Positions 1 through 64,000 of a DNA stretch of 64,000 nt are shown piece after piece. The notes beneath the pieces were generated by a model. That model saw only the letters and a program-made list of their open reading frames with translations, was not told the origin of the DNA and ran no database searches. Both the position numbers and the translations under genes were made by a program. This stretch comes from Leptotrichia hongkongensis (GTDB taxonomy: Bacteria; Fusobacteriota; Fusobacteriia; Fusobacteriales; Leptotrichiaceae). The stretch's first letter is position 1. Each line of letters begins with the position of its first letter. Location: the NCBI RefSeq assembly GCF_007990635.1, contig NZ_AP019846.1, forward strand, positions 248,001-312,000, in the 5' to 3' direction.

Positions 1-647
1 AACTGGAAGCAATTGGAAATTTATGCATAAAATATAAAGTTCCTGTGATTTCCGATGAAATTCATGCTGATTTGACATTGTGGGACAATAAACACATTCC
101 GATGGCAAGCGTTTCAGAAGAAATTAGACAAAATACAATAACTTGCACTTCTACTGGAAAAGCTTTTAATCTTGCAGGACTTCAAAGTGCAACAATTATT
201 TTCAATAATTTAGATGTAAAATCAAAATTTGACAGATTCTGGAAAGATCTGGAAGTTCATAGAAACAATCCTTTTAATTTGGTTGCCACAATTGCTGCAT
301 ATTCTGATGGTGGTGAAGAATATTTGAAGCAGTTAAAGGAATATCTGGAAAACAATATTTTATTTTTAAATAGTTTTTTCAAGGAATATATTCCAGAAAT
401 TACCCCAAACATTCCACAGGCAACATATCTAGTATGGCTAGATTGTCGAAAATTATGTGAAAAATTTGGATTTAATCAAGAACAGCTGGAAAAATTTATG
501 CTTACAAAAGCAAAACTTGGACTAAATGAAGGACGTGTATATCAGAAGGGGCTGGAAGGATTTATGAGGCTGAATGCTGCTTGTCCAAGAGCAGTTCTGG
601 AAAAGGCTGTTAATCAGTTAAAAGAGGCTATTTCAAAGGAAAAGTAA
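1..647 (+). CDS. PatB/MalY-type PLP-dependent C-S lyase / aminotransferase, 3' part
   Basis: C-terminal part of a fold-type I PLP enzyme; the gene starts before the window, and the open frame runs in from base 3. The motif VISDEIHADL (the Asp that binds the PLP pyridine nitrogen) is followed by TGKAFNLAGL, where the Lys is the Schiff-base residue. Both motifs are typical of the MalY/PatB group, cystathionine beta-lyase-like enzymes that release pyruvate, ammonia and a thiol from cysteine S-conjugates. About 215 residues are visible, consistent with the second half of a roughly 390-residue protein. The exact substrate cannot be read from the sequence. A role in sulfur amino acid breakdown and sulfide or thiol production is inference from the family. 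Confidence 0.85.
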   Translation, partial: LEAIGNLCIKYKVPVISDEIHADLTLWDNKHIPMASVSEEIRQNTITCTSTGKAFNLAGLQSATIIFNNLDVKSKFDRFWKDLEVHRNNPFNLVATIAAYSDGGEEYLKQLKEYLENNILFLNSFFKEYIPEITPNIPQATYLVWLDCRKLCEKFGFNQEQLEKFMLTKAKLGLNEGRVYQKGLEGFMRLNAACPRAVLEKAVNQLKEAISKEK

Positions 648-839
648 AAAAATTACATTTCAATGTTGCTTATACAAAAACCAACAAAAAAATAATATAA
701 TTAAAAGTTATTGTTAAATAATTTCTATTTATCAACTTGTATAATGACATAATAAATTATATGGTAACTTTTTAAATTGAACTAAATAATTAACTTTACT
801 AATTCAATTTAAGAGTGAAAATAAAAGGAGGTGTAATGT

Positions 840-1361
840 ATGGGAAATTTTAAAGAAATTTATTTGGCAGGAGGCTGTTTCTGGGGAGTGGAAAAGTTTT
901 TTAAAATGGCTCCAGGCGTTATAGAAACATCAGTTGGTTACGCAAATGGACAAACTCTTGACACTAATTATGATATTTTAAAAATGACTGATCATGTCGA
1001 AGTAGTGTATATAAAATATGATGAAGATATAATTTCTTTAAATCAACTTCTTGATTATTATTTTTCGATAATTGATCCAACAAGTATCAATAGACAGGGA
1101 CTTGATGAGGGGCGACAATATCGAACTGGAATTTATTATGTTGATAAGGAAGAATCACATACAATAAAAGAAAAAATAGAAAATGAACAAAATAAATATT
1201 CAAGAGAAATCCAAGTGGAAGTGAGACCATTAAAACATTATATTTTAGCGGAAGAATATCATCAAAACTACTTGGATAAAAATCCTAATGGTTATTGTCA
1301 CATTGATTTAGAAAGTGCAGTAAAAATTTTTGGGAAAAATAAAGATATTAGACAAAGTTAA
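840..1361 (+). CDS. msrA: Peptide methionine-S-sulfoxide reductase MsrA
   Basis: Reduces the S-epimer of methionine sulfoxide in proteins, normally recharged by thioredoxin (trxA/trxB lie 29 kb away in this window). The catalytic signature GGCFWG is at the N-terminus with the nucleophile Cys13; the C-terminal HQNYLDKNPNGYC matches the family's substrate-pocket and resolving region. At 173 residues it is a single-domain MsrA without a fused MsrB. A strong ribosome site (AGGAGGTG) lies 7 bases before the ATG. It is followed immediately by a bidirectional terminator shared with the convergent acyltransferase gene. Confidence 0.95.
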   Translation: MGNFKEIYLAGGCFWGVEKFFKMAPGVIETSVGYANGQTLDTNYDILKMTDHVEVVYIKYDEDIISLNQLLDYYFSIIDPTSINRQGLDEGRQYRTGIYYVDKEESHTIKEKIENEQNKYSREIQVEVRPLKHYILAEEYHQNYLDKNPNGYCHIDLESAVKIFGKNKDIRQS

Positions 1362-1384
1362 AAAGTCGGATTATTCCGACTTTT
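1361..1384. terminator. Bidirectional intrinsic terminator
   Basis: A perfect 10-bp stem AAAAGTCGGA / TCCGACTTTT with loop TTAT. It begins at the last base of the msrA stop codon and overlaps the 3' end of the minus-strand acyltransferase gene. A-rich and T-rich flanks make it usable in both directions. Confidence 0.85.
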
Positions 1385-3209
1385 GTTGTTTATTATTGTT
1401 TGAATTTAAAATATCTTTACTTAAAACAGAATATAATAGATTAATATATCTTTTGGCAGCATGAGGTTTTGGATGTGTTCCATCTTTGTAGAAGTACTCC
1501 TGTTTACCTTTTGAGTATGAATACCAGTCAATTACCTTTATATTTGGATTCTCAGCGCTTGCCTTCTTAATTTCAGCATTAACGCTGTCTTGCCATGGAT
1601 CAGGCATAACTGTGTTTATAAAGTAAAGTTCATGTCCTTTCAATGTTTCCAAAACAGATTTCATATCCTTTTCGTAAATTGTACCATTTGTTCCAAGTGC
1701 AATTACAATTATTTTTCTTAATTTACCATTTTGAGCATAGTTTTTTAACATATTTGGCAATTCATAAAATTGACGTCCAACTTTTGTTTCAATAATTGCA
1801 TTTGGATATTTTTTTCTTAAATCAATTTTTGTCATATCTAGCACAGAATCTCCGATAAACAATATATCTCTCTCGTCATTTGGATACTTTTTCAAAATTT
1901 CATTTTGTATTTTTGATTCTTCTTCGATACCTTTTGATGGAGCATTTATAGCATTGAGAAGTTCATCCATTGTAAGATTGCCATTTTGTGTATTTGTTGT
2001 TGGTGCTGGCGTTGTAGATTGGGCAGGTTCAGGCTCTTCTACAGTAGCTGCTGCTTGTGCTGCTTTCATTTCCTCCAAGTCTTTATTTTCATAGACTGGA
2101 GAATATATTAAAATTGCAAAAATAGAAATTAAAAGGGGATAACTTATATATTTTATACTTTTTTTCTCGAATAAAAGGTAACTTAGCTCAGAAACTGCCA
2201 CTAAAACAATAATTTGCATAAAAAATTGTTGCGTATTTGAAAGTTTTGTCCATTTAAAATATTCACGTGCAAATATCATAACTGGGTATTGCCATAAATA
2301 GTATTGATATTGATGCTGTCCTAATCTTATAATAGGATTAAATATTTTAGGATATTTTGAAAGATTAAACTTTCTCAATGCAGGCTTTGAAAATAAAACA
2401 ATTGTAAATCCAATTAAAATACTTGATAAGAACATTAATCCATAATAATTGTAGGCGCTTCTATAGTCTATACCGAAGCAAAAGAAAACTAGTACAATTA
2501 ATCCTAGAATACCTAAAATAAATATGATTTTTTTCTCAATATCTTTTTTTATATCTCTATTTGTATAAAAACATGCTATCCCTGCTGGAATAAAGAAAGC
2601 AAAAGCTCTTGTGTCAGTTCCATAATATATTCTTGAAAAATCGGCTCCTTCTGGAGATTTTGAAGTTGTATAAAATATATAAGCCATCATCAAAGCTGAA
2701 ATTGTTCCCAGTACTAAAAATATGATACCAATTGTGTTATTTTTTAATTTAAGTTTTTTTAAGCCTTGTATTAAAATAGGGAAAAATACGTACATCTGTA
2801 TCAAAAAAGACAATGCCCAGATGTGTGTTAATGGCAAAATAATCCCAAAATTATCAAAATACGACATTTTTGAAAAAATTTGATAAATATTATTTAGTCC
2901 AAGTACTGAAAATAAAGCACTATATTTATATTTCATTTCAAGTCCATTGTTTACAAAATATAATGCAATAGTTGAGGCTAAAATTACAATCAGAAGACTT
3001 GGATAAATTTTTCTTAATCTTTTGTCAATTACTGTAAAGATTGAAAAATTTTTCGAAAGAAGTCCGCTTGTAACTAAATAACCACTCAATGCAAAAAATA
3101 TAACAACACCAATATAAGTTCCTTTATAGGAAAACCAGTGATAAACACATATAAGAACAAGTGCAATAGTTCTTAATATGTCAAGGCTCTGTATTCTTTC
3201 CTTTTTCAT
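1371..3209 (-). CDS. OatA-like O-acyltransferase (acyltransferase-3 membrane domain plus SGNH domain)
   Basis: Membrane acyltransferase of the OatA/AT3-SGNH architecture, which transfers acetyl groups onto peptidoglycan or another surface glycan. Residues 1 to about 365 form the multi-pass AT3 domain (start LDILRTIALVLICVYHWF, about ten hydrophobic segments). A Pro/Thr-rich linker (about 385-410) leads to an extracytoplasmic SGNH hydrolase domain with the three catalytic blocks FIGDSV, ALGTNG and DGTHP. The length of 612 residues is normal for OatA. The ribosome site AAAGGA is rather far (about 13 bases) from the ATG. The next gene on the same strand encodes a paralogue of the SGNH domain alone. 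The acceptor (peptidoglycan, LPS or capsule) is not determined by the sequence. Confidence 0.88.
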   Translation of the reverse strand: MKKERIQSLDILRTIALVLICVYHWFSYKGTYIGVVIFFALSGYLVTSGLLSKNFSIFTVIDKRLRKIYPSLLIVILASTIALYFVNNGLEMKYKYSALFSVLGLNNIYQIFSKMSYFDNFGIILPLTHIWALSFLIQMYVFFPILIQGLKKLKLKNNTIGIIFLVLGTISALMMAYIFYTTSKSPEGADFSRIYYGTDTRAFAFFIPAGIACFYTNRDIKKDIEKKIIFILGILGLIVLVFFCFGIDYRSAYNYYGLMFLSSILIGFTIVLFSKPALRKFNLSKYPKIFNPIIRLGQHQYQYYLWQYPVMIFAREYFKWTKLSNTQQFFMQIIVLVAVSELSYLLFEKKSIKYISYPLLISIFAILIYSPVYENKDLEEMKAAQAAATVEEPEPAQSTTPAPTTNTQNGNLTMDELLNAINAPSKGIEEESKIQNEILKKYPNDERDILFIGDSVLDMTKIDLRKKYPNAIIETKVGRQFYELPNMLKNYAQNGKLRKIIVIALGTNGTIYEKDMKSVLETLKGHELYFINTVMPDPWQDSVNAEIKKASAENPNIKVIDWYSYSKGKQEYFYKDGTHPKPHAAKRYINLLYSVLSKDILNSNNNKQQKSE

Positions 3210-3358
3210 AAAATAAAAAAATTCCTTTCTGTCAAAAATATATTTTTATAATAATTTAACTATATAATTTGTTTTTTATTTAAAATTTAAAGATTATCTA
3301 ATTTTGTTAGTGTGATTTTGAAAAAATTTGAGTATATTTGAGATAAAAATTTAATAAA

Positions 3359-3450
3359 AAAACTACTTTAAAACAAACAGCTTAAATTACATAGAATACT
3401 ATGTTTTATGATACAGCTTAACTTTCTTAGTTTGAAATTAAAGTAGTTTT
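3359..3450. repeat. Palindromic intergenic element, AAAACTACTTTAA termini
   Basis: Perfect 13-bp terminal inverted repeats (AAAACTACTTTAA at 3359-3371, TTAAAGTAGTTTT at 3438-3450) enclose a 66-bp AT-rich core with further internal pairing. It fills most of the 312-bp gap between the two SGNH genes. A related element with AAAGCTACTT / AAGTAGTTTT ends is at 61709-61793. It could be a MITE-like element or simply a transcribed hairpin. Confidence 0.55.
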
Positions 3451-3521
3451 ATGAAACTATTATTTTTTAATCAATTGTTTTGTTTATTGTATGTATGTTT
3501 GTGTTTTGTGTACTTGAAGAA

Positions 3522-4109
3522 TTATCTTTCTAGAGTATTATTTTTATTATTTTCTCCAAGATAGTGTTTTTTAATTTCGTTAGTCAAGAAGTCTGCATAA
3601 TATCTTTGCCCTTTGTCATTCGGATGAGTTCTATCTTTGTAGAAATACTGATTTTTACCTTTTGCGTAAGAATACCAGTCTATTAAATAAGCGTTTGGAT
3701 ACTGAGCTACTTTTTCTTTAAGTTTTCTGTTTACTTCTTGTTCCCAAGGATCTTTGTGAGCAGTATTCATAAAGAATACATCTTTTCCATTTGCCATTTC
3801 CATAACATAATCAAAGTCCTTGTCTGTAAATTTTCCGTTTGTTCCAAGATGGACAACTAATGCAGTCTTTAACTTGTTGTTTTCAACTAATTTTGTAACA
3901 ATTCCTGGAAGTGTTGAAAATTGACGTGATATTTTTGTATCAAAATACGGATTTTTAAAATTAGGACCGATATACTGCTTGCTGCTGTTCATTATTGAAT
4001 CACCTACAAACACAATATCTTCAGGCACTTTTCCACTAAACATCTCTTTGGCAATGATAATTCCAGAGCCAAAAATTAATACTACTAAAACAAATAAAAA
4101 TTTTTTCAT
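3522..4109 (-). CDS. Membrane-anchored SGNH-hydrolase-like protein
   Basis: A 195-residue protein with one N-terminal hydrophobic anchor or signal (residues about 4-22), then a single SGNH domain: FVGDSI (nucleophile Ser), HLGTNG and DRTHP (catalytic Asp and His). It closely resembles the C-terminal domain of the upstream OatA-like protein. Both share DPW followed by VN, IDWYSY and YFYKD before the catalytic TH, so the pair probably arose by duplication of the SGNH portion. It probably acts outside the cytoplasmic membrane as an esterase or acyltransferase on cell-surface polymers, either supplementing or reversing the acylation by its neighbour. The direction of the reaction is not determined by the sequence. 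Confidence 0.8.
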   Translation of the reverse strand: MKKFLFVLVVLIFGSGIIIAKEMFSGKVPEDIVFVGDSIMNSSKQYIGPNFKNPYFDTKISRQFSTLPGIVTKLVENNKLKTALVVHLGTNGKFTDKDFDYVMEMANGKDVFFMNTAHKDPWEQEVNRKLKEKVAQYPNAYLIDWYSYAKGKNQYFYKDRTHPNDKGQRYYADFLTNEIKKHYLGENNKNNTLER

Positions 4110-4271
4110 AAATCTTTCTCCCTTTTTATTTTTTACTAAATTTTTGCCTAAAAAATTTTTTATTTATCAAAAAAATATTTTAAACAAATCATTATAAGAC
4201 ATTATTTTTCTTTTGTCAAATTTTTAAGAAATCAGATTTTTAAGTAAAAAATATATTGGGAAATAACTAAT

Positions 4272-4817
4272 TTAGTTAGCTATAAGCATTATTTTGAATT
4301 TATTATATGGATTTATAAATACGACTTTTTGCAATTTTGTATCATAAGCATAAGCTAAATTTCCGTCGTTTTTACTAACATCTTCTACAAGAAATGTTCC
4401 ATTTATTAGTTTTAATCTTACTGTTTCTTCTTTTACAGGTACTTCTTTTCCTTCTTCAGCTGATTCATCAATATATTTTGTTAAAAAATATCCTTTACTG
4501 TCTTTTTGTATTTTAAAAGAATCTGCTGTATCTGTATAACTAAATGTTTTATTTAAAAACTGTTCTTCATGCAAGTTTCCATCTGTTGTAAATTGCTCAT
4601 TTTCTCCTTTCGACATTCCTCCTGGGTATTCTTCATTACTTTCGTCAGGAAAATCATTAGTATTTTCAGTCTTGTTATAATTATTTTTCTGTGATTGCTC
4701 TGTAATATTTGATGTATTATTTTGAGAAACACCAACTTCAGTATTTTCATTTTGCTTATTTTTGCAAGATAATATTCCAATGGCCAATATTGTTATAAGA
4801 ATAAATATTTTTTTCAT
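4272..4817 (-). CDS. Putative lipoprotein, paralogue of the next gene
   Basis: A 181-residue exported protein of unknown function. A short hydrophobic signal ends in ILSC with the lipidation Cys at residue 18, so it is probably a lipoprotein. A low-complexity Asn/Glu/Thr-rich spacer (about 20-75) precedes a compact C-terminal domain that includes GNLHEEQFLNKTF and DSFKIQKDSKGYF. The ATG at 4817 is preferred because GGAGG lies 8 bases before it; a TTG slightly upstream overlaps that ribosome site. The gene at 5030-5500 encodes the same C-terminal domain behind a plain signal peptide, so this is a tandem duplication with different anchoring. Confidence 0.75.
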   Translation of the reverse strand: MKKIFILITILAIGILSCKNKQNENTEVGVSQNNTSNITEQSQKNNYNKTENTNDFPDESNEEYPGGMSKGENEQFTTDGNLHEEQFLNKTFSYTDTADSFKIQKDSKGYFLTKYIDESAEEGKEVPVKEETVRLKLINGTFLVEDVSKNDGNLAYAYDTKLQKVVFINPYNKFKIMLIAN

Positions 4818-5029
4818 AGATATTTCCTCCAATCATTGTTTTAAAAGTAAATTATTTTCTGTTTTTAAATCACAAAAATATTATACTATATTTCTTTTTG
4901 TTTGTCAATGTTTTTTGCGGTAATAAAAATACTGTATTAAATTAAAATTGTTTACTAAAAAGAGAAAATCAATTTTATAAACAAATTTGCTTTAAAATCA
5001 ATTTTCTCCTTATTCTTAAATTATAATTT

Positions 5030-5500
5030 TTAATCAACGACGAATATTATTCTATAGTTGTTAGCTGGATTTATAAGCACTACTTTTTTTAGTTTTGTGT
5101 CATAAGCATAAGTTAAACCATCACCATCTACTTCTGTCAGAAAAACATTTTTTACTAATTTTAGCCTAAGCTTTTCCTCTTTTATTGGTCCAGAACCATC
5201 TTTTTCTTCTGAATCATCGATGTACTGTGTTACAAAGTATCCTTTACTATCTTTTTGAATTTTGAAACTGTCTGACGTATCTGTATAACCAAATGTTTTA
5301 TTTAAAAATTTTTCTTCGTGTAATTTTCCATCTGTAGTAAATTTCTGATCTATTCCTTTTGCTAATCCACCTGGAAATTCTTGGTCTTGCTGAATGCTTT
5401 GTGTATTATTTTCAGCAACAACACTTCCATTTGCATAAGCTGCTGCTGCCATTGCTAATATTCCCATTAGCAGACATAATTTCTTTAAATTTTTATTCAT
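5030..5500 (-). CDS. Small secreted protein, paralogue of the neighbouring lipoprotein
   Basis: A 156-residue protein of unknown function with a Sec signal peptide (MNKNLKKLCLLMGILAMAAA, cleavage probably after AYA). The mature domain shares EFPGG or YPGG, FTTDGKLHEEKFLNKTF, SDSFKIQKDSKGYF and a YAYDTKLKKVV block with the upstream lipoprotein. The ribosome site AAGGAG is 8 bases before the ATG. A possible signal-peptidase I site and the absence of a lipobox suggest a soluble periplasmic or secreted form. No enzymatic motif is visible; a binding or structural role in the envelope is inference. Confidence 0.75.
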   Translation of the reverse strand: MNKNLKKLCLLMGILAMAAAAYANGSVVAENNTQSIQQDQEFPGGLAKGIDQKFTTDGKLHEEKFLNKTFGYTDTSDSFKIQKDSKGYFVTQYIDDSEEKDGSGPIKEEKLRLKLVKNVFLTEVDGDGLTYAYDTKLKKVVLINPANNYRIIFVVD

Positions 5501-5756
5501 GGTAAATTCTCCTTTTTATTTATTTTCAGAAAAACAAATTTTATACTTTTTTTTGATTAAAATAATTATATAATATAATTTACCGTAAGTCAATACATAT
5601 TTTAATTTTTTTTAGAGAAAAAGAGAATTTTAGACAAAATATAAACTTGCTTTTTAATTTGTAAAATTATTCAACTGGTTATTTTTTATAAATTATGCTA
5701 AAATAGATGTTGGTAAATTTAAATAAAAAAATCAAACTGTAAATGGAGGAAAGACA

Positions 5757-7922
5757 TTGGATATTGTAGCTAGTGTGGCAAAAGAACTGAACTTTAAAGT
5801 GTCGCAAGTGGAAAATACGATAAAACTTTTTGATGAAGGGGCGACTGTACCGTTTATTGCTCGGTATCGGAAGGAAGTTACGGGGAATCTGGATGAGGAG
5901 CAGATTCGGGATGTAATTGAGAAAATTACGTATTACAGGAATCTGGAAAAGAGGAAAGAGGAAGTTATAAGGCTGATTGAGGAGCAAGGAAAACTAACTG
6001 AGGAATTGCATAAAAGTATTGTAAATGCGATGAAATTGCAGGAAGTGGAAGATCTGTACCTGCCTTATAAGAAAAAGAAGAAAACAAAAGCGGATATTGC
6101 AAAAGATCAAGGGTTGGAACCTCTTTCAGAGTTTGCATTAGCCAAAGGGACTACAATGGAGCAACTGGAGAAAGAAGCTGAGAAATATGTTACGGAAGAA
6201 GTGGCGGATGTTAAGGCTGCAATTGAAGGAGTGCATTTGATAATTGCTCAGGGTATTTCGGAAAATATTAAAATCAGAGAATTTTTAAGGGATAGAATTG
6301 CAAAATTTGGTATTTTGACTTCTAAAGTTATTGAGAAAAATAAAGAAAATGATGAAAAAGGTGTTTATCAGGATTATTATGAATATTCGGAGCAGATTGG
6401 TAGAAGTGCTTCAAATAGGATTCTTGCGTTAAATCGTGGAGAAAAGGAAAAAATATTGAAAGTCGACATTGATATTGACGAAAAAACAGAAGAAGTTATA
6501 ACAAACTTTATTCTGAATACTTTTGAAAATAAAAATTTAACTGAATTTTTTAAGGAAGTTATAAAAGATTCACTGGACAGACTGGCTTATCCGTCTATAA
6601 AGAATGAAGTGAGAAATATTTATACAGAAAAAGCGGAAGAAGAAGCAATCAACATTTTTTCTGAAAATTTGGAAAAACTATTGTTACAACCGCCTTTATC
6701 GAAAAAAACACTTATGGGATTGGATCCAGGATATAGAACAGGCTGCAAGATGGTAATTATTAATAAAGATGGATTTTACGAAACAAATGACGTACTTTTT
6801 CTTGTAGATGGAGTACATAACGAAAGACAGCTTGCTGCTGCAAAGAAAAAAATATTGGACTATATAGCAAAATATGATGTGGATATTATCGCAATTGGAA
6901 ATGGAACAGCTTCGAGGGAAACGGAGGCTTTTGTTGCCGATGTAATAAAGGATTCTAAGAAAAAAGTTTCATATCTGATTGCAAATGAGGCTGGGGCTTC
7001 AATTTATTCTGCTTCCAAAATTGCTATTGAGGAGTTTCCTGATTTGGATGTTACGGCAAGAGGTGCGATTTCTATTGCGAGAAGGATTCAGGATCCGATG
7101 GCAGAACTTGTAAAAATTGATCCAAAATCAATTGGAGTGGGAATGTATCAGCATGATGTAAATCAGAAAAAGCTAAATGAAACTTTGGAACAAACAATTG
7201 AGCATGTGGTAAATAACGTAGGAGTAAATATTAATACAGCTTCGTGGGCATTATTAAGTTTTGTTTCTGGAATCAAGAAGAATGTGGCAAAAAATCTTGT
7301 GGACTATAGACATGAAAATGGTGATTTTAAAGACAGAAAACAGCTTAAAAAGGTAAAAGGTTTGGGAGATAAGGCATTTGAGCAGATGGCAGGATTTGTT
7401 GTTGTGCCTGATAGTGAAAATCCGCTTGATAATACGATTATCCATCCAGAATCATATCATATTGCAGAAATTATCTTGAAGGAAGCTGGCTGTAAAGTTG
7501 AGGACTTAAAAGAAGATTTGGATGTTGTAAGACAAAAATTGCAGAAAATAGATTTGGAAAAAATTATTAAGGAAAATGATTTTGGAAGAGAAACGGCAAA
7601 GGATGTATACGAGGCGCTGTTAAAGGACAGACGTGATCCCCGTGATGAATTTGAAAAACCGCTTTTACGTTCGGATATTTTGAACATGGATGACTTGACA
7701 GAAGGGATGGTTCTGGAAGGGACTGTAAGAAATGTGGCAAAATTTGGAGCATTTGTTGACATAGGGTTAAAAAATGATGCTTTGATTCATATTTCTGAAA
7801 TAGCAGAAAAATTTGTTTCAGACGCTACAAAGGAACTTTCTGTGGGACAAATTATAAAAGTTAAAATATTGTCGCTGGATAAGGAAAGAGGAAGAGTTGG
7901 ACTTACAAGAAAAGGGCTTTAA
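5757..7922 (+). CDS. tex: Tex family S1 RNA-binding transcription accessory protein
   Basis: 721-residue Tex protein, a nucleic-acid-binding factor related to eukaryotic Spt6. In order: N-terminal helical region with the family signature LFDEGATVPFIARYRKE, a YqgF/RNase H-like domain beginning near GLDPGYRTGCK (about 325), helix-hairpin-helix segments (about 490-560, WALLSFVSGI), and a C-terminal S1 domain (about 645-718, GMVLEGTVRNVAKFGAFVDIG). The start is TTG, supported by GGAGGA 6 bases upstream and by agreement with the usual Tex N-terminus. It is a single-gene unit with no obvious terminator behind it. Confidence 0.95.
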   Translation: MDIVASVAKELNFKVSQVENTIKLFDEGATVPFIARYRKEVTGNLDEEQIRDVIEKITYYRNLEKRKEEVIRLIEEQGKLTEELHKSIVNAMKLQEVEDLYLPYKKKKKTKADIAKDQGLEPLSEFALAKGTTMEQLEKEAEKYVTEEVADVKAAIEGVHLIIAQGISENIKIREFLRDRIAKFGILTSKVIEKNKENDEKGVYQDYYEYSEQIGRSASNRILALNRGEKEKILKVDIDIDEKTEEVITNFILNTFENKNLTEFFKEVIKDSLDRLAYPSIKNEVRNIYTEKAEEEAINIFSENLEKLLLQPPLSKKTLMGLDPGYRTGCKMVIINKDGFYETNDVLFLVDGVHNERQLAAAKKKILDYIAKYDVDIIAIGNGTASRETEAFVADVIKDSKKKVSYLIANEAGASIYSASKIAIEEFPDLDVTARGAISIARRIQDPMAELVKIDPKSIGVGMYQHDVNQKKLNETLEQTIEHVVNNVGVNINTASWALLSFVSGIKKNVAKNLVDYRHENGDFKDRKQLKKVKGLGDKAFEQMAGFVVVPDSENPLDNTIIHPESYHIAEIILKEAGCKVEDLKEDLDVVRQKLQKIDLEKIIKENDFGRETAKDVYEALLKDRRDPRDEFEKPLLRSDILNMDDLTEGMVLEGTVRNVAKFGAFVDIGLKNDALIHISEIAEKFVSDATKELSVGQIIKVKILSLDKERGRVGLTRKGL

Positions 7923-8106
7923 ATAAGAGTTTGAAAATTAGATTTAATTTGTTTAAAGTTAGAATTGTTTAATTTTATTTGTTTAGTTTTGGAATAGGCT
8001 AAAATTTAATTTAGAAAAAAATTTGTACTTTTTAAAAAAATTTGATAAGATATATTATAAAATGTTAATTATTTTAACAAAATTATAGAAAGAAGGTTTA
8101 GAAAAA

Positions 8107-9675
8107 ATGGAATTTTTAGTAGGTTTAATACCAATAATTTTATTTTTGGTATTATTGGCTGTATTAAAAAAATCAGCTATGTTTAGTGCTTATACAAGTT
8201 TAGTGGTGGCTATTATTTTAACATTTGTTATAAAAAAATGGAATATGCCAATACCGGGGATTATTGCTTCAATATTTGAAGGATTTGCGGTAGCATGGAT
8301 GCCAATTGGATTTGTAGTAATTGCAGCGTTATTTGCTTATGATTTATCTGTAAAAACTGGGAAAATTGAGACAGTAAAAAAAATGCTTGGAAATATTTCG
8401 TCAGATAAAAGAGCACAAGCATTAATACTTGCTTGGGGATTTGGTGGATTTATAGAAGGTATTGCAGGATATGGAACAGCAGTTGCAATTCCAGCAGCAA
8501 TAATGGTTTCACTTGGGTTTAATCCATTAAATGCGGCATTAATCTGTCTGATTGCTAACTCTACACCAACAGCATTTGGTACAGTTGGATTGCCAGTAAC
8601 AACAATGGTTTCTAAATTAGGGCTAAATCCTACTCAGACAGCATTGTTCACATCATTGTTACTGTTATTATTAACATGTATTATACCGTTTATCATTGTT
8701 CAAATGGCTAACAAGGAAATAGAAGAAGGGAAAAATCCAGCTTTTGGAAAAGGGATTTTGGCAGTAATCATAGCTTCAGTTTTGGGATACATGATTCAAC
8801 CGATTATAGCTGGGACAATGGGAGCTGAATTAACAACAATCTTATCAAGTTTATTTGCGATGGTTTTAATGATTCTTGCAATTAAATTCTTTATTAAGGA
8901 AGAAGAAGGGTTTGAAAAAGAGCCAGTTACAGGTAAGGAAGCATTTTTGGCATGGTTACCATACATATTAATGATAATATTAATAATCGGAACAAGTCCA
9001 GTTGTGGAACACATTCATTCTTTACTAGAACCTACAACAACTAAATTTAACTTTGCTTTAGGAAATCAGGCTAAATGGTTCAACGAAAATGGAGCAGATC
9101 CGTCAGTAACATTCAAATGGATTTTAGCACCAGCGGCACCATTATTTGTAGCAACGGTTATCGCAGGATTTATCCAAAGAGCTAAAATTAAAGATATGGG
9201 AGAAGTTCTATGGCACACAACAGTTCATAAAATACCATCACTTGTGGTAATTATGGGAATTGTTGCGTTATCAGTAGTTATGAAGCATAGTGGAATGATT
9301 CAAAGCATTGCAGATGGATTTGTAAGCCTTACTGGTAAAGGATTTCCTTTAATCTCGCCATTCTTAGGAACAATTGGAACATTTGTTACAGGAAGTGACT
9401 TGTCGTCTAACTTGTTATTCGGAGATTTGCAGGCAAGTGTTGCTAATGGACTAAAACCAGGCAGTGATGTATTGAAAGAATTATTTATCGCTGCAAATAC
9501 TGCGGGAGCTACAGGTGGTAAGATGATTTCACCACAAAATATAGCAATAGCGGCTTCTACAGTTGGATTAGTTGGAAAAGAAGGGGATATGCTTAAATTT
9601 ACTATTAAATATTCTGTAGTATATGCTATAATCTTAGGTATCTTAACTTTTGTTGGAAGTGGAATGATACATTAG
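8107..9675 (+). CDS. lctP: L-lactate permease (LctP family)
   Basis: 522-residue multi-pass membrane protein of the LctP lactate permease family, moving L-lactate (possibly also D-lactate or glycolate) with protons across the cytoplasmic membrane. About 13 hydrophobic segments are visible; family-typical stretches are AWGFGGFIEGIAGYGTAVAIP (about 115), NSTPTAFGTVGLP (about 150), and near the C-terminus GSDLSSNLLFGDLQ and GGKMISPQNIA. Starts at ATG after AGAAAGAAGG. It stands alone between tex and ileS with its own terminator. In a lactate-producing fermenter it may work as an exporter; direction is not readable from sequence. Confidence 0.92.
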   Translation: MEFLVGLIPIILFLVLLAVLKKSAMFSAYTSLVVAIILTFVIKKWNMPIPGIIASIFEGFAVAWMPIGFVVIAALFAYDLSVKTGKIETVKKMLGNISSDKRAQALILAWGFGGFIEGIAGYGTAVAIPAAIMVSLGFNPLNAALICLIANSTPTAFGTVGLPVTTMVSKLGLNPTQTALFTSLLLLLLTCIIPFIIVQMANKEIEEGKNPAFGKGILAVIIASVLGYMIQPIIAGTMGAELTTILSSLFAMVLMILAIKFFIKEEEGFEKEPVTGKEAFLAWLPYILMIILIIGTSPVVEHIHSLLEPTTTKFNFALGNQAKWFNENGADPSVTFKWILAPAAPLFVATVIAGFIQRAKIKDMGEVLWHTTVHKIPSLVVIMGIVALSVVMKHSGMIQSIADGFVSLTGKGFPLISPFLGTIGTFVTGSDLSSNLLFGDLQASVANGLKPGSDVLKELFIAANTAGATGGKMISPQNIAIAASTVGLVGKEGDMLKFTIKYSVVYAIILGILTFVGSGMIH

Positions 9676-9727
9676 TAACTAAAAATTTTAATAAAATTTA
9701 AAAATTTAGATATAATAATTAAAGAAA

Positions 9728-9758
9728 AAGGAGAATACTAAAAATTTGGTATCTCCTT
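9728..9758 (+). terminator. Terminator of the lactate permease gene
   Basis: Stem AAGGAGA / TATCTCCTT around an AT-rich loop, followed by ATTTGTATATTT, 53 bases after the permease stop codon. Confidence 0.65.
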
Positions 9759-9891
9759 ATTTGTATATTTAAGGATAATAACTAAGAGAAAAATAATATA
9801 TAAAGCGAGTTATTTTAAAATGTATAAAATTGTGATATAATAAAAAATATAAATAAAGAGAATAATTTAAAAGAAAAATATAGGAGGAAAA

Positions 9892-12684
9892 ATGTCGGAA
9901 AATAATAATGTGGAAGACAAGGTAGATTATGCAAAAACGCTAAATTTACCAAAGACGAGCTTTAAAATGAAAGCTAATTTGGCACAAAAAGAACCTTTAA
10001 CATTAAGGGACTGGAAAAAAGCTGAAATTTATGAAAAATCATTAAACGAAGGGGCACCATTTTTTGTATTGCACGATGGACCTCCGTATGCAAATGGAGA
10101 TATTCACATTGGGCATGCGTTAAATAAAATATTGAAGGATATTATCTTAAAATACAAAAGATTAAGAGGTTATAACGCACCATATATTCCAGGATGGGAT
10201 ACACATGGTCTTCCTATCGAGTGGAAAATAATGGAAGAACTTGGAGAAAAGGCAAAAAATATGACTCCACTGCAAATTAGACAAGAATGTAAAAAATATG
10301 CTTTGAAATGGGTAGAAAAACAAAAAGAAGGATTCAAAAGGCTTGGAATTTTAGGAAACTGGGATAATCCTTATATCACTTTAATGCCTGAGTATGAAGC
10401 GGAACAGTTAAAAGTATTTAAGGAAATTTATGAAAACGGTTATGTTTATAAAGGGCTAAAACCAGTTTACTGGTCGCCTACGACTGAAACAGCTTTGGCT
10501 GAAGCGGAAATTGAGTACAAGGATGTAGAATCTCATTCAATTTATGTAAAATTTGAAGGGACACAGGACTTATTAGATAAATTAGGTGTGGAAGAAGCAA
10601 GTATTCTTATTTGGACAACAACGCCTTGGACATTGCCTGCAAACTTGGGAGTATTTTTACATCCTGAATTTGACTACGGATTATACAAAACAGAAAAAGG
10701 GAATTTAGTTTTAGCAAAAGAACTAGCTGAAACTGTATTTAACACACTTGGAATTTCTTATGAATTATTGAAGGAATTTAAAGGAACTAAACTTGAGAAA
10801 ACTCATTATAGACATCCGTTCTTGGATAGAGAAGGGTTAGTAATGCTTGGAGATTATGTTACGGCTGATGCAGGGACTGGAGCAGTACACTCGGCACCTG
10901 GACATGGGGCGGACGATTACAATTATTCACGAAAATACGAACTTGGAGTATTGTCGCCAGTTGATGACAGAGGGCATATGACAAAGGAAGCTGGAAAATA
11001 CGAAGGAATGTTTTATGCAAAAGCAAGCAACGTAATTGTGCAGGACTTGACAGAAAGTGGAAATTTACTGCATCACAGCAAATTTGTTCACTCGTATCCG
11101 CATGACTGGAGAAGTAAAAAACCTGTAATTTTCAGAGCAACTGAGCAATGGTTCATTAGCGTTGATGAAAGCGATATTAGGGAAAATGCTATAAAAGCGC
11201 TAGATGATGTAGAATTTGTACCATCTTGGGGTAAAAATAGAATTGGTTCAATGTTAGAAACTCGTCCAGACTGGACTATTTCAAGACAAAGAGTATGGGG
11301 AGTACCAATACCATTGTTCTACAACAGAGCGACTGATGAAGTTATCTATGAGCCAGAAATTATGGACAGAGTAATTGAAATGGTAAAAAAAGAAGGAACT
11401 GACATTTGGTGGAAATATGAAGCCAAAGAAATTATCGGGGATGAACTTTTGGAAAAATATAACTTGAAAGATGTGGATATTAGAAAAGAAAGAAGTATAA
11501 TGGACGTCTGGTTTGATTCAGGAGTTTCACATAGAAGTGTGCTGGTGCCAAGAAATTTGCCAAGACCAGCAGACTTGTACCTTGAAGGAAGTGACCAGCA
11601 TAGAGGGTGGTTCCAATCTTCATTGTTGACATCGATTGCAAGTACAAAAGATGCACCTTACAAAAGAATCCTAACTCACGGATTCACAATGGACGGACAA
11701 GGAAGAAAAATGTCTAAATCTTTAGGAAACACAATACTTCCAAAAGATATTACAGAAAAATACGGAGCAGATATTTTAAGACTGTGGGTATCTTCAGTAG
11801 ATTACAGAGAAGATGTAAGAATTTCGGAAAATATCTTGCAGCAAATGTCTGACGCTTATAGAAGAATCAGAAATACAGCTAGATTTTTGATGGGTAACTT
11901 AAATGACTTTGATTATGCAAATGATAAAGTTGACTATAAGGATATGTTTGAAATTGACAAGTGGGCAATGCACAAACTGGAAGAATTGAAGGCTAAAACA
12001 ACAGAATTTTATGATAAATACGAATTTTACAGTCTATTCCAGGAAATTACATATTTCTGCTCAATGGAAATGTCTTCATTCTATCTAGACATAGTAAAAG
12101 ACAGACTTTACTGCGAAGGAACAACTTCAATTGAAAGAAGAAGCACACAGACTGTATTGACAGAAGTTCTGAAAGTGCTAGTAAGAATAATTTCTCCAGT
12201 ATTGTCATTCACAGCTGATGAAATTTGGGAAAGAATTCCAGAAACGCTAAAAGAAGAAGAAAGTGTACATTTATCAAAATGGATTGAAGCAAGACCTGAA
12301 TACTTAAATAAAGAATTAGCACAAAAATGGGATAAAATTGCACGTCTAAGAAGAGAAGTGAACAAAAAGCTGGAAGCAGAAAGACAGACTGGATTAATAG
12401 GACATTCTCTTGATGCAAGAGTTCTTTTAAATATTGCCAATGATGAATATTCATTTATAAAAGATTATACAGAAAATGAAGTTTCTGACTTGTTTATCGT
12501 ATCTCAAGTTAAATTTGTAAGTGATAATTTAGCAGAAAGCGAAATCGAAAGAATAAACATCGCTGTGGAAAAAGCGTCTGGAGAAAAATGTGAAAGATGC
12601 TGGAAATACGATGAGGAAGTTGGACATAATCATAATCATCCAGATGTATGCCCAAGATGTGCAAGCGTTTTGGAAAAAATGTAA
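9892..12684 (+). CDS. ileS: Isoleucine--tRNA ligase
   Basis: 930-residue class I aminoacyl-tRNA synthetase that charges tRNA-Ile. Visible blocks: [13 protein letters not shown] (HIGH motif, about 63-75), the editing domain with [13 protein letters not shown] (about 245) and [12 protein letters not shown] (about 333), KMSKS (about 605), and a C-terminal zinc finger with CERCW and CPRC. The zinc finger and length mark the bacterial type 1 enzyme. The ATG follows AGGAGGAAAA. No T-box leader (AGGGTGGNACCGCG-like motif) is present upstream, so control is by another route. lspA lies 106 bases downstream after a terminator. Confidence 0.97.
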
Positions 12685-12720
12685 CATAAAATTTATTTTG
12701 TAAAATAGGACTAAATACAG

Positions 12721-12750
12721 CTAAATAAAAATAACTTATTTAGTTCGTTT
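12721..12750 (+). terminator. Terminator after ileS
   Basis: Inverted repeat CTAAATAA / TTATTTAG followed by TTCGTTTTTT, between ileS and lspA. Confidence 0.65.
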
Positions 12751-12790
12751 TTTACAAATATGTGTTAATAAAAAATGTGAGGAGAAAAGA

Positions 12791-13249
12791 ATGCCTTATA
12801 TAATTATTATTTTGGTTTTAGCTGCATTAGATCAGATTACAAAGCAGTTAATGTACAACGTATCAGGTGGAGTGCAAGGTTTTTCTATACCAATAATAGA
12901 TAAATTTTTTCACTTGACTTATGTTGAAAATCACGGCGGAGTTTTCGGTCTATTGCAAGGAAAAATCAATTTATTTACAATAGCAAGTGCAGTTCTGATT
13001 GTATACGTAATCGCTGTAGAGTACAAAAACTTTAAGAATTACAGCAAATGGACGAAAGTGGGAGTAGCAGTAATTGCCGCTGGAGCCACAGGAAATATGA
13101 TTGACAGAATTCTTCGTGGATATGTAATTGACATGATAGATTTTCGAGGAATCTGGGCTTTCGTATTCAATGTGGCAGATATGTATGTACATATTGGTAT
13201 TTATATTATTATAATTGATTATTTGGCGAGAAAATATTTTAAAAAATAA
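12791..13249 (+). CDS. lspA: Lipoprotein signal peptidase (signal peptidase II)
   Basis: 152-residue integral membrane aspartyl protease that cleaves prolipoproteins ahead of the lipidated Cys. Four transmembrane segments are visible. Conserved blocks are DQITKQL near the N-terminus, VENHGGVFGL (the NxGxxFG block), GNMIDRILRGYVIDMIDF and FNVADMYVHIG; the Asp residues of GNMIDR and NVADM are the catalytic pair. The ribosome site GAGGAGA precedes the ATG. Its presence agrees with the lipobox seen in the protein encoded at 4272-4817. A long non-coding gap follows. Confidence 0.95.
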   Translation: MPYIIIILVLAALDQITKQLMYNVSGGVQGFSIPIIDKFFHLTYVENHGGVFGLLQGKINLFTIASAVLIVYVIAVEYKNFKNYSKWTKVGVAVIAAGATGNMIDRILRGYVIDMIDFRGIWAFVFNVADMYVHIGIYIIIIDYLARKYFKK

Positions 13250-13322
13250 AAAGTAATTTTATAAAATGAATTTTGTTAATAAATGTTATTCCTTTATTTT
13301 TGTATTTTTTATTTTTTTGAAA

Positions 13323-13352
13323 GCAAGGGAAATCAATCGCCATTTCCCTTGC
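13323..13352. repeat. Perfect 11-bp inverted repeat
   Basis: GCAAGGGAAAT and ATTTCCCTTGC separated by eight bases, 74 bases after lspA. GC-rich compared with its surroundings and strongly self-pairing, but not followed by a T-run, so its role as a terminator is doubtful. Confidence 0.55.
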
Positions 13353-13361
13353 AACCCTGGC

Positions 13362-13451
13362 TTGTCTAAGCATTTTTTGAAAACAAAAACGAAACTCGCT
13401 ACGTAAAACTTCGCTCAAACAGTCGTTTTCATTTCCAAAAAATCACGACAA
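13362..13451 (-). repeat. Long imperfect hairpin, GAGC..GCGAG loop family, copy 1
   Basis: Arms of about 29 bases (13362-13392 and 13423-13451) pair imperfectly. Read on the minus strand, the loop begins CTGTTTGAGC and ends AGCGAGTT, the same loop signature as the hairpin at 37881-37945. It lies in the 648-bp gene-free gap between lspA and glyQ, where no coding frame is seen. Confidence 0.5.
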
Positions 13452-13512
13452 TTTTTATTTAATTATACAAAGGCAATTTGGTTAAATGAATTTCCAAGCA
13501 AAATTTCGTTAG

Positions 13513-13611
13513 AAGAAAAATAGTTGTTTGAGCTTTTGGAAAACACTTTAAATTAAACAAAGTTATTTAGATTAAAATAACTTTTATTCAAAAGCGAGTT
13601 CTATTTTTCTT
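13513..13611 (+). repeat. Long nested hairpin, GAGC..GCGAG loop family, copy 2
   Basis: Outer arms AAGAAAAATAG / CTATTTTTCTT, then CTTTTG / CAAAAG, then an inner perfect hairpin AAAGTTATTT / AAATAACTTT. The outer loop edges read TGTTTGAGC and GCGAGTT, matching the loop signature of the neighbouring copy and of 37881-37945. Confidence 0.5.
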
Positions 13612-13716
13612 TTATAAGAAAGTTTTGCGTAAAGCCGGAGTAGTTCGTAGAACTTTCGCCATAACTTTTAAGTGATAATCAGTTAAAGATGTTAAATAAT
13701 TGTTATTGCGAAAAGG

Positions 13717-13738
13717 GAGGTATGGCGTTCGATACCTC
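13717..13738 (+). repeat. Small hairpin upstream of glyQ
   Basis: GAGGTAT / ATACCTC, seven base pairs with an eight-base loop, 160 bases before glyQ. No T-run follows. It lacks T-box motifs and is recorded only as a possible leader structure. Confidence 0.35.
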
Positions 13739-13897
13739 TGCATCAAAAAACTAAAATAAATAAAATAAGAGTAATAATTATTAATCAAAATAATCTAAAA
13801 TGAAAATTTAGTAAGATTAATGTATTATGAGCAGATTTAATTTAGTAAAGATATTTTAGATAGAAAAATAGGAAAAATAGAGAAAGGATAGAGAGAA

Positions 13898-14767
13898 ATG
13901 ACTTTTCAGGAAATTATATTAACTCTTCAAAAGTTCTGGGGAGATAAAGGGTGTATAATATCAAATCCGTACGATATTGAAACAGGTGCGGGAACTTTTA
14001 ATCCAGACACTTTTTTAATGTCGTTAGGTCCTGAGCCTTGGAATGTTGCCTATGTTGAGCCATCACGTCGTCCAAAAGATGGAAGATACGGTGAAAATCC
14101 CAACAGAGTGTATCAGCATCATCAGTTTCAGGTAATTATGAAACCATCGCCAGAAAATATTCAGGAACTTTACTTAGAAAGTTTAGTGGCATTAGGAATT
14201 AATCCTAAGGAACACGATATAAGATTTGTGGAAGACAACTGGGAAAGCCCTACACTTGGAGCGTGGGGATTAGGATGGGAAGTTTGGCTTGATGGGATGG
14301 AAATTACACAGTTTACATACTTCCAGCAAGTTGGAGGACTCGAAGTTGACATTGTTCCATCTGAAATAACTTACGGACTTGAAAGAATTGCACTTTATTT
14401 GCAAAATAAGGACGATGTAAAAGATTTAGAATGGACAAAAGGTGTAAAATACGGAGAAAGAAGATTCCAGTTTGAGTATGAATTATCAAAATACAGCTTT
14501 GAAGTGGCAGACGTTCCAATGCACTTCCAACTTTTTGATATGTACGAAAAGGAAGCTCAAAATTGCCTAAACAACGACTTAGTATTCCCAGCCTATGAAT
14601 ACGTTCTAAAATGTTCACACACATTCAACAATCTTGATGCAAGAGGTGCAATCAGTACAACAGAAAGAATGTCCTACATTTTAAGAATCAGGGATTTGGC
14701 TAAGAAATGTGCAGAGAAATTTGTGGAGGCAAGGGAGAGATTAGGATTCCCGTTGTTGAATAAATAA
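13898..14767 (+). CDS. glyQ: Glycine--tRNA ligase alpha subunit
   Basis: 289-residue catalytic subunit of the heterotetrameric bacterial glycyl-tRNA synthetase, which forms glycyl-adenylate and charges tRNA-Gly together with GlyS. The family start [19 protein letters not shown], the class II core with [17 protein letters not shown] and [14 protein letters not shown], and [19 protein letters not shown] are all present. Length is normal. The partner gene glyS would be expected immediately downstream, but three unrelated genes (14802-17964) lie between them. Confidence 0.96.
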
Positions 14768-14801
14768 TACATGATAAATAAATTGTTACTAGGAAAAGGA
14801 G

Positions 14802-16297
14802 GTGTTTACTATTAGAAATATATCTCAAGTTTTTGATAAGTGTAAAATATTTACTGAAAAAGAACAAGTTAAAAATTTATTAGATGAAATACGATATAAA
14901 GAAAATGTCTATAATAAAAAAGTTTTAGAAAATTCTTGTGGAGATGGAAATATTTTAGTAGAAATAGTAAAAATGTATATTGAAATAAGTCTAAATGAAA
15001 AGTATTCTCTAAAAGAAATACGAGATGGATTAGAAAGGAATATTATAGCTTATGAAATAGACGAATCACACTATAAACATTGTATAGAAAATTTAAATAA
15101 AATACTTGAAAGATATAATTTAAAACCTGTAAATTGGAAAATTTATAACAAAGATTTTTTATTTTCAAATGAAAAAGAAAAATTTGATTATGTAATAGGA
15201 AATCCTCCTTTTATAAAATATTCTGAGATTAATTTAGATTTGAGAAAAATATTATGTGAAAATTTTAAAAGTTGTCAAAAGGGTAAGTTTGATTATTATT
15301 TTCCTTTTATTGAGAAAGGATTGAAGTTATTAAATAATAAGGGGAAATTGGCATATATATTGCCAAATAGTCTATTTAAAAATGTATCAGGTAAGATAAT
15401 TAGAGATGAAATTCTAAAATATAATTTGAAAATTGTGGATTATACGGGTTTGAAAATATTTAAAAAAGTGAAACTTCCTATCTCTATAGTTTGTTGTGAA
15501 AATCATGAAGAAGTAACAAGTTATATAAAATATATAGATGTAAAAAATAAAATAGAAAAAAATATAGAAAAAAAAGAGTTAAAAAAAAAGTGGATTTTTG
15601 AAACATATATTTCTAATAAAGGTCCTAAATTAAAAGAATTTATAGATGCTCATATGAGTATAGCAACTTTATCAAATAATGTTTTTTTAATAAAGGATAA
15701 CTATGAAATAAAGGATGATCATTTTGTAATTAATAATTTTTCTGTTGAGAAAAAAATAATTAGAAAAGCAGTAAGTCCAAGGTCTGCCGAAAGAAAAAAA
15801 GAGGAGTTTATAATATTTCCATACAAAAAAAATAAAAAAAATAAATTTGAAAAATATGAAGAAAAAGAATTTCAACAACATTTTCCAATGGCAGAAAAAT
15901 ATTTACAAGATAAAATTCAAATATTAAATAAAAGAAAATCAGATAAAAATTCTAAATGGTTTGAATATGGAAGGAATCAAGGAATATATAATAGTTATCA
16001 ACCAAAAATATTATTATCAACGATTATTACCCAAAAAGTTAAAATATATTTTTATCAGAAGAGGAAATTCCATATTCAGGTATTTGCATAACAAGTAATA
16101 CGAAGGAGAATTTGGAAATAGTATATCATATATTGAAATCTAATAAGTTTTTAGAGTATATTTACTCAGTAGGAATATCAACAAATGGTAAATCTGTTAG
16201 AATTTCACCTAAGGATATTTTAAATTATAATATTGAGGAGAGCGATTATGAGCAATTTAGAGAAAGAAATAGAAAAAGAATCAAGTCAAATTTATAG
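14802..16297 (+). pseudogene. N6-adenine DNA methyltransferase (Eco57I-like), frameshifted near the 3' end
   Basis: Likely DNA adenine methyltransferase of the type II/Eco57I-like class. An SAM-binding motif I variant (ENSCGDGNIL, about 44-53) and the catalytic NPPF motif (VIGNPPFIKY, about 130-140) are clear. The first frame stops at 16091, but the following frame continues with a sensible C-terminus (SEEEIPYSGICITSNT, then VGISTNGKSVRISPKDI) to 16297. The break is one missing T in the T5 run at 16049-16053; restored, the product is about 498 residues. The 5' end is uncertain: GTG at 14802 overlaps the AGGAGGTG ribosome site, and an ATT at 14811 has better spacing. The restored 3' end overlaps the next gene by 50 bases. 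It is the first gene of a three-gene insertion between glyQ and glyS. The break may be a sequencing error. Confidence 0.75.
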
Positions 16298-17345
16298 GGA
16301 ATCGTATCAAATGTCAATAGGAGAATTAGCCAATTTATATAGGGATGATGAAATTGATATACATCCTGAATTTCAAAGATTGTTTAGATGGAATAGTTAC
16401 CAAAAAACAAGATTAATAGAATCAATATTATTAAATATACCTATTCCATCTATTTTTGTCAATCAAAATGAAAAAGGAGTTTGGGATGTAATTGATGGTG
16501 TTCAAAGATTATCAACAATATTTCAATTTATGGGAATTTTAAAAGATGAAAATGATAAAAAAATAGAACCATTAATTTTAAATGCAACAGATTATTTACC
16601 ATCGTTGGAAGGTTATGGATGGTCAACAGGTGAAAAAAATTTTACAAAAACGCAACAATTGGATTTTAAAAGAGCTAGAATGGATGTAATTATAGTAAAA
16701 AAAGGAAGTGATCCTAAAGCAAAATATGAATTATTTCAACGTTTGAATACAGGAGGTGCTAATTTAGAACCTCAAGAAGTACGGAATTGCTTGATTATAA
16801 TGGTAAATAAGAGTATATTTGAATTGATTTGTGAGTGTGAAAGTGATGAAAATTTTTCTGAATGTGTTCCAGTTAGTGATAGGAAAGAATTAGAACAGTA
16901 TAAAAAAGAATTAGTTTTACGTTTATTAATAGGTGTAAATTCTGATGTATCAGAATTTAAGTATAAAGATTTAAGCGAGATGTTAGATAAAGAAATTAGC
17001 AGAATTTCTGAAAATGAAGATTTTAATAAAGAGAAGTTTAAAGAAAATTTTTTAAAACGTTTGAAATTTTAAACAAAACATTAGGTGAAGATGTATTCAA
17101 AAATATAGTAAAGAAAAAATAAGTTTAGTGGTGCTATTTTAAATGCTTCTTTTCAAGCAATAGCAGTCGGAGTATATAAAAATTTAGAAAATATTAAACA
17201 TTATAGTTATTTAGAAAATAAGATTATAGAAATGTATGATAATGAAAATTTTAACAAAAATTTAGGCAAAGGAGTTAAGCCAGTATTGAGATTTAGAGAT
17301 TTATCATTATTTGGAGAGGAATATTTTAGAAATGAGGATAAATGA
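16248..17345 (+). pseudogene. DUF262 (GmrS/ParB-like NTPase) protein, frameshifted three times
   Basis: DUF262-family protein. The family includes the GmrS half of type IV restriction enzymes and uses a ParB-like fold with a DGxQR motif; here it is DVIDGVQRLSTIF at about 80-92, with QRLFRWNSYQKTRLIESIL at about 41-59. The start is ATG 16248, with GAGGAG upstream. The frame stops at 17072, but homologous-looking sequence continues in the other frames: TFEILNKTLGEDVF, then NKFSGAILNASFQAIAVGVY and GVKPVLRFRDLSLFGEEYF to a stop at 17345. Three single-base losses in homopolymers (17048-17057, 17099-17103, 17114-17119) explain this. The restored length is about 366 residues. No HNH (DUF1524) nuclease domain follows, so a separate effector is expected, and the next gene is a candidate. 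The true 3' end overlaps that gene by 14 bases. Confidence 0.8.
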
Positions 17346-17964
17346 TTTAAATTCACTACAAGATCATATAGACTTAGAAATAGCTTGGCGAAAAAAAGAA
17401 ATATTATGGCAAAGAGAACAACTTTTTAATAAGAATGATGATAATAAATATCTATTAAGAGCAGCAATTCTTATTTTATATTCTCATTGGGAAGGAAGTA
17501 TAAAAAAAGTTGGAGAATATTATTTGTGCTATATAAAATGTCAAAATTTAAAATATGAAGACTTAAATCATAATTTTTTTGGTATTTTATTATTTCAAAA
17601 ATATAAGAAAATTGGAACATCAAAACAGTTTAAAGATTTTAATTTATGTGTTTTAGAATTGGAAAAAGAAAAAGTTTATGACTATTATAAAGTAATTCCT
17701 GCAGAATCAAATTTAAAATCAGATGTATTTGAAAATATTTTAAATTTGATAGGTGTGTCGATTGAAAAAATTGAGTTAGACAAAAAACTAATTGATGAAG
17801 TTTTGTTAAAAAAACGAAATAAAATAGCACATGGTGAAAGATTTGATGGTTTAGATATAGATGCAAAAAGATTTATGGAAATTTCGAATAAAGTATTAAA
17901 TACTATTGAAATATTTTGTAATACAATAATGGATTATGCGATTAATGAAAAATATTTAAGATAA
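17332..17964 (+). CDS. HEPN-domain protein (MAE_28990/MAE_18760-like putative RNase)
   Basis: 210-residue, mostly helical protein. Near the C-terminus, KKRNKIAHGE (about 160-169) is the HEPN catalytic motif R-x4-H, found in toxin and defence RNases. An N-terminal helix pair with LRAAILILYSHWEGSIKKVGEYY fits the MAE_28990/MAE_18760-type HEPN family, which is often encoded beside DUF262 genes. The start at ATG 17332 overlaps the restored DUF262 stop (ATGAGGATAAATGA), indicating translational coupling. A longer reading from 17311 lacks support. Base composition is even more AT-rich than in the flanking synthetase genes. Likely role: RNA-cleaving effector of the three-gene island; target and trigger are unknown. 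Confidence 0.75.
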   Translation: MRINDLNSLQDHIDLEIAWRKKEILWQREQLFNKNDDNKYLLRAAILILYSHWEGSIKKVGEYYLCYIKCQNLKYEDLNHNFFGILLFQKYKKIGTSKQFKDFNLCVLELEKEKVYDYYKVIPAESNLKSDVFENILNLIGVSIEKIELDKKLIDEVLLKKRNKIAHGERFDGLDIDAKRFMEISNKVLNTIEIFCNTIMDYAINEKYLR

Positions 17965-17995
17965 AAGATTGAAAAGAGTGAAGGGAGTGAGAAAA

Positions 17996-20030
17996 TTGAA
18001 TTTTCTTTTTGAAATAGGATTGGAAGAATTGCCTGCACAATATGTGGATAAGGCGGAAAAAGATCTGAAAAAAATAATAGAAAATGAATTAAAGGTTGAA
18101 AGAATCAAGTTTTCAGGGATTGAATCGTTTAGTACGCCTAGAAGGGTTACAGCAATTATAAAGGATTTGGCTGAAAAACAGGATGATTTGGATAAAAAAA
18201 GTGTAGGGCCTTCGGTTGAGATTGCTTATAAGGATGGGCAGCTTACGAAAGCTGGGGAAGGGTTTGTGAAGTCGCAAGGTGCTACGATTGATGATATAAA
18301 GATTATTGAAAATGAAAAAGGAAAATATATTTCGGTTGAAAAATTTATTGCAGGAAAAAATACTAAGGAGATTTTACCTGAAATATTGAAAAATGCGATA
18401 AAGAAAATAGAGTTTGAAAAGTCAATGAAATGGGCGGACAGAACATTTAGATTTGTAAGGCCAATTAAATGGTTTGTAACTTTGTTTGATAATGGAGAAA
18501 TTTTACCTTTTGAGTTTGAAGGTCTAAAAGGCGGGAATAAGACTCGTGGAATGAGATATTTTGCTTCTCAGGACATTGAGATTAATAATCCGCTTGACTA
18601 TGAAAAAATATTGCTTGAAAACTTTGTTATCGTAGATGGCGAAAAGAGAAGAGAAGAAATTTTGAAAAGTATAAGGGAAAATGGTGAAAATGATGGCGAT
18701 ACAGCGATAATCAATAAATATTTATTGGATGAAGTAGTTAATGTAGTAGAATATCCTTATGCAATAAAAGGTGAATTTAGTAAGGATTATTTGCAGCTTC
18801 CTGAAGATATTATCACGATTACATTGGAAACTCATCAAAGATATTTTCCAGTAAAAGATAAAGACGGAAAATTATCAAATAAATTTATTGTTATAAGAAA
18901 TGCACCCGAATATTCCGAAACTGTGAAAAAAGGGAATGAAAAGGTTGTAGAGCCAAGGCTTGCTGATGCGAAATTTTTCTTTGATGAGGATTTGAAAAAT
19001 AAATTTGCGGATAATGTGGAAAAACTGAAAGAAGTTACTTTCCAAAAGGATATGGGAACAATTTTTGAAAAAGTTAAAAGAAGTGAAAAAATCGCTGAAT
19101 ATCTGATTTCAGAATTGAATTTGAATGATAAGAAGGAAAATATTATAAGAACGGTGGATTTAGCAAAAGCGGATCTTGTTTCAAATGTAATTGGAGAAAA
19201 GGAATTTACAAAATTACAAGGGTTTATGGGTTCCGTTTATGCTGAAAAGCAGGGAGAAGATAAAAATGTGGCACTTGGAATTTTTGAACATTACTTGCCT
19301 CGTTATCAAGGAGATGAACTACCTACAACCGTGGAAGGTGCTATCGCTGGAATTGCTGACAAGATGGATACAATAATTGGATGTTTTGCAGTTGGACTAA
19401 AACCAACAAGTTCTAAAGACCCTTACGCATTAAGACGTGCTACACAAGGAATTATCCAAGTTACATTAAATTCAAAATTATCGTTTGACTACAAAAAATT
19501 AATTGAAAAGGCTTATGAAATTTTTTCAGCTGATAAAAAAGTACTGGAAAAAGATGTTTTGAAGGATGTGACAGAGTTCTTTAAACAAAGAATAATTAAC
19601 GTGCTTTCAGAAAAATATAAAAAAGATCTTATAAATTATGAGATAAACCTTGAAAGTAATATTGTGGAACTTGATAAAAAATTATCTGAACTTCTGAAAT
19701 TATCACAAACTGAAAATTTTGAAATTTTGATAAATCTTTTGAAACGTGTAAAAAATATTGTGAAAGATGAAAAAAATGAAAATCTAAATATTGACAGTAC
19801 TTTATTTGAATTGGAAGAAGAAAAGACATTGTATAATTTAGCAAATCAATTGGAAAGTATTGAAAATACAGAATTTTCAAATTATATTGAAACATTGTTA
19901 AATAATGCATCTACGATTAATCAATTTTTGATAATGTAATTATTAATACTGATAACGAAAAATTGAAAAAAACCGTATTGCATTATTGAAAAAATTAGAA
20001 ACTTCTATTGATAAATTAATAAGTATATAG
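17996..20030 (+). CDS. glyS: Glycine--tRNA ligase beta subunit, apparent frameshifts at the C-terminus
   Basis: tRNA-binding subunit of glycyl-tRNA synthetase, partner of GlyQ. The family start NFLFEIGLEELPAQY comes from TTG 17996, which has AGGGAG 8 bases upstream. Core blocks TRGMRYF, ETHQRYFPVKD, EPRLADAKFFFDED and GLKPTSSKDPYALRRATQG are intact. The first frame ends at 19939, but the usual C-terminus continues in the other frames (FDNVIINTDNEKLKK, then NRIALLKKLETSIDK) to a stop at 20028-20030. One T is missing from the T5 at 19925-19929 and one A from the run at 19966-19972. Restored, the product is about 678 residues, close to the family length. Because GlyS is essential, sequencing error is the best explanation. 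Confidence 0.92.
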
Positions 20031-20191
20031 AAAATTTTTTGATAACGTTAAAAATAACCAGTGATTATAATTATAAAATATTATAAAAAAAACAAAAAAA
20101 TTAATGACTTATAAGTCAATAAAATTAGGATATTTTAATAGATAAATATACTAAAATAAAGGTTAAAATAGTGTATTGCTTAATTTTTTTG

Positions 20192-20220
20192 TTGACTTTT
20201 TATAAAAAAAATGATATTAT
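20192..20220 (+). promoter_or_regulatory. Possible upstream sigma70-type promoter of the ompA-like gene
   Basis: TTGACT, 17-base spacer, TATTAT (with an overlapping TATAAT three bases further). Located about 80 bases before a second promoter, in the 347-bp gap after glyS. Confidence 0.5.
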
Positions 20221-20271
20221 AATTTGTAAACAAGAAGTTTTAGCTAAAGAATATAATTGTATGCTAAAGTG

Positions 20272-20300
20272 TTGCATTTTCTTCTAAAATGTTGTATAAT
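20272..20300 (+). promoter_or_regulatory. Sigma70-type promoter of the ompA-like gene
   Basis: TTGCAT, exactly 17 bases, TATAAT, with TG two bases before the -10 box. It predicts a leader of about 70 bases before the start codon of the outer-membrane protein. The same -35 / spacer / -10 combination recurs at 60393-60421. Confidence 0.75.
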
Positions 20301-20377
20301 TTTAATAGAGGATTAGAAGAAAATAGTAACAACTTAAAAAGTTAGAGAAAACAAAATGAAATTCAGGAGGAATTGAA

Positions 20378-21463
20378 ATGAAAAAATTAGTAATTTTAGG
20401 AACAGCTTTATTAGCTTTAAATGCTGTAGCATCTGAATTCCAAATTAAAGGTGGATACGATTTCTACAGAAAATACAAAAATGGAAGTAATGATCTTGGT
20501 AAAGACTTTATGTTAAAACATGGACCAACAGTTGGTGCAGAATATATCGTTGATAACCAAGGTGAATTTGAATGGGGATTAGGGGCAGAATACAAATTGT
20601 CATCTAATTCTGGAAAATTAAAAGTTAAAGAAACTAATACAAGAATTGGTAGAAGTGTACCAGTTTATGCTTTAGGTAAATTTAACTTAGTTACTACTAA
20701 CAGTGGTAATGATGCATTATATGTATTAGGAAGAGCAGGATATAACTTTGCTAAAGAATCTAAACAATTTAATGGAGATTTATCAGGTGGATTATATGTA
20801 GCTGCAGGATTAGGAACTGAGTTTGGACCAGTTTCATTAGAAGCTATCTATGAAAGATCAAACGTTAAATATAAATTAGGAAACCTTAGAGAAAGAGATC
20901 ATATTGATTCAGCAGGAGTTAGAGTAGGATATAGATTTGGACAATTGAAAAATGACAGAGCACCTAAAATCATAACTCAAACTGTGCAAGTACCTGTGCC
21001 AACTCCAGTACCTACACCAGAACCACAACAAAAAGAGGTTAATCAACCAAATACTGCTGTATTACCATTTAGCTGTTCAGCAAATGAGAAAAAATGTGTA
21101 ATCAGAGGATTTAAAGTAGATGGAAGAGTACCTAACGAAAATGAAGCTTCAGACTTGAGAACTATTGCTGGAGTAATTAACCAATTCGCTGAAGGTGGAT
21201 CAATTGATTTCGTTGGACATACAGATTCAACTGGATCAGCTGCTTATAACCAAAAATTATCAGTAGCAAGAGCACAAAACGTTGCTAGATTATTGAAAGA
21301 TTATGGATTAAAAAATACAATCTCTTATGGATCAATTACTGGACAAGGAGAAAGCAACCCAGCTGATACTAATGACACAGTTGAAGGAAGATACAACAAC
21401 AGAAGAGTTGAATTATTCTTCCAAAACGTTGACTTTAGTAATGTAAGATTCATTAATCAATAA
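20378..21463 (+). CDS. OmpA-family outer-membrane protein
   Basis: 361-residue outer-membrane protein. Signal peptide MKKLVILGTALLALNAVAS, then a beta-barrel region (about 20-190; alternating aromatic strands such as GGLYVAAGLGTEFG and SAGVRVGYRFGQL), a proline-rich hinge (PVPTPVPTPEPQ, about 207-220) and a C-terminal OmpA domain (about 240-355). The OmpA domain has FVGHTDSTGSAAYNQKLSVA, the peptidoglycan-binding helix/loop, plus a Cys pair (CSANEKKC). The domain order anchors the outer membrane to peptidoglycan. A strong ribosome site (AGGAGG) and two good promoters suggest high expression. It is monocistronic, with a terminator directly behind. Comparable fusobacterial proteins act in cell shape and adhesion; that role is inference here. 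Confidence 0.92.
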   Translation: MKKLVILGTALLALNAVASEFQIKGGYDFYRKYKNGSNDLGKDFMLKHGPTVGAEYIVDNQGEFEWGLGAEYKLSSNSGKLKVKETNTRIGRSVPVYALGKFNLVTTNSGNDALYVLGRAGYNFAKESKQFNGDLSGGLYVAAGLGTEFGPVSLEAIYERSNVKYKLGNLRERDHIDSAGVRVGYRFGQLKNDRAPKIITQTVQVPVPTPVPTPEPQQKEVNQPNTAVLPFSCSANEKKCVIRGFKVDGRVPNENEASDLRTIAGVINQFAEGGSIDFVGHTDSTGSAAYNQKLSVARAQNVARLLKDYGLKNTISYGSITGQGESNPADTNDTVEGRYNNRRVELFFQNVDFSNVRFINQ

Positions 21464-21492
21464 TTGAATTTAAAATTTTTAAAATAAATTTG

Positions 21493-21522
21493 GAGAGTCA
21501 TTTTATATGGCTCTCTTTTTTT
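21493..21522 (+). terminator. Terminator of the ompA-like gene
   Basis: GAGAGTC / GGCTCTC (one G-T pair), nine-base loop, followed by seven T residues, 29 bases after the stop codon. Confidence 0.9.
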
Positions 21523-21575
21523 GTTTATTTTAAGAAAGTTACTTATTGTATAAAATCTTTATATTGAGGTAAAGG

Positions 21576-21684
21576 TATACTCAAACCTATTTTAAATTAA
21601 ACTACTAAAAATTATATAGATTTAGGGTTTGAGTAAAATAGTCATAGCCTTTTGAGTTTAGTTTTAAAGCAGTTTTACTATATT
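21576..21684 (+). repeat. Dispersed ~105-bp intergenic repeat, copy 1
   Basis: Starts TATACTCAAACCTATTTTAA and ends AGTTTTACTATA. Near-identical copies are at 47019-47123 (same strand) and at 35255-35359 and 49570-49665 (opposite strand). It lies in the 681-bp gap between the ompA-like gene and ptsH. No coding capacity. Confidence 0.85.
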
Positions 21685-21810
21685 ATCTTAAGAATTAAAA
21701 TTGTGGTAAGACTGCTACGTAGTAACTTATGGCTAGTCTATTACATTTTCCTGTAGTAACAAAAATTTGCTATGTTCAAATATAAAAATACTCTGATGTA
21801 GACTTTGTTT

Positions 21811-21898
21811 GAAAAAGAAAAATTGTATTTTAATTATTTAAAAATATTAGGTTTATACCTTTTATTAGAAAAGTTTGTAATAATTTCGTTATTTAAAT
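21811..21898. repeat. Second dispersed repeat, copy 1
   Basis: An 88-bp AT-rich stretch ending in GTAATAATTTCGTTATTTAA that aligns almost base for base with 25741-25829. Both copies lie a short distance after a GAGAG-type terminator. Confidence 0.6.
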
Positions 21899-22144
21899 GA
21901 GAATAACATAAATATAATTACTGTGGTGTAATTTATTAAAAAATTTATAAAAATAAGAAGATAGACATTGATTTTTAACTGAATAAATGATATTATTTAC
22001 ATAGATTTACAATTAAAGTATAGTATAATTGTGTAAAAACTAAAATAAATAATTATAATTGATTTACTTGAATCAAAATTTATTTAATTCTGTAGTATTA
22101 TTTCACATAAATTTGAGAGTGGGTAAAGACAGGAAAGGTAAATT

Positions 22145-22438
22145 ATGACAGAAATTATTGTGGAAATAAAAAATGAGCAAGGGCTTCATGCAAGACCATC
22201 TGGACAAATTGTCAATATCGCAAAGAAATATAATTTGACTTTGGAAATAGAAAAAGTTGGAGAAAATGAAATTGTAAATGCAAAGAATGTATTTGGAGTA
22301 ATGATGCTTGGAGCAGCTAAGGGAGAAAAATTAAAGTTTAGAGCAATTTCAAAAAATGAAGAAAATATTGAAGATGAAAAGAAATTATTAGAAGAATTAA
22401 AAAAAATAATTGAAGTTGATAAATTTTTTGAAGAATAA
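22145..22438 (+). CDS. ptsH: HPr-like phosphocarrier protein
   Basis: 97-residue HPr, the phosphocarrier between PTS enzyme I and the sugar-specific EII components in the cytoplasm. The active-site block GLHARPSG carries the phosphorylated His15 and conserved Arg17. At the regulatory-serine position, where Firmicutes have KSIMGVMSL, this protein reads KNVFGVMML: the Ser46 equivalent is Asn48, so HPr-kinase control is unlikely. The C-terminus is slightly extended and acidic. The ribosome site AGGAAAGG precedes the ATG. The S1-homologue gene follows 61 bases later, so the two may be co-transcribed. No enzyme I gene is in the window. Confidence 0.88.
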   Translation: MTEIIVEIKNEQGLHARPSGQIVNIAKKYNLTLEIEKVGENEIVNAKNVFGVMMLGAAKGEKLKFRAISKNEENIEDEKKLLEELKKIIEVDKFFEE

Positions 22439-22464
22439 TTTTTATAAATAAAAAAGAAGGGAGA

Positions 22465-22489
22465 AGAACTGGCTTTTAATAGCAGTTCT
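22465..22489 (+). promoter_or_regulatory. Hairpin between ribosome site and start codon of the S1 homologue
   Basis: AGAACTG / CAGTTCT with an 11-base loop. The only good Shine-Dalgarno sequence (GAAGGGAG) is before this hairpin, about 38 bases from the ATG; folding would bring it close to the start. Possible translational control by S1 itself is inference. Confidence 0.45.
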
Positions 22490-22499
22490 AGAGTGCAAA

Positions 22500-24302
22500 A
22501 TGAACGAAAAAGAATTTGAATTATTATTGGAAGATTATTTACCAGAAGAAAAAAAATCTGGAGATGTAGTAGAAGGAGTTATTACTAGAAAAGAACTGGA
22601 TTATGGTTTTCTTGATTTGAATGCAAAGAAAGAAGGAAGAATTTATGTAAGCGAAGTTAAAGATTTTGAAATAGGAGATAAAATTGAAGTAAAAGTTTTA
22701 AGAGAAGATGATGAGAATATCATTGTTTCAAAATTTGTATTGGATAAGGCAAAAGAACTAGCATCATTTAATGTAGATGACATTGTAACAGGAGAAATTA
22801 TTAAGAAAATTAAAGGTGGATACACTGTAAGAATTGGAAAAAATGAAGCATTTCTACCATTTTCACTTGCCAGATTTGACAAAAATAAAGATTACACAGG
22901 ACAAAAATTTAAATTTTTAATAAAGGAAAAAAATAAGAGCAACATAACTATTTCAAGAAGCGATTTAATAAAAATTGAAGAAGAAAAATATTTAGAAAAT
23001 GTAAATATTGGAGATGTTGTTACTGGTAAAATTAAAGAGATATTTGACTTTGGAATTATTTTGGACTTGGGAGCAACTAGTGGATTTATTCATATATCTG
23101 AAATTTCTTGGGATCAAGTGGATAATTTGACTGAAAAATATAAAATTGGTGATGAAATAAATGCTAAAATTATTGAAAAGGACGCTGAGAAAAGTAGATT
23201 AAAATTAAGTATAAAACAATTGTCAGAAGATCCTTGGGTTGCATTTGCGGCAAGCCATAATGTAGGAGATGTAGTCGAAGCAGTCGTAAAGGATGTACTT
23301 GATTTTGGGATAGTTGTGACAGTTGACGGTAATTCTGGATTTGTACATGTTTCAGAGCTGGCTTGGCATAATGGGGCTAAAGAGCTTAAAAACTACAAGG
23401 AAGGGGATAAATTTTCTGCGAAGATTATTCAAATTGAAGATGAAAAGAAAAACGTTAAGTTAAGTGTAAAACAATTGTCAGAAAACCCTTGGGATACAGT
23501 TAAGGAAAAATACCACATTGGAGATATTATTGAAAAACCAATAACAGAAGTATTTGACTTTGGATTATTAATTTCACTGGAAAAAGATATTGACGGACTT
23601 TTGCATGTGTCTGACTTGTCGTACAAGAGAGAAACAAATTTAACTTCAAAATATAAAGCAGGAGACATAATCAAATTTAAAATCGTTGACTTTAATGACG
23701 AAAAAAATAGAATTACTCTAAGTGCCAAAGCGTTGCTTGATGACAGATGGAAAGTTCTTGAGGAAACTTATGACTTTGATAATGCATTTAAAGGAAAGGT
23801 CATGAATGTTCAGGATTATGGAATTTTTGTGGAATTAGAAAAAGGAATAGAAGTGTTTATTCATAAAAACGAATTTTCGTGGGATAAAAAAGAACATAAA
23901 GAATACAAAGTTGGCGATGAAGTCGAATTTAAAGTAATTGTAGTTGATAAACTTGATAAAAAACTGTCTGGAAGTATCAAGCAATTAGAAAAATCACCTT
24001 GGAAGGAAGCAATTGAACAATATAAGAAAGGAAATATTGTAAATACTGAGATTGTCGAAATTCAGGAAAATTTTGTGCTTGTTAAATTAACAGACAGATT
24101 TAACGGAATTATACCAAAACGTGAGTTAACAGAGGAATTTTTGAAGGATATTTCTGAAAAATTCTCAGTTGGAGATAAAGTTGAGGCTGTAGTTACAGAT
24201 ATTAATGAAAAAAGAAAATCAATTGCATTATCTGTAAAAAAAGTTCAGGAAATGGAAGAGAAAAAAGAGCTTGATGAGCTTATGAAAGTTTATGGAGTCT
24301 AA
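22500..24302 (+). CDS. rpsA: S1 RNA-binding-domain protein (ribosomal protein S1 homologue)
   Basis: 600-residue protein made of about seven S1/OB-fold repeats, recognisable by repeated G-D-x-V...FGxxVxL patterns such as GKIKEIFDFGIILDLG (about 180), VVKDVLDFGIVVTVDG (about 260), PITEVFDFGLLISLE (about 345) and GKVMNVQDYGIFVELE (about 430). The central repeats are the most canonical; the first two and last are diverged. This is the architecture of ribosomal protein S1, which binds mRNA and helps initiation. In some Fusobacteria and Clostridia an S1 array is fused to IspH; here it is free-standing. It starts at ATG 22500, although no ribosome site is close to it. Confidence 0.85.
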   Translation: MNEKEFELLLEDYLPEEKKSGDVVEGVITRKELDYGFLDLNAKKEGRIYVSEVKDFEIGDKIEVKVLREDDENIIVSKFVLDKAKELASFNVDDIVTGEIIKKIKGGYTVRIGKNEAFLPFSLARFDKNKDYTGQKFKFLIKEKNKSNITISRSDLIKIEEEKYLENVNIGDVVTGKIKEIFDFGIILDLGATSGFIHISEISWDQVDNLTEKYKIGDEINAKIIEKDAEKSRLKLSIKQLSEDPWVAFAASHNVGDVVEAVVKDVLDFGIVVTVDGNSGFVHVSELAWHNGAKELKNYKEGDKFSAKIIQIEDEKKNVKLSVKQLSENPWDTVKEKYHIGDIIEKPITEVFDFGLLISLEKDIDGLLHVSDLSYKRETNLTSKYKAGDIIKFKIVDFNDEKNRITLSAKALLDDRWKVLEETYDFDNAFKGKVMNVQDYGIFVELEKGIEVFIHKNEFSWDKKEHKEYKVGDEVEFKVIVVDKLDKKLSGSIKQLEKSPWKEAIEQYKKGNIVNTEIVEIQENFVLVKLTDRFNGIIPKRELTEEFLKDISEKFSVGDKVEAVVTDINEKRKSIALSVKKVQEMEEKKELDELMKVYGV

Positions 24303-24469
24303 TTTTACAATTTCAAAATATAATAAAATTAAGAAAGAGTTATAATTTTAACATTTAAACATATATAATATATATGATTGAGTAAAAAAAATAAATTTTA
24401 CATAATTAAAAAAAAGTGTTAAAATATAAAAGTAAAAATAGAATACTGAAAATATGGAGGTAAAATTAG

Positions 24470-25408
24470 ATGGCAAAGGCAGAATTTATGAAATTTGCAT
24501 ATTTCGATAAAGAAATAGTGGAATTTGAAAAAGCGACAGTTAGTATCGCTACACATAGTTTACAATATGGGACAACTTGTTTTGGTGGTATCAGAGGATA
24601 TTATAGAAATGGGAAAGTAGCGATTTTTAGACTGAAAGATCACTATATTAGATTAATGAATGCGTCAAAAATGTTAGGATTTGAATATTTTATAACTTGG
24701 GATGAATTTAAAGATATTGTTACAGAATTAGTTAAGAAAAATGACGTAAAAGAAGACTTTTACATGCGACCATTTGTTTTTTGTAAAGAGCCTAGATTGT
24801 CACCTAAAAAGGCAGGATTAGACTTTGATTTAGCAATTTACATGTTGCCGCTTGCAGATTATGTAAGTACAGAAGGCGGACTGAACTTAATGAGTTCGAC
24901 TTATAGAAAATATAATGATTCTGCAATTCCTACAAAGGCAAAAGCGGGAGGTTCATATATTAACTCGTTCCTTGCAACAAGTGATGCACAAAGAAATGGT
25001 TACGACGATGCATTAATGTTTGATGATGCTGGAAATGTGGTAGAAGTGTCAGTTGCAAATATAATACTGGTTTACAGAGGACAAATAATAATCCCTGACA
25101 CTGGAAACGCAGCTCTTGAAGGAATTACAGTAAGATCAGCATTGGAATTATTAGAACACAATGGATATAAAATAAATCGTGGAAAAATTGACAGATCAAT
25201 GGTATTCACAGCAGATGAGCTGTTAGTAACAGGAACAGCAATGAAAATTACTTATGCAGAATCATTGGACAAACGTCCTATTGGGCAGTTAGACTTTAAT
25301 GCAAAACCACAAGCAGGTAAATTTCATAAATTGTTAAAATCAGAATATGAAAAAGTAATCAATGGAGAACACGAATTGTCTTCTGAATGGTTATTTATTG
25401 TAGAATAA
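24470..25408 (+). CDS. ilvE: Branched-chain amino acid aminotransferase
   Basis: 312-residue class IV PLP aminotransferase interconverting Leu/Ile/Val and their 2-oxo acids. Visible family features: SLQYGTTCFGGIRGYYRNGK near the N-terminus, the PLP Lys within PTKAKAGGSYINSFLA (about 160), DALMFDDAGNVVEVSVANI (about 183-201), then the late substrate block GTAMKITYAESLDK. Length and motifs favour BCAT over D-amino acid aminotransferase. The ribosome site TGGAGG precedes the ATG. It is monocistronic. In a fermenting organism without other ilv/leu genes nearby it may serve amino-acid catabolism as well as synthesis. Confidence 0.9.
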   Translation: MAKAEFMKFAYFDKEIVEFEKATVSIATHSLQYGTTCFGGIRGYYRNGKVAIFRLKDHYIRLMNASKMLGFEYFITWDEFKDIVTELVKKNDVKEDFYMRPFVFCKEPRLSPKKAGLDFDLAIYMLPLADYVSTEGGLNLMSSTYRKYNDSAIPTKAKAGGSYINSFLATSDAQRNGYDDALMFDDAGNVVEVSVANIILVYRGQIIIPDTGNAALEGITVRSALELLEHNGYKINRGKIDRSMVFTADELLVTGTAMKITYAESLDKRPIGQLDFNAKPQAGKFHKLLKSEYEKVINGEHELSSEWLFIVE

Positions 25409-25632
25409 GGGTAAGTACACTGGAAGTGTTTTAAAAGAGCATTGAAGGTGTGCTTTTTATATTGTTAAAATAGTTTTTTTATGATTTTAAAAAATTTGTA
25501 TTTGAAGAAAATTGAGAGTAAAATATAACGAAATATGAAAAAAAAAACAATTGAGAATTGTTGAAAAGTGCATAAAGATAAGAATAAGATTGATGTTTCT
25601 TGGGAAATTAAATAATAGTGTAAAATTTTGGA

Positions 25633-25666
25633 AGAGAGATGGTTAGTTATGATTCTCTCTCTTTTT
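25633..25666 (+). terminator. Terminator-like hairpin downstream of ilvE
   Basis: AGAGAGA / TCTCTCT with a 14-base loop followed by CTTTTTATT. It lies 225 bases after the ilvE stop; a weaker AGCA/TGCT stem with a T-run is nearer (about 25437-25458). Both are in a 528-bp gene-free gap. Confidence 0.6.
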
Positions 25667-25740
25667 ATTATGTTTCTTCTTTTTTATTTTTGCAGGATTA
25701 CATTCTTATTATGTAGTAAAGGTTTATTCTGATTAATTTA

Positions 25741-25829
25741 TAAAAATGAAAATTATATTTTAATTATCTGAAAATATTAGTTTAATATACTTTAATTAGA
25801 AAGGTTTGTAATAAATTCGTTATTTAAAT
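25741..25829. repeat. Second dispersed repeat, copy 2
   Basis: Aligns with 21811-21898 over its full length with roughly one change in seven bases (estimated by eye). Confidence 0.6.
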
Positions 25830-25891
25830 TGGGCTTAGTATAAATTTAATTTTTATAGAACATAGATTGTAAAATATATTGGACAAACTAA

Positions 25892-25926
25892 AAAACTTTC
25901 AAGAAAATTAAATTCTCAAAAGTTTT
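25892..25926 (-). terminator. Terminator of the minus-strand phosphatase gene
   Basis: AAAACTTT / AAAGTTTT with an inner GAA/TTC pairing, just past the stop codon of the phosphatase gene on the minus strand, followed on that strand by further T residues. Confidence 0.65.
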
Positions 25927-25936
25927 ATTTATAAAT

Positions 25937-26401
25937 TTAAATATTCAAATCATTTTTTTTAATAAACTCTAGTAATGCATTACAACCTTTTACAACATCA
26001 TCATAAGTTGTATCAAAATCGCCAGTAAACCACGGATCTTTTATTTCTCGGTTTTCTCCTGCGTATTCTAACAGCATTTTTATTTCACCTTTATTTTTTC
26101 CATTTGTAAAAAGTTTTATATTTTCTATATTGCTTTCGTCCATTCCAATAATATAATCGGCATCCAAATCATCATTATTTAAAATTCTGGAATACATTCC
26201 CTCAACACCGATTCCTTCTTTGGCAAGCCTAGTTTTAGTACCGTGGTGAACTGGATTTCCATGTTCCCAGGAACTTGTGGCTGCTGAATCAATTATGATT
26301 TTGTCAGATAGCCCTTCTTTTTTTACCATTTCTCGAAAGACTGCTTCTGCCATTGGAGAACGGCATATATTTCCTAGACAGACAAATAATACTTTTATCA
26401 T
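25937..26401 (-). CDS. Low-molecular-weight protein-tyrosine phosphatase
   Basis: 154-residue cytoplasmic LMW-PTP. The P-loop CLGNICRS (C-x5-R; Cys8 nucleophile, Arg14) is right at the N-terminus, and the general-acid loop DPWFTGDFD is near residue 118. ATG 26401 is chosen because AGAGGTG lies 5 bases upstream; a GTG two codons earlier would sit inside that ribosome site. Members dephosphorylate protein tyrosines, often BY-kinases of capsule synthesis, or arginine phosphate. No such kinase is nearby, so the substrate is unknown. It follows the sirtuin gene by 21 bases and is probably in the same operon. Confidence 0.92.
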   Translation of the reverse strand: MIKVLFVCLGNICRSPMAEAVFREMVKKEGLSDKIIIDSAATSSWEHGNPVHHGTKTRLAKEGIGVEGMYSRILNNDDLDADYIIGMDESNIENIKLFTNGKNKGEIKMLLEYAGENREIKDPWFTGDFDTTYDDVVKGCNALLEFIKKNDLNI

Positions 26402-26422
26402 TTTCACCTCTTTATTTAATTT

Positions 26423-27157
26423 TTATTTTAAATTTTTAAAAATTTCTCCTATACTTTCGTGTATAACTAAATTTGCAAAATTATCCTGCTCAGTCTTGGA
26501 TTTATTTATTAAAACAAGATTTTTTCCTTGAAAATATTGCACAAGAGAAGCTGCTGGATACACGATAAGGGAAGTTCCGCCTATAATTAATGTATCGGCT
26601 CTAGATATTTCGTTTATTGCTTTTCTAAAAGTATCTGGATCAGGTACTTCTTCATATAAAGTAACATCTGGTTTTATAATTCCGCCACATTTTGAACAAT
26701 GCGGGATATTTTCAGTTTCACAGATTTCTAAAAATTCTTCCATATTGTATTTTTTGTTGCAAATAATACAAGTATTGCTGTCAACAGTTCCGTGAAGCTT
26801 TAGGACATTTTTACTTCCAGCCATTTCATGTAGACAGTCGATATTTTGGGTAATTACAGTAGCTAATTTTCCATCTTGTTCTAGCCTTGCCAAGTATTTA
26901 TGAGCAAAATTTGGTTTTGCATTTGGATAAACAAGATGTTTTTTATAAAAATTGTAAAATTCTTCAGGATATTTTTCATACATTGTGTGGGAAACAAGTT
27001 CTTCTGGAGAAAAATTTCTATTAAGTTTTAAATTGTAGACTCCATTTGCACTTCTAAAATCAGGGATGCCAGATTCTGTAGAAACTCCCGCACCTCCAAA
27101 AAAGATGATTCTTTTACTTTCATCAATTATTTTTTGAAGTAAACTTATTTTATCCAT
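26423..27157 (-). CDS. cobB: NAD-dependent protein deacylase (sirtuin, SIR2 family)
   Basis: 244-residue sirtuin that removes acyl groups from protein lysines using NAD+. Motifs in order: FFGGAGVSTESGIPDFRS (NAD binding), TQNIDCLHEMAGS (catalytic Asn/Asp region), LKLHG with the catalytic His, a Zn-binding quartet of two Cys pairs (CIICNKKY and CSKCGG), then IIGGTSLIVYPAA. Length is normal for bacterial CobB. The ATG has AAGGTG upstream. It is the first gene of a likely two-gene unit with the LMW phosphatase, linking deacylation and dephosphorylation only by position. Confidence 0.93.
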   Translation of the reverse strand: MDKISLLQKIIDESKRIIFFGGAGVSTESGIPDFRSANGVYNLKLNRNFSPEELVSHTMYEKYPEEFYNFYKKHLVYPNAKPNFAHKYLARLEQDGKLATVITQNIDCLHEMAGSKNVLKLHGTVDSNTCIICNKKYNMEEFLEICETENIPHCSKCGGIIKPDVTLYEEVPDPDTFRKAINEISRADTLIIGGTSLIVYPAASLVQYFQGKNLVLINKSKTEQDNFANLVIHESIGEIFKNLK

Positions 27158-27237
27158 TTTATCACCTTATTTCATTGTTTACTTTACTTTTTATTTTTTA
27201 TTATTAAACCCACCATTAAAATAGTGGGTTGAAAAAA

Positions 27238-28170
27238 TTATAAATATTTCAATTTTCCTCTGAAATCTTCGATAGTTTTATATCCTTTTTTGTCCATAAT
27301 AGACTTTAATTCGTTAGTTATTCTTTCAAAAGCGCTAGGACCTTCCTTATGTAAAGTCGTACCGATTTGCACCATGCTCGCTCCACAAAGAATATGTTCA
27401 AAAGCATCTTGTCCTGTAAGAACTCCTCCCGTTCCAATAATTTTGATAGAAGGATTTAATCTTTTATAAAATGCGTGAACATTAGCAAGGGCAGTTGGTT
27501 TTATATATTCTCCCCCAATTCCGCCAAATCCATTTTTAGGCTTTATTACAACGCTTTCGTCTTTAATCACAAGTCCATTTCCAATACTGTTTATACAGTT
27601 TATAAATGTTAGTGGAAATTTATTAAATACTGCAGCTGCCTGATCGAAGTGGACAATATCAAAGTAAGGAGGCAATTTTACTCCAAGTGGTTTTTTGAAA
27701 TATGAAAAAATATCTGTTAATAATTTTTCAGTAGTTTCCAAATCGTAGGCAATTTGAGGTTTTCCTGGCACATTTGGACAAGACAGGTTAAGTTCTGTTA
27801 TTCCTTTAAAATCACTTTCCTGAACTTTTTTAAGTAATGCGTGAGTGTCTTCTGTCGACATTCCTACAAGCGAGAAAAAGAAAGTTCTATCAGGATGTGT
27901 TTTCTGTAATTCTAATAAATATTCTAAATAGTAATCAAATCCCAAATTTGGGAGACCCATTGAATTTATACTTCCTAAATTTGTGTCGTGGTATCTAGGT
28001 TCAGGATTTCCAGGACGTGACTGTAATGTCGCAGTTTTGGTAACAAATGTTCCAGCTTGTGAATTTATAACTTGTTCCAATTCGTTTTTGTCATAACAGT
28101 AAACTCCAGCAGCATTCATAAAGCAGTTTTCAAACTCAAAATCACCTATTTTTGTTTTTGTAGTTGCCAT
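27238..28170 (-). CDS. pyrD: Dihydroorotate dehydrogenase, class 1A
   Basis: 310-residue FMN-dependent TIM-barrel enzyme oxidising dihydroorotate to orotate in pyrimidine synthesis. Visible: [29 protein letters not shown], the active-site loop [16 protein letters not shown] with the catalytic Cys characteristic of class 1 enzymes, and [21 protein letters not shown] for FMN phosphate binding. No pyrK-type partner is adjacent, and the sequence resembles the fumarate-using homodimeric 1A class. The strong ribosome site AGGAGG precedes the ATG. No other pyr genes are in the window. Confidence 0.92.
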
Positions 28171-28207
28171 TTTTCCTCCTAAAAGTTAATATTTATTTTT
28201 ATTTAAA

Positions 28208-29248
28208 TTACAAATGTAAAGCTAACTTGTAGTATTGGATAGCCAATTTCAACTGATCTGCTTCTTCGTAAAGTTTTGCAACTTCAATTACATTGTCAGA
28301 AATTTTCAGATATTCACTGTCTTTTAAATTTTGTTCAGCAATGTCAAATTTTCCAAGTTTTATACAGCATTTTCCAAAATTAAATTTAAGTTTTGCATCG
28401 TCAATTTTTTTCATATCAACTTTTGCATTTTCTCGTTTTTTTCCTTCAAAAAAATGTCCATAATTTGTGTAGGCAAGATTATAGTTCTTTTCATCAGCAA
28501 AAATGTTTCCAAGCAGTGCAAAGGCTTCTAAATGATTTTCATCTGCAAGCAATGTTAAATAGTGCTTTGCAAGAGTAAGATTGTTTTTGTCTGTATAAAG
28601 GTTTGAAAGAACTTCCTGTGCTCTTTTATTGTCATAGTCATCTGCCGCTGTTTTTAAATGTTTTTCAGCAGTTTCAATGTCCTGTTTTTCGCCATACAGT
28701 TTTCCAAGAAGATAATATGCTTCACCATTATCTTTTGCCTTGTGTAAATATTCTTCAGCCAAATCAACTTGACCATTGTCATAGTAAATTTTTGCAAGCA
28801 GTACTTGAGCTTCTTGATCTCTTTCATCAGCTACAGGTTTTAAATAATCTATTGCTAAATTTTTCTTTTTGAATAAATAATACAATTTCCCTAAGTGATA
28901 CTGTGCTCTTTGATTTCCATTGCTTATAGCTTGTTTATAGTAATACTCAGCTAATTCAAAATTTGATTTTCTTTTATAAACTGTTCCAAGTTTATCTTGC
29001 AGTTCAAAATCTCCGCCATCAGCAATTTTTTTTAAATATTTTTCTGCTAAATTTAATTTGTCATATTTTAGATAAATATCAGCAAGTAAAAGAAAAGCCT
29101 TTCTATTTCCCCCTTTAGCTGCTTCTTTCAAATATTTTTCAGCAAGTATGTCAGAACCGCTGTCATAGTAACTTTTTCCCATTTCATACAATCGTCCTGA
29201 ATCATCATTTTCAATATTATCGAAACTTTCAAATTCGATATTTTCCAT
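28208..29248 (-). CDS. Sel1-like/TPR repeat protein
   Basis: 346-residue protein built almost wholly of Sel1-like/TPR helical repeats, about nine units of the pattern A-x2-x-LA-x-Y-...-AE-x-YLKKA (for example ADIYLKYDKLNLAEKYLKK and AKIYYDNGQVDLAEEYLHK). No signal peptide or membrane segment is seen, so it is probably a cytoplasmic scaffold mediating protein-protein contacts. The start ATG follows GGAGGTTAC. It lies 37 bases upstream of pyrD on the same strand and may be co-transcribed with it. Partners are unknown. Confidence 0.82.
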   Translation of the reverse strand: MENIEFESFDNIENDDSGRLYEMGKSYYDSGSDILAEKYLKEAAKGGNRKAFLLLADIYLKYDKLNLAEKYLKKIADGGDFELQDKLGTVYKRKSNFELAEYYYKQAISNGNQRAQYHLGKLYYLFKKKNLAIDYLKPVADERDQEAQVLLAKIYYDNGQVDLAEEYLHKAKDNGEAYYLLGKLYGEKQDIETAEKHLKTAADDYDNKRAQEVLSNLYTDKNNLTLAKHYLTLLADENHLEAFALLGNIFADEKNYNLAYTNYGHFFEGKKRENAKVDMKKIDDAKLKFNFGKCCIKLGKFDIAEQNLKDSEYLKISDNVIEVAKLYEEADQLKLAIQYYKLALHL

Positions 29249-29517
29249 AAAAAGTAACCTCCTGTTTTCAATGTTTTATTTTTTGTCTCCAAATTTATTA
29301 TTCAAAATTTGGAGTTTTAATTTAAAATTATTACATTATTATATTATACTATATTTTTTTATATTTGTCATATTATTTCAGAAAAATAAAAAAATTTAAT
29401 TAATTTTTTATAATTTTATTTTTTCGATTAATCAATTTTATTTGGAACAGTTGGATAATTAAGTTAAAAAATAGATTTAGAGTATATTTTATTATAAAGT
29501 AAAATATAAAACAAAAA

Positions 29518-29565
29518 ATGTACCTTAAAACTTTCTAATTGTTATTATCCAGTTTATTGGTACAT
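29518..29565 (-). terminator. Terminator of trxB
   Basis: ATGTACC / GGTACAT, seven base pairs; on the minus strand it is followed by TTTTTTGTTTT. The rest of the 348-bp gap between the Sel1-like gene and trxB is AT-rich, with nothing else recognised. The terminator at 35185-35238 uses the same stem sequence. Confidence 0.75.
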
Positions 29566-29596
29566 ATTTAATATTTTATTTCTTTAAGTTTTAGAA

Positions 29597-30532
29597 TTAT
29601 AAATTATTTTCTCTTAAATATTCTTCTACATCAAGTCCCGCAATAGCACCACTTCCAGCTGCAATTATTGCCTGCTGATATTTGCTGTCTTGGACATCTC
29701 CTGCTGCAAAGATTCCAACAGTACTTGTTTTAGAGGATTTTCCTTTTGTTATAATGTAGCCTCTATCGTCAATTTCGACTTTTCCTTCAAGGAATTTTGT
29801 ATTTGGAGTTCTTCCAATCGCTACAAAAATTCCATCTGTTGCTAAAGTTTCGATTTCGCCTGTTTTGTTATTTAAAAGCTCTATTCCTGTAACTTTTTCA
29901 TCAGCTAGCACTTTTTTTGGAGTATAATCTAATTTCCACTCAATTTTTTCGTTATCTCTTGCTCTTTGTTGCATAATTGCAGAGGCACGTAATATATCTC
30001 TTCTGTTAATGATAGTAACTTTGTTTACAAATTTTGTTAAAAATATAGCTTCTTCCATCGCAGTATCTCCACCACCAATTACAACAACATCTTTTTCACG
30101 GTAGAAAAATCCGTCACAAGTCGCACATGCACTAACACCTTTTCCTATATTTTCTTTTTCATTTTCAATTCCAAGGTATTTTGCACTTGCCCCTGTTGAT
30201 AAAATTACTGTTTTTGCTTCTATGATATTTCCGTTATCCAAATGTAATTTAAATGTTTTCTTACCATTATTTTCTACATTTTCAATATCTTTTACAACTG
30301 CCTGTAGAAATTCAGTTCCAAAATTTTTTGATTGAGCCTTTATGTCTTCTATTAGCTGCGGACCTGAAATTCCTTGTGGAAATCCAGGAAAATTTTCAAC
30401 TTCTGTTGTAGTTGTCAATTGTCCGCCTGGTTCCATTCCATTTATTATTATATTTTTTAATCCAGCACGGCTTAGATAAATTGCGGCTGTTAGTCCTGCT
30501 GGTCCTGATCCTATAATTACTGAATCATACAT
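29597..30532 (-). CDS. trxB: Thioredoxin reductase
   Basis: 311-residue FAD/NADPH flavoenzyme reducing thioredoxin. FAD-binding IIGSGPAGLTAAIYLSRAG at the N-terminus, redox-active CATCDG (about 135), NADPH-binding VVIGGGDTAMEEAIFL and the C-terminal FAD block GIFAAGDVQDSKYQQ are all present. The start is taken at the ATG beginning MYDSVIIG; an ATG four codons earlier touches the AAAGGA ribosome site and is less likely. trxA lies upstream on the same strand with a terminator-like stem in between. Together they form the disulfide-reducing system that probably supplies MsrA. Confidence 0.95.
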   Translation of the reverse strand: MYDSVIIGSGPAGLTAAIYLSRAGLKNIIINGMEPGGQLTTTTEVENFPGFPQGISGPQLIEDIKAQSKNFGTEFLQAVVKDIENVENNGKKTFKLHLDNGNIIEAKTVILSTGASAKYLGIENEKENIGKGVSACATCDGFFYREKDVVVIGGGDTAMEEAIFLTKFVNKVTIINRRDILRASAIMQQRARDNEKIEWKLDYTPKKVLADEKVTGIELLNNKTGEIETLATDGIFVAIGRTPNTKFLEGKVEIDDRGYIITKGKSSKTSTVGIFAAGDVQDSKYQQAIIAAGSGAIAGLDVEEYLRENNL

Positions 30533-30608
30533 ATTTTTCACCATTCCTTTTTTACGATTTTTCGTTTTATAAACTATAACTTAGTTAAATTTATTTTTTA
30601 ATATTAAA

Positions 30609-30639
30609 GCCTAGCAGAATTGAAAAATAACCGCTAGAC
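30609..30639 (-). terminator. Terminator-like hairpin between trxA and trxB
   Basis: GCCTAGC / GCTAGAC with an AT-rich 17-base loop; on the minus strand it is followed by TTTAATATT. It may give partial termination after trxA. Confidence 0.5.
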
Positions 30640-30686
30640 TTTTTTATAAATAAATATTTCTTTAAATAATATATTTGGCCCAAATT

Positions 30687-30998
30687 CTATAATACTTGGT
30701 TTACTTCTTCATAAAGTGCTTCTTTTGAATGTAATCCAACTAATTTTTTTACAGGTTTTCCATCCTTGAATAAAATTAATGTAGGGATGCTTTGAATTCC
30801 GAAAGATTGTGCTAATTCTAGTTCTTCATCTACATTTACTTTTCCTATTGTAGCTTTTCCTTCCATTTCTCCTGAAAATTCTTCAATAATAGGAAGTTGC
30901 ATTTTACAAGGTCCACACCATTCTGCCCAAAAATCTACTAGAGCAACTCCATTTGCAATGCTTTTTTCAAAATTATCTTTGTTTAAACTTAATGCCAT
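30687..30998 (-). CDS. trxA: Thioredoxin
   Basis: 103-residue classical thioredoxin with the active site WAEWCGPCKM (Cys28, Cys31), the cis-Pro block SIPTLILFKDGK, and normal length. Cytoplasmic dithiol donor reduced by TrxB. The ribosome site AGAGG precedes the ATG. The gene is divergent from an ArsR-rhodanese regulator, and the 297-bp gap between them contains a perfect palindrome (31097-31120) placed to overlap the trxA promoter region, so redox- or sulfur-responsive control of trxA is plausible. Confidence 0.95.
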   Translation of the reverse strand: MALSLNKDNFEKSIANGVALVDFWAEWCGPCKMQLPIIEEFSGEMEGKATIGKVNVDEELELAQSFGIQSIPTLILFKDGKPVKKLVGLHSKEALYEEVNQVL

Positions 30999-31096
30999 TT
31001 TACATCAACCTCTTTCTTAAAATCATTTTTGTTAAGTTTTATAATTTATAGTTTATTTTTTAAAAAAATTGTGTTATACTGTTTTTATAAAATCAA

Positions 31097-31120
31097 CTAT
31101 TCAATCAAGTAATTGAATAG
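31097..31120. promoter_or_regulatory. Palindromic operator, ArsR-like
   Basis: CTATTCAAT - six bases - ATTGAATAG, perfect 9-bp arms. The core ATTCAA-N8-TTGAAT matches the general shape of ArsR/SmtB-family operators. It lies between trxA and the divergent ArsR-type gene, near a TATAAC -10-like element on the trxA side. Confidence 0.65.
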
Positions 31121-31295
31121 TATCATATTTAAAATAAATTGTCAACACTTTTATTATAATTTTTAAAAGTGTACTCAAATTTACTTTAAAATTCAGTTAT
31201 TTAGGGCTAAATGAAATGGGAGCTTAATAATAATTTTTAAATTTAGATTTTATGAGATTTGGTATAAATGTAAAAGTAGAAAGGAGCTGAATTAA

Positions 31296-31952
31296 ATGGA
31301 TAAGATATGTCAAAATTACAAAAATAGCCTGTATTTGGGATTATCAAAAATTGGAAAATGCTTATCCAGTGAAAAAAGAATCGAAATACTGGATTTACTT
31401 GTGCAAGGATCAAAAACTGTGGAAAGTATTTCGAATGAAACAGGAATGAGTATTGCTAATACTTCAAGACATTTGCAGATTTTAAAGGATGGTAATCTAG
31501 TTGTCTGTGAAAAAAAGGGAAACTATGTTGTTTATGAGATTGCAAATACACAGATAATAGATTTAGTGTATCTTCTGATTGGAGTAGGAGAGCAGCAACT
31601 GGCAGACATTCAACGGATACATAGCGAGTTTAATGACAGCTGCATGAAAATCCGTCCGATTACTTTGGAACAGGCTTATGAAATGGCAAAAAACAAAGAA
31701 ACTTTAATAATAGATTTACGTCCGGCAGATGAGTTTAATTCAAGCCATATAGAAAATGCAATAAATATTCCAATGAAGAATCTGGAAGAAAATTTGAAGA
31801 ATTTACCCCAAAATAAAGAAATAATTGTTTATTGCAGAGGACGAAACTGTGCCTATGCAAATTTAGCTTCCAAACTTTTGAATGATAATGGATTCCATGC
31901 CTACAGCTTGAATCAGAGTTATTATGACTGGCAAAAGTATGATAATTTTTAG
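31296..31952 (+). CDS. ArsR-family regulator fused to a rhodanese domain
   Basis: 218-residue two-domain protein. Residues about 15-95 form a winged-helix ArsR HTH (recognition helix around SIANTSRHLQILKDGNLV). Residues about 120-215 are a rhodanese domain (LIIDLRPADEFNSSHIENAINIP) with the catalytic loop YCRGRNCAYA, whose first Cys could take a persulfide and whose second Cys could form a disulfide or trisulfide. The classic ArsR metal site ELCVCDL is absent. The fusion suggests a transcription factor that senses reactive sulfur or redox state through its own rhodanese Cys. It is divergent from trxA with a palindromic operator between, so trxA and/or itself are likely targets; this is inference. 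Confidence 0.85.
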   Translation: MDKICQNYKNSLYLGLSKIGKCLSSEKRIEILDLLVQGSKTVESISNETGMSIANTSRHLQILKDGNLVVCEKKGNYVVYEIANTQIIDLVYLLIGVGEQQLADIQRIHSEFNDSCMKIRPITLEQAYEMAKNKETLIIDLRPADEFNSSHIENAINIPMKNLEENLKNLPQNKEIIVYCRGRNCAYANLASKLLNDNGFHAYSLNQSYYDWQKYDNF

Positions 31953-32305
31953 TTCATATATTGTAAAAAAGGAGAAAATATTTTATAAATATAGAAATTT
32001 TTTTAAATAAAAACTAAAATAAAAATATAAATATGATTAATTTTTTTTAATATATAGGCATTAAAATTAAAATAAAATTGTAAACAGATAAAATAAATTT
32101 AACTTCAGGATTTATTTTTGAAATAATTTGGAGTATAAATTGAAATTTTTTATATATAATTATTGAGAATTTTTAAATACATTCAGGCAGATAACAGTCA
32201 AATCAAACAAGTTTTATCAATAAATTTACAAATGAAAAACTAATATGAAAATGTTATATTACTCTTTAGGAAATTTATCAGATAGAAAAGAGGAAAGAAA
32301 GGAAA
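31953..32305. other. Gene-free AT-rich gap
   Basis: 353 bases of very AT-rich sequence between the regulator and the D,D-carboxypeptidase. No coding frame, tRNA or convincing terminator is seen; a weak TATATT around 32255 could be part of the carboxypeptidase promoter. Confidence 0.5.
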
Positions 32306-33559
32306 ATGGGAAAGAAAATAAAAAATAGAAATAAAAGTAAAAAAATAATATTATCCATAGCATTTATGATTACATCAGCATTTTCATTTGCTGAAGGGGA
32401 GAATTATCATGACTATAAAGCTTTATTAATAGGAGATGTTAATGGAAATATTATAAAGGAAGATAACAGTTCAGCAGTTCGGCCATTAGCCTCTGTTACA
32501 AAAATTATGACATCAATATTGACATTAGATAAAATTAAGCAAGGTTCAATTTCGTATGAGGACAAGGTAACAGTTTCATCAAAAGCGGCTTCTGTTCCTT
32601 ATGGAATAAAATTAACTGCTGGAAAGCAATATACAGTAAGGGATTTATTAAAGGCAACTATTATAAAATCATCAAATAATGCGGCTTATGCACTTGCTGA
32701 ATATGTTGCGGGTGATGTTCCAAGTTTTGTAAATTTAATGAATCAGAAAGCAAGAAGTTATGGGCTAAATTCTCTTCGATATTGCTCTCCGCACGGATTA
32801 CCGCCTAAGTATACAGGTTCTTGTATGGATCAGGGGAATGCTAAGGATTTGTATAAATTGGCTCAAATAACATTAAAGGATTATAGTGAATACTTAAATT
32901 TCTCAAAAAATAAAACAGACTATGTAGATAACGGAAATACAAAAGTAAGTTCTACAAATTCACTTTTAGGAAATGTTTTGGGAGTAGATGGAATAAAAAC
33001 AGGCTATCATGAAGCGGCAGGTTCAAATATAGTTTTGACAGCAAACAGAGGCAATGATAGAATGATAGCAGTTATTTTAGGTTCAGACAGAGCGAGAGAT
33101 AGAAATGCAATAGGTGCAAAAGAGATAAATGATTATTATGCAAATGGCTATGCTAGAAAGACTCGTGGAAATAATAATTATGCAAGCAGTTCTGCTAACA
33201 CTGGTAATACTGTAAAAGTTAATGAAAGTAATAAAACTGAAAATAATAATGCTCCAAAGGGAAACAAGATAGAACAATTTTTTAATACAATTTTTGGAAA
33301 AAATAACAATAATAATTCAGCTAAGAAAATGAAAATTATAAGTAAAAATGATGTAGTAGCAGTAGCAACAATTGGAAATAATAAATATAATTTATACCCT
33401 ATAAAAGATGTAGAAATAACTGCAACTCAAAGGCCAAATCTAACTTACACAGTAAACTTGAATTCAGGAGTAACTAAAAATAGCAGGGGAAAAATTGTAG
33501 GAACATATATCGCAACTGACGGGACATTGACTTATAGTGGGGAACTGATTATGAAATAA
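32306..33559 (+). CDS. D-alanyl-D-alanine carboxypeptidase (PBP5/DacA family, peptidase S11)
   Basis: 417-residue secreted penicillin-binding protein trimming the terminal D-Ala of peptidoglycan stem peptides. A signal peptide (hydrophobic stretch to SAFSFAEG) precedes the S11 catalytic domain with ASVTKIMTS (SxxK), KSSNNAAYALAE (SxN) and GIKTGYHEAAGSN (KTG). After the catalytic domain comes an Asn/Ser-rich, poorly conserved linker (about 285-345) and a small C-terminal beta-rich region. There is no clear C-terminal amphipathic membrane anchor like that of E. coli PBP5. murI is 71 bases downstream after a terminator, so the two cell-wall genes are neighbours. Confidence 0.9.
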   Translation: MGKKIKNRNKSKKIILSIAFMITSAFSFAEGENYHDYKALLIGDVNGNIIKEDNSSAVRPLASVTKIMTSILTLDKIKQGSISYEDKVTVSSKAASVPYGIKLTAGKQYTVRDLLKATIIKSSNNAAYALAEYVAGDVPSFVNLMNQKARSYGLNSLRYCSPHGLPPKYTGSCMDQGNAKDLYKLAQITLKDYSEYLNFSKNKTDYVDNGNTKVSSTNSLLGNVLGVDGIKTGYHEAAGSNIVLTANRGNDRMIAVILGSDRARDRNAIGAKEINDYYANGYARKTRGNNNYASSSANTGNTVKVNESNKTENNNAPKGNKIEQFFNTIFGKNNNNNSAKKMKIISKNDVVAVATIGNNKYNLYPIKDVEITATQRPNLTYTVNLNSGVTKNSRGKIVGTYIATDGTLTYSGELIMK

Positions 33560-33567
33560 TGTAAAAA

Positions 33568-33601
33568 GAGCTGTTGTTTTTTAACGGCTCAATTTTATTT
33601 T
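33568..33601 (+). terminator. Terminator after the D,D-carboxypeptidase gene
   Basis: GAGCTGTT / AACGGCTC (one G-T pair), seven-base loop, then AATTTTATTTTTT. Confidence 0.8.
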
Positions 33602-33630
33602 TTAAAATATAATAACAGGAAGGAAATAAA

Positions 33631-34416
33631 ATGTCTATTGGAGTATTTGATTCGGGAATTGGGGGACTTACGGTATTAAAAGAGATTAGAAAAGTATTGC
33701 CAAATGAAAAAATATATTATCTCGGAGATACAGCAAGAGTTCCTTATGGAGAAAAAACAAAAGAACTGATTGTAAGGTACTCAAAAGAAATTGTTGAGTT
33801 TTTGCTGGAAAAAGAAGTAAGTGCTATTGTAGTGGCTTGCAATACAGCTACTGCACTTGCACTAAAGGAATTGAAAGAAACTTTTAAAATACCAATTATA
33901 GGGGTAATAGAGGCTGGAGCAAGAACAGCAATAAATACTACAAAAAGTAATAAAATTGGTGTAATTGGAACGAAAGCAACTATAAAATCGGGGAAATACG
34001 AAGAAGAAATAAAACTTTTTAATACAAAGGCAGAAGTATTTCAGAAGGCATGTCCACTTTTTGTTCCAGCTGTAGAAGAAGGAATTTTAAGCGGTAAGCT
34101 TGTTAATCAGATAATAAAGACATATTTAGATGATTTTGAAGGGAAAGTTGATACATTAATACTAGGATGTACTCATTATCCGCTTTTAAAAGAGGCAATT
34201 GGAAAAATTTATCCAGATATAAAAATAGTGGATCCGGCAAGGGAAACAGCGTTAGATTTGAAAAAAATTTTACAAAAAAATGAATTTTTAAAAAATGATG
34301 CTAAGAAAAATGAAGAAGTAAAATATTATGTAACAGATGGGCAAGAAAAATTTAAAGAAATTGGAATTATGTTTTTGGAAGAAAATATTTCAAAAGTTGA
34401 ATTAGTAAAATTATAA
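33631..34416 (+). CDS. murI: Glutamate racemase
   Basis: 261-residue cofactor-independent racemase making D-glutamate for peptidoglycan. The two catalytic cysteines are in VACNTATA (about 71) and LGCTHYPLL (about 181), with the N-terminal signature GVFDSGIGGLTVLKEI and YLGDTARVPYG. Length is normal. The ribosome site AGGAAGG precedes the ATG. ruvA starts 29 bases downstream, probably in the same transcript. Confidence 0.96.
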   Translation: MSIGVFDSGIGGLTVLKEIRKVLPNEKIYYLGDTARVPYGEKTKELIVRYSKEIVEFLLEKEVSAIVVACNTATALALKELKETFKIPIIGVIEAGARTAINTTKSNKIGVIGTKATIKSGKYEEEIKLFNTKAEVFQKACPLFVPAVEEGILSGKLVNQIIKTYLDDFEGKVDTLILGCTHYPLLKEAIGKIYPDIKIVDPARETALDLKKILQKNEFLKNDAKKNEEVKYYVTDGQEKFKEIGIMFLEENISKVELVKL

Positions 34417-34444
34417 ATTACAAATTTAAAAAGAAAGGGTATAA

Positions 34445-35086
34445 ATGTTTGAATATATTTTAGGAAAATTAGCAGTGAAGAAAGTTGATTATGTTGCTTT
34501 AGAGATAAATGGCTTGGCATATAAAATTCATATATCCCTAAAAACATTTGAAAAAATAGATAATATTGGAAGCAACGAAAAATTATACATTTATACAAAT
34601 GTAAAAGAAGATGATATTTCTCTTTACGGATTTAAAACACAAAATGAAAGGGAACTTTTTAAAGCGCTAATAAGTATAAGTGGAGTAGGACCAAAACTTG
34701 CAATTGCAATACTTTCTACTTTTAATATGAGAGAAATTATTGATATTGTTACAGAGAACGAATCAAAAATCTTTACAAGAGTTCCAGGACTTGGAATAAA
34801 AAAAGCTCAAAAGATAATACTGGATTTGAAAGATAAAGTGAAAAAACTGGATGTAGTAGAAGTAATTGAAGAAAATAGCAATATATTAAGTGGAAAACTG
34901 ATAACTTCAGAAGTATCAGATTCTAGAGTTTTGTTAATGAAGGAAGATTTGAAATTGGCTTTAGAATCTTTGGGATATGTAAATACAGATGTTTCTAAAT
35001 GGATAAAAGATAGTGAGTTAGTTCAAATAAAAGATATTAGTGAAGCTATAAAAATAGTTTTGCAGAAAATTCAAAATAAAAAATAA
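34445..35086 (+). CDS. ruvA: Holliday junction branch migration protein RuvA
   Basis: 213-residue DNA-binding subunit of the RuvAB branch-migration complex in recombination and repair. The N-terminal OB fold (MFEYILGKLAVKKVDYVALE), the tandem helix-hairpin-helix region (LISISGVGPKLAIAILS and VPGLGIKKAQKIILDLK) and a C-terminal RuvB-binding domain (LALESLGYVNTDV) are all present. ruvB and ruvC are not adjacent. Two terminators follow in the gap before the convergent small gene. Confidence 0.94.
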   Translation: MFEYILGKLAVKKVDYVALEINGLAYKIHISLKTFEKIDNIGSNEKLYIYTNVKEDDISLYGFKTQNERELFKALISISGVGPKLAIAILSTFNMREIIDIVTENESKIFTRVPGLGIKKAQKIILDLKDKVKKLDVVEVIEENSNILSGKLITSEVSDSRVLLMKEDLKLALESLGYVNTDVSKWIKDSELVQIKDISEAIKIVLQKIQNKK

Positions 35087-35111
35087 AAAATATAAACTTT
35101 ATTTTAAAATA

Positions 35112-35163
35112 AGAGTGGAATATTAGTTAATTACTTTTTACATATTTTCACTCTAATTTTTTT
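35112..35163 (+). terminator. Terminator after ruvA
   Basis: AGAGTG / CACTCT outer stem with additional AATAT / ATATT pairing, followed by AATTTTTTT. Confidence 0.7.
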
Positions 35164-35184
35164 AGATTGACTATAATTACAAAA

Positions 35185-35238
35185 ATGTACCTTTAAACAT
35201 TGCAATTTTTATTGCTTTGTCTACAGGTACATATTTTT
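35185..35238. terminator. Bidirectional terminator, ATGTACC type
   Basis: ATGTACC / GGTACAT followed by ATTTTTTT on the plus strand, and by TTTTTGTAATT on the minus strand. Serves ruvA and the convergent small gene. Same stem as 29518-29565. Confidence 0.7.
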
Positions 35239-35254
35239 TTAATTTACATAATTT

Positions 35255-35359
35255 TATAGTAAAATTTATTTAAAACTAAACTCAAAAGCTCTGACTATTT
35301 TACTCAAACCATAAATTTATATAATTTTAGCAGTTTAATTCAAAATAGGTTTGAGTATA
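35255..35359 (-). repeat. Dispersed ~105-bp intergenic repeat, copy 3
   Basis: Reverse-complement copy of the repeat at 21576-21684, very close to 47019-47123. Lies in the 316-bp gap after ruvA together with two terminators. Confidence 0.85.
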
Positions 35360-35402
35360 ATTTATATAAATTTTTATGAATAATAATTTTATAAATTTAA
35401 TT

Positions 35403-35615
35403 TTATTTGGGATGTCTTTTATTAATTCTTTTTTCTTGAGGTTTTGTTGCTTGTTTTCTTGTTGGCTTTTTGTTTATCGATTTTCTTTTTGGTTGAACAA
35501 TCATTGTTTTTGGCTTTGGTCTTTGCTCTTTAGGCGGAATGGCAAAAGATACAATTGACACTCCTGTTATTCCTAGAAATGCAACCATTTTCTTAAAAGT
35601 ATTTTTCATATTCAT
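35403..35615 (-). CDS. Small basic exported protein
   Basis: 70-residue protein of unknown function. The start is ATG 35615, with GGAG 8 bases upstream. A signal peptide (MKNTFKKMVAFLGITGVSIV, cleavage near SFA) is followed by a 43-residue mature part very rich in Lys, Arg, Pro and Gln (IPPKEQRPKPK, RKSINKKPTRKQATKPQEKR). The extreme positive charge suggests binding to nucleic acid, LPS or acidic polymer outside the membrane, but no family is recognised. It is convergent with ruvA and bounded by a bidirectional terminator. Confidence 0.65.
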   Translation of the reverse strand: MNMKNTFKKMVAFLGITGVSIVSFAIPPKEQRPKPKTMIVQPKRKSINKKPTRKQATKPQEKRINKRHPK

Positions 35616-35764
35616 ATTAATCATCTCCATTTCAATTTTTATTTTTATGCTCTTACCTTTTGAACAAATACATAATACCATTTAGTTTTGACAAAAATAT
35701 GTAAATTTTATGTCTTTTTTGTGAAATTTAAAACCAAAAACATTAATTAAAAATTAAAAATATA

Positions 35765-35793
35765 TTGACAAAAATATAATAATATAGTATTAT
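35765..35793 (+). promoter_or_regulatory. Sigma70-type promoter of the DnaJ-FHA locus
   Basis: TTGACA, 17-base spacer, TATTAT, about 40 bases before the J-domain gene. It is the best promoter seen upstream of the 35.8-46.9 kb locus. Confidence 0.75.
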
Positions 35794-35834
35794 TTAATTA
35801 AAATTAAAGAAAAGTTAATAAAGAAGGAAGAGAA

Positions 35835-36269
35835 ATGGATTATTACAAAATACTGGAAGTACCTGAAAATGCAGATATTTCTGAAATAAAAAAGAAATAT
35901 AGAAAAATGGCAATGAAATATCATCCTGACAGAAATGCAGGAGATGAAAAAGCTGCAAAGAAATTTCGAGAAATAACGGAGGCTTATGAAGTTCTTTCAA
36001 ATGAGAAAAAAAGAAAAGAGTATGATTGTAAAAGGAAAAATGGGAACAATCAGCCAAAAAATAAAAATAATAAGGAAAATTTTAAAAGTAAATCTTCTCA
36101 AAATAATTTTACTTTTGGAAAAGAATTTTTTAAGAGTGCAGCTGAAATGAAAGGAATGTTTGAAAACAGTTTTGGGCTAGATAAAATTGGGAAAAATAAA
36201 GCAAAAGCTGAGAAGGAAAGTGTGAAAAGTAGATTTGAGAGTTTTTTTGATATGAAAGAGAAAAAGTAA
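35835..36269 (+). CDS. J-domain (DnaJ-like) protein
   Basis: 144-residue co-chaperone with an N-terminal J domain (1-66: [23 protein letters not shown] at 30-32) and a short Lys/Asn-rich C-terminal tail with a small helical element. It lacks the Gly/Phe, zinc-finger and substrate-binding domains of DnaJ proper, so it is a class C J protein that would stimulate a dedicated Hsp70. A divergent Hsp70-like gene lies 7 kb downstream on the same strand (43005). It is the first gene of the FHA/PP2C/kinase locus, directly behind a strong promoter. Confidence 0.88.
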
Positions 36270-36285
36270 GAGGGGGAAATTAGAA

Positions 36286-37113
36286 ATGTTGTGGGGAATT
36301 AGAAGAAGTTTTACAAATTTGGGAAATATTTTTAGGCGTCCATTTGGGCGTGGGAGCATTTATAGGCTGGAAAGACTTAGAAGCGTGGCACGGCTTGGAA
36401 AAAATAGAGAAAATGGAAAAATTGACGATGAAATGAGTAAAATTAGTGTAGAAAAGGGAATTAAAAAATATGAAAAACGGAAATTGAATGCAAAAAATCA
36501 AAAAAGTTACAAATTTTTAAATATAAAAAATATTTTGATAATGACAGTTTTAATATTTACATTTATTTTTGTACATTTTTCAGGGTATTCTACAAAAAGT
36601 CTTTATTTTTCAATTTTTATTTATATTGGAGTTACACTTTACCTGCTTATTGTGGAAAGATTTTTTGAAAAGGTGGAAGTTGAGGAGGAAATCAAAAATA
36701 TAAAGCATGAGAGAGAAAGGGAGCATAACGTATTTTTAGAAAGGGTAAAGGAAATTGAGGATTTGGAGAAAAAGCAGATTGAGCATATATTTTTGAAGGA
36801 TTCAGAAGATTATGATATGAAAATTTGGAAAATTGGGAGGGCAACATCGCTTCTTATTGGTAAGCAATCGCCAAGAAACAGGGTGGATATAGATGTAAGT
36901 GAAGGGATTTATTCAAATTTAGTCAGCAGGGCTCATGGAATATTAAATCGTGTCAACGGAATCTGGTATTATGAGGATTTAGGCTCACAAAATGGAAGTG
37001 GAATTGAAAGAAGTTTAGATAAACGGAAAATAAAGCTGAAAAAAAATATACCAGTAAAAGTGGAATCGGGAGACATAATTTATTTAGCGACTACAAAAAT
37101 ATTATTAAAATAA
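36286..37113 (+). CDS. Membrane protein with cytoplasmic C-terminal FHA domain
   Basis: 275-residue protein. A basic N-terminal region of about 80 residues precedes two transmembrane segments (about 83-99 and 105-123), a charged coiled linker (about 125-165), and an FHA domain (about 185-273). The FHA domain has the phosphothreonine-binding pattern: IGRATS, SNLVSRAHGILNRVNG, YYEDLGSQNGSGI. It would recognise phosphothreonine on partners made by the kinase encoded downstream. The ribosome site AGGGGG is 9 bases before the ATG. It overlaps no neighbour but is 16 bases from the J-domain gene, consistent with an operon. Confidence 0.85.
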   Translation: MLWGIRRSFTNLGNIFRRPFGRGSIYRLERLRSVARLGKNRENGKIDDEMSKISVEKGIKKYEKRKLNAKNQKSYKFLNIKNILIMTVLIFTFIFVHFSGYSTKSLYFSIFIYIGVTLYLLIVERFFEKVEVEEEIKNIKHEREREHNVFLERVKEIEDLEKKQIEHIFLKDSEDYDMKIWKIGRATSLLIGKQSPRNRVDIDVSEGIYSNLVSRAHGILNRVNGIWYYEDLGSQNGSGIERSLDKRKIKLKKNIPVKVESGDIIYLATTKILLK

Positions 37114-37146
37114 ATCTATAAATAAAAAAGAAAGGAAAATTTTAAA

Positions 37147-37791
37147 ATGAAATTGGATAGATGTAAAAATGGGCATATATACGATGTTTCAAGATACAGT
37201 TCGTGTCCTTACTGCAAATCAGAAGGACTGGAAACAGAAAATCTGGATGATAAAATTAATCTAGTTGAAGAAATGAAAGATGAAGATAGAACAACAGCCT
37301 ACTGGTCTAAAGACAGCACCGTAGATCCAGTCGTAGGCTGGCTTACGTGCATTGAAGGGCATGATAAGGGAAAAGACTACAGAATTGTGAGTGAACGCAA
37401 CTTTGTTGGGCGTGGAGAAAATATGGATATACAAATTTTAGGAGATACTATGATTTCCAGAAAAAACCATTGTTCAATAAGTTATAATCCAAAACAGCGA
37501 AAATTTATGCTAACTCCCGGAGATTCTAATGGATTAATTTATCTGAATGGAGAAGCAGTTTACAACACAGTAGAATTACGAGCTTATTCAGTAGTGGAAA
37601 TGGGGGAAAGTAAGTTTGTATTTGTGAATTTGTGCGGAGATTATTTTGACTGGGAAAAGGAAAAATCAAGAGAGGAAAGCGTGAAAAGAAAATACGAAAA
37701 TTTAAATGATGAAAAAATTGTGAAAAATACGAATTTTCAGAATAAAAATAATGATTTAGAAGTAAAAATCGAAGATTATGAAGAAATTTAA
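37147..37791 (+). CDS. FHA-domain protein with N-terminal zinc ribbon
   Basis: 214-residue soluble protein. The N-terminus has a Cys/His cluster resembling a zinc ribbon (CKNGH then SSCPYC; C6, H10, C20, C23). The FHA domain (about 60-150) carries FVGRGENMDIQ and MISRKNHCSISYN, with a less canonical final block (GDSNGLIYLNGE). The C-terminal 50 residues are charged and probably disordered. With the preceding membrane FHA protein it forms a likely pair of phosphothreonine readers. The next gene is separated by 391 bp. Confidence 0.82.
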   Translation: MKLDRCKNGHIYDVSRYSSCPYCKSEGLETENLDDKINLVEEMKDEDRTTAYWSKDSTVDPVVGWLTCIEGHDKGKDYRIVSERNFVGRGENMDIQILGDTMISRKNHCSISYNPKQRKFMLTPGDSNGLIYLNGEAVYNTVELRAYSVVEMGESKFVFVNLCGDYFDWEKEKSREESVKRKYENLNDEKIVKNTNFQNKNNDLEVKIEDYEEI

Positions 37792-37880
37792 TAAATTTAT
37801 ACTAAACCCAATATTTTCAAATGATTTAAGATATAATTTTTATTTTTTAAACAGGATTGAATATAAATTAATCCGTCGGA

Positions 37881-37945
37881 GCATTTTTATGTGCTGGCAA
37901 AACTGTCTGAGCATAGCGAGTTTTTTGTCAGTGTAGAAAAATGTC
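37881..37945 (+). repeat. Long hairpin, GAGC..GCGAG loop family, copy 3
   Basis: Arms 37881-37902 and 37921-37945 pair with several G-T wobbles, so the structure is stronger as RNA than as DNA. The loop CTGTCTGAGCATAGCGAG matches the loops at 13362-13451 and 13513-13611. It lies in the 391-bp gene-free gap between the second FHA gene and the PP2C gene. Confidence 0.5.
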
Positions 37946-37963
37946 GTAGACTAGCCATAGGTT

Positions 37964-37992
37964 GTAGGATTTGCGGCGATGAGCAATCCTAC
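37964..37992. repeat. Perfect 8-bp inverted repeat
   Basis: GTAGGATT / AATCCTAC with a 13-base GC-rich loop, directly after the long hairpin. The stretch just before it (TAGACTAGCCATAGGTT) recurs with minor changes on the opposite strand at 21724-21746. Confidence 0.5.
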
Positions 37993-38182
37993 GAAAATAA
38001 AAGAAAAAATATAATATAAAATAGGAAAAACTGTTATTAAACAAAATAATCTAATACTAAATCTTATTAGAAAATAGAATACAATTCAAAATTTACTAGA
38101 TATTAACCTTTTTAATGGGGAATAGTATAAAAATATATTTTATAAAGTTGAATTAATCAAAAATAGAGGGAGAAATTGAGAA

Positions 38183-40552
38183 ATGAGGAAAGATGAGGCA
38201 AAATTTATTACGGAATTTTTGAGTGAGGCTGGGACGAAGGCTGAAAATAACGATTATTTTGGGTATGTTTTGCTGGATAATTATGCGATTTGGGCTGTGG
38301 CGGATGGATTTGATGAGGAAGAAGGGGCAAAAGTTGCGGCAAGGATTGCTGTGGAATCTGCGATTGAATATTTTATGCTACGTCCACGATTTAATTATGA
38401 TGTAATAAAGGAAATGTTGGATTATGCCAATCTGAAAGTTAAGGAAAAACAGGAAGAAACTCAGAAATATTCTCTTATGCACACTTCCCTTTTAATCGTA
38501 ATAAGCAACTATAATTCAATTTTATATGGAAATATCGGAAATACAAGGTTTTATCATATTAGAGGTGGATATATCATTTCTCAAAGCAGAGATGACACGA
38601 TAGCACAGCTTTTGGTGGACGAAGAGGCATTGAATGTATCGGATATGAGATTTCACAGGCAAAGAAATGATTTGCTGCAGGCAATTGGGGATTTTGGGAA
38701 AATTAAGCCAAATATTATAAAAAAACCTGTAGAACTTATGGAAAAAGATGTTTTTTGCTTGACGACTGTAGGATTCTGGGAAAATATTGATGAGCATGAT
38801 ATGGAAAACGACTTTTCCAGATTTGAGGATAAGAAGCAATGGTTAAATTCATTGGAAAAACGGATACTTGCTTCACTTAGGGATAATATCGAAAATTATA
38901 CGATTGCACAGGTAGAAGTAGGTGCTGTAGCAAGTCCAGAGCCGATGGAAAAGGACAAAAGGAAACTTATTAAAAAAATAATACTTGTAATGCTGATTAT
39001 TGTTGTAATTATTTTGTTTGTTGTAATTTGGAATGTGAAAAGGCGAAACGGTATTTTGCAAGCGGCAACACAGTATGAAAAGTTGGCGGATGAGGAGATT
39101 TTAAAGAAAAATTTTAATAATTCAATTGATAATTTGAAACTTGAAATAGGAGAATACGAAAAATTAAAGCCAAAAAGCAGGGGTATAATAGGATTTCTTA
39201 CAAATGCTGAGAAAAAAAGAGCTGATGCAAGTAAGAAAATTGATGAAATAAATAAGAAAATTGGAGAAACTGAGAAGATTAAAAAGGCATTTTCGGATAT
39301 TAATGAGGGAAATGAGATGTTTAACAGCGGAAATTATGACGAAGCAAACGTAAAGTATCAGCAGGCTAAGTATAATCTGAATGACAACAGTTATAAACGG
39401 GATGAACTGAACACGGAAGAGATTTTAACTACATTGGATTCACGAATAAATTCAACTGTGAAATTAAAGGAAGCTAAGGCTTTGGAAACGGCTGGAGATA
39501 CAGCGGTTAATGAAGGAAGCTACAATTTGGCAAAGGTTAGTTATAAAAATGCGGCTGATATGTATTTGGCAAACGGAAGGGCAGATTATGTTTCGCAAGT
39601 TGAGAAAAAGCTGGAGGAAATAACGGATAAGGAAAAAACAGCATATAATGGGGCAATGTTTGCTGAAAATAAAGGGGATTCGCTAGCACAAAGCAATATT
39701 AATTCTTCAAAAGAGGCATATTATCAGGCACGACAGATGTATCAGACGCTTGGAGATACTGTGAAAGTGGGAGAAATTGACAATAAGATACAGGAACTTA
39801 ATTCCCAGCAAAATGCTGATTTGCAGACTGCTAACAATCTCGTTCAGGAAGGGCTTTCGCAAATAACTGCTAATAATCCAGCACAAGCAATAAATATTCT
39901 AACACAGGCTAAAAATATTTATCAGAAAATGAAGGATACGAATAATGCAAATGTTGTGAGTAAATACATAAATCAGGCACAGGAATTTATTAAATTTGAA
40001 AGCCAGAATGCTGAAAAGTTGAAAACACAGGAAATGGAATATTCGGAAAAGTTAAGACAGCAGGAAATTCAGATGCAACAGCAACTGCAAATAAAAGAGG
40101 CTGAGATCAAGGCACAGCAGGAAGAAATGGAGCGGGAGAGGCAAAGGCGTGAAGAAATAACAAGGAAAATGGAAAATGCATCAAATCTGGAAATGCAGGC
40201 TGATCAGTTGGCTATAAACGAAAGATTTGAAGAAAGTATTTCAAAATATGAGGAAACGAAGAAATTTCTTGAAGAAGTAAATGCAGATGGGAATTTTGGA
40301 AATCAAATGTATAAAATTGAAAATTTGAATAAAAAAATTGAAAAAAGTGAGGGATATTTGCTAAAGAAAAAAGCAGAAGATGATTTTAAGAATAAAAAAT
40401 GGAAGGGAGCTGTGGAAAAATTTACGCAGGCAAAGGAAAAGCTGGAAAAAAGCGGTACAAAACAAAACGAAATAGCCGAAATTGAGAAAAAGTTGAAAAA
40501 GTCTGAGAAAAAGGCGAATAAAAAATGGTGGCAGTTTTGGAAAATTTTTTAA
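38183..40552 (+). CDS. Membrane PP2C-type phosphatase with long coiled-coil/TPR-like region
   Basis: 789-residue protein. Residues 1 to about 255 form a PP2C-type phosphatase domain: ENNDYFGY and AVADGFDEEEGAKVAARIA (metal-ligand Asp residues, DG), YGNIGNTRFYHIRGG in place of the usual GDSR block, and RDNIENYTIAQ at the end. A single transmembrane helix (about 264-282) follows. The remaining 500 residues are helical, with repeated units of the form A-x-x-E-G-NY-A-x-x-x-Y (LETAGDTAVNEGSYNLAKVSYKN and similar), a Gln/Glu-rich coiled coil (about 610-665) and a basic tail. It presumably reverses phosphorylation by the kinase at 41939. It opens the second part of the locus; the following gene is 15 bases away. 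Confidence 0.85.
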   Translation: MRKDEAKFITEFLSEAGTKAENNDYFGYVLLDNYAIWAVADGFDEEEGAKVAARIAVESAIEYFMLRPRFNYDVIKEMLDYANLKVKEKQEETQKYSLMHTSLLIVISNYNSILYGNIGNTRFYHIRGGYIISQSRDDTIAQLLVDEEALNVSDMRFHRQRNDLLQAIGDFGKIKPNIIKKPVELMEKDVFCLTTVGFWENIDEHDMENDFSRFEDKKQWLNSLEKRILASLRDNIENYTIAQVEVGAVASPEPMEKDKRKLIKKIILVMLIIVVIILFVVIWNVKRRNGILQAATQYEKLADEEILKKNFNNSIDNLKLEIGEYEKLKPKSRGIIGFLTNAEKKRADASKKIDEINKKIGETEKIKKAFSDINEGNEMFNSGNYDEANVKYQQAKYNLNDNSYKRDELNTEEILTTLDSRINSTVKLKEAKALETAGDTAVNEGSYNLAKVSYKNAADMYLANGRADYVSQVEKKLEEITDKEKTAYNGAMFAENKGDSLAQSNINSSKEAYYQARQMYQTLGDTVKVGEIDNKIQELNSQQNADLQTANNLVQEGLSQITANNPAQAINILTQAKNIYQKMKDTNNANVVSKYINQAQEFIKFESQNAEKLKTQEMEYSEKLRQQEIQMQQQLQIKEAEIKAQQEEMERERQRREEITRKMENASNLEMQADQLAINERFEESISKYEETKKFLEEVNADGNFGNQMYKIENLNKKIEKSEGYLLKKKAEDDFKNKKWKGAVEKFTQAKEKLEKSGTKQNEIAEIEKKLKKSEKKANKKWWQFWKIF

Positions 40553-40567
40553 AAGAAAGGAGGAAAG

Positions 40568-41782
40568 ATGGTAAAAAATATAAAATTAAATACTTTCTTT
40601 TTTAAGGAATATGCACAAATTGCTGAAAAAAATACTTATTCGGCATATATTCCAAATGGAAGCAAGGGAATATGGTGTATTGCTGACCTTGATGAAAAGA
40701 TAGATGAAAAAATGCAGAAAAAGTTAGAAATATTTCAAAAAATTGAAAATAGTAATGTTGAAAATAAGAAAATTGACAAGATAAATTTAGCAAAAATTGG
40801 AGTTCATAAAATTATTGAAAAATATTTGGGAAATAATGAATTTTCTCTAGAAAATATAAAACAGATGATACAATCTTCCATTGATAAAGTGATTTTTGAG
40901 AAAACAAAATTATATAAAGTTCATAAAGTTGAAAAAAATTTTGATTTAAAAAATTTTTATTCGCAAATTGTTATTATTATTGAAAAAAATAATATGATTG
41001 TTGGAAATATGGGGAAAACTGAATTTGTTTTGTATAGGGAAAATAGAATTGTCGAAAAGATAAGTGGTGAGCAAGTCAAAAAAATAAGACTGAAAAAACA
41101 TGATTATTTGCTGGCTGGGAATTCTGAATTTTGGAAAGTTGTTAATGAGAGTGAAATTGAGGAGGTTTATGTTGATAGGAAAAGTAAATTAAATGTCGAG
41201 CAGAATTTAAGTGAACAGATAAAGGCTAGTGAGAAAAAATTGGGAAAAGTGATACCATTTTTGTCGATTTTTGTTGAAGATATTGAAATGGAAAAGAATT
41301 ATAAATTGTTAGAAAAAGAAATTAATGAAAAAAATCAAAAACAGGAAAAAGTTGTAAAATATATATTTTTGGCTGTAATATTTGTGTTTATGCTTTTTTC
41401 TGTGGGAAAAAATATTCAAAAAAGTAATTTTGAAAACAAGAAAAACGAAAATGTCAAAAATGTAATGGCTAAGAAGATTAGTGAAAAATCAAATTTATTG
41501 GAAAATAATTTATATGTAAAAGCAGAAATAGAAAATAATAAAATTGAACAGGGAAATTTAGCAAATGTTAAAGTTGAAGTTAAGAAAACTGCTGGAAATG
41601 AAAATGCAGTTGAAAATCAAAATGTGGAAACAGGGAATAAAGAAATAGAAAAGAACCATGCAAAAAATTTGGAAATTACTCAAAATATTATAGAAACTAA
41701 AGAGAAAAGAGCTAAAAAATTAAATAATTCAAGAATAAAAAGAAAGTTTCTAAAAATAAAAAATATAATAGAAAAAATTTGA
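40568..41782 (+). CDS. Degenerate PP2C-like membrane protein (probable pseudophosphatase)
   Basis: 404-residue protein whose N-terminal 240 residues follow the pattern of the preceding PP2C domain but have lost the metal ligands: the Asp-containing ENNDYF becomes EKNTYS, and VADGFDE becomes IADLDE. The matching strand VGNMGKTEFVLYRENRIV confirms the relationship. A transmembrane helix (about 259-278, YIFLAVIFVFMLFSVG) precedes a Lys/Asn/Glu-rich tail. It is probably catalytically inactive and could act as a regulator or scaffold. The tail may extend through a frameshift into 41779-41982. Ribosome site AGGAGG. Confidence 0.72.
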   Translation: MVKNIKLNTFFFKEYAQIAEKNTYSAYIPNGSKGIWCIADLDEKIDEKMQKKLEIFQKIENSNVENKKIDKINLAKIGVHKIIEKYLGNNEFSLENIKQMIQSSIDKVIFEKTKLYKVHKVEKNFDLKNFYSQIVIIIEKNNMIVGNMGKTEFVLYRENRIVEKISGEQVKKIRLKKHDYLLAGNSEFWKVVNESEIEEVYVDRKSKLNVEQNLSEQIKASEKKLGKVIPFLSIFVEDIEMEKNYKLLEKEINEKNQKQEKVVKYIFLAVIFVFMLFSVGKNIQKSNFENKKNENVKNVMAKKISEKSNLLENNLYVKAEIENNKIEQGNLANVKVEVKKTAGNENAVENQNVETGNKEIEKNHAKNLEITQNIIETKEKRAKKLNNSRIKRKFLKIKNIIEKI

Positions 41783-41982
41783 ATGCAGATAATAGAAATT
41801 TTAAGAAAAATTATAAAGTAAAAAGTAATGGAATCTCACAACTTGAAAAGGAAATTGAGAAAAACTGGGAAGTTCTTGGGCGTGATAGGAACGGGAATAA
41901 TTTTGTGAAAAATAGAGAATTTAAAAGGGAAAATAAGAATGGATTTTTTATTAAAGGGAACAATATTGAATGCGAAGTATAA
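41779..41982 (+). CDS. Short reading frame, possible tail of the preceding gene
   Basis: 67 codons from a TTG with no ribosome site, overlapping the stop of the PP2C-like gene and the start of the kinase gene. Composition (Asn, Lys, Glu, Arg) matches the tail of the upstream protein, so it may be the true C-terminus displaced by a one-base error in the A-rich run around 41755-41775, rather than an independent gene. Not a recognised family. Confidence 0.3.
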   Translation: MNADNRNFKKNYKVKSNGISQLEKEIEKNWEVLGRDRNGNNFVKNREFKRENKNGFFIKGNNIECEV

Positions 41983-42838
41983 AATTTTAAATTATGTAGC
42001 TAAAAGTGATTTTTCCAATATTTATATATGTGAAGATAGACAAGGGGAAAAAGTAATTATTAAAGAATGTTATCCTTCAGAAATTGTTATGAGAAATGAT
42101 AAAGAGGTTTTCACTGAAAAGTACAAGAAGGATTTTGAAAATTTGAAAGGATGTTTTTGGAAAGAAAAATGTATTTTGGAGAAATTTTTGAAAAAATCTA
42201 AAAGGAGGAAACAGAGATTTGTAGATGATGTTGTTAAACTTGTGGATTTTTTTAGTGAAAATGGGACAAATTATATTGTTACTGAATATTTTCGTGCAGT
42301 TACCTTGAAAAAATATATTTTGAAAAATAGGATAAAAAATGGAAAAATGAGGATAAATCATATTTTGGAAATATTTTTTAAAATTGCCGAAGTAGTTTGT
42401 AAAATTCATAAAAAGGGAATTATTCATTGTGATTTGAAGCCTTCTAATATTTTGATTGATATTAGGGGAAATATCAGGATTATTGATTTTGGAGCGAGCT
42501 TGAAAAAGAAAGAAAAAGTTGAGTTTGTTAAGGTTTCGGACGGATATTCGCCGATTGAGATTTATTCAGAGAAAGTAGAGATTGATGAAAGAACGGATGT
42601 TTATTCACTTGCGGCACTTTTATATTTTATGCTTTGTGGAGTGAAAGTGGATGGGGCGATTAAGAGGTTTTATAAGGCTGAACTGGAGTTTGGAAGAGAA
42701 GTTATTTTAGAATTTGAGAAGGTTGGGAAATTTAAGGAAGTGGAAGAAGTTATACAAAAAGGGCTGGAATTTGACAGGCAGAAAAGGTTTGGAAGTGTTA
42801 GGGAAATGATTGAAAAATTGCGAAAAATTTTTGCTTAA
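41939..42838 (+). CDS. Serine/threonine protein kinase, non-RD type
   Basis: 299-residue Hanks-type kinase without a membrane segment or PASTA repeats. Present: the ATP-anchoring Lys42 in VIIKECYPSEIV, catalytic loop HCDLKPSNIL (Asp and Asn kept, but the Arg of HRD replaced by Cys), DFG in IIDFGASLKK, and the P+1 region GYSPIEIYSEK. Unusual: the glycine-rich loop is absent (VAKSDFSNIYIC), and the activation-loop arginine partner is missing, so activity may not need activation-loop phosphorylation. It sits between PP2C-type and Hsp70-like genes. Likely job: phosphorylating threonines read by the two FHA proteins of this locus. Confidence 0.88.
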   Translation: MDFLLKGTILNAKYKILNYVAKSDFSNIYICEDRQGEKVIIKECYPSEIVMRNDKEVFTEKYKKDFENLKGCFWKEKCILEKFLKKSKRRKQRFVDDVVKLVDFFSENGTNYIVTEYFRAVTLKKYILKNRIKNGKMRINHILEIFFKIAEVVCKIHKKGIIHCDLKPSNILIDIRGNIRIIDFGASLKKKEKVEFVKVSDGYSPIEIYSEKVEIDERTDVYSLAALLYFMLCGVKVDGAIKRFYKAELEFGREVILEFEKVGKFKEVEEVIQKGLEFDRQKRFGSVREMIEKLRKIFA

Positions 42839-42841
42839 AAT

Positions 42842-42916
42842 AAAAGCTTTTTAATAGATTTAATTTTATAATGATGAACTGAAATAGTTTCAATAAAATC
42901 TATGTTTATAGCTTTT
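42842..42916 (+). repeat. Two-part hairpin between kinase and Hsp70-like genes
   Basis: AAAAGCT / AGCTTTT outside and ATAGATTT / AAATCTAT inside. The right arm runs into TTTATTTAG. It could be a weak terminator or a processing site inside the locus. Confidence 0.5.
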
Positions 42917-43004
42917 TATTTAGATTTTAAATTAATAAATCAAAACCAAAACTTGAATTTAAAGAAAGTATTCATTATTAATGACTAAAGGGGAAAAGGT
43001 AAAA

Positions 43005-45668
43005 ATGAGATTATTTTATGAAGAGGAATTGCGAAGAAAATCTTATTATGAGATGTATCAGATTGCAATTGAGGAACATTTGGTAAATGTACATGTGGAA
43101 ACGCCCACGAGAGAGGAGCTTATCTCACTTTTGATGAAATATAGGGGAGTCAAGGAAAATTACTGTATTGACAAGTATAATAAAAACGGGCTTGTGAATG
43201 TTCAGGAACTTTTTGATAATAAACTTGGCGAGAGAATTCATCATGAGAATAAGATACGGGTGCCACACAAGATTATTTTATACAAGGAGCTTGATTTGAT
43301 GAGGGAAGACAATTATAAAATTGAGATTCCTGAAAATGTCAGCAGTGCAAATGTCTTTCTTATAAATGCAAATAATTACTTGTGTGGGATTTTCCAGCTG
43401 GAAAAGGATTTGAATAGCAGGAATAAGTATTTTTTAATTAGTAAAAAGGAATTTTTTAGAGTCGAAACGCTGAGAAATAATAAATTTTCATTTTTGTTCT
43501 TTAAAGAAAATGACTTGAAATTTATTCATAAGTTTTATAATTTGAAGGAAAATGAAATGACACCGCTTTATCCATATCAGATGGACTATTATAAAGTTGA
43601 AATTGAAAATTTTGTTGTGAAAAATCTGGAAACTACGAATACGCCACTTTGTATTGATTTTGGAACAGTAAATACGGCTCTTGGGGCATATCTGGATAAA
43701 AATTATGTGAAGGATTTGCCCACTAATGATATTTTGAATGGAAATGTTGTAATAGATGCGATAAATTATGTAAAATTTGATGATGGAGAGAGACATTATC
43801 GTGAGATTTTTCCAACATTAGTTTATGTTGATAATTGTAGCGATGCTAATAATATTAAGTATTCATTTGGGTACGATGTAGTAAGAAAGCTAGAAAGAAA
43901 TGACTATATTGTCAATGGCTCAATTTTTTACAGCTTGAAAAGGTGGGTGCATGAACATAATAAACTTGAGAAAATTAATGATGAGTTTGGAAATATTCTG
44001 TATGTAAAAAGAAAGGATATAATAAAGGCGTACTTAAAATATATTGTGAACCGTGCGGAATATATGTTTAAATGTAAGTTTAAAAAAATTCATGCTTCCA
44101 GCCCTGTAAAATTGAAGGAGCAGTTTTTGACAATGTTTCAGGAAATTTTCATGATGGAAAATAAATTTAATAAAAATCAGAATTCTGAAATTTCTGAAAA
44201 AAATATAATTTCAAGCGAGAAAAATTATGAATATGAAATTATTCGTGAAAATGCTATGGATGAAGCAATTGCAGTGTTGTACAATACAATTGAGATACAG
44301 ATAAGGAAGGGAAAATATAAGGAGAATGAAGAATATAGTGCATTAATTATTGACTGTGGTGGCGGGACGACGGATTTGGCAGCTTGTAAATATGTGATTA
44401 GTAAGGACAAAATTTCATATTATCTGGATATAAGAACGAGCTTTGAAAATGGGGATGAGAATTTTGGTGGAAATGACTTGACTTACAGGATTATGCAGTT
44501 TTTGAAAATTGTACTTGGGGCAAAGTATTCTGAAGATAGGGTTGTTTCTATTAATGATTTGATAAAATATGACAATGATATGATTTACAAGGTAATTGAT
44601 GACAGCGGTGTTGAGAAGATTTTTGAAAATATGAATTTGGAATATGAAAAGTATGAAAATGTAATCCCTACAAAATATTCACAGTTTGAGAATAAAATGA
44701 GTGAGGAATATCAGAAAATACGGAATAACTTTTATATGTTATGGGAAGCCGCTGAAAATCTTAAAAAAGAATTTTTTACATCCGATGGAAGACTGCGGAC
44801 ACGTTTTGATGTGCCTAGAAATTATGAAAAACGGAATGATATTCATATAACGCAGTTGAAAAGCTGGAAAATTCATATTTATAAAAATGGAATATTTACC
44901 ACAATAACAGATTATCCAAGACATATTTTTACGATAAAAGAAATTGAAAAAATCGTAAAAGCTGATATTTACGGAATGCTCAGAAAATTTTTGAATACAT
45001 ATTACAAGGAAGGGCTGCTTTTTGAATATTCATTAATAAAATTAAGCGGACAGTCAACGAAAATCAGTACATTTCAGGAAGTACTAAAGGAATTTGTGCC
45101 GGGAAAGATGATTGAATACAAGGAACTGAGCCATCGTGATGATTACGAGCTAAAACTGAACTGTCTGGATGGAGCTATAAAATATCTGGATTATAAGCGT
45201 TTTGGACATATAGATGTGGAAATTGTGAATGAAGTTCCGCTTGTACCATATTCTGTGTGGGTGGAAAAATACGATGGGGAAAAAGTGGAAATGATACAGA
45301 CTTCACGAAAGGCTGATATTCTGATTGGACAAATTGACAAAAAGATTTCTGCTGAAGAACTAAAAATTTATGTTTATACTGCGGAAGGCGAATTGAAAAA
45401 AGAAATGATTTATAAAAATGAGGATAATTATGAAGAAATGGACGCACAGGAAATTTTGCCTGAATTTACAAATATAATTTCTCAAAATGATACTGATACA
45501 ATTCAAAACAGCACAGTAAGATTTTTTGTTTATACTGATTTGAACAACTGGGGATTTTTTGTCGTTCCAATCCAAAGAAAATCAGATCAGCTTTATCTTG
45601 GACGAAAGGAATATTTCCCTTATGAAGATAATTTAAGTGAAAATTCCTATTTTGACGGAAACCACTAA
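43005..45668 (+). CDS. Divergent Hsp70-like (actin-fold) ATPase
   Basis: 887-residue protein with an Hsp70/actin-type ATPase core behind an N-terminal extension of about 210 residues. Nucleotide motifs: phosphate 1 PLCIDFGTVNTALGAY (about 213), phosphate 2 ALIIDCGGGTTDLAAC (about 446), adenosine LIKLSGQSTKISTF (about 680). A long insertion and an unusual C-terminus replace the canonical DnaK substrate-binding and lid domains. ATG 43005 is preferred because AAGGGGAAAAGG lies just upstream; the ATG at 42981 has no ribosome site. With the J-domain protein encoded at 35835 it may form a dedicated chaperone pair, possibly controlled by the kinase and phosphatase encoded alongside. Substrates are unknown. 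Confidence 0.85.
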   Translation: MRLFYEEELRRKSYYEMYQIAIEEHLVNVHVETPTREELISLLMKYRGVKENYCIDKYNKNGLVNVQELFDNKLGERIHHENKIRVPHKIILYKELDLMREDNYKIEIPENVSSANVFLINANNYLCGIFQLEKDLNSRNKYFLISKKEFFRVETLRNNKFSFLFFKENDLKFIHKFYNLKENEMTPLYPYQMDYYKVEIENFVVKNLETTNTPLCIDFGTVNTALGAYLDKNYVKDLPTNDILNGNVVIDAINYVKFDDGERHYREIFPTLVYVDNCSDANNIKYSFGYDVVRKLERNDYIVNGSIFYSLKRWVHEHNKLEKINDEFGNILYVKRKDIIKAYLKYIVNRAEYMFKCKFKKIHASSPVKLKEQFLTMFQEIFMMENKFNKNQNSEISEKNIISSEKNYEYEIIRENAMDEAIAVLYNTIEIQIRKGKYKENEEYSALIIDCGGGTTDLAACKYVISKDKISYYLDIRTSFENGDENFGGNDLTYRIMQFLKIVLGAKYSEDRVVSINDLIKYDNDMIYKVIDDSGVEKIFENMNLEYEKYENVIPTKYSQFENKMSEEYQKIRNNFYMLWEAAENLKKEFFTSDGRLRTRFDVPRNYEKRNDIHITQLKSWKIHIYKNGIFTTITDYPRHIFTIKEIEKIVKADIYGMLRKFLNTYYKEGLLFEYSLIKLSGQSTKISTFQEVLKEFVPGKMIEYKELSHRDDYELKLNCLDGAIKYLDYKRFGHIDVEIVNEVPLVPYSVWVEKYDGEKVEMIQTSRKADILIGQIDKKISAEELKIYVYTAEGELKKEMIYKNEDNYEEMDAQEILPEFTNIISQNDTDTIQNSTVRFFVYTDLNNWGFFVVPIQRKSDQLYLGRKEYFPYEDNLSENSYFDGNH

Positions 45669-45683
45669 AAAAGGAAGAGAAAT

Positions 45684-46943
45684 TTGAGAAAAAAAGATGA
45701 GATAATTTGGATAATGCCCGTAATTTTTATTTTTATTATTCTTTTTATGATAAAATTCTGTACTCCCAAAATTAATCAGAAATATGTTATTGAAAAAATA
45801 ACACGTGAAAATCTTGAACTTTTTGTGGACATGAAAGGAACTGTTGTTGCACATAATATTACTAAAATTGGACTGGATGTGAATTTATCCATTGATGATG
45901 TTTATTACAAAGCTGGAGATTTTGTAAAAAAGGGCGATGTAATAGTGAAATTTAGCGATTATCAGAAAAATAGATTGAATGAAAAACGTATGTTATTAGT
46001 GATTAAAAATCGGGAATTACGAAATTTGAAAAAACAAAAGGAATTGGGAGCTGATGTTAGTCAGAAAATTCAGGAATTACGTGGAGAAATATCAGGATTG
46101 GAAATTGAAATTAAAGATGAAATGAGAAATACAAGATTGGTTCAGAGAAGTGTAAGAAGTCCATTTGACGCTTATATTGCGAAAATTAATGCAGTGAAAG
46201 GTGGAATTACAAATAAAAATGAGCCTATTTTGATTCTTGCTAAAAGGAAAGATTTAAAAATAGTTAGTGAAAGCGTGAAAAGTGATAAAGTTAAAAATCT
46301 GAAAATTGGGAATGTGGCTAAAATTAATATTTTTAGGAGAGAAAATAAAAAGATTGGGGAAGAGAAATCGCTTGAAGAATTAGTTGAAATTAAAAATGAT
46401 AAGAATAAGGAAATTTTGCGAGATAAGGATAAAGTAAAAGAGAATTCAGATTTATTTTCTGAAAAAAAAGTTATTGAAGCAGAATTAATTAAGATTAATA
46501 AAATTGGGGATATGAATATGTTTGAGTTTTTGCCAACATTATTTAAGGATTTGTTTTTAAACGAGCAAGTGGATATTCGTGTGATTTATAAGAAAAAAGA
46601 GAATATTCTAGCTGTTCCTAAAAAGGCTGTTATTTTTAAAAATCAGAAAAGTTATATTTATTTGATTGATAAGAATAATTTGGTTAAAGAAAAGGAAGTG
46701 TTTATTGGGATGAATAACGGAGAGAAAATTGAAATTTTTGGAATGGATATTGGAGAAGGAATGGAGATTATTGGGAATCCTGATGATAAAATTGGGAATA
46801 ATGTGATTGTGGAACGAAGGAATATTAAGGATGAGGAAATTGAAAAGAGGAAAAAATTGGAAAGGTTAGAGAGGGAAAATGAAAAGCTGGGGAATAGAAT
46901 GGATGAGAATGAGAGGGAGATTATCAGACTGAAAAGAAAATAA
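45684..46943 (+). CDS. HlyD-like periplasmic adaptor / membrane-fusion protein
   Basis: 419-residue protein with one N-terminal transmembrane helix (about 9-28), a barrel-sandwich/lipoyl-like domain (FVDMKGTVVAHNITKIGLDV, YKAGDFVKKGDVIVKFSDYQ), a helical hairpin (about 95-145), the return strand VRSPFDAYIAKINAVKGG, a beta-barrel region with a charged insertion, and a C-terminal Lys/Glu coiled coil. This is the order of RND/ABC adaptor proteins, but no transporter or outer-membrane channel gene is adjacent. It starts at TTG, with AAGGAAGAG upstream, 15 bases after the Hsp70-like gene. As last gene of the locus, it may link the phospho-signalling/chaperone system to the envelope. Confidence 0.75.
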   Translation: MRKKDEIIWIMPVIFIFIILFMIKFCTPKINQKYVIEKITRENLELFVDMKGTVVAHNITKIGLDVNLSIDDVYYKAGDFVKKGDVIVKFSDYQKNRLNEKRMLLVIKNRELRNLKKQKELGADVSQKIQELRGEISGLEIEIKDEMRNTRLVQRSVRSPFDAYIAKINAVKGGITNKNEPILILAKRKDLKIVSESVKSDKVKNLKIGNVAKINIFRRENKKIGEEKSLEELVEIKNDKNKEILRDKDKVKENSDLFSEKKVIEAELIKINKIGDMNMFEFLPTLFKDLFLNEQVDIRVIYKKKENILAVPKKAVIFKNQKSYIYLIDKNNLVKEKEVFIGMNNGEKIEIFGMDIGEGMEIIGNPDDKIGNNVIVERRNIKDEEIEKRKKLERLERENEKLGNRMDENEREIIRLKRK

Positions 46944-46968
46944 AATCAGGATGTTTTTATCCTGATTT
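46943..46968 (+). terminator. Terminator of the 35.8-46.9 kb locus
   Basis: Perfect 10-bp stem AAATCAGGAT / ATCCTGATTT with loop GTTTTT, starting at the stop codon of the adaptor gene. Confidence 0.85.
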
Positions 46969-47018
46969 CCAGCTATATTTTTTAAATTTGTGAAAAATAA
47001 AAGAAAAAGTTTTTAATT

Positions 47019-47123
47019 TATACTCAAGCCTATTTTAAATTAAACTGCTAAAATTATATAAATTTATGGTTTGAGTAAAATAGTCATAGCTTTTGAGTTT
47101 AGTTTTAAATAAGTTTTACTATA
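47019..47123 (+). repeat. Dispersed ~105-bp intergenic repeat, copy 2
   Basis: Same strand as 21576-21684. Its right end (AGTTTTACTATA) overlaps the last bases of the convergent CapA-like gene, supplying its stop-codon region. Confidence 0.85.
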
Positions 47124-48270
47124 GATCATTAGTCTTAGTAATTTTTCCTTCTTCGCTGATAGAAAGCCCATTTCCATTTGGAAAATCAGATTTATTTAAG
47201 GAAATTATCTTTTTTATTGCTAATTTTTCTGAATCTATAAAAGGACCTAAACTTTTGTAAGTTTGTCTTACTGGAATAATTTCTCCAGAAATAAAATCTC
47301 CTTTATTATTTATTTTGATTTTAAAAATAGGTGCAATTCCCATTGAACCAGAAACGTTTATTTTTCCAAAAGTTGCAAAATTTCCTCCGCTATATGAAAT
47401 AAATTTATTTTTGTAAAGTTCGACTGCTCTTGTAACGTGAGGGCCTTGCCCAAAGATTACATCAGCTCCATTGTCTATAGCAAAATGGGCAAACTCATAA
47501 ACATTTCCTCTATCTTCGCCATGAAAAATTTCATGTCTTTTAGTAATGTGTTCAGCATTAGCACCTTCGGCTCCACCATGAAACATAACAATTACAATAT
47601 CAACTTTTGATTTTAATTCAGAAATAAGTTTTTTTGCATAATTATAATCATTTAGTTTTACAGTAGCTGAATTTGGAGAAAATGAAATAAATCCAAATTT
47701 TTTTCCATCTTTTTCTAAAACAGCACTTTCAGTAATATCTTTAATTCCAGAATATTTTATTCCTAAATTATCAAGATTTTTCATAGTTTCCTTAATTCCA
47801 ATTTCTCCAAAATCATTGCTATGGTTATTGGCAATGCTCAAATAATCAAATCCAGCCTGTTTTAGATATGTCCCGTATCTTGAAGGCATACGAAAGACAT
47901 AACATACATTTGGATTATTACAGCTTTTGGGAGTTCCGCCTGTATCAAATAGTGTTCCTTCCAGATTTCCTGCAGTTATGTCAGCATTTTTCAGTATATT
48001 TTGCGTGTTTTTAAGAATATTGGCATCATTTTCAGGAAGCAGATATTCAAAAGGGTAATTTGAGCCAAGCATTATATCTCCAACGCCAATTATTGTAAAT
48101 TCTGTTTTTTCATTGTATTTATCATTTTTAGGAGTATCTGATTCTTTAGTTTTTAATATTTTTTCTGAATTAATGAATTTCTTCCAAAAGTTTTTAAAAT
48201 TGTGATTTGTAGTAATTATAGCAAGTAGAGAAATTAAAATAGTAAACAAAATTAATAACTTTTTTTTCAT
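47119..48270 (-). CDS. CapA family metallophosphatase-like protein
   Basis: 383-residue exported or membrane-anchored protein (hydrophobic segment about residues 4-22). Family motifs: IGVGDIMLGSNYPFEY, AGNLEGTLFD, IANNHSNDFGEIG, IVMFHGGAEGAN and GQGPHVTRAVELYKNKF. These metal-binding blocks define the CapA/PgsA family linked to poly-gamma-glutamate capsule synthesis, although most stand-alone members have unknown substrates. No capB or capC genes are here, so polymer synthesis is not implied. Ribosome site AAAGGATG. Its 3' end touches a dispersed repeat. Confidence 0.88.
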   Translation of the reverse strand: MKKKLLILFTILISLLAIITTNHNFKNFWKKFINSEKILKTKESDTPKNDKYNEKTEFTIIGVGDIMLGSNYPFEYLLPENDANILKNTQNILKNADITAGNLEGTLFDTGGTPKSCNNPNVCYVFRMPSRYGTYLKQAGFDYLSIANNHSNDFGEIGIKETMKNLDNLGIKYSGIKDITESAVLEKDGKKFGFISFSPNSATVKLNDYNYAKKLISELKSKVDIVIVMFHGGAEGANAEHITKRHEIFHGEDRGNVYEFAHFAIDNGADVIFGQGPHVTRAVELYKNKFISYSGGNFATFGKINVSGSMGIAPIFKIKINNKGDFISGEIIPVRQTYKSLGPFIDSEKLAIKKIISLNKSDFPNGNGLSISEEGKITKTNDL

Positions 48271-48452
48271 AACATCCTTTCATAAATAATTTTTGAAATT
48301 TTCTAATTTTTTAGAAGTGGATATATTTTACACCTCTTTCTTCTAAAAAGCAACCAAAATACTATGTTATAAAATAAAAAAATTTGACAATAAATAATAA
48401 TTTTGATACCATTTAAAAGTAGAATAAAAAAACTGGGAAAGAAGGAGAGTAT

Positions 48453-49469
48453 ATGTCAAGTATTATAATTCCAAAAAATTATGATTCCAAATACGGAATT
48501 ATGGAAACAGAAATTGCCATAAAAGTGGCGAAAGACTGCTTTGAGAGAGAACTTGCAAAAGCATTGGATTTAACAAGAATTTCAGCACCTATGTTTGTCA
48601 GAAAGTCTGCTGGGATTAATGATAATCTGAATGGAGTTGAACGTCCTGTGGCTTTTGAAATGAAAGAAATGCCAGATACTACATTGGAAATTGTGCATTC
48701 ACTTGCAAAATGGAAAAGAATTGCATTAAAGCAGTATGGTGTAGAGGCTGGAAAAGGTATTTACACAGATATGAATGCAATTAGAAGAGATGAAGATTTG
48801 GATAACACTCATTCAATTTACGTGGATCAATGGGACTGGGAAAAGGTTGTCTCAAAAGAGGATAGAAATTTAGAGTTTTTAAAAGAAACTGTAAAAAAAA
48901 TCTATCAAGTCTTTTTAAATACAGAAAAAGAATTGACAGATAAATTTAGTAAATTTGAAAAATTTTTACCAAAGGAAGTAACTTTTATAACTTCACAAGA
49001 ATTAGAAAATTTATATCCTGAATTGACTCCAAATGAAAGAGAAGAAAGATTTGCAAAAGAAAATGGCGCAGTATTTATTATGCAAATTGGAAAAATGTTA
49101 AATTCTGGACAAAGACATGATGGGCGTGCTCCAGATTATGATGATTGGGAACTGAATGGAGATTTGATTATGTGGAATCCAGTTCTCGATAGTTCATTAG
49201 AATTATCGTCAATGGGAATCCGTGTAGATAAAAAGGCGCTAGAACGTCAATTGAAGGAATTGAACTTAGAAGAGCGAAAAAATCTTGATTTTCATAAAAT
49301 GCTTTTAAATGATGAATTACCGTTAACAATCGGTGGAGGAATCGGACAGTCGAGAATTTGTATGTTCTTGTTACAAAAAGCACATATTGGAGAAGTTCAG
49401 GCTTCTGTTTGGACTCCTGAAATCGTAAAAAAATGTAAAGAAAATGGAATTAATCTTTTATGGTATTAA
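48453..49469 (+). CDS. asnA: Aspartate--ammonia ligase (asparagine synthetase A)
   Basis: 338-residue ammonia-dependent asparagine synthetase with the fold of class II tRNA synthetases. Family stretches: [77 protein letters not shown] and [16 protein letters not shown]. Length is normal. The ribosome site AAGGAGAG precedes the ATG. It is monocistronic with a strong terminator 12 bases downstream. Confidence 0.96.
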
Positions 49470-49480
49470 GATAAAAAAGA

Positions 49481-49520
49481 AAAAAGTGAATTACTAATTA
49501 ATCTTAGTTTTTCACTTTTT
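49481..49520 (+). terminator. Terminator of asnA
   Basis: Perfect 10-bp stem AAAAAGTGAA / TTCACTTTTT, 20-base loop, T-run formed by the stem end. Confidence 0.85.
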
Positions 49521-49569
49521 ATATTGGTTTTATTTTTATAAATTTACGATAAATCAAGTCTAATACAAT

Positions 49570-49665
49570 TATAGTAAAACTTATTTAAAACTAAACTCAA
49601 AAGCTATAACTATTTCTTAAATTTATATAATTTTAGCAGTTTAATTTAAAATAGGTTTGAGTATA
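49570..49665 (-). repeat. Dispersed ~105-bp intergenic repeat, copy 4 (short)
   Basis: Reverse-complement copy with about nine bases missing from the middle compared with 35255-35359. Lies between the asnA terminator and a 41-bp palindrome in a 609-bp gene-free gap. Confidence 0.8.
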
Positions 49666-49680
49666 TAAGGTTGTATAATA

Positions 49681-49721
49681 TTTAGCGTTGGTGAGAGAAA
49701 AAATTCTCTCCCAACGCTAAA
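49681..49721. repeat. 41-bp near-perfect palindrome
   Basis: TTTAGCGTTGG (T bulge) GAGAGAA / TTCTCTC CCAACGCTAAA: 18 base pairs with a three-base loop. There is no long T-run on either side. It may end an RNA made from the minus strand (next entry), or act as a roadblock or protein-binding site. Confidence 0.7.
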
Positions 49722-49751
49722 TTTATTTACTGTAAGTCATGTTTAAACAAT

Positions 49752-50010
49752 GTTAAAAAAATATAAATAAAAAAGTTGCTTTATATTTAACAGTCTACAC
49801 ATTATAACTAAAGTAATCCCGCAACCCAACCTCGATATTACTAATTAACATATGGTAGTAACATTTACAATGATTCGTACTGATGTAACAATACTGGGAT
49901 TAATCGTAATTATTGTAACTTCCCCGCATTACGTCATTTTGTAGGATATTTTTTTCCTAATATCCAGAGGCTTATGTTCACCTTAATAATATCTACGCCC
50001 AAAATTTATT
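49752..50010 (-). ncRNA. Candidate structured non-coding RNA, class unknown
   Basis: About 260 bases without a reading frame, less AT-rich than neighbouring gaps, with several nested pairings: GGATATT / AATATCC (49943-49965), CGTAAT / ATTACG, TAATCCC / GGGATTA closing an 80-base multibranch region, TTACTA / TAGTAA and TTACA / TGTAA. On the minus strand a long-range stem GTTGC / GCAAC is followed by TTTTTTATTTATATTTTTTT, like a terminator, which favours that strand. No signature of tmRNA, RNase P RNA, SRP RNA or a familiar riboswitch was recognised; 6S RNA can be neither supported nor excluded. It lies downstream of the DIP1984-family gene. Confidence 0.45.
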
Positions 50011-50078
50011 GTGAATTTTCTAATTAAAGAATATAAACTTAATATTTTTAAATAGAATTTAGTATAAGTTATATTTTT

Positions 50079-50537
50079 CTATTCTTCAATCAAATCAATA
50101 GTCCAGTTTGCCTGCTGTAATTTTGTATCAGTTTCACGAATTTCCTTAGACAGTTTATCTAGCTGCTTTTGCTGTGCTGGAACATTAATCGTACTAAAAA
50201 CCTTTATTTCTGTTGAGGAATAAAGATTTATCTTTTGGCTTGCAATTTCTATAAATTCACGCAGAATCCCTGCTTTTTGTGAAAGAGTGTCTTTTTTTGC
50301 AATTAGTTCAACTAATGAAATCCCATTAATTTTTGAAAGAGTATTTGTTTTGTTTATTTTTATTATTAAATCATTTAGCTGGGAAATCAAGTCATCTAAT
50401 TCAGTTAATAAAAATTCGGGATTTTCGGTAGGTTCTTCATTTTCTTGAACTTTAGCATTATTATTAAGTCTTGTTTTTAACTGTGAAATTCTTTTTTGAA
50501 TATCGGCACGTAAAATAAGAGCTTCAGCGATTTTCAT
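50079..50537 (-). CDS. DIP1984 family protein (septicolysin-like)
   Basis: 152-residue soluble, helical protein of the DIP1984 family, whose function is not established. The family start MKIAEALILRADIQKRISQL, the NNAKVQENEEPTENP segment and the DLIIKINKTNT stretch are all recognisable. No signal peptide or membrane segment. The ribosome site TGGAGG precedes the ATG. It is divergent from the pyruvate dehydrogenase operon with a 260-bp AT-rich promoter region between. Confidence 0.85.
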   Translation of the reverse strand: MKIAEALILRADIQKRISQLKTRLNNNAKVQENEEPTENPEFLLTELDDLISQLNDLIIKINKTNTLSKINGISLVELIAKKDTLSQKAGILREFIEIASQKINLYSSTEIKVFSTINVPAQQKQLDKLSKEIRETDTKLQQANWTIDLIEE

Positions 50538-50797
50538 TTAATTTATCCTCCAATTCTTAATTTTTTAGTACTTTAAAGTATAATGTAAAATTTATAAAAT
50601 GTAAAGGATAATTTTGTATAATAGAAAAGATTAAAGTTAGTAAAAGAAATAAGTACTTAAAAGATATTTTTTTAACTTGTAAATATTTGTTGTAATGATT
50701 ACAAAATTATGATAAAATTAACTGGAAAATTTTGAAAAACAAAATATTGATTGTTAAAAATTTATAAAGATATAAAATATATTTAATGGAGGGAATT

Positions 50798-51763
50798 ATG
50801 GAACTATCAAAAGGTAAATTGCTGAATATTTACGAACGAATGCTTAGCATTAGAAATTTTGATTTAAAGGTAAATCAGCTTGTGAAAAGAGGAATGGTGC
50901 CTGGAATGACACATTTGTCAGTAGGAGAAGAAGCAGCAAATGTTGGTGCTATTGCGGCATTGAATGCTGATGATCTTATTACATCTAATCACAGAGGACA
51001 TGGACAGGTTATCGCTAAAGGGATTGACTTGAATGGAATGATGGCTGAAATTATGGGAAAGGCTACTGGAACTTGTAAAGGTAAAGGTGGTTCGATGCAC
51101 ATTGCTGATTTAGAAAGCGGAAACTTGGGAGCAAATGGAATTGTCGGTGGTGGACATGGAATGGCAGTTGGTGCAGCTTATACTCAGAAAGTGAAGAATA
51201 CTGGAAAAATAGTAGTTTGTTTTTTCGGAGATGGAGCTACAAATGAAGGAAGTTTTCACGAAGCGATGAACTTGGCGTCAGTATGGAATGTACCTGTTAT
51301 TTTTTATGCAATTAATAATGGATATGGAATAAGTACTTCAATTAATAGTGTTGCAAAAGTGGAGCATCTTTATCAAAGGGCTGCAGCTTATGGAATGCCA
51401 GGATATTTTATTGAAGATGGAAATAATGTTCTTTCAGTTTATGAAACTTTTGAAAAGGCTGTAAAGGATGTGCGAGAAGGAAAAGGACCTGTATTTATTG
51501 AAAGCGTAACTTATAGATGGTTCGGGCATTCGAGTTCTGATCCTGGAAAATACAGAACAAAAGAAGAGGTTGACGAATGGAAGTTAAAAGATCCTAACTT
51601 AAAATTCAGAAATTACTTGCTTGAAAATAATATTGCGACAGAGGAAGAATTAGTAGAACTTGAAGAAAAATCAAAAAAACAGATTGAAGATGCAGTAGAA
51701 TTTGCAAAAAATAGTCCAGAACCTACGTTGGAATCTGCATTTGAAGATATATTTGCGAATTAG
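50798..51763 (+). CDS. pdhA: Pyruvate/acetoin dehydrogenase E1 component, alpha subunit
   Basis: 321-residue TPP-dependent E1 alpha subunit decarboxylating a 2-oxo acid (pyruvate, or acetoin in the AcoA branch). GMTHLSVGEEAANVGA, SNHRGHGQVIAKG, GKGGSMHI and the TPP/metal motif GDGATNEGSFHEAMNLASVW...NNGYGIST are clear. The start is ATG 50798, with GGAGGG upstream; the in-frame ATG four codons before overlaps that site. It is first in an operon E1a-E1b-E2-E3-lplA. The sequence style is closer to acetoin dehydrogenase AcoA, so pyruvate versus acetoin is not settled. Confidence 0.9.
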   Translation: MELSKGKLLNIYERMLSIRNFDLKVNQLVKRGMVPGMTHLSVGEEAANVGAIAALNADDLITSNHRGHGQVIAKGIDLNGMMAEIMGKATGTCKGKGGSMHIADLESGNLGANGIVGGGHGMAVGAAYTQKVKNTGKIVVCFFGDGATNEGSFHEAMNLASVWNVPVIFYAINNGYGISTSINSVAKVEHLYQRAAAYGMPGYFIEDGNNVLSVYETFEKAVKDVREGKGPVFIESVTYRWFGHSSSDPGKYRTKEEVDEWKLKDPNLKFRNYLLENNIATEEELVELEEKSKKQIEDAVEFAKNSPEPTLESAFEDIFAN

Positions 51764-51778
51764 AAAAGGAGATAGAAA

Positions 51779-52771
51779 ATGGAAACAAAGTTGATGTCTG
51801 TAAAAGAGGCAATTATTACAGCAATGTCGGAAGAGATGAGAAGAGATGAAAATGTATTTTTAATGGGAGAAGATGTAGGAATTTTTGGAGGGGATTTTGG
51901 AACATCAGTTGGAATGCTTGATGAATTTGGGCCAGAAAGAATAAAAGATACTCCAATTTCAGAGTCAGCAATTTCTGGAGCTGCAGTTGGTGCTGCAATG
52001 ACAGGGCTTCGTCCTATAGTTGATGTAACATTTATGGATTTTATCGTTTATATGATGGACAATATTGTAAATCAGGCGGCAAAAACTAGATATATGTTTG
52101 GTGGAAAAGGACAAGTGCCAGTAACATTCAGATGTGCGGCAGGTTCTGGAGTGGGTTCGGCAGCACAGCATTCACAGTCGCTTGAGTCTTGGTTTACTCA
52201 TATTCCAGGAGTAAAGGTTGTTGCACCAGGAACACCTGCTGATGTAAAAGGACTTTTAAAATCAGCAATTCGTGATAATAACCCAGTAATTTTCCTTGAA
52301 TATAAAGCACAATACAATATGAAAGGTGAAGTTCCTACAGATCCTGAATTTGTTATTCCTTTAGGAAAAGGAGAAATTAAAAAAGAAGGAAAAGATATTA
52401 CAATTGTAACTTATGGAAGAATGCTGGAAAGAGTAATGAAGGCGGCGGAAATTGCAGAAAGTGAAGGGATTAGCGTAGAAGTGGTGGATCCTAGAACATT
52501 GATTCCGCTAGACAAGGAAATTATTTTGAATTCTGTTAAAAAAACAGGAAGAGTAATCTTAGTAAATGATGCTCACAAAACAAGCGGGTTTATCGGAGAA
52601 ATTTCTGCAATTATTTCAGAAAGTGACACATTTGACTATTTGGATCACCCAATTGTGAGGTTAGCTGGAGAAGATGTACCAATACCTTATAATCACGCTC
52701 TTGAAACAGCGATGGTTCCAAGTGTGGAAAAAATTGTAGAAGCAATTAGAAAAGTAAAAAATAAACAATAA
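51779..52771 (+). CDS. pdhB: Pyruvate/acetoin dehydrogenase E1 component, beta subunit
   Basis: 330-residue E1 beta subunit completing the TPP site with PdhA. Family blocks: FLMGEDVGIFGGDFGTSVGM, PISESAISGAAVGAAMTGLRPI, TFMDFIVYMMDNIVNQAAK, AQHSQSLESWFTHIPGVKVV and the C-terminal transketolase domain with VVDPRTLIPLD. Starts 15 bases after pdhA with AAAGGAG. Length is normal. Confidence 0.93.
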   Translation: METKLMSVKEAIITAMSEEMRRDENVFLMGEDVGIFGGDFGTSVGMLDEFGPERIKDTPISESAISGAAVGAAMTGLRPIVDVTFMDFIVYMMDNIVNQAAKTRYMFGGKGQVPVTFRCAAGSGVGSAAQHSQSLESWFTHIPGVKVVAPGTPADVKGLLKSAIRDNNPVIFLEYKAQYNMKGEVPTDPEFVIPLGKGEIKKEGKDITIVTYGRMLERVMKAAEIAESEGISVEVVDPRTLIPLDKEIILNSVKKTGRVILVNDAHKTSGFIGEISAIISESDTFDYLDHPIVRLAGEDVPIPYNHALETAMVPSVEKIVEAIRKVKNKQ

Positions 52772-52810
52772 AAAATATATAGGAAGAAATAAAATAGAAA
52801 GGAAGAAGCT

Positions 52811-53845
52811 ATGGAAAATAATGAGTTAAGAGCTACTCCTGCAGCACGTAAATTAGCGCAGCAGATGGGACTTGATCTTTTTCTTGTGAAAGGCAGTGGA
52901 GCAAATGGACGTGTTCATAAGGAAGATGTAGAAACATTTAAATTTGAAAAGCAAGTAAGAATATCGCCACTTGCTAGAAAAATAGCATTAGACCATAATC
53001 TTGAATTGGAAAATGTCGTTGGGACAGGGCATAATGGGAAAATAATGCGGGATGATATTTTGAAATTGATTGCTAAACCGCAGGAAACAGAAGACTTGGC
53101 AAGACATGAAAAAGCTGTTGTTGCAGAAGAAAAAACGGTTTCACAGCAGGATATAGAAATTGTGCCAATGTCAGCAATGAGAAAAGTTATTTCAAAACGT
53201 ATGACAGAAAGTTATCTAACAGCACCTACATTCGCACTTAATTACGAAATTGACATGACTGAAGCTATTGCACTAAGAAAGAAAATACTTGATACAATTT
53301 TAGAAAGTACAGGAAAGAAAATTACAATAACAGACATTATTTCATTTGCAGTTATAAAAACTTTGTTAAAGCACAAGTTTGTAAATTCAAGTTTGTCAGA
53401 AGACGGAACACAGATTATTCTGCATAATTATGTAAACTTGGCAATTGCAGTAGGATTTGACGGTGGACTTCTTGTGCCAGTTGTAAAAGGTGCAGATAAA
53501 ATGACACTTAGCGAATTAGTTGTTGAATCTAAAAAGATAGTGAAAAAAGCATTAGATATGAAGTTGACGCCTGATGAACAAAGTGGAAGCACATTTACAA
53601 TAAGTAATCTTGGAATGTTTGGAGTACAAAGCTTTAACCCGATAATAAATCAGCCAAACTCAGCAATCTTGGGAGTTTCTTCTACAGTTGAAAAGCCTGT
53701 TGTTGTAAATGGTGAAATTACAGTTCGTCCAATGATGACTTTGACACTTACAATTGATCACAGAGTGGTAGATGGACTTGCTGGAGCTAAATTTATGCAG
53801 GATTTGAAAAATGCTTTGGAAAATCCAATTTCTTTGTTAATTTAA
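52811..53845 (+). CDS. pdhC: Dihydrolipoamide acetyltransferase E2 lacking a lipoyl domain, with two subunit-binding domains
   Basis: 344-residue E2 acyltransferase core. Unusually there is no N-terminal lipoyl domain. The protein starts with two peripheral subunit-binding domains in tandem: RATPAARKLAQQMGLDLFL with VKGSGANGRVHKEDV (about 7-43), and RISPLARKIALDHNLELENV with VGTGHNGKIMRDDI (about 53-90). The catalytic domain (about 115-344) has MSAMRKVISKRMTES and the active-site DHRVVDG with its His. The start ATG has a ribosome site AGAAAGGAAG, so no upstream lipoyl region was missed; the 39 bases before it are non-coding. The lipoyl domain needed for catalysis is on the next gene's product. 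Confidence 0.9.
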   Translation: MENNELRATPAARKLAQQMGLDLFLVKGSGANGRVHKEDVETFKFEKQVRISPLARKIALDHNLELENVVGTGHNGKIMRDDILKLIAKPQETEDLARHEKAVVAEEKTVSQQDIEIVPMSAMRKVISKRMTESYLTAPTFALNYEIDMTEAIALRKKILDTILESTGKKITITDIISFAVIKTLLKHKFVNSSLSEDGTQIILHNYVNLAIAVGFDGGLLVPVVKGADKMTLSELVVESKKIVKKALDMKLTPDEQSGSTFTISNLGMFGVQSFNPIINQPNSAILGVSSTVEKPVVVNGEITVRPMMTLTLTIDHRVVDGLAGAKFMQDLKNALENPISLLI

Positions 53846-53900
53846 AATTAGATAGAAAATATGAAATGTAAAATTATTTGAGTATAAAGGAGTGAATTTT

Positions 53901-55634
53901 ATGGCTACAGAGATAATTATGCCTAAAGCTGGAATAGATATGACGGAAGGGCAGATTATAAAATGGAATAAAAAAGAAGGGGAAAAGGTAGAAGAAGGGG
54001 AAATTTTACTTGAAATAATGACAGATAAGACAAGTATGGAACTGGAAGCTGAAGCATCAGGATATTTGATAAAAATAGTAAAAGGAGATGGAGAAACTGT
54101 ACCTGTTACAGAAATTATCGGATATATTGGTGCAGAAGGAGAAGCAGCTCCAGAAGCAGGTTCAGCAAATACAGCAAGTGCAGCTCCAGCACAAGCTTCA
54201 CAGCCAAAACCAGAAAATGTGGCTCAACCTGCACCTAAAAAAGAAAAGGCAGAAGATGAATTTGATGTCGTTGTAATTGGTGGAGGGCCTGCTGGATATG
54301 TAGCGGCAATTCGTGCAGCTCAGCTTGGTGCAAAAGTGGCAGTTGTAGAAAAAAATGAATTTGGAGGAACTTGTCTGAACAGAGGATGTATTCCTACAAA
54401 AACATTCCTTAAAAATGCTGAAATTCTCGAAGGTATCGAAATGGCAAGCAAAAGAGGAATTATTTTGGAAAGTGAAAAATACACAATTGACATGCCAAAA
54501 GTTGTGCAGTTGAAAAATGAAATTGTTAAAACATTGACAAATGGTGTAAGAGGACTTTTAAAGAGCAACGAAATTAAAATGTTTAATGGAGTTGGAAAAA
54601 TCAATAAGGATAAAGATGTTGTTGTAAATGGAGAAACTGTTTTAAGAGCTGATAAAATAATCTTAGCTGGTGGATCGAAAGTTGGAAAAATCAATATTCC
54701 TGGAATTGAAAGCAACAAAGTTCTTACAAGTGATGACATTTTAGACATACAGCAAATTCCAAAATCACTTACTGTAATTGGTGGAGGAGTTGTTGGAATT
54801 GAGCTTGGACAAGTGTTCTTATCATTTGGAAGTGAAGTTACAGTTGTGGAAATGATGGATAGAATTGTACCAGGAGTAGACAGGGAATCTTCAGCTGTAC
54901 TTAGAAAAGAGCTTGAGAAAAAAGGAATGAAAATATTAACTTCTACACAAATTAAGGAAATAGTTGATGATGGACACAACTTAACAATCAAAGTTGACGG
55001 ACATGATGACATTGTTTCTGAAAAAGCATTATTGTCAATCGGAAGAGTACCTGATTTAGAAGCTATTGGAGAAATTGAGCTAGAAATGGAAAAAGGTCGA
55101 ATCAAAGTTGATAAATATATGGAAACAAGTGTACCTGGAATTTATGCACCAGGAGATATAAATGGAATCAAGATGCTTGCTCATGCGGCATTCAGAATGG
55201 GAGAAGTTGCGGCTGAAAATGCAGTTCAAGGAAACCATAGGGAAGTTAGACTTGAAACAACTCCATCTGCAATTTATACAGTACCAGAAGTGGCAATGGC
55301 AGGACTTACAGAAGAAGAAGCAAAAGCAAAATATGACATTAAAGTTGGTAAATTCCAATTCGCAGCAAATGGAAGAGCGTTGGCTTCAGGAGAATCAGCA
55401 GGATTTGTAAAAGTTATAGTTGATAAAAAATATGACGAAATTCTTGGGGTGCACATTGTAGGACCATCAGCGGCAGAAATGATTAACGAAGCATCAGGAC
55501 TTATGGCAATGGAAATTACAGTAGATGAAGTGATTAAAACAATCTATGCTCATCCAACTTACTCAGAAGCTCTGTTTGAAGCATGTGCAGATGCATTAGA
55601 TGAAGCGATTCATTTACCTAGAAAAAGAAAATAA
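53901..55634 (+). CDS. lpdA: Dihydrolipoamide dehydrogenase E3 with N-terminal lipoyl domain
   Basis: 577-residue fusion. Residues 1-78 are a lipoyl domain (EIIMPKAGIDMTEGQIIKW, lipoylated Lys43 in IMTDKTSM). An Ala/Pro-rich flexible linker (about 80-125) follows, then the E3 flavoenzyme: FAD site VVVIGGGPAGYVAAIRAAQ, redox disulfide GGTCLNRGC, NAD site VIGGGVVGIELGQVF, and C-terminal HPTYSEALFEA. ATG 53901 is chosen because AAAGGAG lies 8 bases upstream; a GTG three codons earlier is inside that site. This is the only lipoyl domain seen in the operon, so acyl transfer and reoxidation are served by an E3-borne arm. The lipoate ligase gene follows. Confidence 0.95.
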   Translation: MATEIIMPKAGIDMTEGQIIKWNKKEGEKVEEGEILLEIMTDKTSMELEAEASGYLIKIVKGDGETVPVTEIIGYIGAEGEAAPEAGSANTASAAPAQASQPKPENVAQPAPKKEKAEDEFDVVVIGGGPAGYVAAIRAAQLGAKVAVVEKNEFGGTCLNRGCIPTKTFLKNAEILEGIEMASKRGIILESEKYTIDMPKVVQLKNEIVKTLTNGVRGLLKSNEIKMFNGVGKINKDKDVVVNGETVLRADKIILAGGSKVGKINIPGIESNKVLTSDDILDIQQIPKSLTVIGGGVVGIELGQVFLSFGSEVTVVEMMDRIVPGVDRESSAVLRKELEKKGMKILTSTQIKEIVDDGHNLTIKVDGHDDIVSEKALLSIGRVPDLEAIGEIELEMEKGRIKVDKYMETSVPGIYAPGDINGIKMLAHAAFRMGEVAAENAVQGNHREVRLETTPSAIYTVPEVAMAGLTEEEAKAKYDIKVGKFQFAANGRALASGESAGFVKVIVDKKYDEILGVHIVGPSAAEMINEASGLMAMEITVDEVIKTIYAHPTYSEALFEACADALDEAIHLPRKRK

Positions 55635-55679
55635 TAAAAAAGTGAAATAAATTGAAATTTTGAAAGGAATTTTAAACAT

Positions 55680-56672
55680 ATGAAATATTATGTTAGTAAG
55701 TCAAATGATCCAGCATTTAACATTGCTTTAGAAGAATATTGCTTTAAGCAGCTGCGTGATATTGATGAAATATTTTTACTTTGGATAAATGAGCCAACAA
55801 TTGTTGTAGGAAAATATCAAAATACAATTGAGGAAATTAACACAGAATATACTCGTGAAAAAGGAATTCATGTTGTTCGTAGAATTTCTGGAGGAGGTGC
55901 AGTTTACCACGATTTAAACAATTTAAACTACACAATTATTTCCAATAAGCAGGAAGATAAGGAAGGTTTTAACTTTAAGGAATTTTCAAAGCCAATTATA
56001 GAAACTCTAGCAGAATTGGGAGTAAAAGCAGAATTTACAGGACGAAATGATTTGGAAATAGATGGACAGAAATTTTGCGGAAACGCTCAAGCATACATAA
56101 AAGGACGTGTAATGCACCATGGATGCCTATTGTTTGATGTAAATTTTGGAGAATTAGGAAATGCATTGAAAGTTTCAAAGGATAAAATTGAGTCAAAAGG
56201 CGTAAAATCAGTAAGAAGCCGTGTTACAAATATACTTCCTCATTTGAAAGAACCTATCACCGTAAATGAATTTGGTGAAAAAATAATGGAATATATGAAA
56301 AAACAGTATCCAGATATGAAAGAGTATGTTTTTAGCAAAGAGGAGCTGGATTACATTGCCAAGAGAGCTGAAATTAAGAGAAGCTGGGAATGGAATTACG
56401 GAGAGTCGCCAGAATTTAATATAACTAGAGGAAAGAGATTTGAAAATGGTAAAATCCAAATTTTTGCCACAGTAGAAAACTCTAGAATTAAAAATATCAA
56501 ATTCTATGGAGATTTCTTTGGTAAAAATGAAGATTTGAGTGAAATTGAAAATCTTTTGAAAGATACGAAATATACAAGAGAAGCTGTGAAAGAAAAATTA
56601 GAAACAGTTGATATTGGTGAATATTTTTCTAGATTTACGGTAGATGAAGTTGTGGAAGTTATTGTTGAGTAG
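55680..56672 (+). CDS. lplA: Lipoate--protein ligase
   Basis: 330-residue LplA-type ligase that adenylates lipoate and attaches it to lipoyl domains. Visible: NDPAFNIALEEYCFKQL, the core RRISGGGAVYHDLNNLNYTI (about 63-82), the catalytic Lys region GRNDLEIDGQKFCGNAQ, and a C-terminal accessory domain (about 245-330) typical of the two-domain bacterial enzyme. It is the last gene of the pdh operon, so salvage of lipoate is coupled to the E3-borne lipoyl domain. A terminator follows about 90 bases downstream. Confidence 0.94.
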   Translation: MKYYVSKSNDPAFNIALEEYCFKQLRDIDEIFLLWINEPTIVVGKYQNTIEEINTEYTREKGIHVVRRISGGGAVYHDLNNLNYTIISNKQEDKEGFNFKEFSKPIIETLAELGVKAEFTGRNDLEIDGQKFCGNAQAYIKGRVMHHGCLLFDVNFGELGNALKVSKDKIESKGVKSVRSRVTNILPHLKEPITVNEFGEKIMEYMKKQYPDMKEYVFSKEELDYIAKRAEIKRSWEWNYGESPEFNITRGKRFENGKIQIFATVENSRIKNIKFYGDFFGKNEDLSEIENLLKDTKYTREAVKEKLETVDIGEYFSRFTVDEVVEVIVE

Positions 56673-56760
56673 CAATAATATGTTCAAATTTTTAAAAATT
56701 GAACTAATAAATCAAGTGATTTTTAAGCTTGATTTTAAAATATAACTTTAGTAAAAAAAT

Positions 56761-56788
56761 AAGCACTTTGAAAACAGAGTGCTTTTTT
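56761..56788 (+). terminator. Terminator of the pdh-lplA operon
   Basis: AAGCACT / AGTGCTT with a 10-base loop followed by TTTTT. Confidence 0.85.
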
Positions 56789-56805
56789 GAAATTAAATTT
56801 AAAGT

Positions 56806-56955
56806 GCATCCAAAACTTTGGACAATCAAGTGAAAAAAACTAATTTTCTGTTTGTTAAAATATAATTTTAGAGAGATATTTAATTGCGGGCAAAAGAAGT
56901 ATAAGCTACACAGATGAATTTAAAAACCCTGTTGGATTGAAATTTGAATATTAAA
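56806..56955 (+). mobile_element. Remnant of an IS3-family element (left end and start of orfA)
   Basis: GTGCATCCAAAACTTTGGAC resembles the terminal repeat of IS3/IS150-like elements. About 55 bases later a short frame reads GKRSISYTDEFKNPVGLKFE, like the N-terminus of an IS3 OrfA transposase (x-KR-x-Y-x-EFK), and then stops. No orfB or right end is present. An old, decayed insertion is the best reading, but the match is short. Confidence 0.4.
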
Positions 56956-56988
56956 AATCTTAAAAAAATTCTAAAAAGAGGTAATGTT

Positions 56989-57592
56989 ATGAAAAAAAAA
57001 TATTATTTTGTTTTTTGACATTTTTAGGAGTTCTTATAATAAGAAATACATATTATCATATAATTAAACCTGTTTTTTTCAATTATAACTTATGATGATC
57101 CTTTCCCTAAATTTTATTTAGATTTAACTTCTGAAATATAAGTTAATCAGTTCTTTCAGAAACAATAACTACTTCAGCTTATATATTGAATGAACGTGGA
57201 TTTAATGTCCACCATTTAAAAGAAAAAATAAAAAATTAATTTATTATGGCGAAATTTCAGAATTAAAAAAATAAGAAATTATTGGATTTGTTATGGAAAA
57301 ATTGGTAATAATAATAAAATTTATTTTATTATAAATCAAAAAATGAGATAGAAGTTTTAGGAACAACAAAAGAAGAATTGAATAGAAAAATTAAGAAAAA
57401 ATTAATTTTCATGATCCAAGATTTTATATGGTTCGTTTTGGTGGAATTATAGTAGATATGATGTATATGGATGATGCAATTGAAGCAATTATTAAACTTA
57501 TGGAAGCAGACTTTTATAAATTTAATAAGTATATAAAATGCAAATTAAGGAGTACTAAGGAATTAGAAATATATAAGAAATATTTTTTTTAA
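56989..57592 (+). pseudogene. Decayed gene of unknown function
   Basis: A good ribosome site (AAAGAGG) and ATG open a frame for a small membrane or exported protein (MKKKYYFVF, then, after one lost T, LTFLGVLIIRNTYYHIIKP). The frame is broken several times by stops and shifts. A clean 3' frame (HDPRFYMVRFGGIIVDMMYM, then DDAIEAIIKLMEADFY) ends at 57592. No family is recognised. Some breaks fall in homopolymers, so part of the damage could be sequence error, but at least one in-frame stop is not in a homopolymer. Confidence 0.5.
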
Positions 57593-57656
57593 TATATTTT
57601 TGTAACAAATGTTTGGCATCTATACACTAAAAAAACAAAAAGTAAAGAAAATAGTG

Positions 57657-57685
57657 TTGACAAAAAATACAGAGTATGGTATTAT
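57657..57685 (+). promoter_or_regulatory. Sigma70-type promoter of the rpmG-tRNA-secE-nusG cluster
   Basis: TTGACA, 17-base spacer ending TGG, TATTAT; 57 bases before rpmG. Confidence 0.85.
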
Positions 57686-57741
57686 AAATGAGCTAGTTTA
57701 TTCTGGTAATACCAATATTTTATTGGGAGGGATAGAAAACG

Positions 57742-57891
57742 ATGAGAGTACAAGTTATTTTAGAATGCACTGAAACTAAGTTGAGACATTATGTTACAAC
57801 TAAAAACAAAAAAACTCATCCTGAAAGATTAGAGTTAAGAAAATACAACCCAGTGCTTAAAAGACATTCTCTTTATAGAGAAGTTAAATAA
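57742..57891 (+). CDS. rpmG: 50S ribosomal protein L33
   Basis: 49-residue ribosomal protein of the large subunit. [20 protein letters not shown] and [20 protein letters not shown] match L33. Only one Cys remains (ECTE), so this is the zinc-free (C-minus) form of L33, often induced when zinc is scarce, although no Zur-like site is evident here. The ribosome site TGGGAGG precedes the ATG. It opens the conserved rpmG-tRNA-Trp-secE-nusG arrangement. Confidence 0.93.
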
Positions 57892-57907
57892 TCTCATAAA
57901 AATAGAT

Positions 57908-57983
57908 AGGTCAGTAGTTCAATTGGTAGAGCGTCGGTCTCCAAAACCGAAAGTTGCGGGTTCGATTCCTGCCTGGCCTGCCA
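57908..57983 (+). tRNA. trnW: tRNA-Trp (anticodon CCA)
   Basis: Full cloverleaf of 76 bases: acceptor AGGTCAG / CTGGCCT (one G-T pair), D arm with AATTGGTA, anticodon stem TCGGT / ACCGA around CTCCAAA (anticodon CCA), T arm with GGTTCGATTCC, and an encoded 3' CCA. It sits between rpmG and secE, as in many bacteria. Confidence 0.97.
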
Positions 57984-58115
57984 TTTTATTTTATGGGAAT
58001 TTTTTTTTGAAAGTATCAATTTGATTAATATCATAAAGATTGATCAAGTGTTAAATGATTATACAGTCAATGTTTAGGTTTTGTTTAAATTCCTAAATAA
58101 TTCTAGGAGAAAATC

Positions 58116-58331
58116 ATGAGTAAATTTAATTTAAAAGAAGTTTTGGGAAATTTACGTGAAGAATATAAAAAGATATATTGGCCTGATAAAATAGAAGTTT
58201 ATCATGTAACTATAATTGTGATTCTTATGACAGCATTTATAGCGATATATACACTACTTTTTGATACAGCGTTTAATTTTGTGCTGGCAAAGATAAGTGA
58301 TATTTTGAAAAATCTTATAGGAGGCGCGTAA
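58116..58331 (+). CDS. secE: Preprotein translocase subunit SecE
   Basis: 71-residue single-spanning subunit of the SecYEG translocon. A basic amphipathic N-terminal helix with LREEYKKIYWPDKIE is followed by one transmembrane segment (VTIIVILMTAFIAIYTLLFD). This is the minimal one-TM SecE. nusG starts one base after its stop codon, so the two are translationally linked. Confidence 0.95.
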   Translation: MSKFNLKEVLGNLREEYKKIYWPDKIEVYHVTIIVILMTAFIAIYTLLFDTAFNFVLAKISDILKNLIGGA

Positions 58332-58332
58332 A

Positions 58333-58959
58333 GTGACTGAAACAAAGGAAAAAAATGAAGATGAAATTGTATACGAAAAAAAATGGTATATAATTCATAC
58401 GTATTCTGGCTATGAAAAAAAAGTGGCGACAGATCTTGAAAAAAGAATAGAGTCGCTTGACTTGACAGATAGAGTTTTTAGAATTTTAGTTCCTGAAGAA
58501 GAGGTGCTAGAAGAAAAGCGTGGTAAACAAGTAAAAGTTTCAAGAAAACTTTTTCCAAGTTACGTAATGATAGAAATGCTTTCTGTTAGAGAAGAAAATG
58601 AGCTAGGATTAGGGTATCGTGTTGATAGTGATGCTTGGTATGTTATAAGAAATACCAATGGAGTTACTGGATTTGTAGGAGTTGGAAGTGATCCAATACC
58701 GTTGTCTGATGAAGAAGCTTCAGATTTACTTGCTAAAGTTGGTATTGATGTCGAAGGTGAAGAAAGAATACCAAGATTTGATATTAATTTTGAAGTTGGT
58801 GAGGTTGTTACCGTTAAAAGCGGTTCTTTTGACGGGCAACAAGGAGAAATTTCTGAAATTGACTACGAACACGGTAAAGTAAAGGTTATGCTTGAAGTTT
58901 TAGGACGTTTAACTCCAGTAGAAGTAGAGCATACTGAAATAGAAAAAATAGACTATTAA
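58333..58959 (+). CDS. nusG: Transcription termination/antitermination protein NusG
   Basis: 208-residue elongation factor binding RNA polymerase. The N-terminal NGN domain has KWYIIHTYSGYEKKVATDL and KLFPSYVMIEM, and the C-terminal KOW domain has FEVGEVVTVKSGSFDGQQGE. A short acidic insertion follows the NGN hairpin (NELGLGYRVDSD). The start is GTG, with AGGAGG overlapping the end of secE. A 117-bp leader to rplK follows. Confidence 0.96.
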   Translation: MTETKEKNEDEIVYEKKWYIIHTYSGYEKKVATDLEKRIESLDLTDRVFRILVPEEEVLEEKRGKQVKVSRKLFPSYVMIEMLSVREENELGLGYRVDSDAWYVIRNTNGVTGFVGVGSDPIPLSDEEASDLLAKVGIDVEGEERIPRFDINFEVGEVVTVKSGSFDGQQGEISEIDYEHGKVKVMLEVLGRLTPVEVEHTEIEKIDY

Positions 58960-59035
58960 AAGTCAAAAATAAAATTGAAAAACAAAAGTATTATTAAAGA
59001 ATAATAATTAGCGAAATTTTAATTTGAAAGAAAAA

Positions 59036-59064
59036 GTGGGAGATTTAACAAATTCAATTACCAC
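59036..59064 (+). promoter_or_regulatory. Leader hairpin before rplK
   Basis: GTGG / CCAC closing an inner GATTT / AAATTC pairing, ending just before the AGGAGG site of rplK. An almost identical element (GTGGGAGATTTA...ATTACCAC) precedes rplA at 59571-59599. It may be the L1 autoregulation site. Confidence 0.55.
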
Positions 59065-59076
59065 AAAGGAGGAAAA

Positions 59077-59502
59077 ATGGCTAAAGAAGTAATCGGGAAG
59101 ATTAAATTACAATTAGAAGCGGGGAAAGCGAATCCTGCACCACCAGTAGGACCTGCATTAGGACAACATGGGGTAAATATTGCAGAATTTTGTAAAGCGT
59201 TTAATGCTCAAACACAAGATAAAATGGGATTTGTAATTCCAGTAGAAATAACTGTTTATGCAGATAGAAGTTTTACTTTTGTTTTAAAAACTCCACCTGC
59301 ATCAGATTTATTGAAAAAAGCGGCTAAAGTTCAAAAAGGTGCTGGAAACTCTTTAAAAGAAGTTGCTGGAACTATAACAAAAGCTCAATTACAAGAAATT
59401 GCAGAAACAAAAATGCCGGACTTAAATGCTGGATCAGTTGAAGCAGCTATGAATATTATTGCAGGAACTGCAAGAAGTATGGGAATCAAAATTTCTGAAT
59501 AA
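59077..59502 (+). CDS. rplK: 50S ribosomal protein L11
   Basis: 141-residue ribosomal protein binding the GTPase centre of 23S r[23 protein letters not shown] and [18 protein letters not shown] are diagnostic, and the length is standard. Ribosome site AGGAGG directly after a hairpin that also precedes rplA. Confidence 0.98.
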
Positions 59503-59570
59503 TAAAAAAGAAATTTTAATAACCGATAATATAATTCTATAATAAAAAAATTAAATGATTAGTAAAACAA

Positions 59571-59599
59571 GTGGGAGATTTAGTAAATTCAATTACCAC
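59571..59599 (+). promoter_or_regulatory. Leader hairpin before rplA
   Basis: Near-duplicate of the hairpin before rplK; GTGG / CCAC stem ending next to GAGGAGG. The repetition in front of both genes of the L11-L1 unit suggests a shared regulatory site for ribosomal protein L1. Confidence 0.55.
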
Positions 59600-59616
59600 A
59601 GAGGAGGAAATAATAA

Positions 59617-60324
59617 ATGGCAAAAAGAGGAAAAAGATATAATAACATTTCTCAAAAAGTAGATAAAATGAAAGTTTACACACCAGAAGAAGCGTTGGAA
59701 TTAGTTTTTGAAACTAAAAGTGCTAAATTTGTGGAAACAGTAGAGTTGGCAATAAGATTGGGAGTAGATCCAAGACATGCTGATCAACAAGTAAGAGGTA
59801 CAGTTTCATTGCCAAATGGTACAGGTAAAACTGTAAGAATTTTAGCTATCACAAGTGGAGAAAATATTGACAAAGCATTAGCTGCAGGAGCAGATTTTGC
59901 TGGGGATGATGAATACATTAACAAAATTCAAAATGGATGGTTAGATTTTGATTTAGTAATTGCTACACCTGATATGATGCCTAAATTAGGTAGATTAGGA
60001 AGAATCTTAGGAACTAAAGGATTAATGCCTAATCCTAAATCAGGAACAGTTACAACAAATGTTGAACAAACAGTTCAAGAATTTAAAAAAGGAAAAGTTG
60101 CGTTTAAAGTTGATAAATTAGGATCAATTCACTTGCCAATTGGAAAAGTTGACTTTACAAAAGAAGCTATCGTAGAAAACTTTAAAGTTGCTTTAGATCA
60201 AATTATTAAATTAAAACCAGCAGCTTCAAAAGGACAATATTTAAGAACAGTTGCAATCTCATTAACTATGGGACCTGGAATTAAAATTGATCCATTATTG
60301 GCTGGAGCATTTGTAGCTGAATAG
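59617..60324 (+). CDS. rplA: 50S ribosomal protein L1
   Basis: 235-residue ribosomal protein of the L1 stalk and known translational repressor of the L11 operon in other bacteria. MAKRGKRYNNISQKVD, LGVDPRHADQQVRGTVSLPN, GTKGLMPNPKSGTV and the C-terminal SLTMGPGIKIDP are diagnostic. A strong terminator follows 12 bases downstream, separating it from the L10 leader. Confidence 0.98.
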   Translation: MAKRGKRYNNISQKVDKMKVYTPEEALELVFETKSAKFVETVELAIRLGVDPRHADQQVRGTVSLPNGTGKTVRILAITSGENIDKALAAGADFAGDDEYINKIQNGWLDFDLVIATPDMMPKLGRLGRILGTKGLMPNPKSGTVTTNVEQTVQEFKKGKVAFKVDKLGSIHLPIGKVDFTKEAIVENFKVALDQIIKLKPAASKGQYLRTVAISLTMGPGIKIDPLLAGAFVAE

Positions 60325-60336
60325 TAAAAAAATAAT

Positions 60337-60367
60337 ATTACCGAGTAGATTTTTTCTATTCGGTAAT
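60337..60367 (+). terminator. Terminator after rplA
   Basis: ATTACCGA / TCGGTAAT extended by TAGA / TCTA, with a T-rich loop, 12 bases after the rplA stop codon. Confidence 0.8.
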
Positions 60368-60392
60368 TTAGAAATAATTTTTTAAAAGATAC

Positions 60393-60421
60393 TTGCATTT
60401 TTTTAAAAGTTATTGTATAAT
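60393..60421 (+). promoter_or_regulatory. Sigma70-type promoter of rplJ-rplL
   Basis: TTGCAT, exactly 17 bases, TATAAT. Same form as the ompA-like promoter at 20272-20300. Confidence 0.75.
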
Positions 60422-60464
60422 AATACATATTGATTTGTGACACATAAATCATATAAATAATAAC

Positions 60465-60601
60465 CAAAGACAGTAGGTAGAATGAAAGTTCTTTAAACCC
60501 TACCGAGGTAAATATTATTACAAATAGATATTAGAATAATAGATATTTTTATAGTATGATACCTCTGGGCTTATTGTTTTTGTTTCAGAGGCTTTTTATT
60601 A
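60465..60601 (+). promoter_or_regulatory. Ribosomal protein L10 leader with attenuator
   Basis: Leader RNA between the rplA terminator and rplJ. A GTAGGTAG / CTACCG region is followed by GAGGTA, which can pair with TACCTC; further on, CCTCTG / CAGAGG with a T-rich tail (60562-60598) looks like a terminator. This matches the known L10-leader layout, in which L10(L12)4 binding controls rplJ-rplL. Confidence 0.8.
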
Positions 60602-60618
60602 TAAGGAGGTGAAACAAA

Positions 60619-61125
60619 TTGCCAGCACAAGCAAAATTAGAAGCAGTAAAAAGTTTAGTTGAAAAATTAAAAGAAGCTAAAGCGGTAGTATTTGTTGATT
60701 ATAAAGGGATTAGTGTTAATGAAGATACTGAACTTCGTAAAACTGCAAGAGAAGCGGGAGTAGAATATTTCGTTGCTAAAAACAGATTGTTTAAAATAGC
60801 ATTGAAAGAAGCAGGATTTGATACAAATGTTGATGATTTATTAGAAGGAACTACATCGTTTGCATTAGGATATGAAGATGGAGTTGCGCCATCTAAATTA
60901 ATTTTTGATTTTGGAAAAAAATTAAAAGATAAATTGTCAATTAAAGGTGGATTGCTAGAGTCTGAAAGAGTTGACGTGTCAACTGTTGAAGCATTGGCTA
61001 AATTACCATCAAGAGACGAATTACTTGGTCAAATTGCTTATGGATTGTTGTCGCCAGTTAGAATGTTGGCTGTTGCATTAACAAATGTTGCAGAACAAAA
61101 AGAAACTGGAGCATCAGCAGAGTAA
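60619..61125 (+). CDS. rplJ: 50S ribosomal protein L10
   Basis: 168-residue base of the ribosomal stalk, binding L7/L12 dimers. The start is TTG, with AAGGAGGTG upstream; AKAVVFVDYKGISVNEDTELRK, VEYFVAKNRLFKIALKEAG and LPSRDELLGQIAYGLLSPV are diagnostic. It is preceded by its own leader, so self-regulation is expected. Confidence 0.97.
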   Translation: MPAQAKLEAVKSLVEKLKEAKAVVFVDYKGISVNEDTELRKTAREAGVEYFVAKNRLFKIALKEAGFDTNVDDLLEGTTSFALGYEDGVAPSKLIFDFGKKLKDKLSIKGGLLESERVDVSTVEALAKLPSRDELLGQIAYGLLSPVRMLAVALTNVAEQKETGASAE

Positions 61126-61189
61126 TTTTAAACATAAAATAATTTTAAAAATATAAAAATAAATAAAAAAATTAGGAGGAAATAAAATA

Positions 61190-61561
61190 ATGGCATTTAA
61201 TAAAGAACAATTTATAGAAGATTTAAAAGCTATGTCTGTATTAGAATTAAAAGAAGTAGTTGAAGCTATTGAAGAAACATTTGGAGTATCAGCTCAACCA
61301 GTAGCAGTTGCAGGAGGTGCAGCAGCAGGAGGTGCAGCAGCTGAAGAAAAATCTGAATTTGATGTAATCTTAGTATCTGCAGGAGGAGCTAAATTAGCAG
61401 TAATTAAAGAAGTAAGAGGAATTACTGGATTAGGACTTAAAGAAGCTAAAGAATTAGTTGAAGCTGGTGGAAAAGCAATTAAAGAAGGAGTTGCTAAAGA
61501 AGAAGCTGAAGCAATAAAAGCTCAATTAGAAGGTGCAGGAGCAACTGTAGAATTAAAATAG
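61190..61561 (+). CDS. rplL: 50S ribosomal protein L7/L12
   Basis: 123-residue acidic stalk protein contacting translation factors. The N-terminal dimerisation domain, Ala/Gly hinge ([16 protein letters not shown]) and C-terminal domain [20 protein letters not shown] with [17 protein letters not shown] are typical. Strong AGGAGG site. A terminator/attenuator follows 21 bases downstream. Confidence 0.98.
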
Positions 61562-61582
61562 TAAAAAGAAAATCAATAGTGA

Positions 61583-61617
61583 AGACACTCTTAAGGATTA
61601 TGGAGAGTGTCTTTTTC
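61583..61617 (+). terminator. Terminator or attenuator between rplL and rpoB
   Basis: AGACACTCT / AGAGTGTCT perfect stem, 12-base loop, followed by TTTTT. Probably reduces read-through into rpoB, as in other bacteria. Confidence 0.85.
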
Positions 61618-61708
61618 CACTACAAAACTTTAAAATTGAATAATTAGTTATTCTTTTTTGTATTAATTTTTATAAATAAGTCAAACAAATTCATAATTAT
61701 AATACGAT

Positions 61709-61793
61709 AAAGCTACTTCTAAAAGAATATCGAAAAGGATTACTTTTAGATGAATTCAGTTGTTTTTAAATAATCAAATCTGAAAGTAGTTTT
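61709..61793. repeat. Nested hairpin with ACTACTT-type ends
   Basis: Outer arms AAAGCTACTT / AAGTAGTTTT and an inner perfect CTAAAAG / CTTTTAG. Its ends resemble those of the palindromic element at 3359-3450. Located in the 476-bp rplL-rpoB gap. Confidence 0.5.
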
Positions 61794-61945
61794 GGTATAA
61801 TTAACTTTAAGGCTAAATATAGAGGTTTACATGTTTAAAACAGGAGTATTTTTAGTCTATTTTTTAGTTTTTTATAGTATAACGATATGAGTTTTTATAA
61901 AGGTTGCTTAGTTTAAGTGACGTGAAATAACAAATCGAAATTATG

Positions 61946-62019
61946 AGAACATTTTTAGATGAAGTTTGAATTTTTAAATTTAATTTTTGATTTGAATTTA
62001 AGAAGAATGTGTTCTTTTA
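61946..62019 (+). promoter_or_regulatory. Hairpin in the rpoB leader
   Basis: AGAACA / TGTTCT separated by about 58 AT-rich bases, ending with TTTTAT immediately before the AGGGAGGA ribosome site of rpoB. Possible attenuator or RNA-processing structure. No strong promoter is evident in this gap. Confidence 0.4.
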
Positions 62020-62037
62020 TAGGGAGGAATTTTTTAA

Positions 62038-64000
62038 ATGAACAAACTTATTGAAAGATATAGTTTCGGGAAAATAGTAGATAGAGGGGAAATGCCGCAC
62101 TTTTTAGAATTTCAACTAAATTCTTATGAAGATTTTTTACAGACTAAAGTGCCACCTCAAAAAAGAGAAAATAAAGGTTTTGAAGCAATCTTTAATGAAA
62201 TTTTTCCAATTGAATCCAGCAATGGATTACTAAAATTAGAATACTTATGGTATGAAATTCACGATAATGATGAGCCTTTAAATGATGAATTGGAATGTAA
62301 AAAAAGAGGTAAAACATATTCTGGGCAATTAAAAGTTAGATTAAAATTAACTAACAAGAGAACAGGAGAAATTCAGGAAACATTAGTTCATTTCGGAGAT
62401 ATACCACTTATGACTGATAAAGCGACATTTATTATAAATGGTGCTGAAAGAGTCGTTATTTCTCAATTACACAGATCACCAGGAATTACTTTTAACAAGG
62501 AATTGAATATTCAGACAGGAAAAGATGTGTTTATTGGGAAAATTATCCCTTATAAAGGAACATGGCTTGAATTTGAAACTGATAAAAATGACATCTTAAA
62601 TGTAAAAATTGATAGAAGAAAGAAAGTATTATTACCAGTATTTTTAAAAGCGGTTGATTTTTTCCAAAATAATACGGAAATTATGAATCATTTCTTTGAA
62701 AAAAAAGAAGTAGAGTTATCAGAACTTTATTCAAAATATAGAGATACTGAGCTGGAAGAAGTTTTGCGTTCAAGATTAGAAGGAAGTTTTGTAAGGGAAG
62801 ATATTTTAGATGAAGAAACAGGAGAGTTTGTTGCAGAAGCAGAAGAAATTATTGATATGCCTGTAATTCAGAAAATAATAGATGCAAAAGTGCCTGTAAT
62901 TAATATTTGGGAAGTGAAGCCTGAAGATAGAATTATTGCAAACGCTTTAGTGCATGATAGCACAAAAAATAGTGATGAAGCTGTTATTGAAGTATTTAGA
63001 AAATTGCGTCCAGGTGACTTAGTAACTGTAGACAGTGCAAGATCGCTTGTTAAACAGATGTTTTTTAATCCGCAAAGATACGATTTGGCAGATGTTGGAA
63101 GATATAAAATTAACAAAAGATTGAAAATAGATGTACCAGCAGATGTGATTGTACTTACAAAAGAAGATGTTTTACAAACTATTGAATACGTAAAAAATCT
63201 TGTAAGTGGAGAAGGCTTTACAGATGATATTGATAACTTATCAAACAGACGTGTAAGAGGTGTTGGAGAGCTACTTTCTATCCAAATAAAAGGTGGAATG
63301 CTTAAAATGTCTAAAATGGTCAGAGAAAAAATGACAATTCAAGATATTACAACACTGACTCCGCAAAGTCTTTTAAATACAAAACCATTAAATGCGTTAA
63401 TTCTTGAATTTTTTGGAAGTGGACAGCTGTCACAATTTATGGATCAGTCTAATCCATTGTCAGAATTGACTCATAAGAGAAGAATTTCAGCATTAGGACC
63501 AGGGGGACTTTCAAGAGATAGAGCAGGATTTGAGGTGCGTGACGTTCATAACTCGCATTATGGAAGAATTTGTCCAATAGAAACTCCAGAAGGACCAAAT
63601 ATCGGACTTATTGCTTCACTTTCAACTTATGGGAAAGTTAATAAATACGGGTTTATAGAAACTCCGTTTGTAAAAATAAACGATGGAAAAGCTGATTTTA
63701 ATGATATTAGATATTTAGCAGCTGATGAAGAGGAAGGACTGTTTATCGCACAGGCTGATACTCCTATTGATAAAGACGGAAATTTCTTGACTGATGAAGT
63801 TGTTTGCCGTTATGGAGATGAAATTGTGCATATTGATAAATCAAAAGTTGATATTTTGGACGTGTCACCTAAACAGCTAGTATCTGTTTCGGCGGGATTA
63901 ATTCCATTCTTGGAACATGATGACGCCAACCGTGCATTGATGGGTTCAAATATGCAACGTCAAGCAGTACCGTTGTTAAAAACACAGGCTCCTTATGTAG
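62038..64000 (+). CDS. rpoB: DNA-directed RNA polymerase beta subunit, 5' part
   Basis: N-terminal 654 residues of the beta subunit; the gene continues beyond the window. Start ATG 62038 with AGGGAGGA upstream; MNKLIERYSFGKIVDRGEMP begins the protein. The rifampicin region is visible as GSGQLSQFMDQSNPLSEL and THKRRISALGPGGLSRDRAG, with the usual sensitive residues (Gln and Asp of SQFMDQ, His of THKRR, Ser of RRISALG) unchanged, so no resistance substitution is seen. Then GRICPIETPEGPNIGLI follows as expected. Downstream of rplL as in most bacteria. Confidence 0.98.
   Translation, partial: MNKLIERYSFGKIVDRGEMPHFLEFQLNSYEDFLQTKVPPQKRENKGFEAIFNEIFPIESSNGLLKLEYLWYEIHDNDEPLNDELECKKRGKTYSGQLKVRLKLTNKRTGEIQETLVHFGDIPLMTDKATFIINGAERVVISQLHRSPGITFNKELNIQTGKDVFIGKIIPYKGTWLEFETDKNDILNVKIDRRKKVLLPVFLKAVDFFQNNTEIMNHFFEKKEVELSELYSKYRDTELEEVLRSRLEGSFVREDILDEETGEFVAEAEEIIDMPVIQKIIDAKVPVINIWEVKPEDRIIANALVHDSTKNSDEAVIEVFRKLRPGDLVTVDSARSLVKQMFFNPQRYDLADVGRYKINKRLKIDVPADVIVLTKEDVLQTIEYVKNLVSGEGFTDDIDNLSNRRVRGVGELLSIQIKGGMLKMSKMVREKMTIQDITTLTPQSLLNTKPLNALILEFFGSGQLSQFMDQSNPLSELTHKRRISALGPGGLSRDRAGFEVRDVHNSHYGRICPIETPEGPNIGLIASLSTYGKVNKYGFIETPFVKINDGKADFNDIRYLAADEEEGLFIAQADTPIDKDGNFLTDEVVCRYGDEIVHIDKSKVDILDVSPKQLVSVSAGLIPFLEHDDANRALMGSNMQRQAVPLLKTQAPYV

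Follow-up and report, generated by a model that had tools for sequence, protein, structure and literature searches.

Eight genes, all on the + strand at positions 35835-46943 of a 64,000-nucleotide stretch of Leptotrichia hongkongensis DNA (the window), bring together an Hsp70-like ATPase, a J protein, a Ser/Thr kinase and FHA and PP2C-like proteins, and raise the question of what machine such a set would serve. The data presented below make it very probable that a phage-tail-like injection system resembling T6SS has its regulatory and chaperone module in this locus; in that system, family F9 would form the tube, a VgrG-like protein the hub, and DUF4280 proteins the toxin-carrying cap. The computed basis for this interpretation is the co-inheritance of the module with tail parts, the tube fold of F9, the Pfam domains of the hub and cap, and the family motifs of the Hsp70-like ATPase (HSP70L) and the J protein.

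The eight open reading frames were found as given in a preliminary description of this DNA. Approximately 40 bp upstream of the first gene is a promoter-like site (35765-35793, + strand; TTGACA-17-TATTAT), identified from an 11/12 consensus match alone by a procedure that returned 73 sites overall against 61.6 expected. A terminator-like hairpin (46942-46969), with its T tail on the - strand, is situated where the last gene ends; one such hairpin was observed between 35000 and 47200, as compared with 2.5 expected. That last gene encodes a HlyD/MFP-like adaptor of 419 aa (45684-46943, + strand; Pfam HlyD_3, 5.7e-5). The adaptor was seen in 11 of the 20 HSP70L loci from fusobacteria and in none of the 80 loci of a wider scan; on this sequence evidence it is a local add-on to the module. 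A PHROGs scan of ten proteins matched no family with a known function.

The J protein (144 aa; 35835-36269, + strand) gave a Pfam DnaJ match of 1.4e-27, retains HPD and has no domain beyond J, in keeping with its earlier designation as class C. HSP70L (895 aa; 42981-45668, + strand) had no Pfam match above the cut-off (MreB, 0.017). Its family profile aligned with E. coli DnaK at an E value of 5.9e-6, over a stretch spanning phosphate-2 and GDTxxGG, and the sole matches in a PDB profile search were four DnaK/BiP-type ATPase-domain chains (weak, E 0.2-2.2). From the DnaK alignment and these PDB matches, the proposal of an Hsp70-like ATPase was judged fair. The phosphate-1, phosphate-2 and adenosine motifs of the Hsp70-family ATPases were all found in HSP70L, and both phosphate motifs are retained in 83 of 90 loci. 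The pair resembles DnaK/DnaJ in these ATPase motifs and in the adjoining HPD J protein, but HSP70L differs in its N-terminal extension of ~215 residues and in having no detectable substrate-binding domain, its C-terminal 260 columns giving no match to that of DnaK. J was labelled in 58 of the 83 loci with HSP70L motifs and in 1 of the 7 without, where a J gene missed by the ORF caller or lying beyond the stretch was scored as absent and some genomes contributed more than one locus. Six motif-negative loci, from related small-genome species (L046-L048, L062, L116 and L117), have also lost J, and their kinases, where labelled, are without DFG; one further motif-negative locus (L172) retains J. 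Given the kinship of the negatives, L172 and the ORF-caller misses, these counts were not taken as proof that loss of J is tied to loss of the HSP70L motifs.

The kinase (299 aa; 41939-42838, + strand) matches Pfam Pkinase at 2.2e-27 and, as previously noted, is of the non-RD type, with HCD in place of HRD; DFG and the ATP lysine are retained. The first FHA protein, FHA1tm (275 aa; 36286-37113, + strand), has TM-like segments followed by a C-terminal FHA domain (Pfam FHA, 4e-7) with GR, SRAH and NG motifs, and the second, FHA2zn (214 aa; 37147-37791, + strand), has a Cys-rich, zinc-ribbon-like N-terminus with Cys pairs, and then FHA (1.7e-7). TM-like segments and Cys pairs were read from the sequence by eye, without a TM predictor, and on that reading the membrane-bound and zinc-ribbon FHA proteins described initially were both recovered. 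The S[RK]..H motif was matched in 73 of 83 members of the FHA2zn family and in just 39 of 83 members of the FHA1tm family, which casts doubt, for many relatives, on whether FHA1tm binds phosphopeptides.

The 789-aa protein (38183-40552, + strand) combines a PP2C_2 domain (2e-9) with one TM-like segment, and its helical tail is long, with a weak TPR match (0.024). The first Asp and ADG are kept, and GD, SDG and DN are replaced by GN, TVG and EN, respectively. As several metal ligands are missing, this PP2C-TPR-like protein is probably a pseudophosphatase, or scaffold, and not an active phosphatase; of the membrane phosphatase initially proposed, the domain, TM-like segment and tail stand, but the activity probably does not. 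A degenerate PP2C-like membrane protein of 404 aa (40568-41782, + strand) clusters with the PP2C family, Pfam being uninformative (no match better than 0.8). To judge by their motifs, the PP2C proteins of the window locus look inactive. In relatives, a short PP2C of ~280 aa adjoins the 789-aa type (e.g. G026, G027 and Lysinibacillus), with ADG, GD, S/TDG and DN intact in 6 of 7 copies inspected and GN in the other (L129). It is absent here, and tblastn with three short PP2C queries detected no relic of it in the window's 391-bp gap. The combination of Ser/Thr kinase, PP2C and FHA linked to the machine, characteristic of T6SS threonine phosphorylation, was observed.

It is apparent that the module genes cluster, in related fusobacteria and in Firmicutes, with F9, with F8 (a candidate sheath of ~716 aa) and with the conserved families F7, F10 and F12. 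The order in the fusobacterial relatives is F8-F9-F7-J-FHA-FHA-PP2C-kinase-HSP70L, and that in Firmicutes is kinase...F8-F9-J-FHA-FHA-PP2C-PP2C/TPR-F10-F12-HSP70L-F7; in the Firmicutes loci that were traced further, VgrG-like hubs, DUF4280 proteins and immunity genes come after the cluster. In a scan of the best 80 of 333 F8 loci, of which 19 were shorter than 22 kb and in which genes hidden from the simple ORF caller were scored as misses, PP2C was found in 75, HSP70L in 69, F9 in 68, the kinase in 62, the two FHA proteins in 60 and 61, and J in 56; at least five of these seven families were present in 64. For F7, F10, F12 and the further family c2, the searches made found no named family.

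For F9, 29 of 36 members matched Pfam TssD at E<=1, the best value being 9.4e-5, which is below the curated cut-off. The AF2 model (pLDDT 85.6) has an Hcp/tail-tube fold. All 18 Foldseek matches at E<=0.001 were Hcp or chains of phage-tail/CIS assemblies, with a chain of the Afp baseplate at rank 1, and VIA-align superposition on Hcp1 (8z7k) gave a Z of 12.1 and 2.7 Å over 118 residues. No match to eight proteobacterial Hcp sequences was obtained with hhalign (0.32), so the identification of F9 with the T6SS Hcp tube is based on Pfam TssD and the predicted fold. PDB profile searches with F9 returned one sub-significant match each, delta toxin (A1, 0.28) and Hcp1 6bdc (A5, 0.16). The counterpart of the T6SS VgrG hub/spike is a VgrG-like protein with Phage_GPD (39.5 bits; cut-off 30.1) and Phage_base_V (32.8 bits; cut-off 23.8) domains, whose profile matched T6SS VgrG at an E value of 2.8e-6; its gene in the window's genome lies at C1:1221355-1222785. 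The T6SS PAAR cap is represented by DUF4280 (122.5 bits; cut-off 26.3), termed PAAR-like in a passage of PMC5014421, and a SUKH-3 immunity protein is encoded nearby (78.2 bits; cut-off 23).

F8 is no more than a candidate sheath. Tentatively, the system may be a distinct, phosphorylation-gated contractile injection lineage of Firmicutes and diderm Fusobacteriota, in which HSP70L/J replaces ClpV in recycling or assembling F8 as a fused TssB/TssC-like sheath. F8 matched TssB at an E value of 0.0081 over its whole length and 0.0021 over its first 230 columns, a weak result given that the top of 63 decoys reached 0.022 against whole F8, and no likeness to TssC was detected (0.27). It is also rather unlikely, as a variant overlapping the preferred explanation, that the F9 tube operates without a sheath, F8 being a baseplate or other component and HSP70L/J solely folding and loading the hub-toxin proteins. 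In favour of such a non-contracting device, the canonical sheath VipB (PF05943) was not found above the cut-off in 60 related genomes, one weak frame with stops being seen, and the poor AF2 model of F8 (pLDDT 54, from a 34-row alignment with 52-58% identity to its first row) had no recognised fold in structure comparison. Against it, F8 carries the weak TssB-like stretch, lies ahead of F9, just as TssB/TssC come before Hcp in the four T6SS loci compared, and is 53-58% identical across phyla for most loci, as for a structural part, versus 30-48% for HSP70L. A PDB profile search with F8 alignment A2 gave nothing better than 0.1; the sole match with A3, parvovirus NS1 (0.0013, ~57 residues), was taken as chance.

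The preliminary description had remarked that no secretion genes are present. This is so for the window, where none was found among the eight genes, one downstream and ten flanking, but not for the genome, in which the DUF4280 (~702 kb), F8 (~705 kb), VgrG-like (~1221 kb) and tube (~1282 kb) genes are found; counting the eight-gene locus, the system is spread over four chromosomal locations. In sister genomes these parts lie beside or inside the eight-gene locus. Because the parts are scattered and F10 is split into three ORFs in the window's genome (G000), the system may, on this genomic evidence, be decaying here. A stronger version, that the Leptotrichia system is a dying relic whose module serves another task, shares its origin with the preferred explanation and seems unlikely. 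Besides the dispersal, the broken F10 and the missing short PP2C, it could draw on G005, G007 and G012, which are without HSP70L, DUF4280 and hub (G012 retaining F8 fragments alone), and on the six eroded small-genome loci; but F10 is intact in G002, G004, G008 and G011, and 10 of 13 genomes of the genus keep hub, cap, F8 and HSP70L.

Co-occurrence was marked. Within the Lysinibacillus order, HSP70L was found in 33 of 261 genomes, and the genomes with F8 and those with DUF4280 were these same 33; HSP70L was also present in 9 of 9 genomes of tested F8 loci. Among 60 fusobacterial genomes, 26 have HSP70L, accompanied by F8 in 26, DUF4280 in 25 and a VgrG-like gene in 24 (Fisher, 5e-14, 1e-11 and 2e-11, respectively, with genomes treated as independent, which is untrue). 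Genes for VgrG-like and DUF4280 proteins are both no more than 13 kb away from HSP70L in G001, G006, G009, G027, G037, G041 and G053. Exceptions were G013 and G020 (DUF4280 and hub present, HSP70L and F8 both missing), G023 (HSP70L and F8, no DUF4280 or hub detected), G031 (no hub detected), and G025 and G028 (F8 present, no HSP70L passing the search threshold, although G025 did yield a divergent copy). The set is co-conserved from Fusobacteriota to Firmicutes and not scattered, as would have spoken against a joint function. The machine first envisaged, a stand-alone membrane chaperone device gated by phosphorylation and unrelated to secretion, fits the window's lack of secretion genes, but with the 33/33 co-occurrence of HSP70L with F8 and DUF4280, and with clusters in relatives that take in the tube and hub genes, it is very improbable. 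Phospho-gating coupled to a chaperone ATPase is nevertheless still the best reading of the module itself.

As part of an injection system, the module might work as follows. The kinase would phosphorylate threonines on a membrane platform of FHA1tm and the PP2C-TPR-like pseudophosphatase, and the FHA proteins would bind the phosphothreonines and license assembly, a gate analogous to PpkA/PppA/Fha of T6SS. The short PP2C, in the many relatives whose loci have it, would reset the switch. J would direct HSP70L, and ATP hydrolysis would assemble, load or dismantle tail parts, possibly F8, perhaps at the step where ClpV would act.

No description of this gene cluster was found in those parts of the open-licence PMC literature that were consulted, preprints being outside that scope; one may exist elsewhere. 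Passages of PMC12381145 call Tc toxins of Paenibacillus T6SS and do not concern these genes. The GAP1-N2 GTPase-centred conflict systems (Kaur et al. 2020, PMC7159879) share, in the passages available, the vocabulary of HSP70, DnaJ, kinase, PP2C and vWA; GrpE also belongs to those systems. A vWA protein adjoins F8 in 46 of the best 80 of 333 F8 loci, but a conflict or immunity role of that kind is highly improbable for a locus co-inherited with phage-tail tube, hub and cap and with no such GTPase, tubulin or GrpE among its eight genes.

In the extracellular systems (eCIS; Afp, PVC), the likeness is the F9 tube fold, with the Afp chain foremost. The differences are the TM-like FHA and PP2C proteins, which suggest a cell-bound rather than an extracellular machine, and F8, which had no match among 50,697 phage and 72,556 plasmid records.

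T6SS is known from Gram-negative bacteria, with ClpV as its AAA+ ATPase and PpkA/PppA/Fha as its threonine-phosphorylation pathway. Compared with such systems (e.g. Pseudoalteromonas locus L233), the present one has the Hcp-fold tube, VgrG-like hub, PAAR-like cap, immunity genes, Ser/Thr kinase, FHA and PP2C in common, and F8 adjoins the tube gene. It differs in that no TssC/VipB, TssJLM, TssEFGK or ClpV was recognised by the tests made. Profile comparison of the locus families revealed no relatives of TssE/F/G/K/J/L/M/H, by a method insensitive enough that true FHA-TagH pairs score ~0.01; F7, F10, F12 and c2 did not match TssEFGK/TssJLM, the method being weak on known homologues too; and TssH gave no significant alignment with 13 families of the system (best listed E 0.089). 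In their place are the Hsp70-like/J pair, two FHA proteins and the PP2C-TPR-like pseudophosphatase, and the system occurs in Firmicutes.

A further comparison is with the hidden Gram-positive phage-like translocation system inferred, in passages of PMC8651086 (2021) and PMC5349215 (2016), from Phage_GPD beside PAAR_H2/DUF4280. The hub and cap domains and the phylum are the same, and here they lie near the HSP70L cluster. The components named in those passages are the hub and cap genes alone; to them are added F8, F9, J, FHA, PP2C, kinase, F10, F12, HSP70L and F7, so that the cluster appears to be the chassis of the suspected system and would equip it with a chaperone motor and a switch based on phosphorylation, in tractable genera (Lysinibacillus, Paenibacillus, Brevibacillus and Clostridium) among others. 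An Hsp70/J machine devoted to a secretion device is a new question, and the cluster described here extends beyond the system of those passages to the Fusobacteriota.

The eight + strand open reading frames at 35835-46943, in a window spanning 248-312 kb of its contig in a 2.28-Mb genome, agree with the preliminary description, which had listed a J protein, two FHA proteins (FHA1tm and FHA2zn), a 789-aa PP2C, a degenerate PP2C, a kinase, a divergent Hsp70-like ATPase (HSP70L) and a HlyD-like protein. By pattern match only, a promoter-like site lies ~40 bp 5′ of the first gene, and the sole terminator-like hairpin comes after the last. Intergenic gaps of 391, 156 and 142 bp occur between some of the genes, and a single transcript for all eight is plausible. 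On the - strand, a small protein rich in Lys and Pro, which begins with a signal-like sequence (35403-35681), has relatives directly upstream of the operon in three loci (L038, L049 and L050). A PGA_cap (capsule synthesis) domain protein is encoded downstream on the opposite (-) strand (47119-48270), with same-place relatives in L038 and L049; in L050 it is in pieces.

Three further families adjoin HSP70L in relatives. Genes for F8 (~716 aa, a candidate sheath), F9 (~145 aa, the tube protein) and the conserved family F7 (~260 aa) were found in 8, 9 and 9, respectively, of an initial set of 20 fusobacterial HSP70L stretches, mostly directly upstream, and later stretches supplied more cases. When F8 was sought in 84,980 species genomes, 333 encoding loci were recovered, of which the best 80 were kept. 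These 80 belong by title mostly to Firmicutes genera (53-58% identity, nearly full length) and include three closer loci of fusobacterial type (69-72%); in these loci the genes typically run kinase, F8, F9, J, FHA, FHA, PP2C, PP2C with a TPR-like tail, F10, F12, HSP70L, F7. In Lysinibacillus sphaericus, F7 is followed 3′ by an unnamed gene and by genes for VgrG-like (hub) proteins, a pentapeptide-repeat protein, an Imm11-like protein (match below cut-off), a DUF4280 (PAAR-like cap) protein and SUKH-3. Members of the VgrG-like cluster also lie downstream in all five of the other Firmicutes stretches covered there (L203, L204, L207, L208 and L209).

Several loci show individual features. In Candidatus Frackibacter (L124; G066:C14:69000-107900, comprising L205 and L206), the cluster itself includes two VgrG-like-clustering proteins, flanked by F9 and F10; one of the two has a Phage_GPD match below cut-off. 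A ~700-aa vWA protein that begins with a signal-like sequence and contains a TM-like segment, possibly an outer part or sensor, adjoins F8 (L190:7256-9373, there on the opposite strand) and has relatives in 46 of the best 80 of the 333 F8 loci. Two adjacent F9 genes occur in ten loci (L129, L132, L166, L172, L173, L175, L178, L179, L185 and L187), which we take from their titles to be clostridial or Negativicutes. L123, catalogued under the archaeon Candidatus Methanovirga meridionalis, encodes an F8 that shares 69% identity with the one in the fusobacterial query; its contig is probably mis-binned.

The predicted structure of F9 (36 sequences; pLDDT 85.6, pTM 0.79) was compared with known folds. 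Each of its 18 best Foldseek matches is either an Hcp protein or a chain from a phage-tail or injection-system assembly, and VIA-align gave Z scores of 12.1 to 8z7k (118 residues, 2.7 Å) and 11.4 to 7yw0 and 6bdc. TssD (Hcp) matched only four proteins in the 60 fusobacterial genomes, all F9 and all below cut-off (E 6e-5 to 6e-3), and a canonical VipB sheath was not found among these relatives. F8 aligned with TssB at E 0.0021 over its first 230 columns and 0.0081 as a whole (best of 63 decoys against whole F8, 0.022), and with TssC at 0.27. With this method, known FHA-TagH pairs score 0.0086-0.012, and a single spurious pair reached 0.008; the likeness of F8 to TssB is suggestive only. Fold prediction for F8 yielded no usable fold.

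Parts of the proposed injection system occupy four places in the window's genome: the window locus itself; F8 at 704676-706832 of the contig, directly after a ~1335-aa DUF4280 protein (match 702304-702582) and before an F7 relative; 1215.6-1222.9 kb, where a divergent F9 lies with F12, the VgrG-like gene and a broken F10; and F9 at 1282190-1282621. The F10 gene (L074:1429-2704, contig ~1216.9-1218.2 kb) is split into three ORFs, a pseudogene or an assembly error; intact 425-aa copies are present in four relatives (G002, G004, G008 and G011). In genome G026, F7, the DUF4280 protein, F10, F12, an F9 paralogue, a VgrG-like gene, F8 and F9 are contiguous with, and followed in turn by, J, two FHA, two PP2C, degenerate PP2C, kinase, HSP70L, HlyD and one further gene. 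Next come three genes related to those at window 32306-35086; this trio lies 5′ of the module in the window and 3′ of it in G026. As these flanking genes are shared, on opposite sides, the module occupies much the same site, with a local rearrangement, the other parts being elsewhere; we infer that a once compact system became dispersed.

Second copies within the genus connect module and injection parts directly. G006 has kinase, VgrG-like gene, DUF4280 gene and HSP70L in succession within 10 kb; this set recurs in G001, where stops interrupt HSP70L; and in G009 the stretch covered includes hub, cap and HSP70L but no kinase. In G027, from another genus, hub and cap genes immediately follow HSP70L.

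Co-inheritance was also observed. In the Lysinibacillus order, HSP70L, F8 and DUF4280 each occur in the identical 33 of 261 genomes. Among the 60 fusobacterial genomes, HSP70L is present in 26, F8 in 29, DUF4280 in 29 and VgrG-like genes in 27; the 26 with HSP70L include 26 with F8, 25 with DUF4280 and 24 with VgrG-like genes. Fisher values overstate independence because the genomes are related; the pattern is present in both phyla. A phage-like translocation system of Gram-positives had already been inferred from hub and cap genes in 2016 (PMC5349215). Searches of open-licence PMC papers turned up no description of the present cluster among the matches listed and the openings of their abstracts.

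The window kinase retains its lysine and DFG, with HCD replacing HRD. HRD is present in 59 of 60 kinases in a wider scan (four fusobacterial loci set aside), and the fusobacterial loci L031-L119 divide into 8 with HRD, 6 with HCD and 8 without a match. The J protein carries HPD. Both window FHA domains retain GR, SR..H and NG, the S[RK]..H pattern being found in 39/83 FHA1tm relatives as against 73/83 for FHA2zn. Substitutions in the 789-aa PP2C (GD to GN, SDG to TVG, DN to EN) suggest that it is probably a pseudophosphatase. A shorter PP2C (~280 aa) precedes the larger one in G026, G027 and Firmicutes, with main motifs intact in 6 of 7 inspected copies; no copy is present at the window locus. 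HSP70L retains the Hsp70 motifs, as in 83 of 90 loci where it has at least 500 aa. Its alignment with DnaK (E 5.9e-6) leaves the first ~215 residues and the C-terminal part of HSP70L unmatched. HSP70L also occurs in Leptotrichia sp. oral taxon 879 (C63:91492-94176).

Phosphorylation would, quite likely, gate assembly of the injection machine. That HSP70L and J remodel tail parts is a reading we somewhat favour; that they recycle the sheath in particular is doubtful. In six small-genome loci (L046, L047, L048, L062, L116 and L117), J and the ATPase motifs of HSP70L are absent and F8, F9 and FHA proteins are retained; where labelled (five of six), the kinase lacks DFG. This pattern would fit a joint loss of chaperone and switch in a single lineage. 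L172, which retains J and lacks the HSP70L motifs, is a counter-example.

In T6SS, as reviewed in PMC10433429, PpkA phosphorylates Fha or TssL, PppA undoes this, and this pathway licenses assembly; the sheath is recycled by ClpV. Like T6SS, the module has all three kinds of signalling protein (kinase, FHA and PP2C), some with TM-like segments. Unlike T6SS, it includes an Hsp70/J pair, and the cluster showed no relative of ClpV.

What the first reader, a model, noticed from the sequence alone, without database searches (positions are those of the whole stretch)
49722..50045. Candidate novel structured RNA near asnA
A frame-free stretch with higher GC than other gaps has at least five mutually compatible stems, including a multibranch closed by TAATCCC / GGGATTA, and on the minus strand a GTTGC / GCAAC stem followed by a T-rich tract. 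I could not match it to tmRNA, RNase P, SRP or a familiar riboswitch. It stands alone, so it would act in trans or be a missed housekeeping RNA such as 6S.
Basis: partly seen in the sequence, partly recalled or inferred. Interest (0 to 1): 0.62.

Follow-up and report, generated by a model that had tools for sequence, protein, structure and literature searches.

The report
Uncatalogued bacterial RNA paired with DIP1984
The odd stretch near asnA is one copy of a structured RNA of about 190 bases that is in no RNA database and that nearly always sits directly behind the gene for one small protein of unknown function (DIP1984/DUF6847) across at least nine bacterial phyla, which suggests that the two work together as an undescribed RNA-protein partnership.

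Summary
A structured RNA is there, on the minus strand (about 50000 to 49815). It does not stand alone. It lies 78 nt behind a DIP1984-family gene (DUF6847, 50079-50537 minus). It is not 6S, SRP RNA or tmRNA, which all sit elsewhere in this genome, and it matches no Rfam family. The same RNA follows DIP1984 genes in at least nine phyla. A covariance model built only from 29 non-fusobacterial copies finds the window copy at E=3e-11 and gives one hit, at the expected place, in each of 96 DIP1984 loci. Helices P1, P1b, P2, P3 and a pseudoknot have strong compensatory changes (95.6% of cells paired; covariation score 0.63 against 0.21 shuffled and at most 0.08 slid). RNA and gene co-occur genome by genome: 17/17 against 0/81 in Fusobacteriota, 18 of 20 in an independent family. 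The RNA usually starts 7-12 nt after the stop codon and is often followed by a terminator, so it is probably the 3' part of the DIP1984 transcript. Best reading: a trans-acting RNA partner of DIP1984, an RNP. Its function is unknown. Sporadic linkage to rtcB/rtcA and a tRNA T-arm-like hairpin hint at RNA repair or surveillance, but this genome has no RtcB.

The parts
49815..50000 (-). DIP1984-associated RNA, core of about 186 nt (5' GGGCGUAG ... GCGGGAUU 3'); covariance-model match at 49818-49997
   Evidence: R1, built without any fusobacterial sequence, 48.9 bits, E=3.1e-11; conserved block in 13 relatives
49983..49992 (-). P1 closing helix, 5' strand AUAUUAUUAA
   Evidence: C-G/U-A double change in L010, UUAUUAAAA/UUUUAAUAA in genus g6, UUUAUCAG/CUGAUAAA in Fusobacterium
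49835..49844 (-). P1 closing helix, 3' strand UUAGUAAUAU
   Evidence: as above; coordinates verified
49973..49978 (-). P1b, 5' strand AACAUA
   Evidence: AGUAC/GUACU in g6 (3 double-changed pairs); four pairs with 31-41 double-changed sequences each over 93 distinct sequences
49847..49852 (-). P1b, 3' strand UAUGUU
   Evidence: as above
49959..49965 (-). P2 hairpin, 5' strand GGAUAUU
   Evidence: only part of the family has this exact form
49944..49950 (-). P2 hairpin, 3' strand AAUAUCC
49968..49970 (-). proposed pseudoknot PKa, CCU (partner AGG 49956-49958); UCUC/GAGA, ACCC/GGGU in other phyla
   Evidence: sequence reading; the PKa pairs have some double changes across phyla; in the window it rests on 3 pairs, so weak here
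49915..49932 (-). P3 hairpin GUAAU-GCGGGGAA-GUUAC
   Evidence: 5 pairs, 100% paired in 13 relatives; 5/5 pairs with double changes across phyla
49921..49924 (-). pseudoknot PKb, P3-loop strand GGGA
   Evidence: 4/4 pairs with double changes across phyla, found de novo by mutual information
49896..49899 (-). pseudoknot PKb, 3' strand UCCC
   Evidence: as above
49818..49833 (-). conserved purine-rich 3' tail GAGGUUGGGUUGCGGG (family consensus GAGGGYGGGnnnGGGG)
   Evidence: invariant GAGGG.GG..GGG in A6; absent from the Acinetobacter variant
50079..50537 (-). DIP1984/DUF6847 family gene (152 aa), the constant upstream partner
   Evidence: PF20935 E=2.7e-48, NF038048 E=3.3e-51, PDB 3kdq E=9.8e-26 and fold match TM 0.91

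Best explanation
The element is a member of an uncatalogued, widespread family of structured noncoding RNAs (about 155-210 nt) encoded directly behind DIP1984-family genes. SHOWN by sequence: the family, its secondary structure with at least one pseudoknot, its position, its genome-by-genome coupling to the gene, and shared history with the protein. INFERRED: DIP1984 and the RNA are made from one transcription unit (ORF, RNA, terminator), the RNA survives as a stable molecule, and the all-helical DIP1984 protein binds it to form an RNP that acts in trans. SPECULATIVE: the RNP handles damaged or structured RNA, as Ro60/Rsr with Y RNA does, because it sits in or beside rtcB in several unrelated bacteria and about half of the scanned copies carry a tRNA T-arm-like hairpin.
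For: Model from 29 non-fusobacterial RNAs: one hit in each of 96 DIP1984 loci, window included, and also after DIP1984 genes on plasmids of Mycobacterium 7.6e-15, Paracoccus 2.5e-12, Streptomyces 6.3e-12 and Picosynechococcus 1.2e-9. Covariation; found de novo. Coupling: Fusobacteriota, gene in 17/98 genomes, RNA in 16 of these by genome search and in the 17th at its locus, in 0/81 without the gene. Independent family of 149 genomes: RNA 20, gene 20, overlap 18 (Fisher p=5e-19); one of the two gene-only genomes ends its contig 17 nt after the gene. Gap from stop to RNA: median 11 nt; RNA and protein distances correlate (Mantel r=0.73, 0/999 permutations). Terminators within 100 nt after the RNA in 22/79 loci against 0.4 expected. 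For action in trans: downstream genes differ between lineages; a GNAT-like gene lies between protein gene and RNA in G226 yet the RNA is kept; G146 carries two diverged tandem RNAs. RNA-repair link: rtcB-hyp-DIP1984-RNA-rtcA in an Acinetobacter contig; rtcB near DIP1984 in L088, L118, L136, L152 and about 4 kb away in Fusobacterium G046.
Against: No expression data and no binding data. Adjacency and co-inheritance would also arise from a 3' UTR element that regulates only its own mRNA. The genome of the window and all other genomes of its genus searched lack RtcB, RtcB is absent from 7 of 20 other DIP1984 genomes or records, and in Fusobacteriota RtcB does not track DIP1984, so an RtcB-dependent role cannot be general. 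G220 has a divergent DIP1984 gene with no RNA behind it. The DIP1984 fold resembles no known RNA-binding protein.
Confidence: 0.62

Rival explanations
1. Cis-acting 3' UTR element: the RNA stays part of the DIP1984 mRNA and controls its stability, termination or translation, perhaps bound by DIP1984 itself as autoregulation.
For: RNA starts 7-12 nt after the stop codon in most loci, is followed by terminators and is never far from the gene.
Against: Structure is far more elaborate than known 3' UTR stabilisers; tandem diverged copies in G146; a gene inserted between ORF and RNA in G226; RNA kept in the window with a 78-nt gap that holds a dispersed repeat.
Confidence: 0.22
2. Two-part selfish or defence module: DIP1984 is a toxin or effector and the RNA its antitoxin or sensor (type III toxin-antitoxin-like), kept by plasmids and moved by horizontal transfer.
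For: Patchy distribution; 371 plasmid records, mostly Acinetobacter; some copies near toxin-antitoxin genes.
Against: No ToxI-like tandem repeats; no nuclease or toxin family match (PADLOC only E=0.0094); clade-wide retention in most of the genus; almost absent from viral contigs and phages.
Confidence: 0.1
3. Riboswitch or leader for the downstream gene (sstT in the relatives).
For: In nine relatives sstT follows the RNA, eight of them closely; in some Ruminococcus-like loci a start codon follows within 10-20 nt.
Against: Downstream genes differ between lineages; in the window the next gene is convergent; terminators often follow the RNA.
Confidence: 0.04
4. DNA-level element (recombination or replication site) rather than RNA.
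For: Conserved inverted segments, intergenic.
Against: Many G-U pairs in the covarying helices and pseudoknot topology, one orientation relative to the gene in all loci.
Confidence: 0.01

Closest known systems
Bacterial Y RNA (YrlA) with Ro60/Rsr in rsr-yrlBA-rtcBA RNA-repair operons (PMC7790460)
   Same: A noncoding RNA with a tRNA-like element encoded next to one dedicated protein gene, sometimes in the same operon as rtcB/rtcA
   Different: No Rfam match; different secondary structure; the partner is DIP1984 (PF20935), not a Ro60 protein; most loci have no rtc genes, and this genome has no RtcB
raiA, OLE, ROOL, GOLLD (large bacterial ncRNAs of unknown or partly known role)
   Same: Complex conserved noncoding RNA; OLE and raiA have preferred gene neighbours (own knowledge)
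   Different: No Rfam hit for any of them at the element in the window, eight relatives or 20 loci of other phyla
Type III toxin-antitoxin (ToxIN)
   Same: RNA plus small protein as a compact, sometimes plasmid-borne pair
   Different: No tandem RNA repeats upstream of the gene, RNA lies downstream, no toxin-family match
3' UTR-derived bacterial sRNAs
   Same: Position directly after a stop codon and before a terminator
   Different: Highly structured and conserved over at least nine phyla, whereas known 3' UTR sRNAs are lineage-restricted (own knowledge)
6S, SRP RNA, tmRNA
   Same: Stable structured RNAs of similar size class
   Different: Each found elsewhere in this genome

Membership tests
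6S RNA (RF00013) | Covariance-model match; usually one copy per genome | tested here: not met
   No match at the locus; genuine 6S at C1:1864478-1864680
SRP RNA (RF00169) | Covariance-model match | tested here: not met
   Own copy elsewhere, C1:600338
tmRNA (RF00023) | Covariance-model match, tag ORF | tested here: not met
   Own copy elsewhere, C1:62778
Any of 4227 Rfam 15 families | Score at gathering threshold | tested here: not met
   Window, relatives and many loci of other phyla
DIP1984-associated RNA (defined here) | Covariance match over the full model | tested here: met
   E=3.1e-11, model positions 1-187
DIP1984-associated RNA (defined here) | P1, P1b, P3 and PKb with compensatory changes | tested here: met
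   P3 in the close relatives varies only by one-sided G-U changes
DIP1984-associated RNA (defined here) | Directly downstream of a DIP1984/DUF6847 gene, same strand | tested here: met
   78 nt downstream
DIP1984-associated RNA (defined here) | T-arm-like hairpin between P3 and PKb (about half of loci) | tested here: not met
   Absent in the window by reading; 41 of 79 loci have it, so not obligatory
Bacterial Y RNA with Ro60 | Rfam Y RNA-like match | tested here: not met
Bacterial Y RNA with Ro60 | Adjacent Ro60/TROVE-domain gene | tested here: not met
   In the window the adjacent gene is PF20935; neighbours of the 80 loci were clustered, not all annotated
Bacterial Y RNA with Ro60 | RtcB present in the genome (frequent context, not strictly defining) | tested here: not met
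   0 in this genome and genus; present and adjacent in some other lineages
Type III toxin-antitoxin | Tandem-repeat RNA antitoxin upstream of a toxin endonuclease | tested here: not met
   Single RNA downstream; no toxin-family match
RNP | Direct RNA-protein binding | not testable with these tools
   Needs pull-down or gel shift

The most novel reading that the evidence does not exclude
DIP1984 and its RNA are an ancient, mobile, domain-wide ribonucleoprotein with a previously unrecognised cellular role (for example RNA surveillance or repair), whose RNA moiety has escaped every RNA catalogue.
Probability: 0.55. Interest if true: 0.93.

Novelty: categorically new. Interest (0 to 1): 0.87.

Why it matters
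Few noncoding RNAs are spread over many bacterial phyla; most of those known (tmRNA, RNase P, SRP RNA, 6S) proved central to cell biology. This one has strong covariation evidence, a defined partner with a solved but unexplained structure (3kdq), and no entry in Rfam. It gives a protein family of unknown function a concrete biochemical hypothesis and makes it directly testable. It also occurs on clinical Acinetobacter and Enterococcus plasmids, where the Acinetobacter gene has been annotated as 'septicolysin', a name with no support from the family matches here.

Tried and rejected
Minimum-free-energy folding gave no signal on either strand. RNAalifold on 13 close relatives suggested AAGGU/ACCUU and TAATCCC/tail pairings, dropped when distant homologues showed P1b and PKb instead. 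A leader-of-sstT reading, suggested by the first relatives, was dropped when the constant neighbour proved to be DIP1984. A general RtcB-dependent role was dropped as a requirement because this genus has no RtcB. Viral contigs gave one weak relative without a convincing RNA. Fold search with the AlphaFold model found only 3kdq. Literature: DIP1984, DUF6847, PF20935 and 3KDQ give no paper about function; the structured-RNA surveys PMC11109978 (which includes Leptotrichia buccalis), PMC8632094 and PMC8040213 showed no such motif in the passages searched in their main texts. Their supplementary motif lists could not be read, so an unnamed earlier listing cannot be excluded. A 2016 paper by Burroughs and Aravind on RNA-repair gene neighbourhoods, cited in PMC7790460, could not be found in the library under the identifier tried.

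Full report
WHAT WAS CHECKED. The finding pointed to 49722-50045 as a possible structured RNA near asnA. Rfam at curated thresholds finds only a tRNA and an L10 leader in the whole window, and nothing convincing at the locus even with permissive filters. Folding energies are those of shuffled sequence on both strands, so stems seen by eye prove nothing here. Comparative evidence decides the case.

RELATIVES. A DNA search of 60 related genomes found a block of about 210 bases, on the minus strand of the window, at 85-89% identity in 9 other genomes of the same genus and 69-76% in 3 genomes of a second genus. Downstream genes differ (sstT, named by eye, in nine relatives; a convergent asnA in the window; other genes elsewhere), but the upstream gene on the same strand is always the same. 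It is a 152-aa DIP1984-family protein: PF20935 DUF6847, NCBIfam NF038048, with a solved but functionally unexplained relative, 3kdq. Housekeeping RNAs are accounted for elsewhere in this genome: 6S, SRP RNA, tmRNA.

FROM GENUS TO DOMAIN. In three Fusobacteriaceae-like genomes with the gene, the same core follows it with different but complementary stem sequences, for example UUUAUCAG/CUGAUAAA for the window's AUAUUAUUAA/UUAGUAAUAU. A scan of GTDB genomes with a protein alignment found 278 relatives of DIP1984; the best 80 were kept. Behind nearly every one lies the same RNA, with consensus GGUAG-P1-GGGUGG-P1b-AUGAUCUC-P2-GAGAAUG-P2'-P3-CGGGCG-P3'-(often a T-arm-like GGGUUCGANUCCC hairpin)-AUGCCCAGUA-UGUUACA-...-UUACUACC-P1b'-RRCUG-P1'-GAGGGCGGGnnCGGGG. 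Record titles and the plasmid hits place it in Fusobacteriota, Bacillota, Pseudomonadota, Desulfobacterota, Spirochaetota, Bacteroidota, Chloroflexota, Cyanobacteriota and Actinomycetota; several of these rest on metagenome-assembled genomes, where misbinning is possible.

COVARIANCE MODEL. A model was built from 29 of these RNAs, none of them fusobacterial. Searched over 96 loci it gave 96 matches, one per locus, the window at 49818-49997 minus with E=3.1e-11. It also finds the RNA behind DIP1984 genes on plasmids of Mycobacterium, Paracoccus, Streptomyces and Picosynechococcus. The weakest hits (E 0.001-0.05: L056, L125, L109, L172) and the divergent Acinetobacter form (E 0.06-2.5) are at the right place but would not stand on score alone.

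COVARIATION. On the 29-sequence seed, 95.0% of cells are paired, 28 of 30 pairs show changes on both sides, and the covariation score is 0.556 against 0.241 shuffled and at most 0.134 slid. On 93 distinct sequences, with two pseudoknots written in, the figures are 95.6%, 35 of 37, and 0.633 against 0.207 and at most 0.083. That alignment was fitted to the model's nested stems, but not to the pseudoknots. Mutual information without a given structure ranks P1, P1b, P2 and P3 first and recovers pseudoknot PKb, P3 loop to AUGCCCAG. In the plain alignment of the window with its 12 nearest relatives the window's own pairs hold at 96.8%, with 8 double-changed pairs against 3.4 shuffled and 0-1 slid.

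COUPLING TO THE PROTEIN. In Fusobacteriota the gene is in 17 of 98 genomes. The RNA is in 16 of these by strict genome search, in the seventeenth (G019) by locus search (E=0.0013) and by reading, and in none of the 81 others. In 149 genomes of an unrelated family the gene is in 20 and the RNA in 20, with 18 in common, always with the RNA after the gene (Fisher p=5e-19). Of the two gene-only genomes, one contig ends 17 nt after the gene (G197) and one truly lacks the RNA (G220). The two RNA-only hits are partial and weak. Relatedness among genomes makes these p-values optimistic. RNA and protein distances correlate over 79 loci (Mantel r=0.73).

ANATOMY AND MECHANISM. The RNA begins a median of 11 nt after the stop codon, and an intrinsic terminator follows within 100 nt in 22 of 79 loci against 0.4 expected. 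So ORF, RNA and terminator most likely form one transcription unit. Three observations argue for an RNA that acts as a molecule in its own right: downstream genes have nothing in common across lineages; G226 has a gene inserted between ORF and RNA and keeps the RNA; G146 has two diverged tandem RNAs. The simplest mechanism is that DIP1984 binds its neighbour RNA and the complex acts in trans. This is inference; no expression or binding data were available.

FUNCTION. A hint comes from RNA repair. In an Acinetobacter contig the order is rtcB, an unnamed ORF, DIP1984, RNA, rtcA. RtcB lies within 3 kb of DIP1984 in four of the 80 scanned loci and about 4 kb away in a Fusobacterium. Salmonella rtcBA operons carry Ro60 and Y RNAs, one of them with a tRNA-like domain (PMC7790460), and 41 of 79 of the present RNAs carry a T-arm-like hairpin. 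Yet the window's genome and its whole genus lack RtcB, and RtcB is absent from 7 of 20 other DIP1984 genomes or records. The link is therefore a lead, not a general mechanism.

NOVELTY. No Rfam family matches window, relatives or loci of other phyla at the element. No paper in the held library discusses DIP1984 or DUF6847 function, and the large structured-RNA surveys showed no such motif in the main-text passages searched. Supplementary lists could not be read. The rating 'categorically new' refers to the RNA family and its pairing with this protein; RNA-protein partnerships as such are of course known.

Noticed in passing
window 50003-50045 (other copies in this genome include C1:181462, 224497, 2182609, 17336 and window 25774-25817): A small dispersed repeat (at least 43 bp, about 80-86% identical copies in this genome, also in other genomes of the genus) sits between DIP1984 and its RNA in this strain and widens the gap from about 33 to 78 nt.
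   Followed up: partly
window 49683-49725: Long near-perfect hairpin (TAGCGTTGG-GAGAGAA...TTCTCTC-CCAACGCTA) between convergent asnA and the RNA, perhaps a bidirectional terminator.
   Followed up: no
L002-L010 downstream of the RNA: sstT (Ser/Thr symporter-like, named by eye) follows the RNA in nine relatives but is missing at this place in the window.
   Followed up: partly
L106, L124, L140, L147, L148, L161: A gene resembling microbial poly(ADP-ribose) glycohydrolase (by eye) ends 16-17 nt before DIP1984, a probable operon in Ruminococcus-like genomes.
   Followed up: no
L191 (G146): Two tandem, diverged copies of the RNA behind one DIP1984 gene.
   Followed up: partly
L174 (record CAKLQH020000004.1): A 232-kb contig labelled Acinetobacter phage carries rtcB, rtcA, rbn and pepD and looks chromosomal, so the phage label is probably wrong.
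   Followed up: no
L085 (Mailhella MAG): DIP1984 is 75% identical to the Fusobacterium protein and the RNA is of the Fusobacterium type; probably a misbinned contig.
   Followed up: no
window 60446-60606: Ribosomal protein L10 leader above Rfam threshold (53.3 bits), a known element.
   Followed up: no
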